Source of the DNA: Pirellulaceae bacterium
GTDB taxonomy: Bacteria > Planctomycetota > Planctomycetia > Pirellulales > Pirellulaceae
Reading direction: 5' to 3'
Length of the DNA stretch: 64,000 bases
Assembly (NCBI GenBank): GCA_026004795.1
Contig: BPJV01000002.1
Location: forward strand, 62,001-126,000
The notes under the pieces are model-generated. The model was not told the DNA's origin, did no database searches, and was given only the letters and a program-made list of their open reading frames with translations. This document shows, piece after piece, positions 1 to 64,000 of this stretch. How positions within the stretch are numbered: the stretch's first letter is position 1; each line of letters opens with the position of its first letter. The position numbers and the translations under genes are program-made.

Positions 1-1
1 A

Positions 2-514
2 TTGCTTCTTCCTGCCGCCCTCCTCCTGGTGGCAAGCATACTCTCGCTCGCCGTCGCGTACTGCCTACCGGCCGGGGCAGTCGGTGCCTCACACGTGCCG
101 CTGCTGTTCTCGCTCATCGGCGTCGCTTCGTCAGTCCAACTGGCTGGCACCGGTTTACTTATCCGGTTGACTGCTGCCGATCGCGGAGTCATCCCCCGCT
201 GCCCGCGTATGGAGCGAGCGGCGGAAATATTGAGCTGGAATCGTACGTTGCAAGCGGCACTGATGGCGGTACTCGCCGGTGCCTGGACATGTTGGCAGTG
301 GAATTTCGAAGTGGGCGGCCCAATGGCTTCGCCCGCTATGCCTGGTGTCACCTTATCATCATTGCTTGGTTGGGGGATGGTGCTCGTCGGCGTCCAAGTC
401 GCCTCGCTGAGCTGCTTGATCCGCATCATGCGGTGGAACACACCGACCACCAAGAAAAACAAGTCAGCTCGGAAAGCCCTAAAACGTTCCACGCCTGTAC
501 ACCAAAGCTTTTAA
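2..514 (+). CDS. Hypothetical multi-pass membrane protein, 5' end cut by window
   Basis: The reading frame is open to the window edge, so this is the C-terminal 170 residues of a longer protein or a gene starting at the TTG at position 2. Three or four hydrophobic stretches are visible: the first 25 residues, around residues 30-55, around 82-98 and around 115-142. The tail is basic (a run rich in Lys and Arg after residue 145), which would sit in the cytoplasm. No catalytic motif is recognisable and I cannot assign a family. It is followed by about 590 bases without a convincing gene. Confidence 0.55.
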   Translation: MLLPAALLLVASILSLAVAYCLPAGAVGASHVPLLFSLIGVASSVQLAGTGLLIRLTAADRGVIPRCPRMERAAEILSWNRTLQAALMAVLAGAWTCWQWNFEVGGPMASPAMPGVTLSSLLGWGMVLVGVQVASLSCLIRIMRWNTPTTKKNKSARKALKRSTPVHQSF

Positions 515-1101
515 CCGCGGCTCCCCGATGCTCACCAGGAACCGTGCCGTTCCTGTTCCATTTTGTATTGCACGCGCGCGCTCTGCATCTCATACCGACC
601 ACCAGCTCCTACCGACTACCAGCAGAGGTGGCTAATAGACAGGCGGGCCGACCGATCTAACCGACCCAATTGGCCTCGGCAACACTCCTTCTTGCCCACA
701 AACGGTATCTCCGTAGGTAGTCACGCGACCAGCTTCCCGGCATCGCGCTACGCCGGTCGATAGCCACTGTCTCCGTCTAGCCCCCATCGCCGTCGCCGCA
801 GGCTGCAGCCATCTGAGCGGATAATGCCAAACCCAATCGATCGATAGAAACGAAGCTGAGAGAGTTGATGGCTCCAACCGGGGTTCAGCTGCCCAAATGA
901 ACTCTCTAACGCGGAGTCGGTGTCGGCTACCGATATTGCAGAAGCAGCTTTACGACCGGTCGCCAAATAAACGACTGCTGTTCTCGAAAGCGTGCGTGTT
1001 AGGCAAAAGACAAAAATCAGAAAGAGAAGAATTGTGAGCATGCGGTGGCCAGACGTTACCGGCAGCCCCCTCGGGACCATCTTCCGTGAACGTCCGGCAA
1101 G
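515..1101. other. Intergenic stretch, no convincing gene
   Basis: I see no protein with family-like character here. The only candidate is a weak minus-strand frame from an ATG at 1041 down to 748 (97 residues) that opens with a hydrophobic segment, but it has no ribosome binding site and its C-terminal half is Arg-rich and unlike a folded protein. It lies just downstream of the tRNA-Leu gene on the same strand. Confidence 0.4.
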
Positions 1102-1187
1102 TAGCTGAGGCGGGACTCGAACCCGCACGGGAGTAACCTCCCACAGGATTTTAAGTCCTGTGTGTCTGCCAATTCCACCACTCAGCC
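1102..1187 (-). tRNA. tRNA-Leu (anticodon UAA)
   Basis: Read on the minus strand, the 86-base segment folds as a class II tRNA. The acceptor arm is GGCTGAG paired with CTCAGCT (one G-U at the end) followed by the discriminator A73 typical of leucine. The anticodon stem CAGGA/TCCTG holds the loop CTTAAAA, giving anticodon TAA. A long variable arm with stem GGGAG/CTCCC is present, as expected for leucine, and the T arm contains GGTTCGAGTCC. CCA is not encoded. Confidence 0.96.
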
Positions 1188-1760
1188 TTCTGCGGCTTGT
1201 TTGCGTGCCGGCTTCACTTCGTTCCCTCGACGCTCCAGGGATTCGGCGAGCCGCCGGGGGCCTGTTCATCCGTCCCATCGACGCGCCCGAAGCCATGCTC
1301 AAGCGTCACCGCGTGACCCATCACCCCGGTGTACCGCCAATGAACCAAGGATCGAGTCATCGAGCCCCAGGCAGGGAACCGATCGCCACTCCACGCGCAC
1401 CCCTCGAACTCGCGGATCGCTTTCCGCGAACTGTCGGAGATTGTGTATGGTAGAGCGAATACAGCCCAACCGGCAAGGCGGGATGGAACTGCTTTTCGGA
1501 CGCTCGGACGCTTGACCGACCGACCACGACTAACCGGCACCAACTAACTGGCACCAAGATGCAAGAATCGGCAATCGTGTTGAACTCCAGCCTGCGCCCC
1601 GTTCCCACTCGCCTTCTTCCTCGCCGCAGCCAAGCAGCCACCATCAGTAGACATAGCGATCCGGGGACGTTCGAGCTCGGTATTCGTACGACGCGCCAAA
1701 TCAAGAGCCAGTGGACCCAGCCATGCTAGTGATCTCTGAATCAAGGAACGACCACAATTC
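1188..1760. other. Intergenic stretch between tRNA-Leu and radical SAM gene
   Basis: Nothing convincing is coded on either strand. Overlapping open frames here are short, Arg/Pro-rich and mutually exclusive. The 5' part presumably holds the promoter of the divergently read tRNA, but I cannot point to a clear -35/-10 pair. Confidence 0.4.
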
Positions 1761-1774
1761 GAGGAGCCCCTGAG

Positions 1775-3043
1775 GTGAATCCCCTGCGCCAATTCTCGAC
1801 CACCGAAGTGATGTCCTTTCGTCCTGTGGTCGAGCGACCTGCCCCCGGTGAAACACCACTCGGCCTGGAATTGGAGCTGGAACCAGATGGCCACGGCCAC
1901 CTCGTGGGAGTAGCGACGATCTTTCTGCGCGGTGCGGAGTGCTCCTTCAAGTGCACGATGTGTGACCTTTGGAAGTTTACCCATGTTCAGCCTACTCCTC
2001 GCGGAGCCATCCCAGCGCAGATCGCCGCCACGGTCCAGCAGCTCCCGCCGCGTTGGGAAACCCACATTCCTCTCCCTCCCCCACACACCTCAACCGGCCG
2101 CCACTCCTCCCCCTCCATTGAAGGGGGCCAGGCGGCGAATCCCGCTCGGGAGCGTGGCGAAGAGGCACCTAGTCGCCCCCGCCGAGCAGCGGGGAGCGAG
2201 AATCCGCGGGACGTGCCTCCTCAAGGGGCGGGCCGCGGCTCGGGGGTAACTTCTCGGCGAGAAGAACTGACGGACGAGGAACCTCATAAAAGGTGGGTGG
2301 CACCGAACGAGTGTAAAAGGTGGGTGGCACCGGTCGAGTGGATCAAACTCTACAATGCCGCAAACTTCTTCTCCGCCACGAATGTCCCGCCGGACGACCT
2401 GCCGCAGATCGCGCGATTGGTCCGTGACCGCTTCGCGAGAGTAATCGTCGAAAATCACCCTCGCCTGTGCCATCGGGGGGTGGAATTGTTTCAGGCGGCC
2501 CTAGAAGGCACCAGGCTGGAAATCGCAACGGGGCTGGAGACCGTGCATCCGCGTCTCCTTCGCTGGCTCAACAAACAAGCGGAGCTAGAGGATTTTGCTC
2601 GGGCATTCGCCTGGTTGCATCGGCGAGGGATCGATACCCGCGCGTTCGTGTTGTTGGGGCTACCAGGCTTGAGCCGCAACGAGGCGGTCGAGTGGTGTGT
2701 TCGCTCGGTGGCCTGGGCGCTGGACCACCACTGCCGGCACGTGAGCATCATTCCGTTGCGCGCGACCAACGGCCTGCTCGAGAATCTGGTCACGTCGGGA
2801 GACCTGCAGTTGCCCACGCTCGATGATATCGAAGCGGTGACCCAACGCACTTTGGCACTGCGTCACGAAGGCCGGGTGGTGATGACCGACCCGTGGGATT
2901 TGGACAAGGTAGCGGGGGGATGCAGCCATTGCCGCCCCTTGCAGCGTGCGCGTTTCCAGGGGATGAATCTTGCTCAACGTGCCTGGCCGGCCGTCCACTG
3001 CAGCTGTACCGCAGCCCCATCGGATCCTCACGGCTGCGTGTAA
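1775..3043 (+). CDS. Radical SAM protein with in-frame repeat insertion
   Basis: The GTG start is supported by GAGGAG at 1761-1766. Residues 55-66 carry the CxxxCxxC cluster motif (CSFKCTMC) that binds the [4Fe-4S] cluster used to cleave S-adenosylmethionine. The later segments WIKLYNAANFF, LEIATGLETVHP and FVLLGLPGL match the (beta/alpha) barrel of the Elp3-like/TIGR01210-type radical SAM group. Between residues about 95 and 188 the protein is interrupted by a Pro/Arg-rich stretch unlike the rest, encoded by a palindrome-rich DNA element ending in two 27-base direct repeats; the reading frame is kept. Extra cysteines near the C-terminus (CSHC, HCSC, final GCV) may bind a second metal site. 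The substrate is unknown. Whether the protein is still active with the insertion cannot be told from sequence. Confidence 0.75.
   Translation: MNPLRQFSTTEVMSFRPVVERPAPGETPLGLELELEPDGHGHLVGVATIFLRGAECSFKCTMCDLWKFTHVQPTPRGAIPAQIAATVQQLPPRWETHIPLPPPHTSTGRHSSPSIEGGQAANPARERGEEAPSRPRRAAGSENPRDVPPQGAGRGSGVTSRREELTDEEPHKRWVAPNECKRWVAPVEWIKLYNAANFFSATNVPPDDLPQIARLVRDRFARVIVENHPRLCHRGVELFQAALEGTRLEIATGLETVHPRLLRWLNKQAELEDFARAFAWLHRRGIDTRAFVLLGLPGLSRNEAVEWCVRSVAWALDHHCRHVSIIPLRATNGLLENLVTSGDLQLPTLDDIEAVTQRTLALRHEGRVVMTDPWDLDKVAGGCSHCRPLQRARFQGMNLAQRAWPAVHCSCTAAPSDPHGCV
2060..2341 (+). repeat. Palindromic repeat element inserted in frame in the radical SAM gene
   Basis: About 280 bases separate two parts of an otherwise normal radical SAM domain. 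Inside are a C5T/AG5 hairpin (around 2110-2129), TTCTCGGCGAGAA (around 2252-2264), and two tandem 27-base copies at 2288-2314 and 2315-2341 that share AAAAGGTGGGTGGCACCG. The copies are nine codons long and give the peptide KRWVAP twice. The remaining composition (Pro, Arg, Gly, Glu) differs from the host protein. Insert length is a multiple of three and contains no stop, comparable in principle to the Rickettsia palindromic elements found within genes. Confidence 0.6.
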
Positions 3044-3245
3044 TCTGGTAGCGGGCTCTCGACAGCCTGCAGCGATAATCGATAATCGTCCACCTCACGG
3101 GGACTTATTGTCGTTGACTGTCGTTACGGGGGGCCAGCACGTCCCTGGTTCGTGAGAAGCTCCCCGTAATCGCACCGCCGATGTTCCGAGAATCGGGGAG
3201 CGCGAGTTCAAACCACTGAGTATCGCAAGAAGGGAAGAAGGCGCG

Positions 3246-4433
3246 ATGGCCAAAAAGACGATTGCCGATGTCGATCCGAATAACAAAGTCGTCCTGATGC
3301 GTGTCGACTTCAACGTTCCGCTGGATGAGGCAGGAAACATCACGGACGATCGCCGCATTCGCATGGCGCTGCCGTCGATACGCTCGGTAATTGATCGGGG
3401 CGGCAAGCTCGTGCTCATTTCCCACCTGGGACGCCCCAAGGGGGAGGGACCGGAACCGAAGTACTCCCTGGCGCCGGTGGCCAAGCGATTGAGCGAATTG
3501 CTCAACAAACCGGTACAATTTGCCACCGACGTCGTGGGCCCCGATGCCGAAGCCAAGGTGAAGGCTTTGCAGCCGGGCGATGTCTTGTTGCTGGAGAACC
3601 TTCGATTCCATCCCGGCGAGAAGAGTGGCGACCCGGAGTTCGCCGCGCGGTTGGCGTCATGGGCCGACATCTACTGCAATGATGCCTTTGGCACGTGCCA
3701 TCGCCAAGATGCGTCGATGGTGGCCGTGCCCAAGGCCATGGATGGCAAGCCGAAAGTTGTGGGTTTTCTAGTTGCCAAAGAGATCAAGTACCTGAGCGAA
3801 GTCATTGCCAATCCGGAACGTCCATTCGTGGCGATTTTGGGCGGTGCGAAGGTTAGTGACAAGATCAAGGTGATCAATCGGCTCTTGGATGTGTGCGACC
3901 GAGTGTTGATCGGAGGTGCCATGGCGTACACCTTTGCCTTGGCACAGGGGGGACGAGTCGGTAACAGTTTAGTAGAGCCGGACAAAGTCGATTTGGCCAA
4001 GGAACTGATCGCGAAGGGAGGAGACCGGTTGGTGCTCCCCGTCGACACGCATTGTGGAGATAGCTTCAGTCCCGATTGCCACAAAATGATTGTGAAAGCG
4101 GGGGAGATTCCTGACGGTTGGGAAGGGCTGGACATCGGTCCGGAAACTGCTCGCAAGTATGCGGAGATCATCCATCAGGCCAAGACGATCGTGTGGAACG
4201 GCCCGATGGGCGTCTTCGAGATGCCACCGTTTGATGAAGGCACCAAAGCGGTGGCTCAGGCGATCGCCGAGAGCGAGGCGACCAGCATCATCGGCGGTGG
4301 CGATTCGGCAGCAGCCATCGAGAAGCTTGGTTTTGCCGACAAAGTGACTCATGTGAGCACCGGCGGCGGCGCGAGTCTGGCGATGCTTGAAGGAGAGAAA
4401 TTCGAGGCCGTCGAACTGCTCGATGACGCGTAG
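3246..4433 (+). CDS. pgk: Phosphoglycerate kinase
   Basis: The 395-residue protein is full length for the family. It converts 1,3-bisphosphoglycerate and ADP to 3-phosphoglycerate and ATP in glycolysis, and runs in reverse in gluconeogenesis. Diagnostic motifs are [10 protein letters not shown] near residue 20, SHLGRPKG near residue 60, [12 protein letters not shown] near residue 115, the nucleotide-binding NGPMGVFE near residue 320 and [11 protein letters not shown] near residue 350. The ATG is preceded by a purine-rich AAGGGAAGAAGG. It stands alone, with a 200-base gap upstream and more than 500 bases downstream. Confidence 0.97.
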
Positions 4434-4961
4434 CAATTGGTCACTGGATGTGACGGTCGTTGCCGACATGGATCTTCGGAATAAAGCCACGGTAGGGGAC
4501 GGTGACGGAGAATGTCTTCGTGCGGATTTGGCCTCATGGATCCTGTCGCACGGCATCGCACCCTATAAAATGAAAACGAACTGCAGATTTGGCTTTGATG
4601 TCTCTCTTCGTGGTATTTGCCGTATTCCGTTCCTCGACCGGAAGGCGATGCCCGGCCTATAGGATAGCGAACGTATAGGAACGATCCGCAGGGTACGGTC
4701 AGGCCCACGTCGATCGATCGAGATCGACAGCCCGATAGGGCGATGCGGCGTTAAGCGATGACCGCCCTCGGGCAGGTGAATCGCCAAGAGTGGCCGTCGA
4801 AGTTACAATTTTGCTTCAATCCCCCAGACGGAAAAATCGATACAATTGATACGTCTGGCGGCAAGTAGGGAGCGGCGACGAGTGGACGTGGCTTGATTGC
4901 TCAACGCAGCTTCAATTCCCAGAACCTTTTGTCAATCAACTAGTGCATAGGCATTTCATCA
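4434..4961. other. Intergenic region upstream of korA
   Basis: No credible gene. The region holds a 7-base inverted repeat, CCAGACG at 4824-4830 and CGTCTGG at 4852-4858, separated by 21 A/T-rich bases that include TACAAT at 4841-4846. This lies about 105 bases upstream of the korA start and could be an operator or part of a promoter, but no clear -35 box is at the right distance. Confidence 0.35.
4824..4858. promoter_or_regulatory. Inverted repeat upstream of korA, possible operator
   Basis: CCAGACG and CGTCTGG are perfect inverted halves with a 21-base A/T-rich spacer. Position, about 105 bases before the korA start in an otherwise empty region, suggests a dimeric regulator site. This is inference from symmetry alone. 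Confidence 0.25.
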
Positions 4962-6854
4962 ATGTCCGCTAATTCTTCCTCTGCAGCACCTTCCAAGGAG
5001 GTTGCTGAAGTCAGCGAGGTAACCGTTCGACTTGCCGGCGACTCCGGCGATGGCATGCAATTGTTGGGTACTCAATTGACGAATACATCGGCCCTATTGG
5101 GCAATGACGTCGCCACGTTCCCCGATTTTCCGGCGGAGATTCGCGCGCCGCGCGGAACGCGGGCTGGCGTTAGCGGATTCCAAGTCCAATTCGCCGCGCA
5201 TGAGGTGCATACGCCGGGCGACACGCTGGACGCGTTGGTAGCGATGAATCCCGCCGCCCTGATTACCAATTACAAAGATTTGCGCCCAGGAGGGTTGTTG
5301 ATCGTCGACGAGGACAGCTTCACCGATAAGGATTTGAAACTCGCCAACTTGGATGAGAATCCGCTCGAATCGGAGTGGATCAAGGAGTACCGTCTGGTGA
5401 AGGTGCCGATCACCAGGTTGACACGCGAGGCGGTTGCCGATTTGGGGTTGAGCGTTAAGGAGTCCGATCGCTGTCGAAATTTCTTTGCCATGGGGCTGAT
5501 CTACTGGCTCTACGGCCGTAGCATGGAACCGACATTGCGCTTCATCCGGGCGAAATTCGGTAAGATGCCGCAGGTACAGGAGGCCAATGAGCGAGCGTTG
5601 CGGGCAGGATGGGCTTTTGGTGAGACGACGGAATTGCTCAATACGTCCTACCGCGTCGCCTCGGCTCACCTCCCGCCCGGTACGTACCGCAATATGATGG
5701 GCAACCAAGCGATGGCGTGGGGTTTGATGACCGCGGCGAGGCTTAGTGGTAAAGATTTGTTTTACGGCTCGTACCCGATCACGCCGGCCAGCGACATTTT
5801 GCACGAGTTGTCCCGCTACAAGAACTTCGGCGTCTACACATTTCAGGCGGAGGACGAGATTGCCGCTGTTTGCGCCGCCATCGGGGCGGCCTACGGCGGG
5901 GCCATGGCGGTAACGACCAGCTCTGGGCCCGGAATCGCATTGAAGGCCGAGGCGATGGGCCTAGCCGTCATGTTGGAACTCCCTCTGTTGGTGATCGACG
6001 TGCAGCGCGGGGGTCCGAGTACAGGACTGCCCACCAAGACCGAACAGGCGGATTTGCTCCAAGTTCTCTTCGGCCGTAATGGCGAAGCCCCCCTGCCGGT
6101 ACTGGCGGCAAGAAGTCCAGCCGACTGCTTCGACACGGCGATCGAGGCCTGGCGCATCGCCACCCAGTTCATGGTGCCCGTGGTAATTCTCTCCGATGGC
6201 TATATCGCAAATGGTTCCGAACCGTGGCGTATTCCCAACGTAGAAGACCTGCCGCCTATTCCCATTGTACATCCTGTCGCACCGGAGGACGGTTCTCGGT
6301 TCCTGCCCTACGCACGTGACGAGAACCTGGCTCGGCCATGGGCCATTCCCGGTACGCCGGCACTGATGCATCGAGTCGGTGGACTGGAGAAGGAAGACGG
6401 TACGGGCAATGTCAGCTACGATGCAATGAACCATCAGAAGATGGTACGTATCCGAGCGCAGAAAGTCGCCAATGTCGCCAAAGTGATTCCACCTCAAGAG
6501 GTGATGGGGCCCGACAGTGGCGAACTGTTGGTGGTATCCTGGGGAGGCACATATGGAACGTGCTACACCGCCGTGCGGCAAATGCAAATGGCCGGTAGAA
6601 GCGTCGCGCATTGCCACTTGCGGCATTTGAATCCCTTCCCTAGCAACCTGGGAGATATCCTCAGTGCTTATGACCGTGTGCTGGTTCCCGAACTCAACTG
6701 CGGACAACTGCGGTTGTTGTTGCGGGGGAACTTCCTGGTCGATGCCATCGGCTTCAACAAAGTCCAGGGCAGACCATTTACCGTCAGCGAGCTGACCGAC
6801 AAGATTTCCGAGCTGACCTCGCCTGCACGCGCCGGCGCCAAAGTCGCTTCCTGA
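4962..6854 (+). CDS. korA: 2-oxoacid:ferredoxin oxidoreductase, fused gamma/alpha subunit
   Basis: At 630 residues this is the fused form. Residues 1-200 are the gamma domain, with RLAGDSGDGMQLLGTQL and PDFPAEIRAP. Residues from about 235 on are the alpha (pyrimidine-binding) domain, with YPITPASDILHEL, AEDEIAAVCAAIGAAYGG and GGPSTGLPTKTEQ. Together with the beta subunit encoded 184 bases downstream it oxidises a 2-oxoacid, most likely 2-oxoglutarate, to the acyl-CoA and passes electrons to ferredoxin. Substrate choice between 2-oxoglutarate and related oxoacids cannot be settled by eye. The start ATG lacks a strong Shine-Dalgarno. Confidence 0.92.
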   Translation: MSANSSSAAPSKEVAEVSEVTVRLAGDSGDGMQLLGTQLTNTSALLGNDVATFPDFPAEIRAPRGTRAGVSGFQVQFAAHEVHTPGDTLDALVAMNPAALITNYKDLRPGGLLIVDEDSFTDKDLKLANLDENPLESEWIKEYRLVKVPITRLTREAVADLGLSVKESDRCRNFFAMGLIYWLYGRSMEPTLRFIRAKFGKMPQVQEANERALRAGWAFGETTELLNTSYRVASAHLPPGTYRNMMGNQAMAWGLMTAARLSGKDLFYGSYPITPASDILHELSRYKNFGVYTFQAEDEIAAVCAAIGAAYGGAMAVTTSSGPGIALKAEAMGLAVMLELPLLVIDVQRGGPSTGLPTKTEQADLLQVLFGRNGEAPLPVLAARSPADCFDTAIEAWRIATQFMVPVVILSDGYIANGSEPWRIPNVEDLPPIPIVHPVAPEDGSRFLPYARDENLARPWAIPGTPALMHRVGGLEKEDGTGNVSYDAMNHQKMVRIRAQKVANVAKVIPPQEVMGPDSGELLVVSWGGTYGTCYTAVRQMQMAGRSVAHCHLRHLNPFPSNLGDILSAYDRVLVPELNCGQLRLLLRGNFLVDAIGFNKVQGRPFTVSELTDKISELTSPARAGAKVAS

Positions 6855-7038
6855 CCTATGGGGCGCCCCCTGCCCGGGGAAAACAGCCGGAATTGCGATT
6901 CCTTGCATCGGAGAGCAGCAGAGGGTAACAGGAAGCGAGGGCAGCCCCCCAGAAATCGATAGTTTTGAATCAATCAATCAATGGTTTTGAATCAATAGAC
7001 CTTAGTTTCGCCTCTCAGGGGCGTGAAGCGGTAGAACG

Positions 7039-8052
7039 ATGAGCGAATCACTTCCTGTGCTGAAACCGACTGATTTTGCTAGCGATCAAGACGTGCGCTG
7101 GTGCCCGGGATGCGGCGACTATTCGATTTTGGCGCAGATGAAGAAAATGTTGCCCGAATTGGGCCTGCCTCCGGAGAAGATCGTCTTTGTCTCAGGCATC
7201 GGCTGCTCAAGCCGTTTTCCCTACTACATGAACACCTACGGGATGCATAGCATCCATGGTCGCGCCCCTGCGGTGGCGACCGGCTTGCGCGTATCGCGGC
7301 CGGATCTGAAAGTCTTCGTCATCACCGGCGACGGGGACGCGTTGAGCATCGGCGGAAACCATTTCTTGCACCTGGTACGCCGCAACGTCGATGTGACGTT
7401 GGTCCTGTTCAATAATAGGATTTACGGATTGACGAAGGGCCAATACTCGCCCACCAGCCCGGAAGGGCAGGTGACCAAGAGCACCCCAATGGGGTCGGTA
7501 GACCACCCGCTCAATCCCATCATGGTGGCGATGGCGGCCGGCGCGACATTCATTGCTCGTAGTGTCGATTCGCAGGTTAAGCACCTGGCCAGCATCCTGT
7601 ACCGGGCGGCCCAGCATCGAGGGACAAGCGTGGTCGAGGTTTATCAGAACTGTAACGTGTTCAACGATGGCGCTTGGGATTACGCCAAAGATCGTGCCAC
7701 CCGGGAAGACACGACGTTGGAGCTGGAACATGGAAAGCCGATGATCTTTGGCAAGAATCGAGACAAAGGAATACGGCTCAATGGTTTGCAACCGGAGGTG
7801 GTCGATTTGTCTTCGGGTATCGCCCAAGATGACCTCCTCTTCCATGATGAACAGGCCGATTCGACGTTGGTTCACCTGTTGGCTCGCATGCGCCATCCAG
7901 AATTCCCCGAACCGATTGGGGTATTTCGCGCGGTGCAACGACCGATCTTCGAAGAACAGGTGCGCGGCCAAATCGAGGCCGCTCGCCAACGCAGTGGCCC
8001 CGGCGACCTGAACAAGTTGTTCCATGCCGGGGAAACTTGGGAAGTCCAATGA
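7039..8052 (+). CDS. korB: 2-oxoacid:ferredoxin oxidoreductase, beta subunit
   Basis: The 337-residue protein is the thiamine-diphosphate subunit partner of korA. Residues 22-29 carry WCPGCGDYS, the iron-sulfur/TPP subunit signature, followed by GIGCSSRFPYYMNTYGMHSIHG and the TPP-binding motif GDGDALSIGGNH with the downstream NNRIYGLTKGQYSPTS. These are the normal motifs of KorB/PorB-type enzymes. The intergenic gap to korA contains the direct repeat TTTTGAATCAAT at 6963-6974 and 6985-6996. Both genes are probably co-transcribed. Confidence 0.93.
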   Translation: MSESLPVLKPTDFASDQDVRWCPGCGDYSILAQMKKMLPELGLPPEKIVFVSGIGCSSRFPYYMNTYGMHSIHGRAPAVATGLRVSRPDLKVFVITGDGDALSIGGNHFLHLVRRNVDVTLVLFNNRIYGLTKGQYSPTSPEGQVTKSTPMGSVDHPLNPIMVAMAAGATFIARSVDSQVKHLASILYRAAQHRGTSVVEVYQNCNVFNDGAWDYAKDRATREDTTLELEHGKPMIFGKNRDKGIRLNGLQPEVVDLSSGIAQDDLLFHDEQADSTLVHLLARMRHPEFPEPIGVFRAVQRPIFEEQVRGQIEAARQRSGPGDLNKLFHAGETWEVQ

Positions 8053-8749
8053 TCACCCAACCAGCATGATTCAGGCATCGCCGCTCGCGCGAGCCGATGG
8101 CCATCGTCACCGGTTAAGCGCCTGCCATGGATCCTCACGCCATTGGCCGAGATATGCTGCCCTCCACTTCGCTCACCGGCATCGCCGGTACGGGCTAGCC
8201 CCGGCGCCTACGGAGCTGATTACACCGGCGAGCCGCCACCAGCGGAACCGTCGTGGGTGAGTCGCCTTGACAAGGAGTTCACCACCACGGGCGACTAACG
8301 CTCCGGATTGCTACAGGTTTGTCTCTCATTTCTGTCAACTATTTGGACAATCTGGGGCCAGACGAGCCGCTGATGTCCCCGCGGCCGGGATTGATGGTTG
8401 GTGCAGGCGGCGCGACTCCTGGAATTGCTTGATCTGGCATTCTCTCGGGGGGCCGCAGTTGTTGGGTTGGAATTCCCTGGAAAACACCGCGGACAAAGAA
8501 TAGCGACGAATTGACCTGGCCAGGCAGGGCGGTGAGGCACGACGTGCCATTTTGGCTTGTCCACGGCATTTGCCCAGCACCAGCCTTTCCTCCCATGCCC
8601 TTGGTACGCTGTTTGCGACACGAGCTGGCGAACTTGCATTGAGGACCGCCGCGGTGAAAGAGTGAGCGGCGCTGATTACCGCTACCTTGTCGAGTGGATG
8701 ACGAAAAAGAACCGACCATATTTCGATCAGGCGAGGAGGAACGCAGAAT
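8053..8749. other. Long intergenic region with G/C-rich dyads
   Basis: Nearly 700 bases without a convincing gene. Two adjacent dyads lie at 8175-8189 (ACCGGC, loop ATC, GCCGGT) and 8192-8201 (GGGCTAGCCC), about 120-150 bases after korB. The rest shows no family-like frame. It may include a long leader for the next gene or an unrecognised RNA. Confidence 0.4.
8175..8201 (+). terminator. Possible terminator hairpins after korB
   Basis: A perfect 6-base stem with a 3-base loop is followed two bases later by a perfect 10-base palindrome. There is no T-tract, so intrinsic termination is uncertain. Confidence 0.25.
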
Positions 8750-9787
8750 ATGGATCAGCATTGGGTATTTGACGATGTCGCCGAGGTGGATCGTCAGACG
8801 GCTCGAAATCGCTGGGACGAAAAGGCACGTCCTATACTCAAATTGTTGCGCAGTTATGAGCCGGATAAGCTGAGCCTGCGGTTGACGCTGTCGCACATCG
8901 AGCGTGGGAACCAATGGCAGTTGCGAGCCGTGTTGTTGCTGCCGACTGGCACGTTGGTGGCCGAATCGACCAAAAAGTCGCTTGAGGAAGCGATCGACGA
9001 CGTAGCGGCGACGTTGCGTCGGGAGGTGAAAAAACACAAGGAGTTGGTGCGGCGGGATTATATCGTCCGACGCCGGATAGATCGCCGCGCCAATCTGTCG
9101 GCTGCGGGAAGTTACTTGGATGCCGATGTGGAGCATCGCCGCCGCGAAGCATTCTTCCGCCTGTTGAAACCCATGATCAGTGATTTGAAAAAGGAGGTGG
9201 GTCGACAGTTGCGATTTCTGCGCGATGAGGGATTGCTGCGGGAGCATGGTTTGACGGCCGACGATGTGATCGACGATGTACTGGTGGCGGCGTGGGAGCA
9301 GTATAGCGAACGCCCGAAGAAGATCGATCTTCATCTATGGCTGGCTCAATTGGCCCAGCAGCGCTTGCGCAGGGCGTGTCACGAACCGGTCGAGGAGGTT
9401 TTAAGCGAAGCTGTCGAGCCGAAGCCGATCGACGAACCGCTAACTCCCGAAGAGGACGTTGACGAACCAGACTATTGGTTGGAGCGGTTCGAAACGTCCT
9501 ACTTCGAGTCGGCGTTAGAGGATTTTCTCGTGGATCCTGAATCGGCCCAGTGGTGGGAGAATTTGAGCGAAGAGGAGCGCCAGTCCCGGTTCCAAAAGGC
9601 GCTCGCCGCGCTGCCTGAAGAACAACGCGACGCCATTTGGCTGTCGATCATCGCTGGGTATGACCTCGACGAGGTGGCCGTCATTGTCGGTGAAGATCCG
9701 GGCAAGCTGAAGAGCCTGATCGAAGAGGCGACGCAGACGTTGCGGCAGCGAATCCAAGCCGAAGCGTCCACTCCGGTGGGCGGCTGA
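8750..9787 (+). CDS. Fusion of hibernation-factor-like domain and sigma-factor-like regions
   Basis: The ATG follows AGGAGG with good spacing. Residues about 35-105 look like the HPF/RaiA (sigma-54 modulation) fold: LSLRLTLSHIERGNQWQLRAVL, a second strand LPTGTLVAES, then a long basic helix ending in LRREVKKHKELVRRDY. Residues about 125-215 resemble sigma-70 region 2 (FFRLLKPMISDLKKEV to LTADDVIDDVLVAAWEQY and HLWLAQLAQQRLRR). Residues about 285-335 resemble region 4 (ALAALPEEQRDAIWLSIIAGYDLDEVAVIVGE, a helix-turn-helix). An acidic linker joins regions 2 and 4. It could connect ribosome hibernation with transcription. Which half still works, and whether it binds RNA polymerase, is unknown. 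Confidence 0.65.
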   Translation: MDQHWVFDDVAEVDRQTARNRWDEKARPILKLLRSYEPDKLSLRLTLSHIERGNQWQLRAVLLLPTGTLVAESTKKSLEEAIDDVAATLRREVKKHKELVRRDYIVRRRIDRRANLSAAGSYLDADVEHRRREAFFRLLKPMISDLKKEVGRQLRFLRDEGLLREHGLTADDVIDDVLVAAWEQYSERPKKIDLHLWLAQLAQQRLRRACHEPVEEVLSEAVEPKPIDEPLTPEEDVDEPDYWLERFETSYFESALEDFLVDPESAQWWENLSEEERQSRFQKALAALPEEQRDAIWLSIIAGYDLDEVAVIVGEDPGKLKSLIEEATQTLRQRIQAEASTPVGG

Positions 9788-9827
9788 CCGACACGACACT
9801 GGCCAACCGCGACAAACCAACGACCTA

Positions 9828-9854
9828 CCAATCCTGGTGTAAAGCCAGGATTGG
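9828..9854. terminator. Bidirectional terminator hairpin between convergent genes
   Basis: A perfect 10-base stem, CCAATCCTGG and CCAGGATTGG, encloses a 7-base loop. It lies between the stop of the plus-strand fusion gene at 9787 and the stop of the minus-strand gene at 9861, where a shared terminator is expected. No long T-tract follows on either strand. Confidence 0.6.
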
Positions 9855-9860
9855 CCGTCT

Positions 9861-10952
9861 CTAGCAAACCGCTCTTGTCGCAGTCACGGTCCCATCGACT
9901 TCGTCGATCGGAGAATCCTGGAAGGCAGCCGCCGACGGTGGTCGCATCAGCACGATGACCAAGGCCACGACCAGCACGATTGTGAGGATACTCAGGCTGA
10001 TCAAGAGGATCCAATAATTCCTTCGACGCCGTCGACGGCGTTCGATCCTAGCCAGTTCCGCTCGACCGGTTGGCGATGCAGAGGCCAGCGCGTCGTGACT
10101 CCCCGCCGACAAGTTGCCGGCTGACAGGTTGGGGATCGACGCAGCGTCGTTCAACTCGTCAGTGGCAGCCGCGGGCGCTCGCCGCACGTCCCTAGATTTC
10201 GTACCGCTGAAGTTTGGCGGGTCACCCTCTGGCGGTGGCGAAGCCGCGTTCTCCTGGCGGAGCGGCCGAGGTGCCGATACTGGTGGCGGCATGGGCGGGG
10301 AAGTGGGAGGTGGCGGAGGTGGAGTCACCGGTGAAAAGCGTTCCGGAAATACCTCACTGGCCACGCGCCAGTGGGACCAATCGCTGCGCCAGACCAGCGC
10401 CTCCGCATCGATCCGCTGTTCGTTCAACCACTGTTCGAACACGGGGACGTCAACCGGACCATACTGTCCACCTGCCGACGGTCGCACGTACCACACCACG
10501 GCGTGTCCCAATTCGAGCTGGCCCGGCGCCCCAGCACGCTTGGCTTCCGATGCCACCGGCGGTGGGGGGGAGGGGGATGGGGTGGGATGCCGTGGCTCCT
10601 CCGAACGCGACGCATCGGCAAGTTCCGAGGCCGAGGGGAGCGGAGGAGAGTTGGAGCTTGCGTCTGTCACTTGCCGTGGCCGCCCGCTAGCTTGCGGCGA
10701 TCGATCGCCGCGGCCGTCGGCAGAAGAGGCGACGCGTCCCTGCGCACGATCGTCTGCCGCCTTGTCGGCACTGTTGGCCTGCTTGTTCGAGGAAGCTGGC
10801 AGAGGTGCATCGGCCTCCAACGAGTAGTCGGCATTGGCCAACGGGACACGAAAGCGGCCGCGGCAATGGGGACAGCGGCCCCGTCGTCCTGCTTGGAAAT
10901 CCTTGACCTTGAGCTCTTTCTTACAGTGGTGACAGCGGAACTGAATCCCCAC
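9861..10952 (-). CDS. Zinc-ribbon and GYF-domain membrane protein
   Basis: GTG start with GGAG six bases upstream. Residues 6-35 form an MJ0042-like zinc ribbon (CHHCKKELKV ... RGRCPHCRGRFRV). After a Ser/Pro-rich linker, residues about 152-203 match a GYF_2-type domain: WYVRPSAGGQYGPV, then a helix and DAEALVWRSDWSHWRVASEV. GYF domains bind proline-rich peptides; the flanking PPPPPPTSPPMPPP could be an internal ligand. A basic RRRRRR stop-transfer run is followed by one transmembrane helix near residue 315, leaving a short outside tail. This domain set is common in planctomycetes, with unknown role. It shares a strand with the cytochrome-like gene upstream. Confidence 0.75.
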   Translation of the reverse strand: MGIQFRCHHCKKELKVKDFQAGRRGRCPHCRGRFRVPLANADYSLEADAPLPASSNKQANSADKAADDRAQGRVASSADGRGDRSPQASGRPRQVTDASSNSPPLPSASELADASRSEEPRHPTPSPSPPPPVASEAKRAGAPGQLELGHAVVWYVRPSAGGQYGPVDVPVFEQWLNEQRIDAEALVWRSDWSHWRVASEVFPERFSPVTPPPPPPTSPPMPPPVSAPRPLRQENAASPPPEGDPPNFSGTKSRDVRRAPAAATDELNDAASIPNLSAGNLSAGSHDALASASPTGRAELARIERRRRRRRNYWILLISLSILTIVLVVALVIVLMRPPSAAAFQDSPIDEVDGTVTATRAVC

Positions 10953-11018
10953 AAGATTCTCCGATCAGGTTCAATACGTTGTACTGACAGTGGCGGCGTG
11001 GAAATCGACGGCAAGGTA

Positions 11019-12038
11019 TTAACGGAAGTTTTCGTGGCAGCTGCTGCAAGACTGGCCGATCGCCGCCGCCTCGATGCGCGCCTGTTCGGCGTTGCCAATA
11101 TCGACAGCCAACCTCACCTGGCGGGCATGTTCGATCATCTCCTCGGTGAACTGCTGATAGTCCGCGTCCGTTGCATCGGGCATATCCTCGGCCAACAGGA
11201 TGCGTCCTAGAACGGCCACCAATTCGGCGTATCGTCGGACGGCATCCGCATTCGCTGTGAAGGACGCTTCGTTGGCCACCAATTTGGACAGTTCTTGCTG
11301 ATAGGCCCACTCCAACAATTGCATGACAGGCACGCGATCGATCAGATTGGACCAATCGGTTTCTCCTTCCGCGTTTCCCACGAGACTAGAGCCACGAATC
11401 AAATCATCAAGGTCCTGCAGACGCTCTTTCGCTTCCCGGTAGGTCTGGATGGAGCCCACTTTGGTGTTGGCTGCTGCTCGTGTAAGCCGTTGCCGTGCGA
11501 GGGCGGCATCAGCCTTCCAGCGCACCTCCCCCGGATAGTGCTCGATGATCGCAAAGAGCAGGGCTAACAGACTGAATTCACGTCGTGCTACCTGGAATCC
11601 ACCTCCAGAAAATGCCGCCGGCGTAGTGATCTCTCGATCCAATCGCAGTTTGGTCTCCTTGACCAAGTCTTCCAACACGACCGGTTCAATCAGCTTCTTC
11701 CAACCGAAGGGGTCCTCATTCCCTGTTGGCTCGCCGCCGTCTGGACTGCTGCTCGGCTCTCCTGCACCAGGTGCGATGGCCATTTGCCGAGCCTGTTCGG
11801 TCGGTAGCTCCCCGCGTAGCTGTTCGGCCACATCGGCATAGAAAATCCCCTGAAAACGGGAGGCGTCAAACTGTGGAGGCCGGATCCGTATCGGTGTGGA
11901 TTGCCCGTAGACGGCCGCGCAGTTGGAGGTGGCGGTCATTACGAAGTACACCAGCACGGCAAGCATGGGGCGCCGGCAAGAGAACAGGGGACATCCGGCC
12001 CGATCCACCTGGGCACCGATACAAAATTGCAACGTCAT
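11019..12038 (-). CDS. Exported protein with C-terminal heme c motif
   Basis: I place the start at the ATG at 12038, preceded by AAAGG, which gives a 339-residue protein opening with an Arg-containing region and the hydrophobic segment MLAVLVYFVMTATSNCAAV, a signal peptide probably cleaved after VYGQ. The mature part is mainly helical and acidic. It ends in CSSCHENFR, a CxxCH heme-binding motif only a few residues from the C-terminus, as in cytochrome c' (class II) proteins; the preceding helix has the matching pattern. The first 30 residues of the longest frame (start 12128) look non-coding. Likely a periplasmic electron carrier or ligand-binding heme protein. Family assignment is tentative. 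Confidence 0.65.
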   Translation of the reverse strand: MTLQFCIGAQVDRAGCPLFSCRRPMLAVLVYFVMTATSNCAAVYGQSTPIRIRPPQFDASRFQGIFYADVAEQLRGELPTEQARQMAIAPGAGEPSSSPDGGEPTGNEDPFGWKKLIEPVVLEDLVKETKLRLDREITTPAAFSGGGFQVARREFSLLALLFAIIEHYPGEVRWKADAALARQRLTRAAANTKVGSIQTYREAKERLQDLDDLIRGSSLVGNAEGETDWSNLIDRVPVMQLLEWAYQQELSKLVANEASFTANADAVRRYAELVAVLGRILLAEDMPDATDADYQQFTEEMIEHARQVRLAVDIGNAEQARIEAAAIGQSCSSCHENFR

Positions 12039-12385
12039 CGTGGACTGACCTTTCGGATTACTTGCGCTGGACACTACCGCTTCTATTCTAAACAGATCGG
12101 TAGACGTTGCGATTGGTAGATTCGTCAACTTCGGCGGCTGATCGTCACTCGGCGAGAGGAAAGGGGCAGGAAAGCTGTTTCAATTAGCGAAGATTGGACG
12201 ACCAGTCAAAGGTTATGGAGCATCACCATGGAAGGTGTCAGGCGACCATCGTGCCGGGCACGGTGGACACGTCGATGCTGGAAGCAGACAGTCGGCTGAG
12301 CCGGGGAGAGCCTTTCCCCCTGTTTAGCCCCCGATTCGGAACCGTTTGAACAACCCGTTCTGTATTTTTGGGGAGTCGCAACGCG

Positions 12386-13057
12386 ATGGTGGTAGGTCCT
12401 CCTCCTTATTTGCTTTTCATATCGGCGCGCCTGTTGGATGCCAATGGGGATGAAGAGGGGGCTTCCCCCGCAGGCGGTTGGTGGCATTTCTCGCTGCAAC
12501 GCTTGGACAAGCCGGAGCATCTGGAAGCGGAAGAAGTGGAAGAGCTGAACAACCTTGATCGCCTGTCGTTGTTGGCCGTCGTCCGCGGCTTGGAAGCGCT
12601 CGACCAGCCGGCGACGGTCACGTTGGTGACGGCCAGCCGCTATGTGTTGCGCGGTATGCGTTATGGATTGAGCAGTTGGCGCGAGCGCAACTACATGTGG
12701 GAGCGATTCGGCGAGCTGATTCCGATCCGCAACGCGGATTTGTGGCAGCGCATTGACCACGCCCTGCAGTACCACGTGGTAACCTGTCGTGGTCTACCGG
12801 CGGGCATGGTGGATGGCTCCCCGCGACGACGCTACCGACGCTCCCACTCCACGGGGGCGCCCCCCCCTTCTGCAGTCCCGCGAGCGTTCGACCGCATCGA
12901 CAGCGTGCCCGTGCGAACGGCTCGCTCATCGGCATGTCCGCGACCGCATTTCTCCCGGCGGCGGTCGCCTTCTTCTCCACCCTTGTTGAGGCAAGACGGC
13001 CGCATCACTCCGCCGGTCCGTGCTGCCTCGGGTACCACGGCGCTGGTGCCCAGCTGA
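12386..13057 (+). CDS. RNase H-fold protein lacking catalytic acids
   Basis: The ATG at 12386 has GGGGAG ten bases upstream. Residues 1-115 align with ribonuclease HI in order: first strand LLFISARLL, strand GGWWHFSLQRL, helix LNNLDRLSLLAVVRGLEAL, strand VTLVTASRYVLRGM, the segment SSWRERNYMWERFG and ADLWQRIDHALQYH. In active RNase HI these places hold Asp (YTDGS), Glu (NNRxEL) and Asp (TDSxYV); here they are Ser/Ala, Ser and Ala. The enzyme is therefore probably inactive and may bind nucleic acid or act as scaffold. After residue 125 the chain becomes an Arg/Pro/Ser-rich tail of about 95 residues with no fold signal. Confidence 0.7.
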   Translation: MVVGPPPYLLFISARLLDANGDEEGASPAGGWWHFSLQRLDKPEHLEAEEVEELNNLDRLSLLAVVRGLEALDQPATVTLVTASRYVLRGMRYGLSSWRERNYMWERFGELIPIRNADLWQRIDHALQYHVVTCRGLPAGMVDGSPRRRYRRSHSTGAPPPSAVPRAFDRIDSVPVRTARSSACPRPHFSRRRSPSSPPLLRQDGRITPPVRAASGTTALVPS

Positions 13058-13139
13058 CCCCACCGGAAAATTGAGCGACGCTTCCCCAGCACCGGTTGGC
13101 GAACACCAGCTGGAGGCGCGCATTTAGTAGGCACCTTGG

Positions 13140-15392
13140 TTGAAAAAAATCATCATCTTCTGGCAAATGGGAGTTGCAGGCGTGCGAACGCAAATATCGT
13201 TGCATGGAATATCGCAGCTGGTGGAAGGCAAACTGACCGATCCAGCGACGCTTCTTGGCCCGCACCGAATCTGTTGGGAAGGTCGGGAAGTAGCTTCGAT
13301 ACGAGCCTACCTCCCCGGCTCGCAGCGGGTGTGGGTCATCGATGATCAACATCGGTGTTTACGCCCGATGCGCAAGATTCACCCGGCGGGGTTTTATGAA
13401 GCCATCTGCCCAGTAGAATCTACCCGACGGTACCGTTTTCGAATCGCCAAAGAGAATGGTGACATTCAAGAAATGCAAGACCCATACAACGCTCCACCGC
13501 TGCTTTCCGATTTCGATCTTTACCTGTTTGGTGAAGGGCGTCATTGGCGCATTTACGATAAACTAGGAGCCCATCTGCGCGAGGTGGATGGAGTGACCGG
13601 CGTCAATTTTGCGGTGTGGGCCCCCAATGCCGAGTCGGTAGAGGTAATCGGCGATTTCAACGGTTGGGATGGCTCGCAGCACCCAATGCGCAAGCACATT
13701 CCCTCGGGAGTCTGGGAGTTGTTCATCCCTGATGTCCAGCCGGGGCAAAAATACAAGTACCGCGTCCGCAAATGGGGCGGACAGGTCGTCGACAAGACCG
13801 ATCCCTATGGCTTCTTTTCTGAAGTGCCACCGCGAACTGCTTCGGTGGTGACGCACTTGGATAACTATCAGTGGCAAGACGCCGCATGGCTGGAGCAGCG
13901 TAACAGCCGTGATCCGCTGAGCAGTCCGATGAACGTTTACGAAGTACATCTGGGTAGCTGGAAACGCGATCCGGACGGGCATCACGGATGGATGAATTAT
14001 CGCAATGCGGCCCACGAACTTGTCGCCTATTGCCAGAAGATGGGGTTCACCCATATCGAGTTGTTGCCCATCTCCGAGCATCCTTTTACCGGTTCATGGG
14101 GATATCAAACCGTCGGATACTATGCGGTGACCAGCCGCTACGGTTCTCCGGAAGACTTCATGTATTTCGTCGATTATTGCCACCAGCATGGCATCGGCGT
14201 CATCATCGATTGGGTACCGGCTCACTTTCCCAAAGATGATCATGGCCTGCGTCAATTCGATGGCACCGCGCTGTACGAACATGCCGACCCGCGCCAGGGC
14301 GAGCACCCCGATTGGGGAACGATGATTTTCAACTACGGTCGCAATGAAGTGCGCAACTTCTTGGTCGCCAATGCGCTCTTCTGGTTCGACAAATACCACA
14401 TCGATGGTTTGCGCGTCGATGCCGTGGCCAGCATGCTGTACCTCGATTACAGTCGTAAAGACGGCGAGTGGATTCCCAACGCGTTTGGAGGCCGTGAGAA
14501 TCTCGACGCCATCCATATGCTCCGGGAATTCAATGAGCAAGCACACGCTCAATTCCCCGGCATCGTGACGGTGGCCGAGGAGTCGACCGCCTGGCCCGGA
14601 GTCAGCCGACCGACCTATACCGGTGGGCTCGGGTTTTCCATGAAATGGAACATGGGCTGGATGAACGACACGTTGCGCTACATGCGCCATGAGCCGATTC
14701 ACCGCAAGTACCACCATGACGAGCTGACCTTCAGCCTGATTTACGCATTCACGGAAAACTTCGTACTGCCGCTGTCGCACGACGAAGTGGTACACGGCAA
14801 AGGCTCGCTCATCAGCCAGATGGCTGGCGACCTGTGGCAAAAGTTCGCGAATCTACGGTTGCTGTATGGGTACATGTGGACCCATCCCGGCAAGAACCTG
14901 TTGTTCATGGGAAGCGAAATCGCTCAGTGGCGAGAATGGGACTATGACGCCGAGATCCAATGGGAATTGCTCGATTGGGATACCCATCAGGGAGTGCAGA
15001 AACTGGTAGCCGACTTGAATCGCCTTTCCCAAGAGGAACCTGCCCTGCATGAGGTCGATTTCGCAGGGGAAGGATTCGAATGGATCGATTGCATGAACCG
15101 CGACGACTGCGTCTTGGTTTACCTGCGTAAAGGGCGCCGTGCCGAAGACTTCCTTGTCATCGGATGCAATTTCACGCCCGTGGTGCGTCACAACTATCGC
15201 ATCGGCGTCCCCCGGTCAGGCGTATACCGCGAAGTGCTCAACTCCGATGCAACTATTTATGCCGGCAGTGGCGTGTGCAACACGGAGCCCATCACGGCGA
15301 CCAACGTGGAACATCACGGGCGTCCGGCCTCGTTCGAGGTGACATTACCACCGTTAGGCGTCACCATCCTCAAGCCAGATCGGCTGGACTGA
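13140..15392 (+). CDS. glgB: 1,4-alpha-glucan branching enzyme
   Basis: The 750-residue protein makes alpha-1,6 branches in glycogen. It has two N-terminal beta-sandwich (CBM48-like) regions, about 20-115 and 125-230 ([23 protein letters not shown]). These are followed by the GH13 barrel with [18 protein letters not shown] near residue 422 (nucleophile Asp), [11 protein letters not shown] near 477 (acid/base Glu) and [12 protein letters not shown] near 545, and a C-terminal all-beta domain. The frame opens at a TTG without a good ribosome site, so the exact start is open; a GTG shortly after is possible. No other glycogen gene is beside it. The downstream neighbour is convergent. Confidence 0.95.
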
Positions 15393-15421
15393 CCTCTCCC
15401 GCCTGCACGTCAAGCCTCTGC

Positions 15422-15441
15422 GAGGGGGCGAGTCCCCCCTC
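15422..15441. terminator. Hairpin between convergent glgB and phosphodiesterase gene
   Basis: GAGGGGG and CCCCCTC pair as a 7-base stem around a 6-base loop, 30 bases after the glgB stop and 12 bases from the stop of the minus-strand gene. No T-tract is evident. Confidence 0.45.
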
Positions 15442-15453
15442 CGCGGGCGACGG

Positions 15454-16728
15454 CTAGTCGAGTAGCTGGTGGACGTAGTCCGGGAAATCTACCATGTTGT
15501 CCGGTGGGGCGGGCCCGATGATGACCGGCCCGTCGACCGCCGCGGGATGAAGACCATGGCTGCCTCGGACTAACTGAGGTTCCAATGGAATCACGTCCAT
15601 ACGGTAGCGAAAACCGAGCTTTTTCTGGGCCACACGTATGGCAGCCCGTAGTTTCGAGGTGAGGAAGAGCTCGCAGGGATCGTATCCTGGTTTTCGGTGA
15701 ATGTCCACGCATCTGGCGAAATCGGGGGCGCGACGGTCATCCAGCCAGTAATAATAGACGAACCAGGCGTTGGGTTCGGCCAAAGCTATCAATTCGCCGC
15801 TGCGGACGTGATCCAAATGCAGCTCACCGGGCTCCACCACCGCCGCAACTCCTGGCAATTGTTCCACCAATTGTCGGACTTGGGGCAGAAGGGTCCGATC
15901 CTGCACATACACGTGCGCTACCTGGTGATCGGCCACTGCAAACGCCCGACTGTCCAACGGCATCAGCATCTCACCGAAAGGGCCGTCGCGCACTTCGAGC
16001 CAGCCTGCTTCCCGCAGCGCCCGGTTGATCAGAATCGGTTGATCGACGGGCACCAAACCATACTCGCTAACGACCACTACCTGCGCCTCGATTTGATCGG
16101 CCGCTTCGATCACCATCGCGGCACAGCGGTCAACCTCCAAGACGCGCGCCGGGTCTTGCTCCGCACACCGTTGGAAGTCATAGTCTAGGTGCGGGAGGTA
16201 CACCATTGTCAATTGCGGGCGGTGAGTGCGCATGACCAGCGCAGCGGCACGTGCTATCCATTCGCTGCTGGGCAACCCGGCGGCAGGTCCCCAAAAACTG
16301 AAGAACGGAAATGGCCCCAACTGTTCCTCCAGGGCGCAATCTGTCTTGTCCAGGATGGCGAAGACCTTACTGCCATCGCAACCATAATGCGGCTTGGGCG
16401 TAGCATACCACCGCACCGGCGCCCCTTGATTGAACCACCAGAACAACTTCGCCGTCTCATACCGTTGGTAAAACTTCTCGCCTTCGATCAGCCGGTTCGA
16501 CTGTTGCCAGAATCGTACTTCCCCCGTATCACGAAAATACCATCCATTACCCACGATTCCATGATCGCGAGGCATATTGCCGGTCAACATGGTCGCTTGC
16601 GAGCTGCACGTCACCGCAGGAATGGGGCTTTGCCAAGGCCTGACGTCTCCGACGCCGCGCAGATGGGGGGCGATCTCCGCCAACTTGGGCGTCAATCCCA
16701 CGACGTTGATAATGCACAGCCGTTTCAT
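15454..16728 (-). CDS. Type I phosphodiesterase / nucleotide pyrophosphatase-like protein
   Basis: A 424-residue member of the alkaline phosphatase superfamily. The N-terminal LCIINVVGLTPKL is the first metal-site strand. PAVTCSSQATMLTGNMPRDHGIVGNGW (residues 38-64) holds the nucleophile threonine and the conserved GN, and YLPHLDYDFQRC holds the next Asp pair. At the position where classic NPP enzymes have SDHG this protein has SEYG, so the second metal site is altered. HGLHPAAVDGPVIIGP near the C-terminus is conserved in the family. No signal peptide, so likely cytoplasmic. The substrate is unknown. Convergent with glgB, divergent from panC. Confidence 0.8.
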   Translation of the reverse strand: MKRLCIINVVGLTPKLAEIAPHLRGVGDVRPWQSPIPAVTCSSQATMLTGNMPRDHGIVGNGWYFRDTGEVRFWQQSNRLIEGEKFYQRYETAKLFWWFNQGAPVRWYATPKPHYGCDGSKVFAILDKTDCALEEQLGPFPFFSFWGPAAGLPSSEWIARAAALVMRTHRPQLTMVYLPHLDYDFQRCAEQDPARVLEVDRCAAMVIEAADQIEAQVVVVSEYGLVPVDQPILINRALREAGWLEVRDGPFGEMLMPLDSRAFAVADHQVAHVYVQDRTLLPQVRQLVEQLPGVAAVVEPGELHLDHVRSGELIALAEPNAWFVYYYWLDDRRAPDFARCVDIHRKPGYDPCELFLTSKLRAAIRVAQKKLGFRYRMDVIPLEPQLVRGSHGLHPAAVDGPVIIGPAPPDNMVDFPDYVHQLLD

Positions 16729-16943
16729 TGGTCATCCGTGTCGCGAAAAAAGCAGCAGCAAGAGCGACCAAAAGCGATGTCCGCTCACCACCCGGCCCCT
16801 GCTGCGAACCAACAGGAAGGATATCATTGCTCAACTGTAGTGATTGGCCTTGAATCCTTCCAGCACATCGACCAAAACGTTGCCTCGAAAAGCGGCCGAT
16901 TTTCCCGAACATGGACAACGAATAACTGCGGAGCTGATGGACC

Positions 16944-17810
16944 ATGAAGGTACTGCACTCTTGCCACGAGGCCTTCGCCCATGCCCACCACGTGCGCCTG
17001 GAGGGCCAGCGACTGGGATTCGTGCCGACTATGGGGGCGCTGCATGAAGGGCACCTTGCTTTGGTCCGTCGCAGTAAAGAAGAATGCGACGCGACGGCAG
17101 TCAGCATCTTCGTCAATCCCACACAGTTCGGGCCGGGAGAAGACTACCAGCAGTATCCGCGCACGCTCGAGCAGGACTGCCAAGGATTACGAGACCTAGG
17201 AGTGGATTTTGTTTTCGTTCCCACGGCCCAGGACCTCTATCCCGTGGGATTTTCAACGTATGTCCATCCGCCTCGGGTTGCCGAACCACTGGAAGGGAAG
17301 TTTCGTCCTGGTCATTTTCGGGGCGTGGCAACCGTGGTGCTCAAACTATTCCATATCATCCCGGCCACGGCCGCATATTTCGGTCGCAAGGACTACCAAC
17401 AGTTACTTGTCATTCGCCGCATGGTCGAGGATCTGAACGTTCCTATCCGTATTGTCGACTGTCCCACCGTACGTGAAGCGGATGGTTTGGCAATGAGTAG
17501 CCGCAATCGCTATCTGTCCCCGCAGCAACGACAGGCAGCCCTCTGCCTGTGGAAAGCGCTCAACGCGGCGCGGGAACGCCTGGCCTCGGGGGAGCGAGAG
17601 GGCGCAGCGCTGCAGCGGCATATGCTTGACGTTCTCTACGACCAGGGGGCGGATCGAGTCGATTATGCCGTCGTGGCAGATCCCGACACGCTGGAGCCGC
17701 TGCAGGAAGTCGATCGCACGGCCATCGCTCTGATCGCCGCCCATGTCGGCAAGACGCGCTTGATTGACAATCTGTTGCTCGAACCATCACCGCCCGATGA
17801 ACCGAACTGA
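16944..17810 (+). CDS. panC: Pantoate--beta-alanine ligase (pantothenate synthetase)
   Basis: A full-length 288-residue enzyme that joins pantoate and beta-alanine with ATP in coenzyme A synthesis. Motifs in order: FVPTMGALHEGHLALVRRS with the HxGH nucleotidylyl-transferase signature, VSIFVNPTQFGPGEDYQQYPR, FGRKDYQQL, and DGLAMSSRNRYLSP (the KMSKS-like ATP loop). The ATG is preceded by GGAG. No other pan gene is adjacent; the next gene is convergent with only 36 bases between stops. Confidence 0.96.
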   Translation: MKVLHSCHEAFAHAHHVRLEGQRLGFVPTMGALHEGHLALVRRSKEECDATAVSIFVNPTQFGPGEDYQQYPRTLEQDCQGLRDLGVDFVFVPTAQDLYPVGFSTYVHPPRVAEPLEGKFRPGHFRGVATVVLKLFHIIPATAAYFGRKDYQQLLVIRRMVEDLNVPIRIVDCPTVREADGLAMSSRNRYLSPQQRQAALCLWKALNAARERLASGEREGAALQRHMLDVLYDQGADRVDYAVVADPDTLEPLQEVDRTAIALIAAHVGKTRLIDNLLLEPSPPDEPN

Positions 17811-17846
17811 CCACCTGCGCCACACCGCACCGCACCGCTTACCGAA

Positions 17847-20800
17847 TCAAACTCCCCATTGGGAGAATACCTCGTCAAACAGTTCGCGATTTTGCTGGCG
17901 CACCGCGGCCACCTGCTCCAGCAGTGCTGTGGGATTGCTACGTGAACGATCCGGTGGGGGCGTCAGCAGGTAGGCGAGCCTGGCGATGTCCTCGTCTTCC
18001 TGAGGAATCTCATGACGCGCGCGATAGTCGAGCAAGCGGATTCCGGACTCGAGTTGCCGCAGCGTGCAATAGTTTTCTCGTAGTCGTGTTGCCAGCCGCT
18101 CCGAGAGAATCGCCGCGTCGCGCAGGCGTTGGATTCCGGCCAACGTGCCGGGCCCATGGACGGTGGGATGCGCAGAGACATGTGCCAGCTGCAGGGCCAG
18201 AACGATCAACTCGATGTCCATGATCCCTCCTGCCCCGCGTTTGATATTGCGCTCCGATGCATCACGTTGAGTCTCCAACCGATACGCCGCTATACGGTGC
18301 GCCAATTCGCTTGACCAGGGAAGGTTGCTGAACAGTTGCCGCAGCGTCAGAGCAACACGACTGCGCAGCAGCGGATCTCCCCACACGGGCCTCGCATGTG
18401 CCAGCGCCAGCAGCTCTCCGGCACTGATGTCTGCACGAGTGAAGTACTGTTCCATTTCCTGCATCGTCGTTGCCAGTGGTCCTCCCGATCCTGGGGGACG
18501 CATACTGGCGTCGATATCGTACAACCGACCAGTCGCCCCGCTCTGGGTCACGGCATGGATAACGCGCTGCGCCAAACGATTGAAGAAGTGTCGGTTACTG
18601 GTGGGCGTGAAGTGGGGATCGGGAACCAAGCAGCGCGTCATCCCCTCGCCCTCGAACAGGAACATCAGATCCAAGTTGCTATGATAGTTCGGTTCTCGTG
18701 CCCCCAGTTTGCCCATGGCGATGACGCAAAAATCAGCGGGCGGGGGGGCGGCATCGGACGAACCTCGTGTGGGAACCCCCATCTGCGAGACCAGCCGGTG
18801 GTACTCCTGGGAAACGATGCGCTCCAGCGCTACCTCCGCTACGTCGGCCAACGCGGCATGCGTTTGCTCGATGGAACTTCGCCCCAACAATTCGCGTACC
18901 CCGATGCGCAGATGCATCGAATTTTTGAAGCGATGTAGAATGGGCAAGCAATCGTCGGTTTCTCGACACAATTCGGCCACCATCGCGGCCATCCCTTCAC
19001 GCGTCGGCAGGGCGGGGAGCATGAGCGAATCGAGCAGTTCGTCGATCATGCCCGGATTGCCCACCAAGATGTTGGTGAGATAGGGACTGGCCGCCCCCAG
19101 TGCCACCACTAGCTGCATCGACGGCGGATGCTCATGGAACAGCTCCCACAGCGTCGCCTTACCACCGATCGAATTGCTGATATTGGCTAAGCTGACCAAC
19201 GTCGCATCGGGAGAAGGAGTGGCGGCCACGGTATGCAGCAAACGCTGAGCGACCATTGCCAGCGCATGCCGACTGCGACGCGATGAAAGAAAAGGAATAG
19301 ATTCGACCGCCATCTCTTGCAGCCGGCGATAAGCCTGAACTGGTTCGGCGAACCCGGCCTCCTTCAAAACAGCTTCCACCTGGGCCGGTGGCAATTGCGC
19401 ATCGAGCACGATCTCCGCTTCGGGCGTTTCCAGCTCGGGAACAATCTCCTCCGTTGGCACTACATTCTCGAGCAAGGAAACACAAAGCTCTACGGCCTGG
19501 CGCAGCATGCTTGGCAAGGCACGTTGATCGGGCATCTCCGGCGACGAGTCGGAGGACGGCCACCCGCTTAGCTCCTCTCGCCAACGAGCCGGCGCGTGAA
19601 CAAGACGCTGTGCCAACTCCTCCGCGGCGGTTGCATCGCCTGCCTGGTCGTTCGCCAAGCTTTGCCGGGCCAATTGCAGGCGCAGCATCGCGCGGTAGCA
19701 CCGCTGCAGCGCATCGGCTTGTTCGCGTGACAGGACGTCGATGGCCGATAGCTCGCGTATCGCCGACAGCGTCTTCGAAGCACGTACCCTGGTGTGCTCC
19801 CATCCGTGAAGCAACTGCAGATAGCTGACCGTCGCCGCGATCAGTACCTGCAGCTCCGCGAACGTGCCCTCCCGCAGTGCGGACAACCGCTCGGCCCGCC
19901 GCTGCAACTGGCGTCGCAACGTAGCCATCCCTGTGCTATCCGCCGGCAACAGATAACGGCGGTAGATCCACGAGTGGAGTTCGGACAACACGTAGTTTCC
20001 CAAGGTAGTGTTTCCGGCGACAGGCGCCGACTTAACAAACCGTTGACGTTCCCAGGTTCTCCCCCAACTATCGAAGTGCATGATGGCTTCGGTCGCCGTC
20101 CACACGACGTGGTAGGGATGGGCTTCTTGGGGTGCAAGAATGGTGAGCGTGTATCCGGGTCCCCGTTCGCTTGGCTCTTCCAGCAATCGCCGCAGCATCT
20201 GCACGACCCGATGGAAGTAGAGATCAACCGTCACCTCGTCAATCGTTTCTTGCCACACCGGCCCCGCCGCAACGTCCTCGCGAACCACAAGAAACTCCAA
20301 GGCATCGCCATAATCCATTTCTTCACTGGCCAAGGCTCCCAGTCCGATCACCGCCAGTTGAATGGGCGCCCCGTGAGCGTGATGCGGCGTTGTTCCCAAC
20401 TGCAGATTCACTTCGCGCATAGCGTATTCCAATGCAGCGCGGAGAAGCACACGAGCCAACGAGGTCAACTGTTCCATCACCGCATCCAGGTCGAGTTGCC
20501 CCATCAGATCGCCGAACGCGATGCGCAACGTTTCCCGATGTCGGTAGTCGCGAACAATATGCTGCGCTCTTCGCCACGTCCGGGCCGTGGCCAGCTCTGC
20601 CGACAACTCGTCGTACAAGCGTTCCGCATCGATGGGACGGCCGCCCGTTATGCGCAATAACTCCAACGCTTCTGGATCGGCCAACAATTCCGTGGCCAAC
20701 CGTTCACTCGCGCCCAGGATGGTAACCACGGCCAGTAACGCTTCGCGGTCGCGTTCAAATAACGACAACCAACTGAGCGGCGAACGAACGGAGGTGAGAA

Positions 20801-21002
20801 ACTCCTGCAGGCGCGGTACAACGACGCTTCCCGCAGGCGGCGGAGGCAAGATGCTCTGCACCTCGGTCAAAAAACTCTCGATCAATTCGTCAGGAACGAC
20901 TGCCTGCCGCAATGCTTCCCCCAGACGCGCCATCGCTTCAATCGGCACGTCCCACGGTGGACTCTTTGCTGGACTCTCGCTTCTGGCGTCGTCGCTAGTC
21001 AT
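17847..21002 (-). CDS. glnE: Glutamine synthetase adenylyltransferase homologue
   Basis: The 1,051-residue length fits GlnE, which adds and removes AMP on glutamine synthetase. The C-terminal half has MGKLGAREPNYHSN then LDLMFLF near residue 772 and KRGAGGIMDIELIVLALQLAH near residue 935, both typical. The N-terminal half keeps LAVIGLGALASEE near residue 220. Two departures stand out: the C-terminal catalytic motif, normally SDLD, reads SNLD (codon AAC), and the N-terminal motif, normally SSDID, reads as the unrelated GDALE. One or both reactions may be lost. A small same-strand frame sits 13 bases upstream of its start. Gene identity is secure, activity is not. Confidence 0.85.
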   Translation of the reverse strand: MTSDDARSESPAKSPPWDVPIEAMARLGEALRQAVVPDELIESFLTEVQSILPPPPAGSVVVPRLQEFLTSVRSPLSWLSLFERDREALLAVVTILGASERLATELLADPEALELLRITGGRPIDAERLYDELSAELATARTWRRAQHIVRDYRHRETLRIAFGDLMGQLDLDAVMEQLTSLARVLLRAALEYAMREVNLQLGTTPHHAHGAPIQLAVIGLGALASEEMDYGDALEFLVVREDVAAGPVWQETIDEVTVDLYFHRVVQMLRRLLEEPSERGPGYTLTILAPQEAHPYHVVWTATEAIMHFDSWGRTWERQRFVKSAPVAGNTTLGNYVLSELHSWIYRRYLLPADSTGMATLRRQLQRRAERLSALREGTFAELQVLIAATVSYLQLLHGWEHTRVRASKTLSAIRELSAIDVLSREQADALQRCYRAMLRLQLARQSLANDQAGDATAAEELAQRLVHAPARWREELSGWPSSDSSPEMPDQRALPSMLRQAVELCVSLLENVVPTEEIVPELETPEAEIVLDAQLPPAQVEAVLKEAGFAEPVQAYRRLQEMAVESIPFLSSRRSRHALAMVAQRLLHTVAATPSPDATLVSLANISNSIGGKATLWELFHEHPPSMQLVVALGAASPYLTNILVGNPGMIDELLDSLMLPALPTREGMAAMVAELCRETDDCLPILHRFKNSMHLRIGVRELLGRSSIEQTHAALADVAEVALERIVSQEYHRLVSQMGVPTRGSSDAAPPPADFCVIAMGKLGAREPNYHSNLDLMFLFEGEGMTRCLVPDPHFTPTSNRHFFNRLAQRVIHAVTQSGATGRLYDIDASMRPPGSGGPLATTMQEMEQYFTRADISAGELLALAHARPVWGDPLLRSRVALTLRQLFSNLPWSSELAHRIAAYRLETQRDASERNIKRGAGGIMDIELIVLALQLAHVSAHPTVHGPGTLAGIQRLRDAAILSERLATRLRENYCTLRQLESGIRLLDYRARHEIPQEDEDIARLAYLLTPPPDRSRSNPTALLEQVAAVRQQNRELFDEVFSQWGV

Positions 21003-21015
21003 GGGATCCGTATCA

Positions 21016-21255
21016 TTAGGTTAAACCAGCGCAGGAAAGGGGACTTTGCCATCCATCAGTTTCCAGGAACCATTGTTCGGCACGTCCGCCGCGCAGCAGG
21101 TAAACTTCCGGTGTGAGGCCATACCAAACTGTAACCCTTGCTGTGCGGTTCGAAAATAGTCCCTCGAGCGGTGCGCCTTGCTTGCCGGGCGCCACGGTGC
21201 AACTGGCGCAATGCAGTTCGAGGAGTCGAGGCGGAACGGGGGTGAACGTGCGCAC
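21016..21255 (-). CDS. Small hypothetical protein upstream of glnE
   Basis: A 79-residue frame from a GTG at 21255, on the glnE strand and ending 13 bases before the glnE start, which suggests co-transcription. It has two cysteines spaced CxxC (HCASC) and the well-formed segment VYLLRGGRAEQWFLETDGW. There is no strong ribosome binding site and I recognise no family. An overlapping frame exists in another phase, so it could be a chance reading. Confidence 0.35.
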   Translation of the reverse strand: MRTFTPVPPRLLELHCASCTVAPGKQGAPLEGLFSNRTARVTVWYGLTPEVYLLRGGRAEQWFLETDGWQSPLSCAGLT

Positions 21256-21297
21256 CGATCCGATGGTGTTTCCTTAGTCGCATCGATGGTGTTATCC

Positions 21298-22758
21298 ATG
21301 TGCCATGGCTCAGTTTCTCAAAGTTTGCGACTCGATGCGAGACGCACTCGGACCTACCGTCTCGGCTTCGTGCTTTTCATTGCTCTGGTAGTAGCAGGTT
21401 GCAGCCAGTCAGCCGCACCGATGCGTTTTTTTATTGCCAGTTCCTCGATGGAGCCGCGGCTGCACGGTCCGGCCCAGCTCGCTGCCTGCCCGCAATGCTC
21501 GCAACAGTATGCTTTCGGTGTCGATACCTTTACTCCCTCCCGTCCCGCACTCTGTTATCACTGTGGCGCCGTTTGTGAAGTAACCGGTGAAACCGTGCCG
21601 GGCCAGGCCGTGGAGGTCCAACCGCTGACGGCCACCACTCGGCTTTCCCGGTGGGATATCATTGCCTTTCGCTCTCCTGAGGCTGGCCGGGTGCAGATAA
21701 AACGCATCTGGGGCCTGCCATCGGAACAGTTGACGATTCGCGACGGCGAGTTGTGGGTCAATGGGCGGTGGCTGCAAAAAGAGCTGCACGAAGCAGTCGC
21801 CCTGGCGATCCCTGTCGCGGAGTTGCCGACCTTCCCCAGCGGATTGTGGAGGAAGGAAAAGGCGGAGCATAGCACCGTCACCGACACCGTAGAAACCGAT
21901 GTTTTTTGTCGGCACCCGGTCGACTTGTCCGCTGATGAACATTTGATCTGGACGTACGCCCTCCCGGTGCCGACTGGTGCGGAGAGGCTCTCTCTCGCCT
22001 CGAAGAAATCATCCGCACTGGCAGGAGAACTGCAACCTTCCGTGCTAGTTGACGATTGGCCTGGAAATCAAGGAGCCTCTTATGCGTATCAACCGGTGAG
22101 GGATTGGGGCGTCTTCCTCCGCATGAAGGCGTTTGCCGCGCCACTGGTGTTGCGCATGTCCACCGGAGGGGACGTCATTGAAGTGAAGGTCGTCCCCGCC
22201 TCATATCCTCCTACCGAGGTCACTAATGGCAGTGCGAAGGCGGCGCCGTCCGCGATGCCTGCCGCGCCCGCTGCGCGCCGTGCCGCTACGGCCCCCCTTG
22301 CTCCTGCTCACCAACCGTTGACCTTGACGACACGTACTTGGATGTGGATTTTCCGTTGCGACGGGCGCCTTTTGATGGGAAGCGATGTGAGCGGCCCACG
22401 GGCTTATGCGTGGTCCGCCGACTTTCGCCACCCAACCGCCCCTACCCAGCTGATGGTACAAGCATCAGGGCCGGTCACGATCGAACGCCTCCGCATCGTC
22501 CGCGATCTCTATTTGCGAACAACCCATCGGGATGGCGGCGGCGTCGAGGATTTCGGACGGTTGGGCTCGGAGGATTATTTTGTTGTGGGAGATAACCTAC
22601 CGGTGTCAGACGATAGTCGCGGGACAATGGGAGCGGTCCCCCGCAGCAGGATTCTCGGCTCGGTGATCCTCTCTGCCTCTCCTGCCGCCCGACCGGCGCT
22701 CGCCCCATGGGCTGGTTCGTCCCTTCGTTGGCCCGGTTCAGCCGACGCTGCCGAATGA
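21298..22758 (+). CDS. Signal peptidase I (S26) homologue with large insertions
   Basis: About 486 residues, far longer than most signal peptidases. A hydrophobic segment LGFVLFIALVVAGCSQ is followed by the catalytic serine region FIASSSMEP, the lysine region RWDIIAFRSPEAGRVQIKRIWGLPSEQLTI, and C-terminal EDYFVVGDNLPVSDDSR. These are the three S26 boxes. Between Ser and Lys is a Cys-rich insert (CPQC ... CYHCGAVC) that looks like a zinc ribbon. A second insert of about 250 residues, with an Ala/Pro-rich part, separates the Lys box from the GDN box. The hydrophobic segment ends in AGC, resembling a lipobox, so it may be a lipoprotein. Exact start uncertain. Confidence 0.75.
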   Translation: MCHGSVSQSLRLDARRTRTYRLGFVLFIALVVAGCSQSAAPMRFFIASSSMEPRLHGPAQLAACPQCSQQYAFGVDTFTPSRPALCYHCGAVCEVTGETVPGQAVEVQPLTATTRLSRWDIIAFRSPEAGRVQIKRIWGLPSEQLTIRDGELWVNGRWLQKELHEAVALAIPVAELPTFPSGLWRKEKAEHSTVTDTVETDVFCRHPVDLSADEHLIWTYALPVPTGAERLSLASKKSSALAGELQPSVLVDDWPGNQGASYAYQPVRDWGVFLRMKAFAAPLVLRMSTGGDVIEVKVVPASYPPTEVTNGSAKAAPSAMPAAPAARRAATAPLAPAHQPLTLTTRTWMWIFRCDGRLLMGSDVSGPRAYAWSADFRHPTAPTQLMVQASGPVTIERLRIVRDLYLRTTHRDGGGVEDFGRLGSEDYFVVGDNLPVSDDSRGTMGAVPRSRILGSVILSASPAARPALAPWAGSSLRWPGSADAAE

Positions 22759-23174
22759 GTCGACTTCCACGCAGGTGCTTTCACGTCTAGCGAGGGACGA
22801 CTGAGCCCCATGGGCTGCCCACCGTTACCATGGGGGACTTGGGCGGAATCCAAAGAGTCGATAACTGAGGCTCATCGATCGGCAAAAACCTTCACGGGGC
22901 TACATTGTGGTCCCCTCACCGCCTTCCTTTAGTGTCCCTCCTCGCCTCCGCGACGCCCGCGTGAGCGAATCCTCGTCGCAGAATCACGACCGACACCGTA
23001 TACTAAGCCAACGACGGCACAAGGAACGGAACCCGTACCGTCATGGTAACCGACGGTACGTGTCGATCGACTTTCCTACCGCAGCCATTGGTCGGCCGCC
23101 AAATGCCGCAGCCGTCGCTGGCTCAACCGGCCCCGCTGGCGATGACGCCACGCATCCACGAGGAGTCCCCAACC

Positions 23175-23966
23175 GTGCGCTACTATCGAACGACGCCCGC
23201 TGATGTTAGTCAGTTTCAAGAGACAGGCTATGTCGTCGTGCCCAACCTGTTGCATGGCGATGAAGTGGCTCTGCTTCGGCAGGTTGCCAAGAAGGATGCA
23301 CAGATCCGCCAGCGGGCAACCACTCGCAGTGATGCTCGTGGAGCCGCCACGACGCTGGCACTGAGCAATGAAGTCGAAGACGATCTTTACTCGCACGTCA
23401 CGCGGCTGCGACGCATTGTCGATGCCATGACGCAATTCCTCGGCGACGAGGTCTATCATTACCATCACAAGATGATGCTCAAGGATGCCTATGTCGGCGG
23501 CGCCTGGGAGTGGCACCAAGATTACGGATACTGGTACAACTTCGGTTGCCTGTGGCCGCGGATGGCCAGCTGTTTCATCGCCATTGATCGGGCCACTCGC
23601 GAAAACGGTTGCTTGCAGGTAATTCCGGGTTCACATCATATCGGTAGAATCGACCATGGAAAGGTCGGTGAGCAGACGGGAGCGGATCCGGAGCGCGTGG
23701 CGGCTGCTCTGGAGCGTATGGAGGTCCAGTTCGTGGAATTGGCTCCTGGAGATGCCATCTTTTTTCATTGCAATCTGTTGCATCGGTCCGATGCCAACAC
23801 GAGCCCCGAGCCGCGATGGAGCCTGATCTGCTGCTACAACACCCGCAGCAATAGCCCCTACAAACCATCGCGACATCCTTTCTATCAGCCGCTGGAAGTT
23901 CTGGAAGACGAATCCCTGCTGCCGCTGGCACAACAGGCCGCCCTCGACATCAGCGACGACGGCTAA
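23175..23966 (+). CDS. Phytanoyl-CoA dioxygenase family protein
   Basis: The GTG at 23175 is chosen because GAGGAG lies nine bases upstream; the longer frame from 23043 adds an unconvincing Pro-rich leader. The 263-residue protein has the Fe(II)/2-oxoglutarate oxygenase pattern. GYVVVPNLL opens the fold, WEWHQDYGYWY supplies the HxD iron ligands, ENGCLQVIPGSHH is the family signature, NLLHRSDANTS gives the distal His, and PRWSLICCYN the Arg that binds 2-oxoglutarate. It probably hydroxylates a small molecule; the substrate is unknown. It stands alone between a signal peptidase-like gene and a zinc-ribbon gene. Confidence 0.85.
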   Translation: MRYYRTTPADVSQFQETGYVVVPNLLHGDEVALLRQVAKKDAQIRQRATTRSDARGAATTLALSNEVEDDLYSHVTRLRRIVDAMTQFLGDEVYHYHHKMMLKDAYVGGAWEWHQDYGYWYNFGCLWPRMASCFIAIDRATRENGCLQVIPGSHHIGRIDHGKVGEQTGADPERVAAALERMEVQFVELAPGDAIFFHCNLLHRSDANTSPEPRWSLICCYNTRSNSPYKPSRHPFYQPLEVLEDESLLPLAQQAALDISDDG

Positions 23967-24246
23967 GAAGGCGGGGGCTTAAGCCGTGCCGCCGGACAAA
24001 CGTCGTGCTGATCCAGGAAGGCGGCTACCCTCGAACCTACCGTCTCTCGGCCGTATCGAGTGCTGTATCGTGTCGCTGCCGGGGCGCTGCCAGTGGGCTG
24101 ACGGGGCGCTGTCGGGGCGCGACGCCGGAGCTCTTGTCGGATTCCCACAAGGCAGGATACTAGTGAGTGATCGAGTCGATAGAATGAATTCAGGTCGAAA
24201 GACGACCATGGAATCGGATCTGCTAATTCGTGGAGCGTTTCTCAGC

Positions 24247-24474
24247 ATGCCGTTGTACGAATACCGTTGTAAGGAATGTGGGGCCGAATCGGAGATTCTT
24301 GTTCGTTCTGGGGCGGAGCAGCCACGATGTCCTCAGTGCGAATCGGATAAGCTCGAGAAGCTGCTGAGCGTCGTCGCCACGCCCACGGTCGCCAAGGGAA
24401 ACCGTGGCGGGGACGAGCCTCCGGCGACATGTGGTCGCCCGCAGTGTCGGTCTGGGTGCATGTTCGATGGGTGA
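24247..24474 (+). CDS. FmdB-family zinc ribbon protein
   Basis: A 75-residue protein starting MPLYEYRCKECG, the standard FmdB/regulatory zinc-ribbon opening, with the second knuckle PRCPQCESDKLEKLLSV. GTGGAG lies upstream of this ATG. A C-terminal extension adds three more cysteines (CGRPQCRSGC), which is also common in these proteins. Role unknown; a putative nucleic-acid or protein-binding ribbon. Confidence 0.88.
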   Translation: MPLYEYRCKECGAESEILVRSGAEQPRCPQCESDKLEKLLSVVATPTVAKGNRGGDEPPATCGRPQCRSGCMFDG

Positions 24475-24881
24475 CCATTCCTGGTGGTCGAACACCACCG
24501 GTAGGCGAGAATCTGGACCAGGGAAGTGGAAGGGTAAGGCCACGGCGTTTTTCCTGGTTGGCCGCATTGGTCCGCCGATGGTGGTGCGCGCGTGCGGTAA
24601 CGAGTTCTTCGTAGGCTTGCCTACATCGCTACGGTGCACCGCCCCACGCGCCAACCAATCATTCGTCTCGACTGGCACCAGGCCGCGGCTTGATCAGCCG
24701 GTTGGTGCTGGACGCTGTACCGTGTCCTACGCGGCATAGCTGGCGCGGTCCGGGAACAGGCGAACAGGGGGCTCGTCCCTGCTATCGGACTTGTCGTCGG
24801 CAGGGTTTCGGTATGCCGAGCGTCCTTGATGCATCGACTGCTTTTGTTTCGCACCGGGCGGGGAGAGGGAGGAGGAGAAGC
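24475..24881. other. Intergenic region with one hairpin
   Basis: No convincing gene in about 400 bases. A 6-base stem GGTGGT/ACCACC with a 5-base loop at 24483-24499, just after the FmdB stop, may be its terminator. The far end carries the AGGAGG used by the following gene. Confidence 0.4.
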
Positions 24882-26132
24882 TTGAACACCGGCTTTCACC
24901 TATATCGGTTGACGGCCCCCCTTTCGGCGGCAATAGCCACCGTGGTGGCGCAAGGGGAGGGTGCGGTGGAAGCAGTGAAGGCGTTGGCGCAGTTGCGAAC
25001 CGATCGGTTGGACATCAACAAGGTCCATTTTGCCACCTGGCCCATTAGTCCCCATGCAGGCGGGGCCCCCGTGATTCCTACAGTGGAGCCGGAGGACGCA
25101 GGCACTTCGCCTCGCGAACACGTCGTCATCGTGCGTACCGGAGACGATGAGGTGGAGATTCACTGTCACGGTGGCCCAGCAGTGGTCGATAGCATCCTTG
25201 CCGCATTGCACCGCGCCGGAGGGCGCATATCGCCACCGCAAGAGTACCAAAGCCGCTCCAGCTACCACCGCAGCCGCATACGAAGCGAGGCGGAAGAGGA
25301 TCTAGTTCATGCGGCGACCGATCGCATCGCCGCGTTACTGTTGGATCAAGCTCACGGTGCGCTGGAACATGCCCTGGGGCGAATTCTGGACATACTCCAT
25401 CAACATCAAACCACCGTCGCCATGGAAGAACTCGACCTGCTTTTGCAGCGAGTTGATCTTGGCCAGCACTTGCTTAAGCCGTGGCGGATCGTGCTCGCGG
25501 GGCCACCGAATGTAGGCAAGAGCAGTCTACTGAACGCCATAACCGGAGATCGCCGAGCGATCGTGCATGCCACCCCGGGGACAACGCGTGACGTCGTGGA
25601 GAGTAGCATCGCCGTCGACGGTTGGCTATTGCAAGTAAGTGATACAGCAGGCCTGCGCGAGGATACTTCAGACACGATTGAACAAGCGGGCATGTGGCGA
25701 GCGGAACAGGTCGTGGCTGGCGCCGATCTCACCATACTGGTGGTCGATGCAAGTGAAGGTTGGACGCCGACGCATGAACGCTTGTGGACGATCGCCTCGC
25801 ACCGCCGTCTAGTGGCATGGAACAAATGCGATTTGACGACCTCTCCCCCTCCCACTCAATGGCAAGGAGCGACGGTAGTGCCTACGATTGCCGTCCCCGA
25901 GAGTGGGCAGCCCCAGGGAACCGCCGCCCAACAGTCGGGCGCCCGGGACAATGGCACCCAAGCGCTGCTCCACCACGTCGTGGATAGCTTGATACCGGCC
26001 CTGCCGCCAGGGGCAGCAATTCCATTTCGTGACGAACATGCGCTGCTGTTGCGCCAGGCGCGGCAAGCACTCGTCGCCCAAGACGTGGCCTCGGCCGTGG
26101 AGTGCTTGCAGCGTCTGGTGGTCAGAGAGTAG
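24882..26132 (+). CDS. MnmE/TrmE-like GTPase without the C-terminal cysteine motif
   Basis: The TTG at 24882 has AGGAGG close upstream and starts the recognisable MnmE-type N-terminal domain (FHLYRLTAPLSAAIATVVAQGEGAVEAVKAL). The 416-residue protein carries a complete G domain inserted in helices: G1 GPPNVGKSSLLNAI near residue 206, PGTTRD, G3 DTAGLRE near 252 and G4 NKCD near 313. True MnmE ends in FCIGK, whose Cys is needed for modification of U34 in tRNA; this protein ends in CLQRLVVRE instead. The folate-binding N-terminal motif is also divergent. It is better called an MnmE-like GTPase than the tRNA modification enzyme. No mnmG neighbour is seen. Confidence 0.8.
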   Translation: MNTGFHLYRLTAPLSAAIATVVAQGEGAVEAVKALAQLRTDRLDINKVHFATWPISPHAGGAPVIPTVEPEDAGTSPREHVVIVRTGDDEVEIHCHGGPAVVDSILAALHRAGGRISPPQEYQSRSSYHRSRIRSEAEEDLVHAATDRIAALLLDQAHGALEHALGRILDILHQHQTTVAMEELDLLLQRVDLGQHLLKPWRIVLAGPPNVGKSSLLNAITGDRRAIVHATPGTTRDVVESSIAVDGWLLQVSDTAGLREDTSDTIEQAGMWRAEQVVAGADLTILVVDASEGWTPTHERLWTIASHRRLVAWNKCDLTTSPPPTQWQGATVVPTIAVPESGQPQGTAAQQSGARDNGTQALLHHVVDSLIPALPPGAAIPFRDEHALLLRQARQALVAQDVASAVECLQRLVVRE

Positions 26133-26509
26133 GATGAACGCCTCCTGCTCGGCCTCGACAACGCCATCAGTGTAGCGAACGGCAGGTGTCTGACGGTGCG
26201 CCGCCTGACACTGGTGCGGTGTCGATACCGGCGAGTCCTCGAGTGGTGAAGCCGTTGTTCGATCGGGCATCGCATGCCCGGCCGTCGCGCACCGCATTGC
26301 AGGAGATGCCCGCGCGGTGACGTGGCCTGTCCGGAAAAGCGGTCGTTCCACGCGTACTTCGTTTAAGGAACGATTCGGCGAGATACGGTTGTCGGTGGCA
26401 AGTGAGGGACGAGCCAGTCCGTGATCATCGACTGCCGCGGAGGCGAGTGACCTTGCTCGTTCGCGTGACGTGATTGTTTCCTGGGTTGACGTAAGTAGCG
26501 ATAGTTAAC
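26133..26509. other. Intergenic region, nothing recognised
   Basis: About 375 bases before the heptaheme cytochrome gene. No gene, hairpin or clear promoter was found; it presumably contains the promoter for the cytochrome pair. Confidence 0.35.
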
Positions 26510-28600
26510 GTGAGTGGCGACGTGATCCGAATCTTCCCCAGGCTGCTGAAGGTATCGCTGTGGTGCTGCCTCGCATGGCAACCCGTCGAACAGGTGACGG
26601 CGCAAAATCGCTTTGCCACCTCGGACAACCAGAGCGGTTACGTGCACTGGATCGACCTTTACGATGCCAATAATACGCGCATCGATCCCAATCAAGAGAA
26701 TCCGCCGCCCTACGATCCCGGTAAGACATGCGGGAGGTGTCATGACGTTGAGCAGATTGCTCACGGATGGCACTTCAACGCGTTGGACTCGAAGGTACCC
26801 GCCGGTCGCCCAGGCTTTCCCTGGGTGTGGCGTGACCCGAGGACGGGTACCTTCCTTCCCCTGAGCTACCGCGATTGGGCCAAATCATGGAATCCCGACC
26901 GGTTAGGGATGACGCGTTGGGAGGTGGCGGCTCATTTCGGCGGCTACCTGCCCGGTGCGGGAGTAGGCAGTGGCCCATCGCTGGCAACCTCATCGATGGC
27001 CAGTACGGAACAGCGCGAGGTTGCCGACGATGCAGACCAGGAAACGGAGGAGCAACAGTTCGCGACGGACCGCACGGCGATCACCGGGCCGCTCCCGCTC
27101 GATTGCATGATCTGCCATCATCGCCCAGGAAGTGGATATAGTCCCTTCGCCTGGACGGAACAAATCGAATCCCAGAACTTTGCCTACGCACCGACGGCGG
27201 CGGCTGGTATCGGCACGGTGACAGGGAATACGAGCCGTCTGCGCGACGACTTTGACCCCGCGGCCGATGGAGCTGCAGACCGGTTGCCCAAAGTGGCGTA
27301 CGACCTGAATCGATTTCGTACCGATGGGAAAGTGTTCTTCGATCTGGTTCGTAAACCGAGCAATGACGCTTGTTATTACTGCCACACCAACATGCCGGCG
27401 GCAGCGGTCGGGGGCCAACGATGGTTGCACGACGAAGATGTCCATCTTCGTGCCGGGATGCAGTGTGCCGATTGCCATCGCAATGGTTTGGACCATCATA
27501 CGGTGCGCGGATTTGCTGGAGAACGTCATGCGCACGGGTTTTCAATGGCTGCGTTTTCCTGTCAGGGATGCCATTTGGGTGAAGTCGACGGACGACGGCT
27601 CGAGGCGAGCAACGTGGGACGTCTAGGAGCCCCACGCCCGCTACATCGTGGCCTACCACCGTTGCACTTCGAGAAGCTGAGCTGCACGGCCTGCCATAGT
27701 GGCCCGGTGACCGAACAGGAACTGGACCGACAAGTCAATTCGATGATCCACCGGCTGGGAGAGCACGTGAAGCGTGATGGCGATGAACTGCCCGGAATCG
27801 TCGGCGGGGCCCTACTTCCACTCACCTCCTCTTCCGATTCGCCACTCTATCCCCATCGCTTGCTGTGGCCCTCCTATTGGGCAGTAATGGAGAAGGGAAC
27901 CATCCAGCCACTGCATCCCGAGCGTGCGTACGAGTTGGTCCGTCGCGCGTTGCGTGTCCGTCGAGATTTTTCCGAGGAATTGGCAGAGGTACGTCTGCCT
28001 CTGTCGCAACGTCGAGAAATCTTGGGTGACTCCCGCGCCGGCGTGCGGGAAGAAGATTGGACCGACGAAGAGCGCCAGCAAATCCGTGCGGCGGAGGCGC
28101 AGTTGCGAAAGTCGCAGATCAGCGAACGAATGGTGGCCGCCCTCTCGGCTATCGAGGAAGCGTATCCCGGACAGCAGGCCGTCTACATCTCCGGTGGCCA
28201 AGGGTTCGTGCGTGATGGAGACACGGGGCTCAAGAAGCTTGATCGGGAGCAGTTAGGAGACGCTGCCGATCCGTACAAGTGGCCGTTAGCCCACAATGTT
28301 CGCCCGGCGCGTCAAGCCTTGGGCGCCGACGGTTGTACTGACTGCCATCGCGCGGATGCTCCTCTGTTCAATATGGAAGTGCGCCCCATCGCGGTGCTTC
28401 CCGATCAACAGCCGGCCGCTGTCCCCATCCATCGCCTGCAGGGCATCGATCGGCAGTTGGCCGAACGTTGGAATCGCCTTTTCGGCGGGCGGGAGCTGTT
28501 TAAAGTCGTCGGATGGGGGATGTTCTTAGCGACGTGTGGGATCTTTTTCGCTGCGGTGGTGTGGAATTTGGGGAGCTACTGGAATCGCAGGGCCTCCTGA
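26510..28600 (+). CDS. Heptaheme cytochrome c, membrane-anchored
   Basis: The 696-residue protein has seven CxxCH heme motifs in order: CGRCH (residue 74), CMICH, CYYCH, CADCH, CQGCH, CTACH and CTDCH. An N-terminal hydrophobic segment (LLKVSLWCCLAWQ) acts as signal peptide, and a single transmembrane helix (VVGWGMFLATCGIFFAAVVW) lies near the C-terminus, so the hemes face the periplasm and the tail is anchored. HH pairs next to motifs could be distal ligands. The next gene, 32 bases on, encodes a His-containing membrane protein, suggesting a quinone-linked electron-transfer complex. The reaction is unknown; no catalytic cysteine or lysine-ligated heme motif (CxxCK) is visible. Confidence 0.85.
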   Translation: MSGDVIRIFPRLLKVSLWCCLAWQPVEQVTAQNRFATSDNQSGYVHWIDLYDANNTRIDPNQENPPPYDPGKTCGRCHDVEQIAHGWHFNALDSKVPAGRPGFPWVWRDPRTGTFLPLSYRDWAKSWNPDRLGMTRWEVAAHFGGYLPGAGVGSGPSLATSSMASTEQREVADDADQETEEQQFATDRTAITGPLPLDCMICHHRPGSGYSPFAWTEQIESQNFAYAPTAAAGIGTVTGNTSRLRDDFDPAADGAADRLPKVAYDLNRFRTDGKVFFDLVRKPSNDACYYCHTNMPAAAVGGQRWLHDEDVHLRAGMQCADCHRNGLDHHTVRGFAGERHAHGFSMAAFSCQGCHLGEVDGRRLEASNVGRLGAPRPLHRGLPPLHFEKLSCTACHSGPVTEQELDRQVNSMIHRLGEHVKRDGDELPGIVGGALLPLTSSSDSPLYPHRLLWPSYWAVMEKGTIQPLHPERAYELVRRALRVRRDFSEELAEVRLPLSQRREILGDSRAGVREEDWTDEERQQIRAAEAQLRKSQISERMVAALSAIEEAYPGQQAVYISGGQGFVRDGDTGLKKLDREQLGDAADPYKWPLAHNVRPARQALGADGCTDCHRADAPLFNMEVRPIAVLPDQQPAAVPIHRLQGIDRQLAERWNRLFGGRELFKVVGWGMFLATCGIFFAAVVWNLGSYWNRRAS

Positions 28601-28632
28601 AATAGTTGTGGGAACTGAGGAAAGACGAAACC

Positions 28633-29211
28633 ATGTCCATCCTTGCTGACATCGCGATCATCGCATGGCCGTGGCGCACGATCCTCCTGACTGCGACAGT
28701 AATCGTGGGAGCGTTCCTTGTTCTCCATGCAGTGTGGGTCGCCTGCACACCCCGCCACCTTACCGTGCGTGAACGCCACGGCGCGATCAGTCGCGTGGCC
28801 TATGTGCTATTCGTGCTGGTGACCGTCGTCTTGGCCGCCACCGCTTTTGGAAATTTGTGGCGTGGCGTGTCCATGAAAGGTTACGCCTTGTTGGCTCATG
28901 TGGCAGCCTCCGGTGCCTTTCTCTTTCTCCTGCTGTGCCTCAGTCTGTTCTTCCTGCCCCGCGGCACGGACCGCACTGGACAGCCGCATGAGCTGGAACA
29001 TCGTTGGTGGCTTGCACGCTGGTCCGCCTGGATGCTTGTCGGCAGTAGCATCGTCGCCGCCGCAACAATGTTGGTCAGCATGTTGCCACTGGCAGACACC
29101 AATGGCCTGCTCCTGCTCGCTCAAGTACACCGCGTTGGCGGGCTTGCGGTCCTTGTCTCTCTGATCCTCCATGTGTACGCCATGAGCGTGACACGGGCCG
29201 GATGGAGGTAA
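28633..29211 (+). CDS. Multi-pass membrane protein, probable b-type partner of the heptaheme cytochrome
   Basis: The ATG at 28633 follows GAGGAAAGACG. The 192-residue protein has five predicted helices (about 8-38, 58-77, 85-110, 132-152, 160-182). Histidines lie within or at the ends of helices (LHAVW, LLAHVAASGA, VHRVGGL, ILHVYA), a pattern that could coordinate two b hemes as in quinol-oxidising membrane subunits. It follows the heptaheme cytochrome gene by 32 bases and is surely in the same operon. I did not recognise a named family, so heme binding is inference. Confidence 0.65.
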   Translation: MSILADIAIIAWPWRTILLTATVIVGAFLVLHAVWVACTPRHLTVRERHGAISRVAYVLFVLVTVVLAATAFGNLWRGVSMKGYALLAHVAASGAFLFLLLCLSLFFLPRGTDRTGQPHELEHRWWLARWSAWMLVGSSIVAAATMLVSMLPLADTNGLLLLAQVHRVGGLAVLVSLILHVYAMSVTRAGWR

Positions 29212-29286
29212 GGCGGCAATGGCATTTGCCGCACCTGATTCGCCGGCTGTGCCAACTACCTACAGTTCTCCATTGCGAGCGTCCGT

Positions 29287-29919
29287 GTGGAAATCCTGCT
29301 AATCGATAACTACGACAGCTTTGTCCATAACTTGGGACGCTATTTCGTCCTGCTGGGGCAATCCATCCACGTCTGGCGGAACGACGACCGGCGGCTGGAA
29401 GAAATCCAAGCAGATAGTTTTGACGCCATCGTCCTCTCACCGGGGCCAGGCGCCCCGATCGATGCTGGTCTTTCTCTGGAGGTGGTTCGACGCTGCGGAA
29501 GTGACGTGCCCATGCTCGGCGTCTGCTTGGGGCATCAGGTCATCTGCGAGGCATACGGCGGCCAAATCGTGCGGGCGAAACGGCCCCTGCACGGCAAAGG
29601 ATCCGCGGTAGACTACACCGTTGACACCCCTTTGTTCCGCGGGATCGCCTCAGGAACGGTGTTCGGTCGCTATCACTCGTTAGTGGTCGACCCAGCGTCA
29701 CTTCCGCCATCGCTGCATATCACCGCGACGTCTCCTGACGGGGAGGTCATGGCCGTGCAGCACCAGAAGCATCCGGTATTCGGCGTGCAATTCCACCCCG
29801 AATCGATACTCTCCCCGCGGGGCATGGATCTTCTCGCCAACTTCCTCGACTTGGTGCAGTCCTTCCGCTCTGACCGGGACAGACTGCTGCCTCCACACAG
29901 TGTTTTCCCCGTCCGATAG
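29287..29919 (+). CDS. Anthranilate/aminodeoxychorismate synthase glutamine amidotransferase
   Basis: A 210-residue class I glutamine amidotransferase, the small subunit (TrpG or PabA) that passes ammonia to chorismate-using synthases. It opens with ILLIDNYDSFVHNL, has VLSPGPGAP, the nucleophile in GVCLGHQVICEAYGG and the His-Glu pair in GVQFHPESIL. The start is the GTG at 29287. No trpE or pabB partner is near, so the choice between tryptophan and folate synthesis is open; a dual-use subunit is possible. Confidence 0.93.
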   Translation: MEILLIDNYDSFVHNLGRYFVLLGQSIHVWRNDDRRLEEIQADSFDAIVLSPGPGAPIDAGLSLEVVRRCGSDVPMLGVCLGHQVICEAYGGQIVRAKRPLHGKGSAVDYTVDTPLFRGIASGTVFGRYHSLVVDPASLPPSLHITATSPDGEVMAVQHQKHPVFGVQFHPESILSPRGMDLLANFLDLVQSFRSDRDRLLPPHSVFPVR

Positions 29920-30281
29920 GGAACACGGGGGGAGCCTGCGCAAACTAGAGCCCGACGGCCGTGGCTGGGTTAAGCGAAGGGGAAGATCGCGCCTACCCGG
30001 TCAATTTGTCATGAATTGATCCCGATGCGTCTCCATCGGCACGAAGGCACAATTCTTGCAGCAGCCGGATCAGGCAATTTCGGCGCGGTCGGCAAGGTCT
30101 GCCCACTCTACGGAACCGATTCTTGGCAGTTGGCCAGTTTTCGTGGTGATGCCTTTTGGTGACGACCGAAACCAGGAAAGGATGCATCTGAGTAAGATAT
30201 AGAAGTAGGGGAAAATGCGCGGCGGCGATTAACAACAGCGGGAACCGCCCCACAACATGCAACCCTAATGGGGAGACTGTC
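29920..30281. other. Intergenic region, nothing recognised
   Basis: About 360 bases between the amidotransferase and the dehydrogenase gene. No gene or clear structured RNA is visible. GGGGAG next to the downstream ATG is its ribosome site. Confidence 0.4.
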
Positions 30282-31142
30282 ATGGATAAGCATCGCCGAA
30301 CCGAGCACCAGTGGGCTCTGGTTACCGGAGCCTCATCAGGGTTGGGGCGTGAGTTGGCGCGTCAGTTGGCATGCGACTATGGCATCCAGCCGCTATTGGT
30401 TGCTCGTCGCGAGGAACGCCTTTGGGAACTGAAGCGCGAGCTGGAGGCGGCCTGCGGTGTGCGATCGGAGGTGCTGACAACCGACCTGCGCGAGGAAGAA
30501 CAACTAGACGAAGTATTTCGCCGGGCGGTTGCTGTGGGAAATGTCTCCACGTTGGTTCTCAACGCGGGAGTCACCTATTTTGGGCTGCATCAGCAAATGG
30601 ATTACCGCCAGTTTCGCCACATGATGGCCACCAATGTAAACAGCATTGTGCGGCTCACACAACTCTTTCTCCCGCACCTCACCGCGCAATCCGATCGCAC
30701 GCGAATATTGATCGTCAGCAGCTTGGCGGGACTATTGCCGATTCCGTACCAGACGGCTTACTCGGCCAGCAAAGCCTTCCTATGCAATTTCGGACTTGGG
30801 CTCCGGCATGAACTGCGAGGTACAAATGTTTCGGTGACCGTGTTCGCCCCGGGGGGAATTGAGACGGAGTTGTTGCACAAAAGCGGGTTGGCAGCTCGGT
30901 TTGGCGGTAGCGTGTTCAATCACCGTGCCGATCAGTGCGCACGCTCGGCATTGCGTGCTCTGTGGCACAATAAGGGATTGCATGTTCCCGGCGTATTCAA
31001 CAACGCCGTGCTCATCGCGGCGCGTCTGTTGCCGCGAACCTGGATGACGTCGATCATTGGCCATATCTATGCCGATGCGCTACGCGAATTGAGCCGGCCA
31101 TTTGCCCAGCCCACTGCTGATTCAATTCACATGATGCGGTGA
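30282..31142 (+). CDS. Short-chain dehydrogenase/reductase
   Basis: A 286-residue classical SDR. TGASSGLGRELARQLA (residues 15-30) is the TGxxxGxG cofactor loop, LVARREERL the strand that favours NADP, NAGVTYFG the conserved NAG, SSLAG the catalytic Ser, and YQTAYSASK the Tyr-x-x-x-Lys pair. APGGIETEL is the usual loop after strand 6. The substrate is unknown. The start has GGGGAG upstream; the stop lies 22 bases from that of the convergent helicase gene. Confidence 0.9.
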   Translation: MDKHRRTEHQWALVTGASSGLGRELARQLACDYGIQPLLVARREERLWELKRELEAACGVRSEVLTTDLREEEQLDEVFRRAVAVGNVSTLVLNAGVTYFGLHQQMDYRQFRHMMATNVNSIVRLTQLFLPHLTAQSDRTRILIVSSLAGLLPIPYQTAYSASKAFLCNFGLGLRHELRGTNVSVTVFAPGGIETELLHKSGLAARFGGSVFNHRADQCARSALRALWHNKGLHVPGVFNNAVLIAARLLPRTWMTSIIGHIYADALRELSRPFAQPTADSIHMMR

Positions 31143-31164
31143 GAGAACGATTCTCGTATGGACG

Positions 31165-33057
31165 TCAGCCGTGTACCGTCCCCAGTTCCCAGACGCTGCG
31201 CACCACTCCCAAGGAATCGAAATAGTCGATCAAATCGTGGTAAAAGGGGTGATGAGCCAGCGTGGCACTATCGCCGATAACACGCAAGAAACGGCGGGCG
31301 CGAGTCAAAGCGACATTGATGCGACGAGTGTCCGCTAAAAACCCGACTTGGGCCACTTCATTGCTGCGCACCAGGGAGAGCAATACCGCCTCCTTTTCAC
31401 GCCCTTGAAAACCGTCCACCGTATCGATTTCCAATCCGGCGACGGGAAGCATCTCCCGCAGGATTCGAGCTTGCGCCGCATAGGGTGCGATTACTGCAAT
31501 CTGCGGCGGTTGGACGCCATGTTCCATTAGGCGGCGGGCTTCGGCAGCCACCCACTCCGCCTCACGCACATTTCGCTTCGACAACCCATCCGGCTCGACT
31601 TCTTCGTACCAGCCCGCACCGGCCGTATCCCAAAACTCTACGACCGGTTCCGATTCGTCAACCGTCACCGCTTCCAATTGATGCAGGCGATGGTGGCGCA
31701 CCGACGGGTGTGCCTCCAGTGCATCGTCATAAAACCTCCTATTGGAAAACCCCATGATCTGCTCGTGCATTCGGTACTGTACTTTCAACCGACGGTAGAT
31801 CGTCTCCCCGAACTGCTCCAGAAGTCGTTCCATCATGCTACGGGCAAAGCCTTCCCTGGCTGCTTCGACGCTCACCACGGTCGGTGGCAGTTGACAATGA
31901 TCCCCAGCAAAGACGATACGATCGGCTCGGGCCACCGCCGCCCAAATCGCTGGTTCGACACATTGACCGGCTTCGTCGATCACCGCTAAGTCGAACTGCT
32001 CGTTACCCAGTAATTCATCATCGATCGTCGTCGTGGTGCAGATCACCGACGCGGAGCGAATGATCGAGCGAACGGTGGAGCGTTCTAGGGCACGAGCTTG
32101 TCGTCGCAAACGCCCAGCTTCTGCATAGAGTTCCCCCCGACGGTGATTGGCATCACGGCCGCGACGCACCTTGGATGCCGCATGCATCAACTGATCGATT
32201 TCGCGCCACATGTCCCGAACAATCTTCGAATTGGGATCGGCTTCCACCTGTTCATCCAACGTATGGCCGCGCAGCGATGGGAACACCCGTGCTGGATGCC
32301 CGACCCGCAGCACATCGGGGACCAGATCGACGATACGTTCCAGTAGGTTGTCCACGGCCGTGTTGCTAGGAGCGCATGCCAGTACCCGTCCCCCGGTGAG
32401 AACCGTTTGATAGATCAGCTCCGCCAACGTTGTCGTCTTGCCGGTTCCTGGCGGACCGTGCAGTATGGCCACATCCCGCGCCGCCATGGCGAACTGTACG
32501 GCCTCACGCTGCGACGCATTGAGTTGCAAACGAAACTCCAGTGGCGACACTTCTTCGAACCGTGGTTCACGCCATCCCATCAACGTGTCACGCAACCTGC
32601 CCCGGCGCCCCTCCAGTTGCCGGGCCATCTGCAAAGCGGTCAACTGTCGCCGCCGCGTGGTTTCATCGGGAGAAACGTCCAGTCGGAAATGGCGACCATC
32701 TGGCCACTGTTCCACCACGACCTGAATTTCGTGGGACTGCCGTCGACTGACCACACCGGCAATACCTGCGTCGCCAGCCAGCTGCTCATCGACCAATACT
32801 ACGGGTGTTCCCACCTTGATCCGTCCGGGGGGCAAGGGACCACCATGGCGTTTGACCAGATCGACCAGGATACGTCCCGCCAATCCGGTGCGGTAATCGG
32901 CGATGCTCAATCCGAGGATGGCCATGCCACTCTCTTCGGCGCTGCCCGCCCGTTCCATGGCCCGTTTGGCCGCCAAACGCTCGCGCTCGGCTTCCCCCTC
33001 CATCTCCAGCCACCGAGACTGCTGCTCGACGTATTCGTTGAACGTATTCCAATGCAC
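31165..33057 (-). CDS. SF1B (Upf1/IGHMBP2-like) helicase
   Basis: The 630-residue protein has all motifs of the Upf1-like group: motif I ILHGPPGTGKTTTLAEL, Ia CAPSNTAVDNL, II VIDEAGQCVEPA, III FAGDHCQLPPTV, IV-like LKVQYRMHEQIMGF, V TVDGFQGREKEAVLLS and VI NVALTRARRFLRVIGD. Before the helicase core is a beta-barrel-like 1B region (GRIKVGTPVVLV). Such proteins unwind nucleic acid 5' to 3'. The cellular role in bacteria is not settled. GAGGTGAT lies 11 bases before the ATG. Divergent from the FlgI-like lipoprotein gene. Confidence 0.92.
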   Translation of the reverse strand: MHWNTFNEYVEQQSRWLEMEGEAERERLAAKRAMERAGSAEESGMAILGLSIADYRTGLAGRILVDLVKRHGGPLPPGRIKVGTPVVLVDEQLAGDAGIAGVVSRRQSHEIQVVVEQWPDGRHFRLDVSPDETTRRRQLTALQMARQLEGRRGRLRDTLMGWREPRFEEVSPLEFRLQLNASQREAVQFAMAARDVAILHGPPGTGKTTTLAELIYQTVLTGGRVLACAPSNTAVDNLLERIVDLVPDVLRVGHPARVFPSLRGHTLDEQVEADPNSKIVRDMWREIDQLMHAASKVRRGRDANHRRGELYAEAGRLRRQARALERSTVRSIIRSASVICTTTTIDDELLGNEQFDLAVIDEAGQCVEPAIWAAVARADRIVFAGDHCQLPPTVVSVEAAREGFARSMMERLLEQFGETIYRRLKVQYRMHEQIMGFSNRRFYDDALEAHPSVRHHRLHQLEAVTVDESEPVVEFWDTAGAGWYEEVEPDGLSKRNVREAEWVAAEARRLMEHGVQPPQIAVIAPYAAQARILREMLPVAGLEIDTVDGFQGREKEAVLLSLVRSNEVAQVGFLADTRRINVALTRARRFLRVIGDSATLAHHPFYHDLIDYFDSLGVVRSVWELGTVHG

Positions 33058-33391
33058 GCAAAATCACCTCAGTAAAATCGTCCTCTACCCCGCCCTCGCC
33101 GCGAATTGGTTCAGGGAGCCACTTTCCGATCGCCTCCTCTCACTATCGATTGTAGGCCGGGAAGTAGCCTACGACAGACTACCTTCTCGCAGTTCCGGCC
33201 GGCATCAAGAATCAACTTGGCTTTTGCGCTCGGCTTGCTCCGCCTCATGGCCTCAATGCGCTATCCCCCATGCGTGGGTGCCCCGATTGTGGCTTGACCT
33301 GCAATGCCGACGGTCGCTAGTGTCGCAAAGCAGAAGCGATGTGTCAGCAGAGGCTGTGGACGTATGCGCTGGGGAGCAAGGAAGCCGCAGA
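33058..33391. other. Divergent intergenic region
   Basis: About 330 bases between the divergent helicase and FlgI-like genes, expected to carry both promoters. I see no clear -35/-10 pair. The longest plus-strand frame extends through here from 32903, overlapping the helicase gene, but that extension has no protein-like character. Confidence 0.4.
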
Positions 33392-35212
33392 ATGGAAACA
33401 GCGAACAAAGTCCGAAAAAACTGGCGTGCAGCGTGGATTCTCACGGCACTTTTCTTCGTGAGCAGCAGCCTGACAGGATGCACGGGGCTCGCGTTCCTAC
33501 GCGGCTCAGCGACCTCGGAAGATGATCGGGCGAAACGCGAAGAGATTCGCGCCAAGCTGACGTCCTCGACTCGCCCACGGGTTTTATCGGAGATCGGGGC
33601 TCCAGCCATGCTGACGTTGGCACGCCTGCAGAACGTCGGCCTGGTAACGCAATTGAACGGAACTGGCGGTGCAGTGGAACCGGGAAGCCTGCGTGAGCGC
33701 ATCCTCGCCGCCATGCGCAGAAATGAAGTGGAAAAGCCCAATGCGCTGCTTGACCATGCTTCCACCGCATTGGTAGCAGTCAAAGCGGCGGTGCCACCGG
33801 GCTCACAAAAAGGCGACTTGCTTGATTTAACCGTCACCGTGCCCCCGGTGGCTACGGCCAGCGATCTGGCCGGTGGTTGGTTGTTGGAAACGCCGCTGAT
33901 GGAGATGCGTTCGTTGGAAGGGCAGGTGCGTGAGTCCTTTGAGCACATGCGTGCCGAGGGACGCATCGTTACCTATGCCCAGATTACTGGCCAGGAGACC
34001 GAGGAGGCAAAGCGGACCGGGCGAATCCTTGGCGGTGGGCGGTTGGAGGAGAGCCGGAATCTGGGGATCGTTATCGAGACCGAATACGCCGATGCCCTAA
34101 CGATGGCAGCCGTATTGCCGGCGATCAACAAACGGTTTACCTACTTCAACGGGCATGCATACAAAGGCGTGGCCACCCCGCGACAAGACAGCTACATCGA
34201 GGTGGCCATCCCCGACAAGTATCGACGCGATCCCTATCACTTTATCAATACGGTGTTGCATGTGGGAATCAACGAGACCGCGGAGGATCGCGCAGCCCGA
34301 CTGCAACGATTGCGCAAGGAGGTGTTGGAGCCGATCACGACTCGTCGTGCCTGTTGGGAATTGGAGGCGATCGGTGACGAGGCCGTGGGAGTACTGACCG
34401 AGGCCCTGAAGTCCAGCGATCCTGAGGTGCGTTTCTATGCGGCGCATTCGTTGGCTTATTTGAATCAGCGAGCGGCCGTCCCCGTACTGGTATCGCTTTG
34501 TCGCGCCGAGCCAGCCTTCCGTGCGATGTGCCTGAATGGCCTGCTAGTAATCGACCACTACGAAGCGGCCGACGCCTTGGAAGAGCTTCTACATGCGGCC
34601 GATCCCGAGGTGCGCTACGGCGCGCTGCTGGCGCTGCGTGAGGAGGATGCACCACCTGCCGGATTGGACGGTGAGATGGTGGAGGGCGCCGGGCGCGTGG
34701 TCGAGATTCCGTCCCCTGGGCCTCCGCTGGTGGTAGTCAGTTTGACGAAGAGACCGGAAGTCGTCTTTTTTGGAGCCGTTCCGACCGTTCATATCGATGC
34801 CTTTCACTACGTCACGCCGCAGATACTGATCGCTCCTAGCGAACTAGGAAAGCTCCGTGTCAGTCGATTCCAACCTGGTGAGCCGGATCGTGTGGAAGTT
34901 GTGCCCGCCGATCTGCGCAGCTTGCTGATCGCCATCGCCAAAGTCGGAGGACGCTACGGTGATTGGGTAAAATTCTTGCGTGAAGCCAATCGGGAAGGTT
35001 ATTTCGCCGAGCCCTTGGCGATGAATCCGGTTCCGACTACCGGACGGGTGTATAACCGTGGGAAATCGGTCGGGGTCGCGCATCGTGACACGGAATTGCC
35101 TGCGTCGATAACCGATCCCTTTACCGGTGGCGCGGCATCGCCGGAATCCATTCCGCGGCCACCAGCAGCATCTCCCCCGGGACTGGTGCCCGCGGAATCG
35201 CTATTGCCTTAG
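33392..35212 (+). CDS. FlgI-like lipoprotein with HEAT-like repeats
   Basis: ATG at 33392, preceded by AAGGAAG, opens a lipoprotein signal (WILTALFFVSSSLTGC). Residues about 75-300 resemble the flagellar P-ring protein FlgI: LQNVGLVTQLNGTGGAVE matches its VGLVxGLxGTGD hallmark, followed by KGDLLDLTVTV and LEETPLM-like strands. Residues about 320-430 are alpha-helical HEAT-like repeats (DEAVGVLTEALKSSDPEVRFYAAHSLAYL, ALEELLHAADPEVRYGALLAL). A beta-rich C-terminal part and a Pro-rich tail end the 606-residue chain. No flagellar gene is nearby, so a role outside the flagellum, for instance an envelope-spanning ring, is likely. It precedes smc by about 45 bases. Confidence 0.75.
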   Translation: METANKVRKNWRAAWILTALFFVSSSLTGCTGLAFLRGSATSEDDRAKREEIRAKLTSSTRPRVLSEIGAPAMLTLARLQNVGLVTQLNGTGGAVEPGSLRERILAAMRRNEVEKPNALLDHASTALVAVKAAVPPGSQKGDLLDLTVTVPPVATASDLAGGWLLETPLMEMRSLEGQVRESFEHMRAEGRIVTYAQITGQETEEAKRTGRILGGGRLEESRNLGIVIETEYADALTMAAVLPAINKRFTYFNGHAYKGVATPRQDSYIEVAIPDKYRRDPYHFINTVLHVGINETAEDRAARLQRLRKEVLEPITTRRACWELEAIGDEAVGVLTEALKSSDPEVRFYAAHSLAYLNQRAAVPVLVSLCRAEPAFRAMCLNGLLVIDHYEAADALEELLHAADPEVRYGALLALREEDAPPAGLDGEMVEGAGRVVEIPSPGPPLVVVSLTKRPEVVFFGAVPTVHIDAFHYVTPQILIAPSELGKLRVSRFQPGEPDRVEVVPADLRSLLIAIAKVGGRYGDWVKFLREANREGYFAEPLAMNPVPTTGRVYNRGKSVGVAHRDTELPASITDPFTGGAASPESIPRPPAASPPGLVPAESLLP

Positions 35213-35256
35213 CTCAGTTTGACAATTCATTTCTCCATCGTAGCTTGCGCCGCCTC

Positions 35257-38200
35257 ATGCTCATCGCATTGGAACTGGTCGGATTCAAAAGCTTCGCGGA
35301 CAAGACGCGATTCGAATTTCCCGATGGGATTACCGTCATTGTTGGGCCCAATGGATCGGGAAAATCGAATGTGGTCGATGCGATCAAATGGGTGCTGGGC
35401 GCGCAGAGTGCCAAGTCGCTGCGGGGCGGCGAGATGCTCGATGTCATCTTTAAGGGATCGGCGTCTAGTGGGCGCAAGGCTGCCAACAGTGCCGAAGCCA
35501 CCTTGGTGTTCGACAACTCCAAGCAACAACTCCCCATCGACGCCCCCCAGGTCGAGGTCACGCGTCGCGTCTACCGCAGCGGCGAAGGGGAGTACTTGAT
35601 CAATGGTCAAGCGTGTCGACTCAAGGATATCAAGAACCTTTTTCGAGGGACGGGAGTCGGCGTCGATGCGTACAGCTTGATCGAGCAGGGCAAGGTTGAC
35701 CGGATGCTGCAAGCCTCGCCCAAAGACCGGCGGCTGATCTTCGAAGAGGCGGCAGGAATCAGTCGCTTCAATGCCAAAAAGGCTGAAGCGCTTCGTCGAC
35801 TCCAACGAGTCGAGCAAAACTTGACCCGGTTGAAAGACATCGTCGAGGAGGTGCATACGCGATTGCGGACCCTGCAATCTCAGGCATCGAAGGCGCAGCG
35901 TTACCGGGAATCGACGGCCCGTTTGGAAGAACTGCGTCTGCGGCTGGGCCATACGGAACTGGTCGCTCATGAGTCGCGTGTGGCCAAATGCAGCGATGAA
36001 GTCGATCGAATACAGCAGGATCTCGCCCAACGGCAGACGGAACTACAGCAAGCTGTCGATGCGGCCCGCGCAGCGGAAATGAATCTGCACCAGGTCGCCG
36101 GAGCGTGCCAGCGGGTGGAGAACCGTTTGCAAGAGGTGATGCAACGTATTGCCGTCGCCCGCAATCAACAACACACCTGCCGACTCCGCCTCGACGAGAC
36201 GCTGGAAGAGCGCCGGCGGCTCGGCCAGCGGTTGATCGTCCTGCGGGCGCGTGCCGAGCAGGTAGAGGCCGATTATCGCCAGGCACAACAAGCGTTGCTG
36301 CATGTCGAGCAAACGCATCGTCAATGCCTCGCCCGCCAACGCGAGTCTCAGGAGCGAACGGAAAAGCTGCGCAGCGCTATCGAGCGGAATCAACGTCGCT
36401 ACGAATCACTGCGTCAAGAACATATCCAGTGCTTGCAGCAGACCTCGACGGTACAAGCCGAATTGACGAAGACGCAAAGCGTCGTGCAAGAGCTGGATCA
36501 ATTGATCAACCACACGGAGCAGCGGTTGGCGGAAAACCGCACTGCCGAGGAAGAAGCTCGGCACACGGCGGAACAGGCGGCTCGTGCCTTACAAGAAGTG
36601 CACCAACGAAGCCAAAAAACGAACACCGACCTGACAGCCGCACGTAACGACCTGGAAGAGTATCGCGACCGAGCTGCGATGTTCAATCAGCGCGCTGCAA
36701 CGCTCAAGGAACGTCTATCGGCTACCACTGAGCGATTGGAGATTCTCGAGGAACTGGAGCGGCATCACGAGGGAGTCGATGCCGGCGCTCGCCGTTTGCT
36801 GGAACTGGCCCGTGATGCGGACGATCCCGTGTTTCGTTCGATTCGCGGCTTGGTAGCCGAACAGTTCGACGTCGACGTCGCCTTCGCTGCTTTGGTCGAC
36901 ACCGCGCTGGGGGACCGCGCCAACGCGTTGGTCGTTGACGGTCCGGAACTGGTTCATCACCTGCGTTCGGGCAAGATCGAGTTGCCCGGGCGGTTGACCA
37001 TATTGCAACTGGAAGGGCTTCCCACCAAGCGATTCGGCCAGCGCATCCAGCTCGACGGAGTCCCCGGCGTTATCGGCCGTGCCGACCAGTTGGTGCGACA
37101 CGACGATGCCGTTACCCCTTTGATCCAGTACCTGTTGGGAACAACATGGCTGGTCGAGTCGCTCGATGTGGCGCTGGAGCTAAGTCATTTTCGGGGAGCC
37201 GGTCTACGGTTCGTCACCGCCGCCTGTGAGCTGCTCGAGTCCGATGGCACGCTAACCTTCGGAGCCATTCAGTCTGCCAGCGGATTGGTGTCGCGTCGAA
37301 GCGAAATCCAAATTGCCCGCAGCGAGATCGCCGACTTGAAGTCCCAGCTGCAGAGTGTTCACGGTGAGGTGGCGCGAATCTCTAGCCACATCGAAACCTT
37401 ATCGCCGCGCGCCGCGAAACTCGAACAGGAAGCCAGGCAGTTGGCCCAAGAACTGGCCCGCCAGCAAGCGGCAGCACAGAACGCGGTGGCCCGACTCGAT
37501 GCCCTCGAATCCCAGGGCAAGGAGCTCGAAGAAAAACTTGCCCATGCCCGTCAACGGCGTGCCTCCTTGTTGCCCACCATCCAGGAAGGCAAGCAGCACA
37601 TCGCTCAGCTTCAACGTCGTGTGCAGGAGATCGAGCACGAGATCATCGAACTGAAACGAGAGCAGGAGAAGCAAGCGGAGGAACTGGACCGCAGCGCCAG
37701 CGAGGAAACCGCCAGGCAAGTCGATCTGGCCCGCGCCGAACAGATGCTCGCCACGTCGAAGAGCATGCTGCAACAGCAAGAGTCCGGTCGCCAAGAACGT
37801 TTGACGGCGATCGAGGAAGCAACCGCCGAACTGGGACGTCTGGTCGAGCGCGCTGGACAGACAGAACTTAAGCTGCTGCAGTTGGAATCGCAGTTGGCCG
37901 AAGACTTTGCCGTTCGCGAAGCTGCCGAGAAGGAACTGGAGGAGCTGGCCAGCGAGGCTGCCGAACTCCGCCGCACCCGTAGCGAAACGGCACGCCGGGC
38001 GGACAAGTTGAAGCAGACGGTCGACAGCCTCCGTCAACGCCAACAGGCCCGCCAGGGAGAACTAGAGCGTTCGCGGGAAGCCATCGAGCAACTGCTGACG
38101 CGTTATCGCGAGGATTATCAGTTGACGGTCGAGCAGATTCGGGCTGCCGAGTGCATTGACGACCCACATCAGCGAGAGCAACTGACCGCCGAAGCAGCTC

Positions 38201-38859
38201 AATTGCGTCACGATGTCGCCACGGTTGGCGAAATCAACATGACGGCGCTCAACGAGTTGGATGAGCTTCAGGCGCGCTACGACCATTTGCACGGCCAATA
38301 TGAGGATCTCGTCGCAGCCAAGGAGTCGTTGCAAAGAATAATTCACAAGATCAACCAGGACTCCCGCCGCATGTTCCTGGAAACCTTGGAAGTCATTCGC
38401 CAAAATTTCCAGCAATTGTATCGCAAGTCGTTTGGCGGCGGGCATGCCGATATCGTCTTGGAGGATGGAGAAGATCCCTTGGAATGTGGCATCGATATCA
38501 TCGCCACTCCGCCCGGAAAGACGGCGTTGTCCAATTCGCTGCTCAGCGGTGGCGAGAAAGCGCTCACGGCGGTGGCCCTCCTCCTTGCCATCTTTCAATA
38601 CCGGCCCAGCCCCTTCTGCGTTCTCGATGAAGTCGATGCGCCGTTCGACGAAGCCAACATCGGCCGGTTTGTCAACGTGCTGCACGAGTTTTTGGATTGG
38701 ACGAAATTCATCATCGTCACCCACTCGAAAAAGACGATGACCGCGGCAACCACTCTGTACGGTGTTACCATGCAGGAGTCGGGTGTCAGCAAACAGGTCT
38801 CGGTTCGTTTTGAAGACGTCAATGACAAAGGCGAAATCGTCTCCAAGAAAGCGGCGTAG
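35257..38859 (+). CDS. smc: Chromosome segregation protein SMC
   Basis: A 1,200-residue SMC. The ATG at 35257 gives the usual opening LIALELVGFKSFADKT; a TTG 12 bases earlier is possible. Walker A is VGPNGSGKSNVVDAIKWVLG, then the first long coiled coil (Gln/Glu/Arg-rich, about 170-500), the hinge (about 510-680, with VFRSIRGLVAEQFDVD and PGVIGRADQLV), the second coiled coil (about 690-1010), and the C-terminal ATPase half with signature LLSGGEKALTAVALL and Walker B FCVLDEVDAPFDEAN. It entraps and compacts DNA together with ScpA and ScpB, which are not encoded here. Confidence 0.97.
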   Translation: MLIALELVGFKSFADKTRFEFPDGITVIVGPNGSGKSNVVDAIKWVLGAQSAKSLRGGEMLDVIFKGSASSGRKAANSAEATLVFDNSKQQLPIDAPQVEVTRRVYRSGEGEYLINGQACRLKDIKNLFRGTGVGVDAYSLIEQGKVDRMLQASPKDRRLIFEEAAGISRFNAKKAEALRRLQRVEQNLTRLKDIVEEVHTRLRTLQSQASKAQRYRESTARLEELRLRLGHTELVAHESRVAKCSDEVDRIQQDLAQRQTELQQAVDAARAAEMNLHQVAGACQRVENRLQEVMQRIAVARNQQHTCRLRLDETLEERRRLGQRLIVLRARAEQVEADYRQAQQALLHVEQTHRQCLARQRESQERTEKLRSAIERNQRRYESLRQEHIQCLQQTSTVQAELTKTQSVVQELDQLINHTEQRLAENRTAEEEARHTAEQAARALQEVHQRSQKTNTDLTAARNDLEEYRDRAAMFNQRAATLKERLSATTERLEILEELERHHEGVDAGARRLLELARDADDPVFRSIRGLVAEQFDVDVAFAALVDTALGDRANALVVDGPELVHHLRSGKIELPGRLTILQLEGLPTKRFGQRIQLDGVPGVIGRADQLVRHDDAVTPLIQYLLGTTWLVESLDVALELSHFRGAGLRFVTAACELLESDGTLTFGAIQSASGLVSRRSEIQIARSEIADLKSQLQSVHGEVARISSHIETLSPRAAKLEQEARQLAQELARQQAAAQNAVARLDALESQGKELEEKLAHARQRRASLLPTIQEGKQHIAQLQRRVQEIEHEIIELKREQEKQAEELDRSASEETARQVDLARAEQMLATSKSMLQQQESGRQERLTAIEEATAELGRLVERAGQTELKLLQLESQLAEDFAVREAAEKELEELASEAAELRRTRSETARRADKLKQTVDSLRQRQQARQGELERSREAIEQLLTRYREDYQLTVEQIRAAECIDDPHQREQLTAEAAQLRHDVATVGEINMTALNELDELQARYDHLHGQYEDLVAAKESLQRIIHKINQDSRRMFLETLEVIRQNFQQLYRKSFGGGHADIVLEDGEDPLECGIDIIATPPGKTALSNSLLSGGEKALTAVALLLAIFQYRPSPFCVLDEVDAPFDEANIGRFVNVLHEFLDWTKFIIVTHSKKTMTAATTLYGVTMQESGVSKQVSVRFEDVNDKGEIVSKKAA

Positions 38860-39107
38860 CCGTACCATCCCTCGACGGCCTGCCGCTCGAGCAAATACAC
38901 TGCAACCACGGATTATCGCAGCCTTCTCGCCCTCCGTTGCGGGGCCACGCTAGCGGGGCCCCTGCCGATGCGGATACTAATTGGCGAAGGATGCATTCTG
39001 GCAAAGCATCCCCAGCGAGCCGATCACCTAAGCGCACGGCGCGGTAACAATCATGAACTCGAGAGTTTTTGGCAAGGGGGCCTGGAGCCGAGAAAGGTGT
39101 GGGTACA

Positions 39108-40625
39108 GTGCAACACGATGCTGCCATATTGGGGACCGGTTTTTCCGGCAGTCTACTGGGGTGGATTTTGGCGGAATGCGGTTGGCGCGTGGTGTTGATC
39201 GATCGCGACGAGCATCCTCGATTCGCTATCGGTGAGTCGTCCACTCCGCTAGCGGACCTGTTGATCGAAAAGTTGGCCGACGAATATGGTTTGAAAGAAC
39301 TACGGCCACTATCACGCTGGGGCTCTTGGCAACAACAGATTCCCCATATTCGCGGCGGAAAAAAACGGGGATTCAGCTATTTCGAACATCGCCCAGGCGA
39401 GCCGTTTTCCGACACGCCAGATCATCGGCACAGCTTGTTGGTCGCGGCCAGTCCTGATGACGAACGCAGCGACACTCATTGGCTTCGCGCCGACGTCGAT
39501 GCGTGGTTCTACCTGCACGCATGCCAAGCCGGTTGTACCGGGTTTTTGAACACCGAAGTGCTCAACGTGCGCCGGGCAGCATCTGGCTGGGACGTGGTGT
39601 ACCGGCCGATCGGAGGCGAAGTCGACACCTTTCAATGCCGGGAAGTGATCGATGCCACCGGCTCGGAAGAAGTACTGGTCAAGTTTCTTGGCCTGAATGA
39701 TTTCACTGATCGCTTGCGGACCCGCACGGGGGCGTTGTTCGGCCATTTTCGTGGCATCGGGAGCATGGAGCAGTGGATGCGCGACCGCGGCCTACCGCTG
39801 GAGCCGTTGGTTTTTCCCCCGGACGAGTCAGCTCAGCACCATCTGTTGCAAAGTGGATGGATGTGGATGCTGCGATTCGTAGATGGCACGACGAGCGTCG
39901 GCATCGTCCAGACTCAAGATAATTGGCGACCATTTGGTGCCCTAGACTGCAAAGGCGCTCGACAAGACGCGTGGCAGTTGTTCCTGGCTCGCTACCCGAC
40001 GTTGTACGATTTGATGCGCGAGGCGGAACTCGTCGCCCCTACGGTCGCCGGTACCCCGCAATTGGCGTGGATGCCGCGCATCGGGCGGCGAGTGGGACCG
40101 GCCGCCGGCAAGGGTTGGTGCCTGCTGCCCAGTACGGCAGGCATCATCGATCCGCTGCACAGCACGGGAATCGCGCACGCCCTTTCCGGCGTCCGCCGCG
40201 TGGCCTCGTTCCTCACCGGCGGTTCATTGGCTCAGCGGGCCGAGTACTCCCGGGCGGTGGATGCGGAACTGGATTGGATCGACCGCCTGGTCTCGGCTGC
40301 CTACGCCGCGATGCCTTACGGGCTGCCCCTGTTCGCTGCCGCCACCAGCTTCTATCTGGTTGCCGCTATCCAGAGCGAACGCAGCTTGCAAGCGACCGGC
40401 ACGTTGACCTCCGGCTTTCTGCAATGGGAAGATCAAGCGCTGCAGCAGCAACTCGAATGGTTCGCACAACGTGTCGCCGCCCTCCCCGCTCCTGCTGAAG
40501 TTCCCGGCCGCGAAGTCGAAGCGCTGATCGACGAGGTACGTCAGCGTCTCGCGCCCTGGAATGACGTTGGCTTGCTCGATCCTACTCTCGGCAATCGGAT
40601 CGCACGCACCGCCGCCGATAAGTGA
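39108..40625 (+). CDS. FAD-dependent halogenase-like oxidoreductase
   Basis: The GTG at 39108 has GAAAGG about ten bases upstream and gives the natural start QHDAAILGTGFSGSLL. GTGFSG is the FAD-binding GxGxxG and VVLIDRDEHPRFAIGESSTP is the extension typical of the geranylgeranyl-reductase/flavin halogenase group. GWMWMLRF near residue 250 corresponds to the WxWxI region of flavin-dependent halogenases, though the final Ile is replaced. LLPSTAGIIDPLHSTGIAHALSG is the second FAD contact. The 505-residue protein could be a halogenase or a monooxygenase/reductase; the substrate is unknown. No separate flavin reductase is seen nearby. Confidence 0.8.
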   Translation: MQHDAAILGTGFSGSLLGWILAECGWRVVLIDRDEHPRFAIGESSTPLADLLIEKLADEYGLKELRPLSRWGSWQQQIPHIRGGKKRGFSYFEHRPGEPFSDTPDHRHSLLVAASPDDERSDTHWLRADVDAWFYLHACQAGCTGFLNTEVLNVRRAASGWDVVYRPIGGEVDTFQCREVIDATGSEEVLVKFLGLNDFTDRLRTRTGALFGHFRGIGSMEQWMRDRGLPLEPLVFPPDESAQHHLLQSGWMWMLRFVDGTTSVGIVQTQDNWRPFGALDCKGARQDAWQLFLARYPTLYDLMREAELVAPTVAGTPQLAWMPRIGRRVGPAAGKGWCLLPSTAGIIDPLHSTGIAHALSGVRRVASFLTGGSLAQRAEYSRAVDAELDWIDRLVSAAYAAMPYGLPLFAAATSFYLVAAIQSERSLQATGTLTSGFLQWEDQALQQQLEWFAQRVAALPAPAEVPGREVEALIDEVRQRLAPWNDVGLLDPTLGNRIARTAADK

Positions 40626-40931
40626 TCCTTGCGGTTGTAGTCGCTTCGCCCCGTCCTGTTGGAAACCAACCTGGCCTGCCGGATCAGGACGCGATCGATG
40701 GCCGCTGGGCAGCGATGACCAGCAGCGATGCCGCACGCCTGGAGACGATCGGTCATTGCAGCGGTGCAGCAGGCGAGGTATCACTAAACGCAGGCGGCTC
40801 TTGGCGGGCAACCATTTCTACCTGCCGCCATTCTCGTCTGAGTTTGCCCACACTGCTGTTGGTGATTCTTGCCGAAAATGCCCGCCGCGCAGCAGGCACC
40901 GACGGTACTCAAGTCATGGGAACTAGTCGTG
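40626..40931. other. Intergenic region upstream of the AddB-AddA fusion gene
   Basis: About 305 bases without an independent gene. The fusion frame stays open upstream to a TTG at 40869, but the ATG at 40932 is the better start. No clear promoter is visible. Confidence 0.35.
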
Positions 40932-43900
40932 ATGTCCACTACGAACCGCCCCCAACCGCGTAAGGCTGATGCTCCCTCACGCAAGTTCTTGGGATTGAAA
41001 CAACCCATCTTGTGGACGGTTGTTGATGAGTTGATGCATCGCTACCAAGATGGCGCTGGGTGGGACATGCGCGGCGTGGTCGTCGTGCTGCCCACCCAAG
41101 CGGCTTGTCGGCGGCTGCGCGAGCTATTGGCTGGGCGGGCCAGCGAACACGGTGGTGCCCTGCTTCCTCCCCACATTATCACTGTCGGCAGCCTTCCCGA
41201 GCGACTCTACGTACCCCGTTTTCCGTTCGCCAACGGACTGGTGCAAGAGCTGGCGTGGATGGACGCTTTGCGATCGTTGGGCCCGACTGAATTGCAATTG
41301 TTGGCTCCATCGTTGACTCGCAATTATGGGGTCGCTCAGTGGCAGGAGTTCGCCCGCACCTTGGCCCGCTTGCATCGGGATCTGGCCAGCGACCGCATGG
41401 ATTTCTCCCACGTCCTCCGCGTTCTGGGGCGAAACCATCCCGAGTATCCCCGATGGGAGGTGCTGGCGCAGGTTCAACAAGCCTACCTGCATCGATTGGA
41501 TGAACTGGAGTTATGGGACATTCAAACGGCGCGGATGCGCGCCTTGGATTTTGACGAGGTGCACACCGACGAACGATTTCATATCGTCGCCTGTGTCGAT
41601 ATGAATCGTACCCAGCGGGGATTCGTAGCGGCGGCGGCCGATGCCGTCGAAATCTGGATTGCTGCCGAAGAAAAGGACGCCTCGCTCTTCGACGAACTTG
41701 GTTGTGTGGTAGCCGAGCAGTGGACGGGTGTCGAATTGACGATCGACGATGGCGAACTTCTGGTCGGCAATTCCCCCATCGACCAAGCGGAGCTTGCCGT
41801 CGCCTGTGTACAGCGAGTGAGCGAGGGCTTCACCAACCAACAGATCACCCTGGGTGTCCCCGATGCCAGCCTCGTGCCGCACCTCAAACGGCAACTTCAT
41901 CGCCAGGGCCTGCCGGCCCGATACGCTGGGGGAATCCCCCTCCGCGCCACCGAACCCGGACAACTGTTGGTGACGGTCGCCGATTACCTGCGCAGCGATG
42001 GCGAATACGAGACGTTTGCTCGACTGGTGCGTCATCCGGCAGTAGAGCAGATGTTGACTCGCGGTGAGGATCCCCTGCCGAGCGATTACCTGGTGCATCT
42101 CGATAGCTATTACACCCAAACATTACCGCCGCGGGCCGAGCCCCCGAAGAACATGGAGTTGCATGGGGCGAAGGTCGTTGAACAGCTCATCGAGCGCGTC
42201 GAACATTGGCTGGCACCGTTGAAACAAGATCGCTTGCCAGTGGATGGATGGATCGAACCGATCAAGCGGATGTTGCAGGCTGCCTATGATCGTCGCACCA
42301 GCGATCCAGACGATCCACACGATGCTCCATGCCTGGAGGCCACTGTGGTTCTGGCCACTGCGATCGACGAGTTGGCCAACCTGCCGCCGGCGGCTGCACC
42401 ACAGTGGACATCCGTGGAGACGCTCGATTGGTTATTGCAGGAGATCGGCGAACAAGGGGTTCCCGAAGCCCGAAATCCCCAGGCATTGGAAATGGTGGGA
42501 TGGCTGGAGCTTCCCCTGGACGATGCTCCAGTGGCGATAATTGCCGGCATGCATGACGGGGTGGTTCCCCACAGCATCAATGCGGATGCTTTTCTACCGA
42601 ATAGCTTGCGACGCCAGTTGGGCATGGAGGACAACGACCGGCGGTTGGCCAGAGATCTGTACGTCTTGCGCACTGTACTGCAAACCCGTCGGTGGGTGCG
42701 ACTGATCGCCGGGAAGGTGGACGAGCAGGGAGATCCGCTCGTCCCCAGCCGCCTGTTGCTGGCTTGTCCCCTAGAGCAACTTCCGGCGCGCATTGTTCAT
42801 TTGACCGAAGCGGACCATGTGGATCGCTTGCCGCTGGCCGCCCCACGTGCCGATCACCAGGCAACTGCCGCGCGGCGACCGCTGACGATCCCTCGACCAG
42901 AGCCGGATGCGCGCCTCGACGCGATCAGTGTGACCGCCTTTCGCAGTTACCTTGCCTGCCCGTACCGTTTCTATCTCCGCTATGTGAAACGACTTCGCGA
43001 GGTGTCCGACGAAGCCTTGGAGCTGGATGCCGGGCAGTTCGGGGATGTGGTGCACTGGACGCTCGAGGAATTCGGTCGTCAGCTTCCTACCTGTCGAGAT
43101 GTTCGACAGATCGAAGAGTTTCTGCTTGCCGGGTTGCGTCAGCAGGTCAAAAACCTCTACGGTGATGCCCCCAGCCCGGGAGTGGTATTGCAAATGGCGC
43201 AAGCCGAACAACGTCTGCGCTGGTTTGCTCAACTTCAGGCCGAGCGAGCCAGCGAGGGATGGGAAATCCATCATGTGGAATTGGGGGTGGGTCAGGAGGA
43301 TGCTTTGTGGATCGGCGAAGGTGAGGAACGGCTGAAATTGGTGGGCCGGATCGACCGCATCGACTACCACCCAAAAACTGGCAGATGGGCGATTTGGGAT
43401 TACAAGACATCCGGTAGCGGCAAGAGGCCCGAGGAGACGCATCGCCAGGCAGGCGAGTGGATCGACCTCCAATTGCCTCTCTATCGCTGGTTGGCCGAGC
43501 ACCGCGGGGTCGATCTCGATCGACTGGAGAGTGTCGGGTACATCATCCTGGGGAAAGCGAAGCAGGATTGTTCGTTCGCCGCCGCTCGCTTTACCGATGC
43601 CGATTTCCAGGAGGCCGACGCCCTCGCGACACAAATCGCTGCGGCTGTTGCTCGTGGCGAGTTCTGGCCTCGCGATACCGATGGCCCGCGTGAAGTCGAG
43701 TTCGATGACTTTCCGCGAGTATGTCAGGTGGGAGTGCGCAGGTTCGATCGACCGCCGTCGCCGCGGCGGCAGCATGTTACGCGGGAAACCGAACTGGGAC
43801 GACCTGCGGCCGAGGTAGTGCAGGAAGCGCGCGATCGCTTGCGCGCCCAACCGGAAAGGCAACGTCCACCCTTGCCGCCCAAACTGATTCGGGCCTCGGC

Positions 43901-46900
43901 CGGGACCGGAAAAACCTTCCAGTTGTCCAACCGGCTGCTCAGCATCCTGCTCAGCGGCCAGGATGTCGATGGCATTTTGGCCACCACTTTCACACGCAAA
44001 GCGGCTGGGGAGATCGCCGCGCGCGTCCTCGAGCGGTTGGCCACCGCTTGCCTGGATGAAACGATGCGCGACGAACTGCAGCGGCATGTCGAAGGGGGCG
44101 ATGTGTCTGCCGCCAACTGCTTGGTGACCTTGAAGCGGCTCGCCTGCTCCCTCCATCGCTTGCGCATCGCCACCTTGGATGCTTACTTTGGCCAGATCGG
44201 CCAGGCGATGCAATTCGAACTGGCGCTGCCGGCCGGCTGGGAGATTCTCGACCCCGCCCAGCAGCGTCCCTTTGAGCTGGAAGCGGTGCGTTTGCTGGTG
44301 CACACGTATGGGCAGGAGAAGCTGGAGACGCTTCTCCAATTGATGCGCAAAGGGGAAACCGGCACGCGAATCGCCGATGACTTGCACCAGGTGGTTCAGG
44401 AAGGGTTCGGCTTGTGGCGGTGCACGACGCGCGCGGCGTGGGACCAACTACCCCTGCGCTCACCACCGAGCGACGAGGAGTTCGATGCTGCCCTGCAAAC
44501 GATCGAGGCGGTTCCCATCGGCCACAAGACTGGGGATCGCAAGCGGCTGGAACTCATCACTCTGGCTCATCTCGGTGAGTGGGAAACGCTTTTGGAAGCC
44601 ACCTTGCTGGTCAACGCCTTGCAAGAGGAACCGAAGTATCAGCGGAAGGCGCTGCCGCCCGAACTGGTCTTGGCATTGCGGGTTCTCTGGAAACGCGCGG
44701 TCTATGAGGAACTGGTCGCATTGAAAAGGCAGACGTTGGCCACCGCAGATTTCCTGCAAGCGTTCGATACGGTTTATCAGCGCTTGACGCACCTGCATCG
44801 GCGTCTGTCATTCGCCGACGTGACCGATGTCCTCGGTCAATGGACTCGCCGGTTCAGGGGGAGCCAAAATCTACCAGGTAACGCATCTGCCGATGAGCAA
44901 GTAACCCGGGCCCTGGTGGAACATCGACTCGATTGCAGCATCCACCACCTACTGCTGGATGAGTTCCAAGACACATCGCCGGTTCAGTGGCAAATACTCC
45001 AGCCGCTCGCTCAGGAGTGTGCACGTCAGGATGGACGAAGATCACTTTTCTGCGTCGGAGACACCAAGCAGGCCATCTACGGATGGCGCGGAGGGGTGGC
45101 GGAAGTGTTCGATGCCGTGAAACGAGCGGTCCCCGCCTGCACCGAGATTTCCTTGGATCGCAGCTATCGCTCCAGCCAGATCGTGCTCGACGTTGTCAAT
45201 GAGGTATTCCGCCGCTTGCCAGAACATACGAACTACCTCCAATGCGACGCAGCCGTCCACAAGTTTGCCACCGCATTTCCACAACACGTTTCCGAAAGGA
45301 ATGACCTCACCGGATACGTGTGCATCACATCGCTGACGCGGGAACAAGGAGAGAAGAAGGCGGAGAGGACGGAAAAACTGCTACACGCTGCAGCTCAGCA
45401 AATTGCCGATTTGGTCCGCGCGACCTCAGCCAGCATCGGCGTGCTGCTTCGTAAGAACGAAGAAGTGGACCACATGATCGCTGCGCTGCGTGCCTTGGGA
45501 GTAGAAGCCAGTCATGAAGGGGGCAGCCCACTGTCCGATGCGGCGGCGGTCCAATGGGTCCAGTCGGTGTTGCATGTGGCAGATCATCCCGGTGACAAGA
45601 CGTGCGCGTTCCATGTCTTCTCTTCCTCACTGGCCGATCAATTGCCAGATCCTGTCCGCGGCAGTGCCCGCAGACTTTCCCAGTGGATACGCGATCTTAC
45701 CGCCCGCAGGGGCTTCGTTGGCAGCATCGAGGCTCTGGTCGACCTCATCCAACCGCACGTCGATTGGTGGGACGCCTTTCGCCTGGAACAACTCTGCCAA
45801 ATGGCGATCAAGTATGCCCCCTACTTCGATGGTCGATTGAGGAAATTCGAGAAGTGGATTGACGAGCAGGATGTGGCACTTCCGACCGATGCGCAAGTCA
45901 AAGTGATGACGGTGCACAAGAGCAAAGGCTTGGAGTTCGACGCTGTCGTGTTGCCGTTGGCTACGTCTGACCTGGCGTCCCAGGGACAAGAGAAGCTGAT
46001 GCCTCGCTTTGACGATCCCTGCGAACCGCCGGATGGCGTGTTGCGATACGTCAGAAAGAGTCTCCGTTCGATGCTTCCCCCGCGGTGGCAGCAGGCATTC
46101 GCCACACATATGGAACGAAAGGTCATCGAATCGTTGTGCGTATGGTATGTGGCCATGACGCGAGCCCGTCGCGCCCTGTATGTGCTCGCGCCCCAGCAGA
46201 ACAGTCTTGAGGCGAGCTTTGCCGGCATCCTCCATTCGCTCTTTCCTGCTGCGGATTCCAGCCAGGACGGCGATCGAAGAATACTTGTCGAACATGGTCA
46301 GCGCCATTGGTTCGCGGACTTACCGCCATCCTCAGAGAACGCCACCATCGCTGGAACGCAGAGAACGAAGAAGGCTTCCTCGGACGCCAGTCCGGCATCG
46401 GAGAATGCACTTCCATCCGCAGAGCGTCCTGCGGCGCGATTCATGCTGCGCAACGTGCCGCTGCGCAAGCCCTCGCACGTCGCGGCCAGCAACCAACAGC
46501 ACGGGCGGATGGGACGTGCGTTCGCCCACAGCGATCCAGCAGCACGGGCGGTCGGTACGTTGCTCCACGCCCTGCTGGCCGACGTGCAGTGGATCGACGA
46601 CTACCACCGCGATCGGCAGCGGGCCATGACGACTTTACAGCGGTGTCTGGCCAGTGACGGTGTCTTGCCCGTAGAACTCGACAAGGTCATTGATACTTTC
46701 CACGAGTTGGTCGATCAACCGCGGCTACGCGGTCTCCTTTCTCGCCAGCGGTACGACGACGACAACCGGCCGCTCGATGCCGTCGAGGTCTTCTGCGAAC
46801 GACCGTTGTTGCAATTGGCCGGGGAGGAACTGCTGGTAGGTACCATCGACCGCCTGGTATTGTTACGCCGCGATGGTAAAGCCGTAGGCGCAGAAGTAAT

Positions 46901-47087
46901 CGATTTTAAAACCGATGCCGTGCCCCCCACGAAAAAGCGGCAACGATGGTTGACCGACATGAAGAACCGTTATCAGCAGCAACTAGAGACTTATGCTGCG
47001 GCGATTGGCGCAACCCATGGCTTGTCACGCCACCAGGTCCGATGCACGCTCATGCTATTGCTCGCAGATGAAGTAATCGAATTCTGA
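40932..47087 (+). CDS. AddB-AddA-like fused helicase-nuclease
   Basis: One uninterrupted frame of 2,051 residues joins two proteins that are normally separate. Residues 1 to about 960 resemble AddB: VVVVLPTQAACRRLRELL, a helicase-like core without Walker A, then SVTAFRSYLACPYRFYLRYV near 665-680 and a RecB-type nuclease GRIDRIDYHPKTGRWAIWDYKTS near 805-828. Residues from about 985 are AddA/UvrD-like: RASAGTGKTFQLSNR (Walker A), ATTFTRKAAGEIAARV, LLLDEFQDTSPVQW (motif II) near 1345, VGDTKQAIYGWRGG, MTVHKSKGLEFDAVVLPL, YVAMTRARRALYVLAP near 1745, and a second nuclease GTIDRLVLLRRDGKAVGAEVIDFKTD near 1975. It should process double-strand breaks. Only one Cys follows the first nuclease, so the AddB iron-sulfur cluster seems lost. 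Confidence 0.88.
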   Translation: MSTTNRPQPRKADAPSRKFLGLKQPILWTVVDELMHRYQDGAGWDMRGVVVVLPTQAACRRLRELLAGRASEHGGALLPPHIITVGSLPERLYVPRFPFANGLVQELAWMDALRSLGPTELQLLAPSLTRNYGVAQWQEFARTLARLHRDLASDRMDFSHVLRVLGRNHPEYPRWEVLAQVQQAYLHRLDELELWDIQTARMRALDFDEVHTDERFHIVACVDMNRTQRGFVAAAADAVEIWIAAEEKDASLFDELGCVVAEQWTGVELTIDDGELLVGNSPIDQAELAVACVQRVSEGFTNQQITLGVPDASLVPHLKRQLHRQGLPARYAGGIPLRATEPGQLLVTVADYLRSDGEYETFARLVRHPAVEQMLTRGEDPLPSDYLVHLDSYYTQTLPPRAEPPKNMELHGAKVVEQLIERVEHWLAPLKQDRLPVDGWIEPIKRMLQAAYDRRTSDPDDPHDAPCLEATVVLATAIDELANLPPAAAPQWTSVETLDWLLQEIGEQGVPEARNPQALEMVGWLELPLDDAPVAIIAGMHDGVVPHSINADAFLPNSLRRQLGMEDNDRRLARDLYVLRTVLQTRRWVRLIAGKVDEQGDPLVPSRLLLACPLEQLPARIVHLTEADHVDRLPLAAPRADHQATAARRPLTIPRPEPDARLDAISVTAFRSYLACPYRFYLRYVKRLREVSDEALELDAGQFGDVVHWTLEEFGRQLPTCRDVRQIEEFLLAGLRQQVKNLYGDAPSPGVVLQMAQAEQRLRWFAQLQAERASEGWEIHHVELGVGQEDALWIGEGEERLKLVGRIDRIDYHPKTGRWAIWDYKTSGSGKRPEETHRQAGEWIDLQLPLYRWLAEHRGVDLDRLESVGYIILGKAKQDCSFAAARFTDADFQEADALATQIAAAVARGEFWPRDTDGPREVEFDDFPRVCQVGVRRFDRPPSPRRQHVTRETELGRPAAEVVQEARDRLRAQPERQRPPLPPKLIRASAGTGKTFQLSNRLLSILLSGQDVDGILATTFTRKAAGEIAARVLERLATACLDETMRDELQRHVEGGDVSAANCLVTLKRLACSLHRLRIATLDAYFGQIGQAMQFELALPAGWEILDPAQQRPFELEAVRLLVHTYGQEKLETLLQLMRKGETGTRIADDLHQVVQEGFGLWRCTTRAAWDQLPLRSPPSDEEFDAALQTIEAVPIGHKTGDRKRLELITLAHLGEWETLLEATLLVNALQEEPKYQRKALPPELVLALRVLWKRAVYEELVALKRQTLATADFLQAFDTVYQRLTHLHRRLSFADVTDVLGQWTRRFRGSQNLPGNASADEQVTRALVEHRLDCSIHHLLLDEFQDTSPVQWQILQPLAQECARQDGRRSLFCVGDTKQAIYGWRGGVAEVFDAVKRAVPACTEISLDRSYRSSQIVLDVVNEVFRRLPEHTNYLQCDAAVHKFATAFPQHVSERNDLTGYVCITSLTREQGEKKAERTEKLLHAAAQQIADLVRATSASIGVLLRKNEEVDHMIAALRALGVEASHEGGSPLSDAAAVQWVQSVLHVADHPGDKTCAFHVFSSSLADQLPDPVRGSARRLSQWIRDLTARRGFVGSIEALVDLIQPHVDWWDAFRLEQLCQMAIKYAPYFDGRLRKFEKWIDEQDVALPTDAQVKVMTVHKSKGLEFDAVVLPLATSDLASQGQEKLMPRFDDPCEPPDGVLRYVRKSLRSMLPPRWQQAFATHMERKVIESLCVWYVAMTRARRALYVLAPQQNSLEASFAGILHSLFPAADSSQDGDRRILVEHGQRHWFADLPPSSENATIAGTQRTKKASSDASPASENALPSAERPAARFMLRNVPLRKPSHVAASNQQHGRMGRAFAHSDPAARAVGTLLHALLADVQWIDDYHRDRQRAMTTLQRCLASDGVLPVELDKVIDTFHELVDQPRLRGLLSRQRYDDDNRPLDAVEVFCERPLLQLAGEELLVGTIDRLVLLRRDGKAVGAEVIDFKTDAVPPTKKRQRWLTDMKNRYQQQLETYAAAIGATHGLSRHQVRCTLMLLLADEVIEF

Positions 47088-47209
47088 CGCTCCGCGCCGT
47101 CGGCCGGTGCTACACGGCTGCGGTCGCCTATGTGGTAAGATGGCGATGCTGACGCATTGCGGCTGAAGATGATTACCGTCCCCACCATTCCCTTGCCTAG
47201 GAGCTGATC

Positions 47210-47575
47210 ATGTCGTTCTCTGTCACAGAAATTGCTGAGGGAAAGATCATTCGTGTCGAATTGCAGGGAAAGCTCACGAAAGAGGCCTACGAGATGTTCG
47301 TACCGCTGACCGAGGAGCGAATCAAGCAGTTCGGCAAGGTGCGCATGCTGGTAGTCTTGCGCGATTTTCACGGATGGGATGCGGGGGCCCTGTGGGAGGA
47401 CATCAAGTTCGACCTGAAGCACTTCAACCACATCGAACGGTTGGCGATTGTGGGGGAATCGAAATGGGAAAAGGGCATGGCCGTGTTCTGCCGCGTGTTT
47501 ACGACGGCGAAGATCAAGTATTTCGACATCAATGAACTGGAGGAAGCGGAGCAGTGGATTCGAGAAGGGTTGTAA
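47210..47575 (+). CDS. SpoIIAA-like (STAS/SEC14-type) protein
   Basis: A 121-residue protein with AGGAG before its ATG. The alternating strands and helices (IIRVELQGKLTKEAYEMFVPLTEERI, RMLVVLRDFHGW, FNHIERLAIVGESKWEKGM, IKYFDINELEEAEQWI) match the SpoIIAA-like family, a CRAL/TRIO- or STAS-like fold of unknown function. No phosphorylatable Ser motif of true anti-sigma antagonists is evident. It follows the fusion gene by about 120 bases, not obviously in its operon. Confidence 0.85.
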   Translation: MSFSVTEIAEGKIIRVELQGKLTKEAYEMFVPLTEERIKQFGKVRMLVVLRDFHGWDAGALWEDIKFDLKHFNHIERLAIVGESKWEKGMAVFCRVFTTAKIKYFDINELEEAEQWIREGL

Positions 47576-47719
47576 AAGGCTTTTCCGGATCGCTCGCTGC
47601 AATCCTCGATCGACGACCGTCGGTGGCGCAGACGTTTGCGGTTCTCGATGTGGCGATGGCTGGCCTGCGAGAGTTGTTGATGTCGCTTGCCATGGTGAGC
47701 GTCGATTCGCTGCACGCCC

Positions 47720-48334
47720 TCAAGGTTGCATCGTGCGATATGGGGAGTAGCTGTAGTACTTCGGACAACGGTCGAGACGGATATGCAGCCAAGGGACTCC
47801 CGCCCCAGCGGTGTTGACCCACACCGGCTGATCCCGCACTAGACGCAGTGCTTCCCGCGCCACATGCTGCCACAGTGCAACAATTTGTCGTTCGGGTGCC
47901 GTCCGCAAGAAGGCGAGCAGGTGCGCGTAGTCGATGTTCTTTGTCGTTGGGCCTGCCGCGTGGCGACCTGGCACGGGACAAGGCACGACCAGCAAGGCGT
48001 CTTTACCTAGTGAAGGGAACGCGGCAGTTTGCGCTGGCGTAAAATAAGGAGCGAACGCGTCAGGGGCTGCAGGCTTCCGCAATCGAGGGCGCGGTACGAT
48101 AACGCACTCAAAACGCCGTTGGTAGCGTGAGGGGCCGAGTACCGCAACTTCCCAACGCGCGGCCGCATAGGGCAGCTCGATCAGGGCGTGGGTCAGGTCC
48201 CGACTGAATTGCCGCTCCGTGGCCAAACCGGTGAAGAACTCCTGCATCGACAACATGCGTCCCCGCGCATCGCCCCAATGGAGCTTTATCCCTTTCCCTC
48301 CAACCAGCGGCGTAAGATGCGGATGCCATGTCAT
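47720..48334 (-). CDS. Conserved protein of unknown function (DUF6940-like)
   Basis: A 204-residue protein without signal peptide. I recognise the pattern of a conserved uncharacterised family: ARWEVAVLGPSRYQRRFECVIV, KDALLVVPCPVP, YAHLLAFLRTAPERQIVALW, and the strong C-terminal block PVWVNTAGAGVPWLHIRLD with CPKYYSYSPYR. The conserved aromatic and basic residues at the end suggest a binding site. Function unknown. It lies 14 bases after the stop of the upstream minus-strand gene and is likely translated with it. Confidence 0.7.
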   Translation of the reverse strand: MTWHPHLTPLVGGKGIKLHWGDARGRMLSMQEFFTGLATERQFSRDLTHALIELPYAAARWEVAVLGPSRYQRRFECVIVPRPRLRKPAAPDAFAPYFTPAQTAAFPSLGKDALLVVPCPVPGRHAAGPTTKNIDYAHLLAFLRTAPERQIVALWQHVAREALRLVRDQPVWVNTAGAGVPWLHIRLDRCPKYYSYSPYRTMQP

Positions 48335-48348
48335 AGTGGCTACTGGCG

Positions 48349-48726
48349 CTACGGGTCAGAGTCCGTCGACGGCTGGATCAAGCAGTGGAAACCAATGCAC
48401 GGTGTTTCTGATTGTTCGCATTCCTCTTCCGCTTGGCGAAGCAACGCGTTGATCTCTGCCAAATGTTTGGGGCTGAGCGCGGCGGACACCAAATGCTGTT
48501 GGCCATCAGGACTGACCAAGACCGTGGTCAATACGGCGACCGTATTGGGATGTTGCAGAGCTGCCAGAACGTGCTCTCCAATTTGTTGCGGTGCCCCTTT
48601 GATCGTCGTAATGAACTGAGTGACCTGATCGTCCCCGGCCACCGTACCGTTCGCCGGTGACGGCGCGTCGGGCGAATCGGCATTGGCACGAAGCTTTCGG
48701 GGCGATGGTTGAGGACTATTTTCCAT
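48349..48726 (-). CDS. Hypothetical protein
   Basis: A 125-residue protein. After a Pro/Ser/Asp-rich first 30 residues comes a compact region with QVTQFITTIKGAPQQIGEHVLAALQHPNTVAVLTTVLVSPDGQQHLVSAALSPKHLAEINALLRQAEEE, which looks like a folded alpha/beta unit with an ending helix. I do not recognise the family. It is the first gene of a two-gene minus-strand unit with the DUF6940-like gene. Confidence 0.55.
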   Translation of the reverse strand: MENSPQPSPRKLRANADSPDAPSPANGTVAGDDQVTQFITTIKGAPQQIGEHVLAALQHPNTVAVLTTVLVSPDGQQHLVSAALSPKHLAEINALLRQAEEECEQSETPCIGFHCLIQPSTDSDP

Positions 48727-49054
48727 TGGTCGGTTCGCCTTGTAACGAGTCGTGGGCCAGTGAAACGCATCACCACGTAGCAGACGAGGAAAACGACCAT
48801 ACCAGCACGCTATGGGATCCTGCCTGCTACGTTTACAATGTGGTCATTTCGCTGTCCCGCGCACACCCCAAAACCGCGGCCGATGGTGAACACCGATACG
48901 CACTGCCTGGTGTGGTGGGCGGCGACATCCCGGTAGGAATCCCCTGAACAACTTACGACTTATCGTAGCTTGCCGGACGATCACCTCCGACGCTTCTCGG
49001 CGCGATGAGGCCTATCTGCAAGTTTATACGAAACGCGAAGTAAAGAGGAACAAC
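48727..49054. other. Divergent intergenic region, promoter expected
   Basis: About 330 bases between divergent genes. TACAAT around 48834 could serve as a -10 box toward the aminotransferase, but no matching -35 is seen. AGAGGA sits just before the ATG at 49055. No gene is supported here. Confidence 0.35.
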
Positions 49055-50242
49055 ATGAGCACATCGAAGCGAGCAACGGATCATCCGCCTCACCGTGTAT
49101 TACTAGGCCCTGGCCCCAGCGACGTCGATCCACGTGTTCTGCGTGCCTTGGCGGCTCCTACGCTAGGACACCTCGATCCGGAGTACCTGAGCATTATGGA
49201 TGAGACCAGGGAGTTGATGCGTCAGGTCTTTCAGACGCGCAACGAAATGACGATCGCCGTGTCGGGGACCGGATCGGCGGGGATGGAGGCCTGCATTTGC
49301 AACTTGGTGGAGCCGGGCGACGAGGTCCTCATCGGCGTCAACGGCGTGTTCGGAGGCCGCATGAAGGACGTCGCCGAGCGGTATGGTGCCGTGGTGCACA
49401 CTGTAGAAGCGGAATGGGGCAAGGCGATCGATCCACAACAGGTGGCCGACGCGTTCGCTAAGCACCCTCACATCAGGGCGGTCGGTATCGTCCACGCGGA
49501 GACAAGCACCGGGGAGCATCAACCTGTGGAGGAGATCGCTCATCTGGTGCGCCAGCACGACGCGTTGTTGATCGTCGACGCGGTGACCAGTCTCGGCGGA
49601 TTGCCCGTGCAGATTGATCAATGGGGCATCGATGCTTGCTACAGTGGCACGCAGAAATGCTTGAGTTGCCCGCCTGGTTTAGCGCCAGTGACGTTCTCCT
49701 CCCGTGCTTTAGAACGCATCGATGCGCGAAAGACCAAAGTGACGAGCTGGTATCTCGACGTCACCATGTTGCGCAATTATTGGGGCGAGCAGCGAGTCTA
49801 CCACCACACTGCCCCGATCAATATGACCTACGCCCTGCGCGAAGCATTGCGGATGGTCGTCGAAGAGGGGATCGAACAGCGCATCGCTCGGCATCGTCGC
49901 CACCATTTGATGCTTAGAGCCGGTTTGGAGGCCCTGGGATTGGAGTACATTCCCGAACATCCATTGACGACCCTCAATGCCGTCCGTGTTCCTGAAGGTG
50001 TGGACGATGCCGTCGTTCGTGGCCGGTTGTTGAACGAGTTCGGCATTGAGATCGGTGCCGGACTGGGCCCGTTCAAGGGTCAAGCCTGGCGTATCGGGTT
50101 GATGGGGTCCAGTTCCACGCCACGTAACGTCTTGCTGGTACTCGGTGCCTTGGAGTTTCTGCTACGCGACATCGGCTACACCGGTGGCAGTGGTTCCGCA
50201 ATCGAGGCAGCGAGAGAGGTCGAACTCAGCGCCGCGGGGTGA
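49055..50242 (+). CDS. Alanine/serine--glyoxylate aminotransferase
   Basis: A 395-residue class V pyridoxal-phosphate aminotransferase. Key features: [14 protein letters not shown] at the start, [22 protein letters not shown] with the cofactor phosphate loop, [29 protein letters not shown] with the Asp that binds the pyridine N, and [15 protein letters not shown] with the Schiff-base Lys. It converts glyoxylate to glycine using alanine or serine. The glycolate oxidase gene follows after 26 bases, so the pair forms a glycolate-to-glycine route. AGAGGA precedes the ATG. Donor specificity cannot be told by eye. Confidence 0.92.
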
Positions 50243-50268
50243 TTCAGATTTCTTGACGAGAAGAAGCA

Positions 50269-51714
50269 ATGACCGATCGAATGCTCGACAGCCTACATCG
50301 TTTGCTTCCCCCTGATCGATTTGTCGAATCCCCGAGCGCGCAAGTAGCCTACCAGAGTGATGGCCTGACCGCGTTGGCCATGAAACCTCGCAGCGTGGTC
50401 GTGCCCCGTTCGGTCGATGAGGTGATCCGCGTGGTTCGTTGGTGTCATGAAACATCAACTCCCTTTGTGGCGCGGGGTAGCGGGACGAGCCTCTCGGGAG
50501 GCTCGTTGCCTCACCCAGACGGGATCGTCATCAGTCTGCATCGACTGCATCGCATCTTGGAGATCGATGCCGCCAATCGCACGGCTGTAGTTGAACCGGG
50601 GGTGATCAATTCCCAGTTGTCCACTGCCGTGGCGCCGCACGGATTGTACTACGCACCGGATCCCAGCAGCCAACAGGTGTGTACCATCGGCGGAAATCTT
50701 GCCTTCAACTCTGGAGGAGCCCATTGCCTGAAGTACGGAATGACCAGCAATCACCTCTTGGGGATGCGTTTCGTCTTGGCCGATGGAGAAGTGGTCGAAG
50801 TGGGCTCCGACAGTGGACAAGTTGTTGGCCCGGATTGGTTGGGGCTGCTGGTCGGCAGTGAAGGACTGTTGGGAATCGCCTTAGAAATCCGGGTGCGGTT
50901 GATGCCTCGTCCGGAAAGTTTTCATACCGTGCTGGCGGGCTATGCCACGCTCCAGGAAGCGGGCAATGCCGTAGCGGCCATTATCGCCAGCGGTCTCCTG
51001 CCGGCGGCTATCGAAATCATGGATCGCCTGTCGATGGATGCTGCCACGAAAGCCGTGGGGGTGAATTATCCGGCTGACGTCGAAGCGGTACTGATTGTGG
51101 AGTTGGACGGCAATGCAGAAGCGGTAGCCGAAGAACGTAGACAACTAGACCAACTTCTCCACTCGACCGGCGCGACAGCGGTATTGGTGGCCAAAGACGC
51201 TGACGAGCGAGCAACGATCTGGAAGGGGCGCAAAAGCGTGTTCTCCGCGGTCGGTCGCCTCAGTCCCGACTTCATTGTGCAGGACGGCGTTGTCCCACGC
51301 AGCAAGCTGGGATTCGCCCTGCAACGCATCGAACAATTGGCAACGGAGACAGGTCTGCGCGTGGCCAACGTCTTCCATGCCGGCGACGGCAATTTGCACC
51401 CGCTGATTCTCTTCGACGGACGCGTCGAGGGAGAACTGGAACGGGCCGAAGCGCTGGCCGCGCGCATCGTCGCCATGTGCATCGAATTGGGCGGATCGAT
51501 TACGGGCGAACATGGCGTGGGGATGGAGAAGCGGCAGTTGCTCCCCAACCAGTTCTCCGCCGACTCCATCGACTGGATGCGGCGGGTGCGGTTAGCCTGC
51601 GACCCGTATGAAATCGCCAATCGCGGCAAAATGTTTCCCGACGCGGAGGCCCCCGCTTTGAGTCTTTATGGTCTACACCCACTGGAAAAAGCCGGTATCG
51701 CCTCGCGGATGTAA
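50269..51714 (+). CDS. glcD: Glycolate oxidase, FAD-binding subunit
   Basis: The 481-residue protein oxidises glycolate (or D-lactate) to glyoxylate. It has the VAO-type FAD domain ([68 protein letters not shown]), VGSEGLLGI, and the C-terminal FAD-oxidase cap with [14 protein letters not shown] and [18 protein letters not shown] ending in NRGKMFP. This is the GlcD pattern. No glcE or glcF follows; the next gene is convergent, so it may use another electron acceptor. Operon partner of the glyoxylate aminotransferase. Confidence 0.92.
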
Positions 51715-51727
51715 CCGGCGAACCTCG

Positions 51728-54280
51728 CTAGCGCTGATCATTGTAAACCAGCGTACCAATCTCCTTCACCATGGCGACCGGCCAATTGCTACTTGTCACT
51801 TGAGCACGAACAACTCGGGATCCCTCCTGCCCGTGAACTACCTGAAACCGGATGACTAATCGCTCATTCTCCGCCACGTGCGCAACAGGGGCGAATAGCA
51901 GTTGATTGCCCTGCACTTGATAATCGACGGGCGCTTGAACCGCGTCGACCTGCGACCCGGCAGGCAGTTCGATCGCCAGCCGCACATCGCGATCCGGCTT
52001 GTTACCCACATTGGTCAGCTCCACCGTGTAGGTCGTTCGCGCGCCGACCTCGACCGTGCCATTATCCTGCGAGATGGCGAAAGCAAGCTGCGAAAGCCCA
52101 TCGACGGCAATCTCCGTTTCCGCCTCGGCCGACACATTGAGATCGCCGCGCGCATTGAACCGAATGATTTGCGGTCCGATGGCCACCGGCAAAACAGTCA
52201 GTTCTACTGGTGCCGTTTGGCCGGGCGGCAATTCATGCAATCCCCATGTCACGGAGTGGGTGGAGGGGTCATAGGCACCATGATTATTGGTCGACACGAA
52301 CTTTAGTCCTGCCGGCAGGTGAGCGACGAAATCGAGGTTGGTGGCTGCTGCCGTTCCCGAATTCTGGACGGCGATATTGACCGTAGCCTGACGCTCCAAG
52401 TAGCGGCGGCGGGGAGCCATCACGGCGGCGCGCAATTCGGGCGCGAGAACATCGACCCCCAACTGCTGCTCAGCCAGAATACCGTCGTCGGTCACAGCAC
52501 GCACGACGCATGCTCCCGATCCTGGAGCAATAGCCGACACGGCGAGCGCAATCCGTTTGGTTTCTCCCGGTCGAATGTCCCCCATCACTGCTTCTAGTTG
52601 CGTATCGCCGCTTTCATGTCGCACGATCTGCGGCAAATCCGCTTCCAGCCGAACACTCTCTGCCGTCCCACTCCCCAGATTCTGAACACTGACGTTGACG
52701 ACGTGGCTGTCGCCGATCAGCGTGCTGGTGGGACCTACCATCTCGATCTGCAGCTTCGGCCGTGTCGCCACCGTTCGTGCCGAGGCCAAAGCAACGAATT
52801 GCACCGCCGCCACGCTTCCCAACTCCCCCTCTTCCACAGGCATCACTTGGACCGTAATCGTGCGTTCGTCTCCCGGTGGCAACTCTCCCAGCTCCCATAC
52901 CAGTACGCCGTCGGCCGTCGGCGACGTCGTCGGAATCGACTCCACGAAGCGGGCTCCTTGTGGCACTCGATCAACAACCGTGACCCCGCGTGCCGGCACG
53001 GCGCCGGCATTGCGCACGCTGAGGACCAGCGATGCCGGTTTACCGACATGCGACTCATCAGGCGCCCGTTTTTCAATCACCAACACCGGGTTCTGAATGC
53101 CATCCAGTTGTCTCGGTCCCGGTCGATCACTGGGGTCGGGCAGATCACCGCCGGAAAAACCACGTTTGGGCGATGCCGTGGTCGTGCGCGGCAAACCAGT
53201 CATGGGGCCGCTCGAGGGAGCCTCCGCCGAGGAGGCAATCCCTGCCGCGTTACCCGCTACCGAGTACGGTTCCGACATCGGCTTTTCCACCGGAACCGGC
53301 GCCGGTCGGCCGGTCGATTCAGCGCCTGCCCTTACGGGTTCGCCCGAGGCATCGGGAACTGGATGCGTCTTGCCCACCTCGCCGACTGGGCGTTGAAATC
53401 CGGCGGGGGCCCCCAGGGGAGGATGGCTGCCATTACCAGACATTCCCGGGGCTGCGGGGATGGCCACCATCTCCGGCTCCGGATCCGACAATGTCCTTCG
53501 CGATGATGCCAATTGATAGGAATCTGAGATTCTGGGCGTAGCCCCAGCGGACGTATCGCCCATATTCACCCCGGTCGGAAACGTGGGCGCAACCGGCCCG
53601 CCGACGCCTCCATCGCCTTGAGCACCCTGGCGCGGCACCCCCGTTGGCGATTCCTCCAACTGGGGAGCCTCCACCGTGGCAGGCATGGGCGCTGCAGCCC
53701 GAGGTTCATCCCCCGGGGGCTGGGGAAGGGCGGGCAAACTAGGGAGCGGCCCAGGTTCCTGCTCCATCGATGCCTTCGCAGCGCCTACTGCTACCGCGGG
53801 TAGCTGCGGCAATGCCCCGGCAGCCAATTCCACGGGCGGACCTGCCGGTGCACGTGCGGCAGTCCCCCCAGCCAATGCTACTTCCTGGTCTACGTCCGCG
53901 TCGTCGGCCAACCGCATCGATGACGATGCATCGGTTCGCAAGGGATTCTCCACGGAATCGTCCGCCTCCCATCCTGCTTTGGGCAACGCCGTGCTTTCAG
54001 AAAGCTGCGTCGAGCGGGGAACGCTTGGCAGCCCACCGTTGTTGGCTCGCACCACTGCCCCTGTTTCCTCCGCAGCGACCAACGCTTCATTGCTTGGCAA
54101 AGCCTCATTCGTGCTGGGCATTCTAGCCACTTGGATCGGTACCGCCGGCTCGGAAGCAGGTTTTGGTGGATCGAACGGCTCTCGATGGCGATTGCGTGCA
54201 TCGTGCTGAGCCACTGCCAAAGCCGCAACGCCCAACAAGATCACACCACCCGTGGCGGCAATTCGCGTGATCGTTTTCAT
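51728..54280 (-). CDS. Exported DUF11-repeat surface protein
   Basis: The 850-residue protein begins with a signal peptide (ITRIAATGGVILLGVAALAVAQH). Residues about 30-400 are low-complexity, rich in Pro, Ala, Gly, Ser and Glu. Residues about 400-850 hold four immunoglobulin-like repeats of the DUF11/conserved-repeat type, each with a hallmark such as LVLSVRNAGAVPARGVTVVDRVPQG, VNVSVQNLGSGTAESVRLEADLP, VNIAVQNSGTAAATNLDFVAHLP and YTVELTNVGNKPDRDVRLAIELP. Such proteins form part of the planctomycete cell envelope. There is no sorting or autotransporter motif. It is convergent with glcD, only 13 bases between stops. Confidence 0.85.
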   Translation of the reverse strand: MKTITRIAATGGVILLGVAALAVAQHDARNRHREPFDPPKPASEPAVPIQVARMPSTNEALPSNEALVAAEETGAVVRANNGGLPSVPRSTQLSESTALPKAGWEADDSVENPLRTDASSSMRLADDADVDQEVALAGGTAARAPAGPPVELAAGALPQLPAVAVGAAKASMEQEPGPLPSLPALPQPPGDEPRAAAPMPATVEAPQLEESPTGVPRQGAQGDGGVGGPVAPTFPTGVNMGDTSAGATPRISDSYQLASSRRTLSDPEPEMVAIPAAPGMSGNGSHPPLGAPAGFQRPVGEVGKTHPVPDASGEPVRAGAESTGRPAPVPVEKPMSEPYSVAGNAAGIASSAEAPSSGPMTGLPRTTTASPKRGFSGGDLPDPSDRPGPRQLDGIQNPVLVIEKRAPDESHVGKPASLVLSVRNAGAVPARGVTVVDRVPQGARFVESIPTTSPTADGVLVWELGELPPGDERTITVQVMPVEEGELGSVAAVQFVALASARTVATRPKLQIEMVGPTSTLIGDSHVVNVSVQNLGSGTAESVRLEADLPQIVRHESGDTQLEAVMGDIRPGETKRIALAVSAIAPGSGACVVRAVTDDGILAEQQLGVDVLAPELRAAVMAPRRRYLERQATVNIAVQNSGTAAATNLDFVAHLPAGLKFVSTNNHGAYDPSTHSVTWGLHELPPGQTAPVELTVLPVAIGPQIIRFNARGDLNVSAEAETEIAVDGLSQLAFAISQDNGTVEVGARTTYTVELTNVGNKPDRDVRLAIELPAGSQVDAVQAPVDYQVQGNQLLFAPVAHVAENERLVIRFQVVHGQEGSRVVRAQVTSSNWPVAMVKEIGTLVYNDQR

Positions 54281-54698
54281 AAGCGGACCATCCCTGTCGA
54301 CGCCCTACGTACCATCCAGTGAATTCTTCCAGCGTGAGTGGGAGGACAAAACATCATCCGCGCGATCGCATGGATCCTTGCCGGTATGGCACCGGATGCT
54401 ATTGCCCTACCACCACCTCAACGTCCTGTTCTCTGCGGCCAAGCGAAACCAATATGCCTTTACCTTCCGCTCACCCAGAGTTTAAACATGGTGGTAGCAA
54501 ATTCGAGGGGGATATTGAAAGCCCAAATTGCCTGCATGCGACAGAATCCCACCATCCCGTTACCACGACGTCTTACGGCGTTAGGACGCCCGTCGATGCG
54601 GCGGCAGCAAGTGACGGCCGCGGCTGGCGAAAGCCACCGGGGCGGCGCGAGCGACCGCCAAACGGAGCGATCCACAACCAGCGGACAGATCAGTTATT
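54281..54698. other. Intergenic region, nothing recognised
   Basis: About 420 bases between the start of the DUF11-type gene and the stop of the transporter gene, both on the minus strand. Long plus-strand frames here overlap the transporter and have no protein-like character. The promoter of the DUF11-type gene is presumably here. Confidence 0.4.
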
Positions 54699-55925
54699 TC
54701 ACTCGGCAGGCTCGACACGCAGCCAATCGGACTGCACGCACCACGCCATCCCCAGCCCCAGGAGAAATCCGAAGGCGATATTGCCCAACCCCATGCAGGC
54801 AGCAGCCGTCAATAGCATGGCAAAAGCATCGGTGCGGCTCGTCTGGTCCCGACATACCAGCGCCAGCTCCATGCCGGCAAAGGCGAGTAGCACACCGAGT
54901 ACGCTACTGGGGAACGCTTGGCAAAGGGCCATCAGCGAAGCACCGAAAAACACGGCCAATAGCATCTTCACGGCGCCGAGAAACAAAATGGAACCGTTGG
55001 TGCGCGCTCCGAAACGGTGTTGACCGGCCAACCCTCCCGCCCCGTGACACATCGGCATCCCACCAAACCAGCAGGAAACTAAGTTCATCAATCCGACGGA
55101 CGCAGCCACTTTGCGTGGTGCCGCGCGACGCTCAGGGAACAGGTCAGCAGACAACGCACAGACTGCGATCACGGAATTAAGTGTTGTCAACGGTATCTGG
55201 GGCAGGGCCGCTTTGGGAAAGGCGGAAACGAAATCCGCCCAAGTCAATGGCGTCCAACGGGGGAGTGTGAGTCCAAGGCCCAGCGCATGCAAGATCTCTG
55301 GCTGTTGGTAGATGGCCAGCCCCAACCCCAGGCTGAACAACACCAGCGCCGCGGGAACGCGCCGGGAAAAGAAAAGCAGCAAGACGATCAATGCCGCTAG
55401 CAGACCGGTCACATAGCTGTCGGCCGCAAACCATTGCCCCGTGCCAGCGACCATTTGCATCCCTTTCATCAACAGGGACATCCCCAGCGCCAGTTGCAAT
55501 CCCCGCACAACGCTTTGTGGCACTATCCGGTTGAGCAAGTCGATCAGGCCGGACAACCCCAACACGAGGATCACCAACCCGACCGTCGCACCGGCAGCCA
55601 GGATTTCAGATACCAACAAGCCCTCGGTCAAGGCGACGGCAGCGATGGCCTTCATCGGCTGCACCGCCATGGGAATGGCGAAAAACATGCCGGTGATGAT
55701 ATTGAACAACCCAGCGAAAAATAGTGCGGCGGCGAAATCGAGCCCATTCTGAGCTGCCATGCCGACCAACAGTGGTAGGAACGTTCCCAAGTCGCCCAAT
55801 GAACCAGCGATCTCGTGACGATTCCATCGCGCTTGGCGAAGAACGCCCCACACCGAGTCTCCGCTGCACGCAGGTGGCGCATGTTTCGCCGATGTATCTC
55901 TTTGTTCCGCAGCTACTTGATGCAT
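54699..55925 (-). CDS. MOT1-like molybdate/sulfate transporter
   Basis: A 408-residue multi-pass protein with about ten hydrophobic helices. EIAGSLGDLGTFLPLLVGM at the start of the membrane part and GGMPMCHGAGGLAGQHRFGARTN are signature stretches of the MOT1/SulP-related molybdate transporter family; PMAVQPMKAIAAVAL is the conserved repeat. It should import molybdate or sulfate. The frame opens with an ATG at 55925 lying inside a small repeat block without a ribosome site; a GTG at 55853 preceded by GGAG is a serious alternative start and would remove 24 residues of weak character. Confidence 0.85.
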   Translation of the reverse strand: MHQVAAEQRDTSAKHAPPACSGDSVWGVLRQARWNRHEIAGSLGDLGTFLPLLVGMAAQNGLDFAAALFFAGLFNIITGMFFAIPMAVQPMKAIAAVALTEGLLVSEILAAGATVGLVILVLGLSGLIDLLNRIVPQSVVRGLQLALGMSLLMKGMQMVAGTGQWFAADSYVTGLLAALIVLLLFFSRRVPAALVLFSLGLGLAIYQQPEILHALGLGLTLPRWTPLTWADFVSAFPKAALPQIPLTTLNSVIAVCALSADLFPERRAAPRKVAASVGLMNLVSCWFGGMPMCHGAGGLAGQHRFGARTNGSILFLGAVKMLLAVFFGASLMALCQAFPSSVLGVLLAFAGMELALVCRDQTSRTDAFAMLLTAAACMGLGNIAFGFLLGLGMAWCVQSDWLRVEPAE

Positions 55926-56024
55926 AGAAACGCTGCTTGATGCTTAGAACCCCTAGAACCCCTGCTTGATACTCGGACTCAGAAACGCTGCTTGATGCTG
56001 AAACTCAGAAACGCTGCTTGATGC
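55926..56024. repeat. Short direct repeats at the transporter start
   Basis: AGAAACGCTGCTTGATGC occurs at 55926-55943, 55981-55998 and 56007-56024, the last two in a 26-base tandem register, with a degenerate copy near 55957. The first copy abuts the ATG of the transporter frame. Confidence 0.7.
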
Positions 56025-56064
56025 ATCGAGACATTAGCCCGGGTATGCGTTCCCATCCGCATCC

Positions 56065-56385
56065 CCCGTAGTGGGATTCGCCAGAATCCCCTCAACCTCG
56101 CCCATCCGTAGTGGGATTCGCCAGAATCCCCTCAACCTCGCCCCACGATTGTCTACGTAGTAAGATTCACCAGAATCCCGCCATCCGACGGCACGCGGTT
56201 ATTCTAGTCGAGATGGCTCGTCGCGACGAACTGGGCCCAAATCCCGTAGCACAATTCGCCCCAATCCCATTCCCGTAGTGGGATTCACCAGAATCCCCCT
56301 GACTTCGTTACCCGTAGTGGGATTCGCCAAAATTCCCCTAACCTCGCTACCCGTAAGGGGATTCGCCAGAATTCCCTCAACGTCG
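56065..56385. repeat. Array of 36-base hairpin-forming repeats
   Basis: A unit like CCCGTAGTGGGATTCGCCAGAATCCC, continuing CTCAACCTCG, recurs at 56065-56100, 56105-56140, 56272-56307, 56311-56346 and 56350-56385, with degenerate copies near 56155 and 56243. Pitch is 39-40 bases where copies are adjacent. Each holds GGGATTC and GAATCCC around a 4-base loop, a perfect 7-base stem in the best copies. Gaps of 3-4 bases and sequence drift rule out a CRISPR. Confidence 0.85.
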
Positions 56386-56428
56386 TCGCCTCAAGCAAGG
56401 GGAACCTAGGCGACACCACCGGCCCTAA

Positions 56429-56562
56429 ACTTCCAGAAAGGGACTTCCAGAAAGGGACTTCCAGAAAGGGACTTCCAGAAAGGGGCTTCTAGGAAGGGGC
56501 TTCTAGGAAGGGGCTTCTAGAAAGGGGCTTCTAGAAAGGGGCTTCTAAAAAGGGACTTCTGG
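56429..56562. repeat. 14-base tandem repeat array
   Basis: Nine consecutive 14-base units and one partial unit: four of ACTTCCAGAAAGGG, two of GCTTCTAGGAAGGG, two of GCTTCTAGAAAGGG and one of GCTTCTAAAAAGGG. The array ends ten bases before the stop codon of the minus-strand gene at 56572. The graded change of unit type along the array suggests growth by stepwise duplication. Confidence 0.88.
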
Positions 56563-56571
56563 CGAAGTCCA

Positions 56572-58083
56572 CTACGGCGATAGCAACTGGAGATTGGTCG
56601 TAACCTGCTCATCGGCGGCTGCGAAGCGATCGGTATGGGTTCCGGCCACGGTGAAAACCAGGAGCAGACGGCGCCCTGTGTCGTCGGAAAGATGGCAATA
56701 CACCCACTGCATGGGGATTCCGTCGATCTCACCGTCCACGATGCATCGCAACAGACGCAAGCCGTTGGCAGTCAGTTTTTCTTCGGCCTGGAGAATCTGC
56801 TGCAGTGTGTCACCGGCGGCCCGCTCGATCTCCGCCTGGAATGCCTCCAGCGTCAACTGCATCCCTGGTTCTAGCGACGGCATTCTCGACGCATCGCATT
56901 GTGCAATCACCTCTTCGTTTTCGACCCAGCGCAACACGGCTTGCTCCGCATTGTCGAACAGCATCCGCCAGCCGCGATCGGCGATGCATTTGAACCCGCA
57001 GGCCGGCGCGTGAATCTCCACCAACCAACGCATTGGATCGGCTGCCTGGGGAAGCGCTGCAAGCCGCTCCATGCTCCAACCGGCGCGCCGCAGTTCCTTT
57101 TCAGAGATTTCCTCACGGAGCAAGCGAATCCGTGCCGTAACGGTGAAGGCCGGTTCGACAAAGCTCTCCTGGCGCTTTTCCTCCAACTTGATATCGATCC
57201 AGCTGATGTAGCCCCCCGACTCATTGGTCTTCGCATTCAGTTTTCCCGAAAGGACAAGCTGCGTGAGGGCTCCCTGCGTTACTCCAACCAACTTGCCGTC
57301 GACTGCGTAGATTGCCGCGCCGTTCTTAACCGTTTGTGGGGTCACGGTAACATCGTGTTCCCGAATTTCCTGCAACAGGAAGAGTTCTTTGAGCACCTCT
57401 GCCGATAGCTTGGCTGACCCGTCGGCGGAAGGAGCATGTTGCAGCAGTTGGTCGACGGCCGACACGAACAACGGCGTATGAAGCAACTCGAGTTCCTCGT
57501 TCGACAAAGGGGCCTGAGTGGCGAATTCGCTCCATTGCCGCCCATCGAAAAGAAGCGCCGTACGTCGGCGGTCCGCCCGCAAGGTGCTGGATCGCGTCGC
57601 CATCCGACCGATGGATGTATCCGCCTCCGCCAGGCTATAGCGTCGCCCCACTGCCACAAGCTTGCCCTGTTCCCACACCGATCCCTCGGCGAACTGAAAA
57701 TCGGATTTACTGCGGATCTCGATGGCCTCGACACTGCCACCTTCATCGCCAACCGCCGGCCGACTTATCGTTCCCTCCAGCTCCATGGACAATCGGTTCT
57801 TGGTGGCAAGCGACGATCGCTTCGACCAGTCGATCATGTACCGTCGATGAATAGCGTTGCCGGCCGGTTCGGCGGCAGGGGCGTGAAGTTCGGCGGTCAC
57901 CGCAGCCATTGTCCCCGCACCGAGCGCAATGATGAAACGTCGCCGCCCCGACGACTTCTGATCGCCATCCTTCGCCGTGCAGTCCCGTGCGCTGCGGGAA
58001 CGTTGGAGAAGTGGAAGGATGCGATCAACGCTGTGCTCAAACGCAAAGGAATTCTTATCCATCATCTTCTCCGCAAGGGGCAT
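56572..58083 (-). CDS. Hypothetical exported protein at the end of the polysaccharide cluster
   Basis: The 503-residue protein has the segment RRRFIIALGAGTMAAVTAEL around residues 47-66, which resembles a twin-arginine or ordinary signal sequence after an unusually long N-terminus; a start at an ATG near 58062 is also possible. The rest is alpha/beta with no recognised motif (LFVSAVDQLLQHAP, GGYISWIDIKLEEKRQESF, CGFKCIADRGWRMLFDNAEQAVLRW, YCHLSDDTGRRLLLVFTV). Cysteines are few. Its position directly after the CpsD-like, ExeA-like and chain-length-like genes suggests an envelope or polysaccharide role, but I cannot name one. Confidence 0.6.
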   Translation of the reverse strand: MPLAEKMMDKNSFAFEHSVDRILPLLQRSRSARDCTAKDGDQKSSGRRRFIIALGAGTMAAVTAELHAPAAEPAGNAIHRRYMIDWSKRSSLATKNRLSMELEGTISRPAVGDEGGSVEAIEIRSKSDFQFAEGSVWEQGKLVAVGRRYSLAEADTSIGRMATRSSTLRADRRRTALLFDGRQWSEFATQAPLSNEELELLHTPLFVSAVDQLLQHAPSADGSAKLSAEVLKELFLLQEIREHDVTVTPQTVKNGAAIYAVDGKLVGVTQGALTQLVLSGKLNAKTNESGGYISWIDIKLEEKRQESFVEPAFTVTARIRLLREEISEKELRRAGWSMERLAALPQAADPMRWLVEIHAPACGFKCIADRGWRMLFDNAEQAVLRWVENEEVIAQCDASRMPSLEPGMQLTLEAFQAEIERAAGDTLQQILQAEEKLTANGLRLLRCIVDGEIDGIPMQWVYCHLSDDTGRRLLLVFTVAGTHTDRFAAADEQVTTNLQLLSP

Positions 58084-58091
58084 GGTTTATT

Positions 58092-58667
58092 TCAAGTGGC
58101 GTCCACCGCTTCAAATTCAGCGATCAAGGTTCCTTCCAGGTGTACCCCGTGAGCCCTCAAGGCATCGACCTGAGCGCGGAGCCACCTTGTCGAGGCGCAT
58201 GCCTGCGGACCGAGGATCAGGTAGCAGGCATCGAGATAGGGAGCAATGGCGCTCGCCCTATCCACCGGGCCGGCATCGACCAACAGAAACTGGAATTGCC
58301 GACGGAGGCTCGCCAACAAAGTAACAAACTCGCATCGAATCGACGCCACGGATGGCGTCGCCGGATGGATCACCGTCTCGTACCAGTCCCCAAGGGGGCT
58401 GCGTTTGGGATGCGGCGTCGACGACGGGCGGCGAAGGACCGCTGGCCCCGGTTCACGCAGGCCATCGATGCGCACGGTCAGCAGTCTTGCCAGCCGGTCG
58501 GTATTGGCAACCGCCCGCATCATCGCAGCGCTGGCCGCTTGCCAGGCCGTGCCGGAGATGGGTTGAGAGGAACCATTGACGACTCCGACTGCCAGCGTAG
58601 CGACTCCAGCCAACTGACGACCAAGCGATTCTTCCCAGGTGGATTGCGATTGCTCGGCGGCGATCAT
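58092..58667 (-). CDS. CpsD/ParA-like protein lacking Walker A
   Basis: A 191-residue protein with GGGAG before the ATG. It has FQFLLVDAGPVDRAS, which matches the Walker B strand of BY-kinases/CpsD and ParA-type ATPases, followed by ACYLILGPQACAST, the usual next strand. The N-terminal P-loop (GxxGxGKS) expected before it is missing: the segment reads VGVVNGSSQPISGTAWQAASA. There is no Tyr-rich C-terminal tail. It is therefore likely a non-catalytic member of the tyrosine autokinase group that regulates polysaccharide assembly; weak similarity makes this tentative. Confidence 0.5.
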   Translation of the reverse strand: MIAAEQSQSTWEESLGRQLAGVATLAVGVVNGSSQPISGTAWQAASAAMMRAVANTDRLARLLTVRIDGLREPGPAVLRRPSSTPHPKRSPLGDWYETVIHPATPSVASIRCEFVTLLASLRRQFQFLLVDAGPVDRASAIAPYLDACYLILGPQACASTRWLRAQVDALRAHGVHLEGTLIAEFEAVDAT

Positions 58668-58695
58668 CGATCTCTCCCGATGAATGGATACTCAT

Positions 58696-60708
58696 TTACT
58701 TGCGCAAACGCGCGAATAGCTGGGCATAGGCGGTCGTGCGCGTGTTCGTAGGTGCCAGCGGCGGCATGCGCGGCTCAGCACCGAATCCGACTTCCGCATC
58801 AACAATCAACAGGTCGCGATCGTCGTCGACAGTCGCCGAGGAGGTATCGAAAAGAGTCGCTGCGACGGTCGGACGCGTACCATGCTCGGAGACGTCGGGC
58901 AGATCTTCCTCAGGCACGGCTTGCTGGCGGCGAGCGGATTCGGCGGAGCAATGGACCTGTTCGTCATGTAGCGACTCGACGGCGAACGCGGAAAAATTGA
59001 GCTGAGCCACTAGTTCTTCGATCGCCGTCTGCAACTGCACCTCCGCTGAGTCGGTAGGCAATACCGTCACGTCAATCGCTCCCCCGCAGGCCTGCTGCTC
59101 TTCGTGCCCGAGTGGAGCGGCGTCGACACTCAACTCCGGCAGATGCAATTGGATGTCTACTTCGCCTCCCTGTAGCAAGCTCTGCAGATCAAACGTTTGC
59201 GTAATGATTCGCTCCGGTTCGACCAGAGCGCTGATCTCGATCGACTCATCGCTCAGCAGGTTTTCCGGCGAACGATCGCCCGCCTCCCTCTCCCTGTTCT
59301 CATCGACGAAAGGCTCCTGTTCGATGATGGCCGATGGAGAGGACTCCGCGGCGGTGTTCGCTGCCGATGCGGGTACAACCGTCTTCGTGCAATCCTCTAC
59401 CTGCCTGGTCGACGCCTCGGCAGCGTGCAGCGGTATATCGAGTTCTTCTTCGAAATCGGTACCAAACAGACCGCGCCAGTCATGGGTTACCACCGGCACG
59501 CAGTTTTCCTCTGCGCTGGCCGCCGGTGGATCATTCTCCCACACGGACCATGCGGCGAGCCTCGATTCGCCATCGGTCTCGATCGCTACTGCGTCGAACT
59601 CTGTCGCCTGATGCGCGTCGGCCACTTGATGGTCTTCTCCGCTTTGGCCGGACACGGCGTACTGTTCCTCCCCTGGCGCGGCGACCTGACCTGCCGCATG
59701 CTCCGTGACCGAGTTCTCATCATCGGCACGGCTCGCCACCAGATCGTTCTCCGCGGGCTCATCATCCAGTGTCCCGAACTCGATGATCGTTGCCGATGTC
59801 TCTTGAGCCAACGCTTGGGAAGTTGGCGATGAAAAACCGACTATGGCCGCCTGGTTGCGGTTGGGAAGTTCGTTGAGTGACCACGGCGGTGGCAGTTGTT
59901 GCAGATCTGCCCATGCCTCTTCAATCAATGCTGTGCAGATCGGCAACTGATCACGTTCGATGGCCATATACAGCGCGTGGTCCATGATTTGATTGACCAG
60001 CCGAGGAATCCCCTCGCTACCGACATAGACGGCGTGCAACGCGTCGGTGGCCACCACCTGTGAGGCATCCACGCCGGCGACAGCCAATTGATGCTGAACA
60101 TACTGCACCGTTTCTTGTCGTCCCAATGGCGACAGATAGCAACGTGCGGCCAACCGCTGGTTAAGTGCCTCCAATTCCGGCGAGGTAAGCATCTCCTCCA
60201 GCGCCGGACCACCGGCCAGAACTAAACGCACGCGCGGCTGATTGTTGCGTGTAAAGTTCGTCATCAGGCGAAGTTCTTCCAATAAACTCGCCGACAGCCC
60301 GGATGCTTCATCAACCAGCAAACACAATCCCGCGGGAGCAACTTCAGGTTGCGGCAGCAGACGATCAAGCAACTTCAACCGCAACTCCCCTTCGCTCAAG
60401 TGATCGTAAACCATCCCCAGCTCGAACAGAATGGACTGCAGCAAGCTTCGTCGATCACTCAACTGCCCGCCGTTGAGCAGGACCACATCGAACTGCTCCT
60501 GCACATCACTGGCCACCAGAGCGCAGAGCATCGTTTTGCCCAGCCCCGTACCGGCCACCACAGCTACCGGTCCTTCGGCCCGCCGGATGGCACGCAGTAT
60601 GGTCTGGCGAGCCGCTTCCGTGCTTGACGCAGGGAAATAGAAGCGAGTATCTGGAACCGCGCCGAACGGCCGGTCATCGCGCTGCCCAAGTTGTTTTAGT
60701 GCATCCAT
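58696..60708 (-). CDS. ExeA/GspA-like AAA ATPase with acidic tail
   Basis: The ATG at 60708 has GAAGG eight bases upstream. Residues 1-280 form an AAA ATPase: FGAVPDTRFYFPASSTEAA, Walker A VVAGTGLGKTMLCALV, Walker B GLCLLVDEASGLSASLLEEL, sensor LRLMTNF and VRLVLAGGPALEEML, and the sigma-like GIPRLVNQIMDHAL. This is the ExeA/XrtA-associated ATPase pattern found in exosortase-type polysaccharide loci. The next 390 residues are acidic, low complexity (Glu/Asp/Ser/Ala rich) and unlike known domains. It lies between the chain-length-like and CpsD-like genes, supporting a role in export control. Confidence 0.8.
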   Translation of the reverse strand: MDALKQLGQRDDRPFGAVPDTRFYFPASSTEAARQTILRAIRRAEGPVAVVAGTGLGKTMLCALVASDVQEQFDVVLLNGGQLSDRRSLLQSILFELGMVYDHLSEGELRLKLLDRLLPQPEVAPAGLCLLVDEASGLSASLLEELRLMTNFTRNNQPRVRLVLAGGPALEEMLTSPELEALNQRLAARCYLSPLGRQETVQYVQHQLAVAGVDASQVVATDALHAVYVGSEGIPRLVNQIMDHALYMAIERDQLPICTALIEEAWADLQQLPPPWSLNELPNRNQAAIVGFSSPTSQALAQETSATIIEFGTLDDEPAENDLVASRADDENSVTEHAAGQVAAPGEEQYAVSGQSGEDHQVADAHQATEFDAVAIETDGESRLAAWSVWENDPPAASAEENCVPVVTHDWRGLFGTDFEEELDIPLHAAEASTRQVEDCTKTVVPASAANTAAESSPSAIIEQEPFVDENREREAGDRSPENLLSDESIEISALVEPERIITQTFDLQSLLQGGEVDIQLHLPELSVDAAPLGHEEQQACGGAIDVTVLPTDSAEVQLQTAIEELVAQLNFSAFAVESLHDEQVHCSAESARRQQAVPEEDLPDVSEHGTRPTVAATLFDTSSATVDDDRDLLIVDAEVGFGAEPRMPPLAPTNTRTTAYAQLFARLRK

Positions 60709-60786
60709 TTCGACTGCCTTCGCTGCATCAATTACATAAACTGGTTCAAGGTGCGGAGCCCGCAAAAGCCTTCCGAGAACTTGCTG

Positions 60787-61893
60787 TCAAAACCGCCAAA
60801 AAGTCGCCAGCACCAATAGCGGGTCATGCTCCCATTGGGCACGAAAGGAAGCATCGAGCAATGTCCGTAAACCTATGACTACGGCGATCATCCACAAACT
60901 GGATTCCGCCATCTGCGCTACATCACCGGCCACCGCTTGCCGCATGTTCGACATCGTGATGGCCAGCGGCATCCTCCGGGCGGTGTCAATCTGTTGCTCA
61001 ACGTCGCGCACCGAGAGCTTGCCGCAGAGTGGAATCCCCAGCGTAGTTAACTGTTGCGCGATGACGGCGGGGGCCTGCCGTTGATGGGACTCGAGCAACT
61101 TGTTGGTTATCGCCCCTGCCACGCCGGCCAACAACGCGAACAGGAGCAATCGGCGTAGCCAGTAGGGGCTCAACCATTTTCTTGCGGCACGTGTCCCCGC
61201 AGAACTCGTGGCCGTCCCCTGGATCAGGGGTTGCCGATCAGTGGGATGCCCGGGTGACGAGTAGTGCCGTGCCCCGCCCACGGCTTCCGATCGATATTCG
61301 GCCGATCGATGCGGCGAGGGCGCTGCGGTAAAAGGCAAACTGTGTTGCGTCAGTTCCTCCACACGCTGCTGAGCGGTCGCCAACTTGCGGCTAAGCTCCA
61401 TTCGCATCCCCGCGGCATTGTTCGCTTCCGTCATCCCATCGGGTTGGCCCCCGGCCAGCGTTACCTCGCCCATGGTCTGATCGGCAGGAGGACCGGCGGC
61501 GGGGCGGTGCGATACGGTCGTAGCGGTCATCGATGGTGAGGAGAGAAGCTGCTGGCGATGCTCGTAGTGCTGCCAATAATGTCGCGCAACGCGCACCTGC
61601 CAACGCGCCACGGCTAGTTCTCGGCTAATGCCCCGCCCGTCGACTTGCTCCATGCCGACGGAAAGCTCGCCCTCGGGCATGCTAGCAATGACAGCAGCCG
61701 GCGCCGGAGGACTGCAGGGAACCGTTGGCTCCGTGCCGCGTCCCCCTTGCGCTTGACCACGGTAGTGGACCAGAGAGATGGCCAGGAGAAATGCCAGCGT
61801 GCCCATGACGACGCTGTTCCACGCCAACCGCCCGCATGCGGTCATCCATTGGCGAAAAAGCTTTTCGCGTTTTCCGTCCACCGCAGCTCCCAT
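60787..61893 (-). CDS. Chain-length-determinant-like membrane protein
   Basis: I place the start at the ATG at 61893 (368 residues). A first transmembrane helix (LAWNSVVMGTLAFLLAISLVHY) and two at the end (RLLLFALLAGVAGAI and LWMIAVVIGLRTLLDA) flank a periplasmic region of about 190 residues that is rich in Ser/Pro/Gln and contains helical RVEELTQHSL. The C-terminal segment LLESHQRQAPAVIAQQLTTLGIPLCGKLSV resembles the stretch of Wzz-type proteins that precedes a partner kinase. The layout is Wzz-like, the sequence is degenerate. First gene of a four-gene minus-strand cluster. Function inferred mainly from neighbours. Confidence 0.5.
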   Translation of the reverse strand: MGAAVDGKREKLFRQWMTACGRLAWNSVVMGTLAFLLAISLVHYRGQAQGGRGTEPTVPCSPPAPAAVIASMPEGELSVGMEQVDGRGISRELAVARWQVRVARHYWQHYEHRQQLLSSPSMTATTVSHRPAAGPPADQTMGEVTLAGGQPDGMTEANNAAGMRMELSRKLATAQQRVEELTQHSLPFTAAPSPHRSAEYRSEAVGGARHYSSPGHPTDRQPLIQGTATSSAGTRAARKWLSPYWLRRLLLFALLAGVAGAITNKLLESHQRQAPAVIAQQLTTLGIPLCGKLSVRDVEQQIDTARRMPLAITMSNMRQAVAGDVAQMAESSLWMIAVVIGLRTLLDASFRAQWEHDPLLVLATFWRF

Positions 61894-62112
61894 AGGGTGC
61901 CCATGTTCACGAGACCGACAATCCAGTGGTACCCTTCTCCCGGAAGAGAAGGATGGCGACACCAACGTTATCGTCGATTCAACCGGTACAGATTAACTTG
62001 ATTTGGGGACAGCCCCATGCTAGCAGTCTGCTGCTGCCATGTGGTGATCGCCCCTGACGAAGTCGAGAATAGAACGGCGGTGGGGGGAATCCACGACCGT
62101 GGGAAAAGCTGG

Positions 62113-63183
62113 TTAACGGTGGCGAGTCGGCGAGGCTTCCGCAGCAGGCTTCGTCGACGTCTTAGATGTTGAGTTCGATGCATTCCCCAGGAACCATTGC
62201 CACAGCCGAAATCGTTCGGTCGGCAGACGGTCACCAGCGGCGGACGTTGCCGCGGCGGTCGACATGGCTTGGCTAGCCGCATTCCATCTGGCAATGGCTT
62301 GGCGCGCGGCCTCTTCACCACGGCGAATGATATCGTCGGCACGCGCGAAGTCCCACCACTGAAACTGGCCAACTTGTGGTTGGATCAGCAGATGCGCGAA
62401 CTGCTGGGCATGGCGTCGGAACAGACGTTCACCGATCTCATCCATGCGCAACAAGGCATGGATGGCCGAGGGGCATTGCCGGACATACTCCATCGACGGT
62501 GCCACATCACTGGCGATTATCAACTCGCCCGGATACGAGGCGGCGACCTCGGTCGGCAAGGACTCGAGAACGCCTAAATCTCCGAGTAGCATGCCATCCC
62601 AAGGAACAGGCGGAAAGATGCCGGGGATGGCCATCGAAGCTTGCAGGGCGCGCCGCAGTGGCCCACGTTCCAAAACGATTCGATGCCCGGAGAGCAGGTC
62701 GACCGCCACAATCGACAGCGGAATGTTCGTTTCGGAAAGGTCGATGTCCGGCACCAACTCCTCGAGCGCCGCCTCCACCACTGTCGCATCGAGCAACGCC
62801 GGACGCCGCAGCAGTTTTCCTATGGCCGCATGCGAGCGGACGTAGCTCCAGAGGGAGTCCAACCAACCGAGCAGCCCCGCGGACGAGGCAGCGCCATTCC
62901 AAGGGGAACTCCCGCCAAGCGCCTCACGGTGGGCACGAAACCGCTCGGAACCCAGGTAATCGATGGCCCACCGCTCAGCTTCGGCCGGGGAACAGTCCGG
63001 AGGTGTGGTTGCCAACACGGCTCCCACCATGGCTCCCATACTGGTCCCCACCATGCGATCCACCTTGAAGCCGGCGTCGACCAGGCTGCGATACACCCCG
63101 AAGTGCGCGATTCCGCGAGCCCCACCGCCGCCCAGCACCAGGATAGCGGATTCACCGTTGTGGTTAGCGACCTGTCGAATCAT
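62113..63183 (-). CDS. Patatin-like phospholipase
   Basis: A 356-residue serine lipase/acyl hydrolase of the patatin/RssA type. ILVLGGGGARGIAHFGVYRSL is the oxyanion hole, VGTSMGAMVGAVL holds the nucleophile Ser in GxSxG, and LLGDLGVLESLP supplies the catalytic Asp (DLG in place of the usual DGG). No signal peptide, so it probably acts on the inner face of the membrane. Three bases separate it from the upstream acyl-CoA dehydrogenase gene, so they form an operon in fatty-acid or lipid turnover. Confidence 0.87.
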   Translation of the reverse strand: MIRQVANHNGESAILVLGGGGARGIAHFGVYRSLVDAGFKVDRMVGTSMGAMVGAVLATTPPDCSPAEAERWAIDYLGSERFRAHREALGGSSPWNGAASSAGLLGWLDSLWSYVRSHAAIGKLLRRPALLDATVVEAALEELVPDIDLSETNIPLSIVAVDLLSGHRIVLERGPLRRALQASMAIPGIFPPVPWDGMLLGDLGVLESLPTEVAASYPGELIIASDVAPSMEYVRQCPSAIHALLRMDEIGERLFRRHAQQFAHLLIQPQVGQFQWWDFARADDIIRRGEEAARQAIARWNAASQAMSTAAATSAAGDRLPTERFRLWQWFLGNASNSTSKTSTKPAAEASPTRHR

Positions 63184-63186
63184 CGT

Positions 63187-64000
63187 TCAGTCATACTTCA
63201 TGAGGATATTGCCGGCGTCGATGCCCTCCAGTTCCTTCCATCCATGGCGGGCGATGCAATCACCAAGGTCCGTCATGCGGCGGAAATCGGCATGCGTCGG
63301 CGACCGGTAAAGTAGCTGGCGGGCCAAGTGTCCGCAGATAACCTCAGCGGCCTGGGAAACCACCTCGTCCTCTCGATACGCGTCCGCGTAGGCAGCCACC
63401 ACCAAGATCACCACGGCTTGCTGCACCCCGGTGCCAAGATGGATCATCGAACACTGCCGATCGGCCAGCTTCAGTTGATGGGCGCGCATGGCTGCCGAGA
63501 TGCGAAAACAATCGGAGGTTAACCGATCACCTGCCAGCTGCACGTAGCGGCGAAGATGCGGCGGTACCTGGCGGAAGTCGATTCCCCCAGCACGCACCAA
63601 TCGCTGCCCCACCCACCACCAGGCGTAGTTGCACAATTCTTTGCGCAACCGCCACGCCTGACGCGGATCGGCCAGACGAGGACGCTTGATACCGGACTCA
63701 ACCAGCACGCGCCCAATGGGCTCGAAGAAGCGTTGCCCATGATGCTTGACCAAGGATTTGAAAAACGCCATGCCCAGCATCTCTCCTTCCCCTTCGTAGA
63801 TGCAAGGAGCAAGGAACTCATGCACGTTGTCCCCAAAGAAGTGCCCATGCAGGAAGGCGCGACCGCCGTGCGTTTTCATGTAATACTCGATCGCCGCCGT
63901 CTTCTGCGCTTCACTACCGAAAACCTTGGCAATGATGCATTCCATCTCGCCGCGGAATCCACGGTCCAACAGGTTGCTGCACCACCAGGTCAAGGCGTCA
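63187..64000 (-). CDS. Acyl-CoA dehydrogenase family protein, C-terminal part
   Basis: The frame continues past the window edge; only the C-terminal 270 residues are here. KTHGGRAFLHGHFFGDNVHEFLAPCIYEGEGEMLGMAFF corresponds to the FAD-site loop of acyl-CoA dehydrogenases (GGxGY, then IYEGxxE, whose Glu is the catalytic base in many members). The rest is the helical C-terminal bundle, longer than in short-chain enzymes. It oxidises an acyl-CoA, chain length unknown. It lies upstream of the patatin-like gene. Confidence 0.8.
   Translation of the reverse strand, partial: DALTWWCSNLLDRGFRGEMECIIAKVFGSEAQKTAAIEYYMKTHGGRAFLHGHFFGDNVHEFLAPCIYEGEGEMLGMAFFKSLVKHHGQRFFEPIGRVLVESGIKRPRLADPRQAWRLRKELCNYAWWWVGQRLVRAGGIDFRQVPPHLRRYVQLAGDRLTSDCFRISAAMRAHQLKLADRQCSMIHLGTGVQQAVVILVVAAYADAYREDEVVSQAAEVICGHLARQLLYRSPTHADFRRMTDLGDCIARHGWKELEGIDAGNILMKYD

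Follow-up and report, generated by a model that had tools for sequence, protein, structure and literature searches.

The AddB-AddA Locus

The window, by which we mean the whole 64,000-nucleotide stretch of planctomycete DNA analysed here, carries on its forward strand a reading frame that begins with an ATG at 40932, ends with a stop at 47087 and is uninterrupted on translation. Within this frame an AddB half lies 5' and an AddA half 3'. A preliminary description of the same DNA had proposed just such an arrangement, namely one 2,051-residue protein in which AddB is followed by AddA, with a nuclease in each half; the first part is borne out by translation, Pfam and NCBIfam, and the second is upheld for the window by PDDEXK_1 matches together with the catalytic motifs. 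An in-frame TTG further upstream, at 40869, is a possible alternative start and would give a product of 2,072 aa. The features of the locus are the following.

40932..47087, + strand: addB-addA fusion gene, 2,051 codons plus stop
40932..42923, + strand: AddB helicase-like part, residues 1-664 (limit by our reading; PDB fold matches)
42924..43682, + strand: AddB PD-(D/E)xK nuclease, residues 665-917 (Pfam stretch; motif residues)
43737..43892, + strand: linker, residues 936-987, 52 aa (alignment)
43809..43844, + strand: predicted helix within the linker, residues 960-971 (predicted structure)
43863..45125, + strand: AddA UvrD-type helicase N-terminal region, residues 978-1398 (Pfam, motifs)
43893..43916, + strand: Walker A ASAGTGKT of the AddA half, residues 988-995 (motif alignment)
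45879..46187, + strand: AddA helicase C-terminal motifs V and VI, residues 1650-1752 (Pfam UvrD_C, motifs)
46527..47021, + strand: AddA C-terminal PD-(D/E)xK nuclease, residues about 1866-2030 (PDDEXK_1, 2e-10; motif alignment)

The SF1A motifs of the protein are confined to the AddA half, where the N-terminal region of the helicase holds LLLDEFQDT and VGDTKQAIYGWRGG. At the motif-I position of the AddB half the sequence reads VVVLPTQAACRRL, without a Walker A. The catalytic residues of the AddB nuclease are H708, D808, D823-Y-K825, Q847 and Y851, and those of the AddA nuclease are H1879, D1973, D1991-F-K1993, Q2017 and Y2021. On translation, no stop codon occurs in the linker region between 43690 and 43900.

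Profile and Fold Matches

Pfam PDDEXK_1 matches the window protein in two stretches, the better of them at residues 665-917 (8.5e-42 for the whole protein), and it also matches the C-terminal region when this is searched alone (about 1866-2030, 2e-10); both nucleases are supported because the model recognises the AddB part and, separately, the C-terminal region. The helicase of the AddA half is covered by Pfam UvrD-helicase at residues 978-1398 (2.8e-35) and by UvrD_C, whose best stretch is 1650-1752 (2.6e-15). Among the NCBIfam models, addB_alphas has its best stretch at 288-861 (1.4e-32), and the RecB-like helicase and AddA models fall at 986-1763 (best 1.5e-71). AddB and AddA/RecB models therefore match in the order that the preliminary description had foreseen, at scores below the curated cut-offs for equivalogs, which the window protein does not reach either for AddA (225.5 vs 860.75 bits) or for AddB (112.8 vs 486.5 bits). 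The AddB cut-off is passed in 0 of 248 genomes of another planctomycete class, so that the NCBIfam AddB model evidently reaches Planctomycetota poorly. Every one of the 53 AddB halves in the alignment, whether from a fused or an unfused locus, is matched by addB_alphas. Pfam ADDB_N gives no match in the window protein up to an E-value of 1; this domain is present in the AddB of another planctomycete, G861.

When the AddB half was compared with the PDB, its single sequence found no match and its profile found six weak ones, none of them to an AddB, for which reason a fold search was needed. The predicted structure of the AddB half (pLDDT 90.6) has AddB chains as its top five PDB fold matches, the best being 4cei_B, a B. 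subtilis-type AddB (E 2.2e-26, TMq 0.63); AdnA and RecC rank below these. A second model, covering residues 560-1759 (pLDDT 80.2) and thus stopping before the AddA nuclease, was built from a 24-row alignment and matches RecB and AddA by fold (8b1t_B, 5.9e-24; 4cei_A, 2.6e-23). Across the linker, the ten-residue means of pLDDT range from 54 to 92, the best block being 960-969 with a mean of 92, and this prediction from 24 rows is suggestive of a helix at residues 960-971. Judged by its sequence matches, a frame of 2,051 codons that is recognised along nearly its whole length is not a product of chance.

Conservation and Distribution of the Fused Frame

The fused frame occurs in three genera of the same family, which are labelled here g1 (the genus of the window), g11 and g59. 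In 41 of their 44 genomes one frame, or a stop-free match, spans the junction, and in none are there two genes; the other three genomes are without a readable junction, two of them because contigs end there (G110 and G144) and the third being G101. Within g1, a single frame or stop-free match crosses the junction in 13 of 15 genomes, made up of nine full-length frames (2,063-2,139 aa), the frame of G023 (1,850 aa) and three that are cut by contig ends (G109, G102 and G107); ten of the fused g1 members, and G107 besides, were retranslated from DNA. A clear two-gene state in close relatives, which the preliminary description had named as evidence that would speak against a fusion, was accordingly seen in none of the 15 g1 genomes, two of which lack a readable junction. 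In one of these, G110, the AddB and AddA halves sit at the ends of two contigs. In the other, G101, the AddB match breaks off at query residue 524, the contig continues with unmatched sequence, and the AddA part starts at the edge of a different contig; either the gene is broken or the contig was misjoined. The fused frame recurs without a stop elsewhere in g1 at 41-49% amino-acid identity, and a local sequencing error is thereby excluded as its cause.

Fusion is found in 26 of the 27 genomes of g11, with frames longer than 1,400 aa in 23, and in G138, G136 and G143 with a single frame that passes from AddB to AddA and continues to the end of the contig; the contig of G144 ends before the junction. 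Both genomes of g59 carry the fusion, and G100 and G127 are single-contig genomes with the fused frame.

Of the 241 family genomes, 225 have an AddB, with 66 of the 68 genera represented, and among the matches listed the AddB frames exceed 1,400 aa in g1, g11 and g59 only. No frame of that length outside the family appears among the matches listed for 294 genomes of the phylum or for 146 of the order, a set that includes some family members. Another planctomycete class (248 genomes) contributes two frames above 1,400 aa among the matches listed, neither of which is AddB-AddA: that of G829 joins a UvrD helicase to one nuclease, and that of G861 is an AddB with a RelA/SpoT region. Among named relatives, the best 80 of 154 comprise 26 that are fused, 40 with the halves in separate frames and 14 with one half only, and the fused records come mainly from metagenomes under the labels Pirellula, Pirellulaceae, Planctomycetales, Planctomycetaceae or Planctomycetota.

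The Linker

The linkers of g11 and g59 evolve as coding sequence. Five close pairs from these two genera with unsaturated dS (two of the pairs sharing a species) give linker dN/dS values of 0.22, 0.15, 0.38, 0.35 and 0.24, and the same pairs give 0.03-0.08 for AddB and 0.03-0.10 for AddA; in five further pairs dS was saturated or undefined, and the aligned members of g1 are too distant for such estimates. The preliminary description had allowed that a sequencing error might hide a stop or frameshift in the linker. This can be dismissed, as separate g1 assemblies share the frame and the related linkers evolve as coding sequence.

In g1 the linker measures 50-55 aa in 10 of 10 aligned members, with a recurring pattern around residues 960-971 and LPPxLIR or a similar sequence ahead of Walker A. 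The linkers of g11 and g59 span 60-116 aa and carry WFxxxMI at the corresponding place ahead of Walker A. On comparison, no shared sequence is visible between the linkers of g1 and those of g11 and g59.

Active Sites and Damaged Copies

The motif table was drawn from an alignment of 29 fused rows. Residues H708, D808, D823, K825, Q847 and Y851 of the AddB nuclease are kept in 29 of 29, and in all 29 the AddB half lacks a Walker A, so that no ATPase activity is expected of it. The Walker A of AddA is intact in 28 of 29 rows, its lysine being replaced by threonine in G111. Motifs V and VI and the nuclease of AddA would lie beyond the contig end in G098. The frame of G023 ends after the helicase, so that the AddA nuclease is absent, nor is it recovered in any of three frames over about 1.8 kb of downstream sequence; two nucleases are thus not universal in the fused forms. 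The 'two-nuclease' machine of the preliminary description consequently holds for the window, where both motif sets are present, and fails for this fused relative. The AddA nuclease of G106 has E in place of D1991 and H in place of Y2021. G129 is fused across the junction and frameshifted further on, within AddA. Some fused copies look damaged, namely those of G111 and G129 and perhaps that of G101.

Unfused Relatives and the Origin of the Fusion

In more distant genera of the family, addB and then addA are two genes, mostly in different frames. Among the 38 unfused loci examined, 35 of them from the same family, the start of addA overlaps the stop of addB by exactly 4 nt in 24, an overlap that places addA in a different frame from addB. 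Since the unfused relatives have separate genes, mostly in another frame, the fusion is derived. The AddB identity to the window protein is 31-40% across the unfused alignment rows.

Some unfused loci have both genes in the same frame, with a single stop codon between them in G050 and G054 and two stops in L173, and these arrangements are close to fusion. Frames of 1,964, 2,058 and 2,080 aa listed for G055, G050 and G054 are not fusions, as direct translation shows separate frames (54 nt separate the two halves in G055). Nor are the AddA frames of L159 and L191 (1,623 and 1,703 aa), which overlap addB in another frame.

A tree of the concatenated halves (33 rows, 1,718 columns) supports g1 at 100/100 and g11 with g59 at 100/100, and places the unfused G025 as sister to g11 and g59 at 99/96. 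When all fused rows are forced into a single clade, the log-likelihood falls by 11.2 units (AU p 0.0146). The group in this test was defined by fused state after quick trees had been looked at, and the test bears only on whether G025 falls inside or outside the fused group, not on gain vs loss. On the strength of the tree and of the unlike linkers, two independent fusions are probably the better account. It is possible, if doubtful, that a single fusion arose at the base of the group formed by g1, G025, g59 and g11 and was split again in the lineage of G025. The fused genera and G025 do form one clade (100/99), and one fusion with one split requires two changes, just as two fusions do; the lack of any visible common sequence between the two sets of linkers speaks against it.

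Proposed Function and Alternative Explanations

The fusion is real, conserved and derived. We place at about 0.87 the probability that the window gene encodes a predicted single-chain AddAB helicase-nuclease, descended from an addB-addA pair brought into one frame. An ancestral adjacent pair, overlapping by a few bases as it does in most of the unfused relatives examined, would have come to be read as one frame without a stop. AddAB resects the ends of broken DNA ahead of their repair. By extension from its biochemistry, the AddA motor would unwind the broken DNA end, and the AddB helicase-like part, which is without a Walker A, would serve as a scaffold and perhaps as a Chi sensor. In AddAB the AddA nuclease is described as cutting the 3' strand and the AddB nuclease the 5' strand (PMC4824097), and by analogy the two nucleases of the fusion may have carried this division over. 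The covalent link would presumably take over the role of translational coupling and keep the halves at 1:1; we infer both this fixed stoichiometry and the enzyme activity of the fusion. Its basic function would otherwise be expected to be that of an ordinary AddAB. The weak internal start codons, the scores under the curated cut-offs, the missing ADDB_N match and cysteine cluster, and the damaged copies do not speak against a fused protein of AddAB type. The fusion gene occurs once in its own genome. A second AddA-like protein was not found there, the remaining matches being short and belonging to frames of 657-808 aa.

An unlikely alternative is that the one frame gives rise to two separate proteins, either because translation also starts within the linker or because the long chain is cleaved afterwards, so that the working enzyme would still consist of two chains. 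The window linker does contain in-frame GTG/TTG codons that precede Walker A by 25, 18 and 7 codons, the linker of G104 has an ATG 10 codons ahead of it, and in G023, G103 and G100 a GTG or TTG in the linker is preceded by a 4-base Shine-Dalgarno match; with such codons some separately started AddA is possible, and the long and variable linkers of g11 could be cleavable. None of the window candidates, however, has a Shine-Dalgarno match, and ATG is absent from the linker in the window and in 7 of 10 g1 linkers, two more having it only 3-4 codons before Walker A. Moreover, at 24 of the 38 unfused loci it is an ATG or GTG within the 4-nt overlap that starts addA. Improbable to much the same degree is a scheme in which the fusion does more than tether the halves: the linker would form an ordered helix between the AddB nuclease and the AddA motor and alter regulation, and the fusion would allow the AddA nuclease to become dispensable (as G023 would have it), the single-chain enzyme then cutting the 5' strand only, leaving 3' overhangs and having no Chi switch.

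There is very little to recommend a reading of the gene as a defence or accessory UvrD-nuclease system in place of a housekeeping AddAB. As many as 41 PADLOC models match the protein, with RTasHel (1.6e-26) and GajB (7e-25) the best, but the best stretches of the 25 matches listed are confined to the helicase part of AddA, and on this ground the reading was rejected. AddB and AddA models and folds, by contrast, span both halves, AddB is carried by the great majority of family genomes, and the four neighbours scanned (smc, flavoprotein, SpoIIAA-like and aminotransferase) are not defence genes. Finally, an assembly or base-calling error that joined two genes has practically no chance of being the explanation, even though the named records are mostly metagenome assemblies and the genes are adjacent in unfused relatives, since the one frame recurs in three genera, single-contig genomes included, the g1 linker is uniform in length, and genus-wide conservation and the coding evolution of related linkers together reject an artefact.

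A single-chain AddAB, if this is what the gene encodes, is of interest on several counts. AddAB is two proteins throughout the literature covered, and within the terms searched no description of an AddB-AddA fusion was found in the open literature. A natural single-chain form, which has probably arisen twice, indicates that an order of AddB first and AddA second is workable, offers a ready-made 1:1 construct for structural and single-molecule studies, and allows a natural test of whether AddAB depends on its halves being free to come apart. G023, which is fused and lacks the AddA nuclease, also bears on the question of which of the two nucleases is required.

Comparison with Known Systems

Fusions of the UvrD-Cas4-like type join an SF1 helicase and a RecB-type nuclease in a single chain (PMC5704561). 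As that source outlines them, they have one helicase and one nuclease, unlike the window fusion with its AddB and AddA. A protein of the UvrD-Cas4-like type is carried by G829.

The window protein shares with RecBCD an AddA helicase region that by fold matches RecB as well as AddA. Unlike RecC, whose nuclease-like domain is reported as inactivated in the account consulted (PMC1185551), the AddB half keeps its nuclease motifs. The RecC family PF04257 is absent from the window's own genome, and among 14 controls it was matched in E. coli. The fusion also resembles AdnAB in having a helicase-like region and a nuclease in each half, and its AddB half matches AdnA (7.0e-20). In AdnAB both subunits possess a Walker A; the AddB half of the window lacks one and is better matched by AddB.

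With AddAB/RexAB (B. subtilis; 3u4q, 4cei) the window protein has in common the AddB fold, an SF1A helicase in AddA and a PD-(D/E)xK nuclease in each half. It differs from them in that its halves lie in one polypeptide frame and score far under the curated cut-offs. The AddB of B. subtilis has four cysteines for an Fe-S cluster, and against this layout the AddB half of the window has only C676 and C931 at aligned places, position 931 being T or V in all 17 aligned rows of g11. The order of addB and then addA is the one found in the unfused pairs of the family (e.g., G025 and G008), and unlike those pairs, which are two genes, mostly in different frames and often overlapping by 4 nt, the window holds both in a single gene.

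Apparent Loss of the AddA Nuclease among Relatives

In a fused protein from the same genus as the window (L035, genome G023), the chain ends past helicase motif VI and is devoid of the AddA nuclease, and a search for this nuclease downstream of the fused gene in three frames found none. Loss of the AddA nuclease also seems to have occurred among relatives in which addB and addA are separate genes, namely the clade comprising G055, G066, G088, G045, G087, G006, and G013 (loci L039 and L068-L073), because their short AddA frames, at 868-963 aa, have matches that barely extend past the helicase part. A comparable loss of the AddA nuclease is described for some Wolbachia strains (PMC4224334).

Gene Arrangement

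The fusion and its surroundings in the window are as follows.
35245-40625 and 47210-50242: flanking genes, four proteins in all
40932-47087, +: addB-addA fusion gene

The neighbors are an SMC protein, a SpoIIAA-like protein, a class-V aminotransferase, and a flavoprotein with weak similarity to tryptophan halogenase; no connection of these genes with the fusion was seen. At three other loci (L036 in G054, L040 in G050, and L173), separate addB and addA genes lie in the same frame with just one or two intervening stops. In another planctomycete class, a single frame (L252 in G861, 2513-7219, +) joins AddB (ADDB_N and nuclease) to a RelA/SpoT synthetase region, and an addA-like frame begins directly after it. 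This frame is a candidate AddB-(p)ppGpp synthetase fusion.

Apparently Altered and Interrupted Copies

The Walker A motif of the AddA half in G111 (L079) reads ASAGTGTT, a K to T change that may represent either a sequence error or an inactive motor. The fused gene of G129 (L247) has an intact junction and an AddA part that runs on in a different frame, through either a frameshift or a sequence error. In G101 (L256) the AddB match stops at query residue 524, still inside the contig, with unmatched sequence beyond it; this is either a broken gene or a misjoined contig.

The AddB half of protein P0004 (L038, G059) bears an in-frame insert at residues about 286-326. The insert matches approximately 40 places in the genomes of G059 and G098, in differing frames, and is, as judged from these matches, a dispersed repeat within a repair gene. 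In this it resembles the palindromic elements reported inside Wolbachia addA and addB (PMC4224334).
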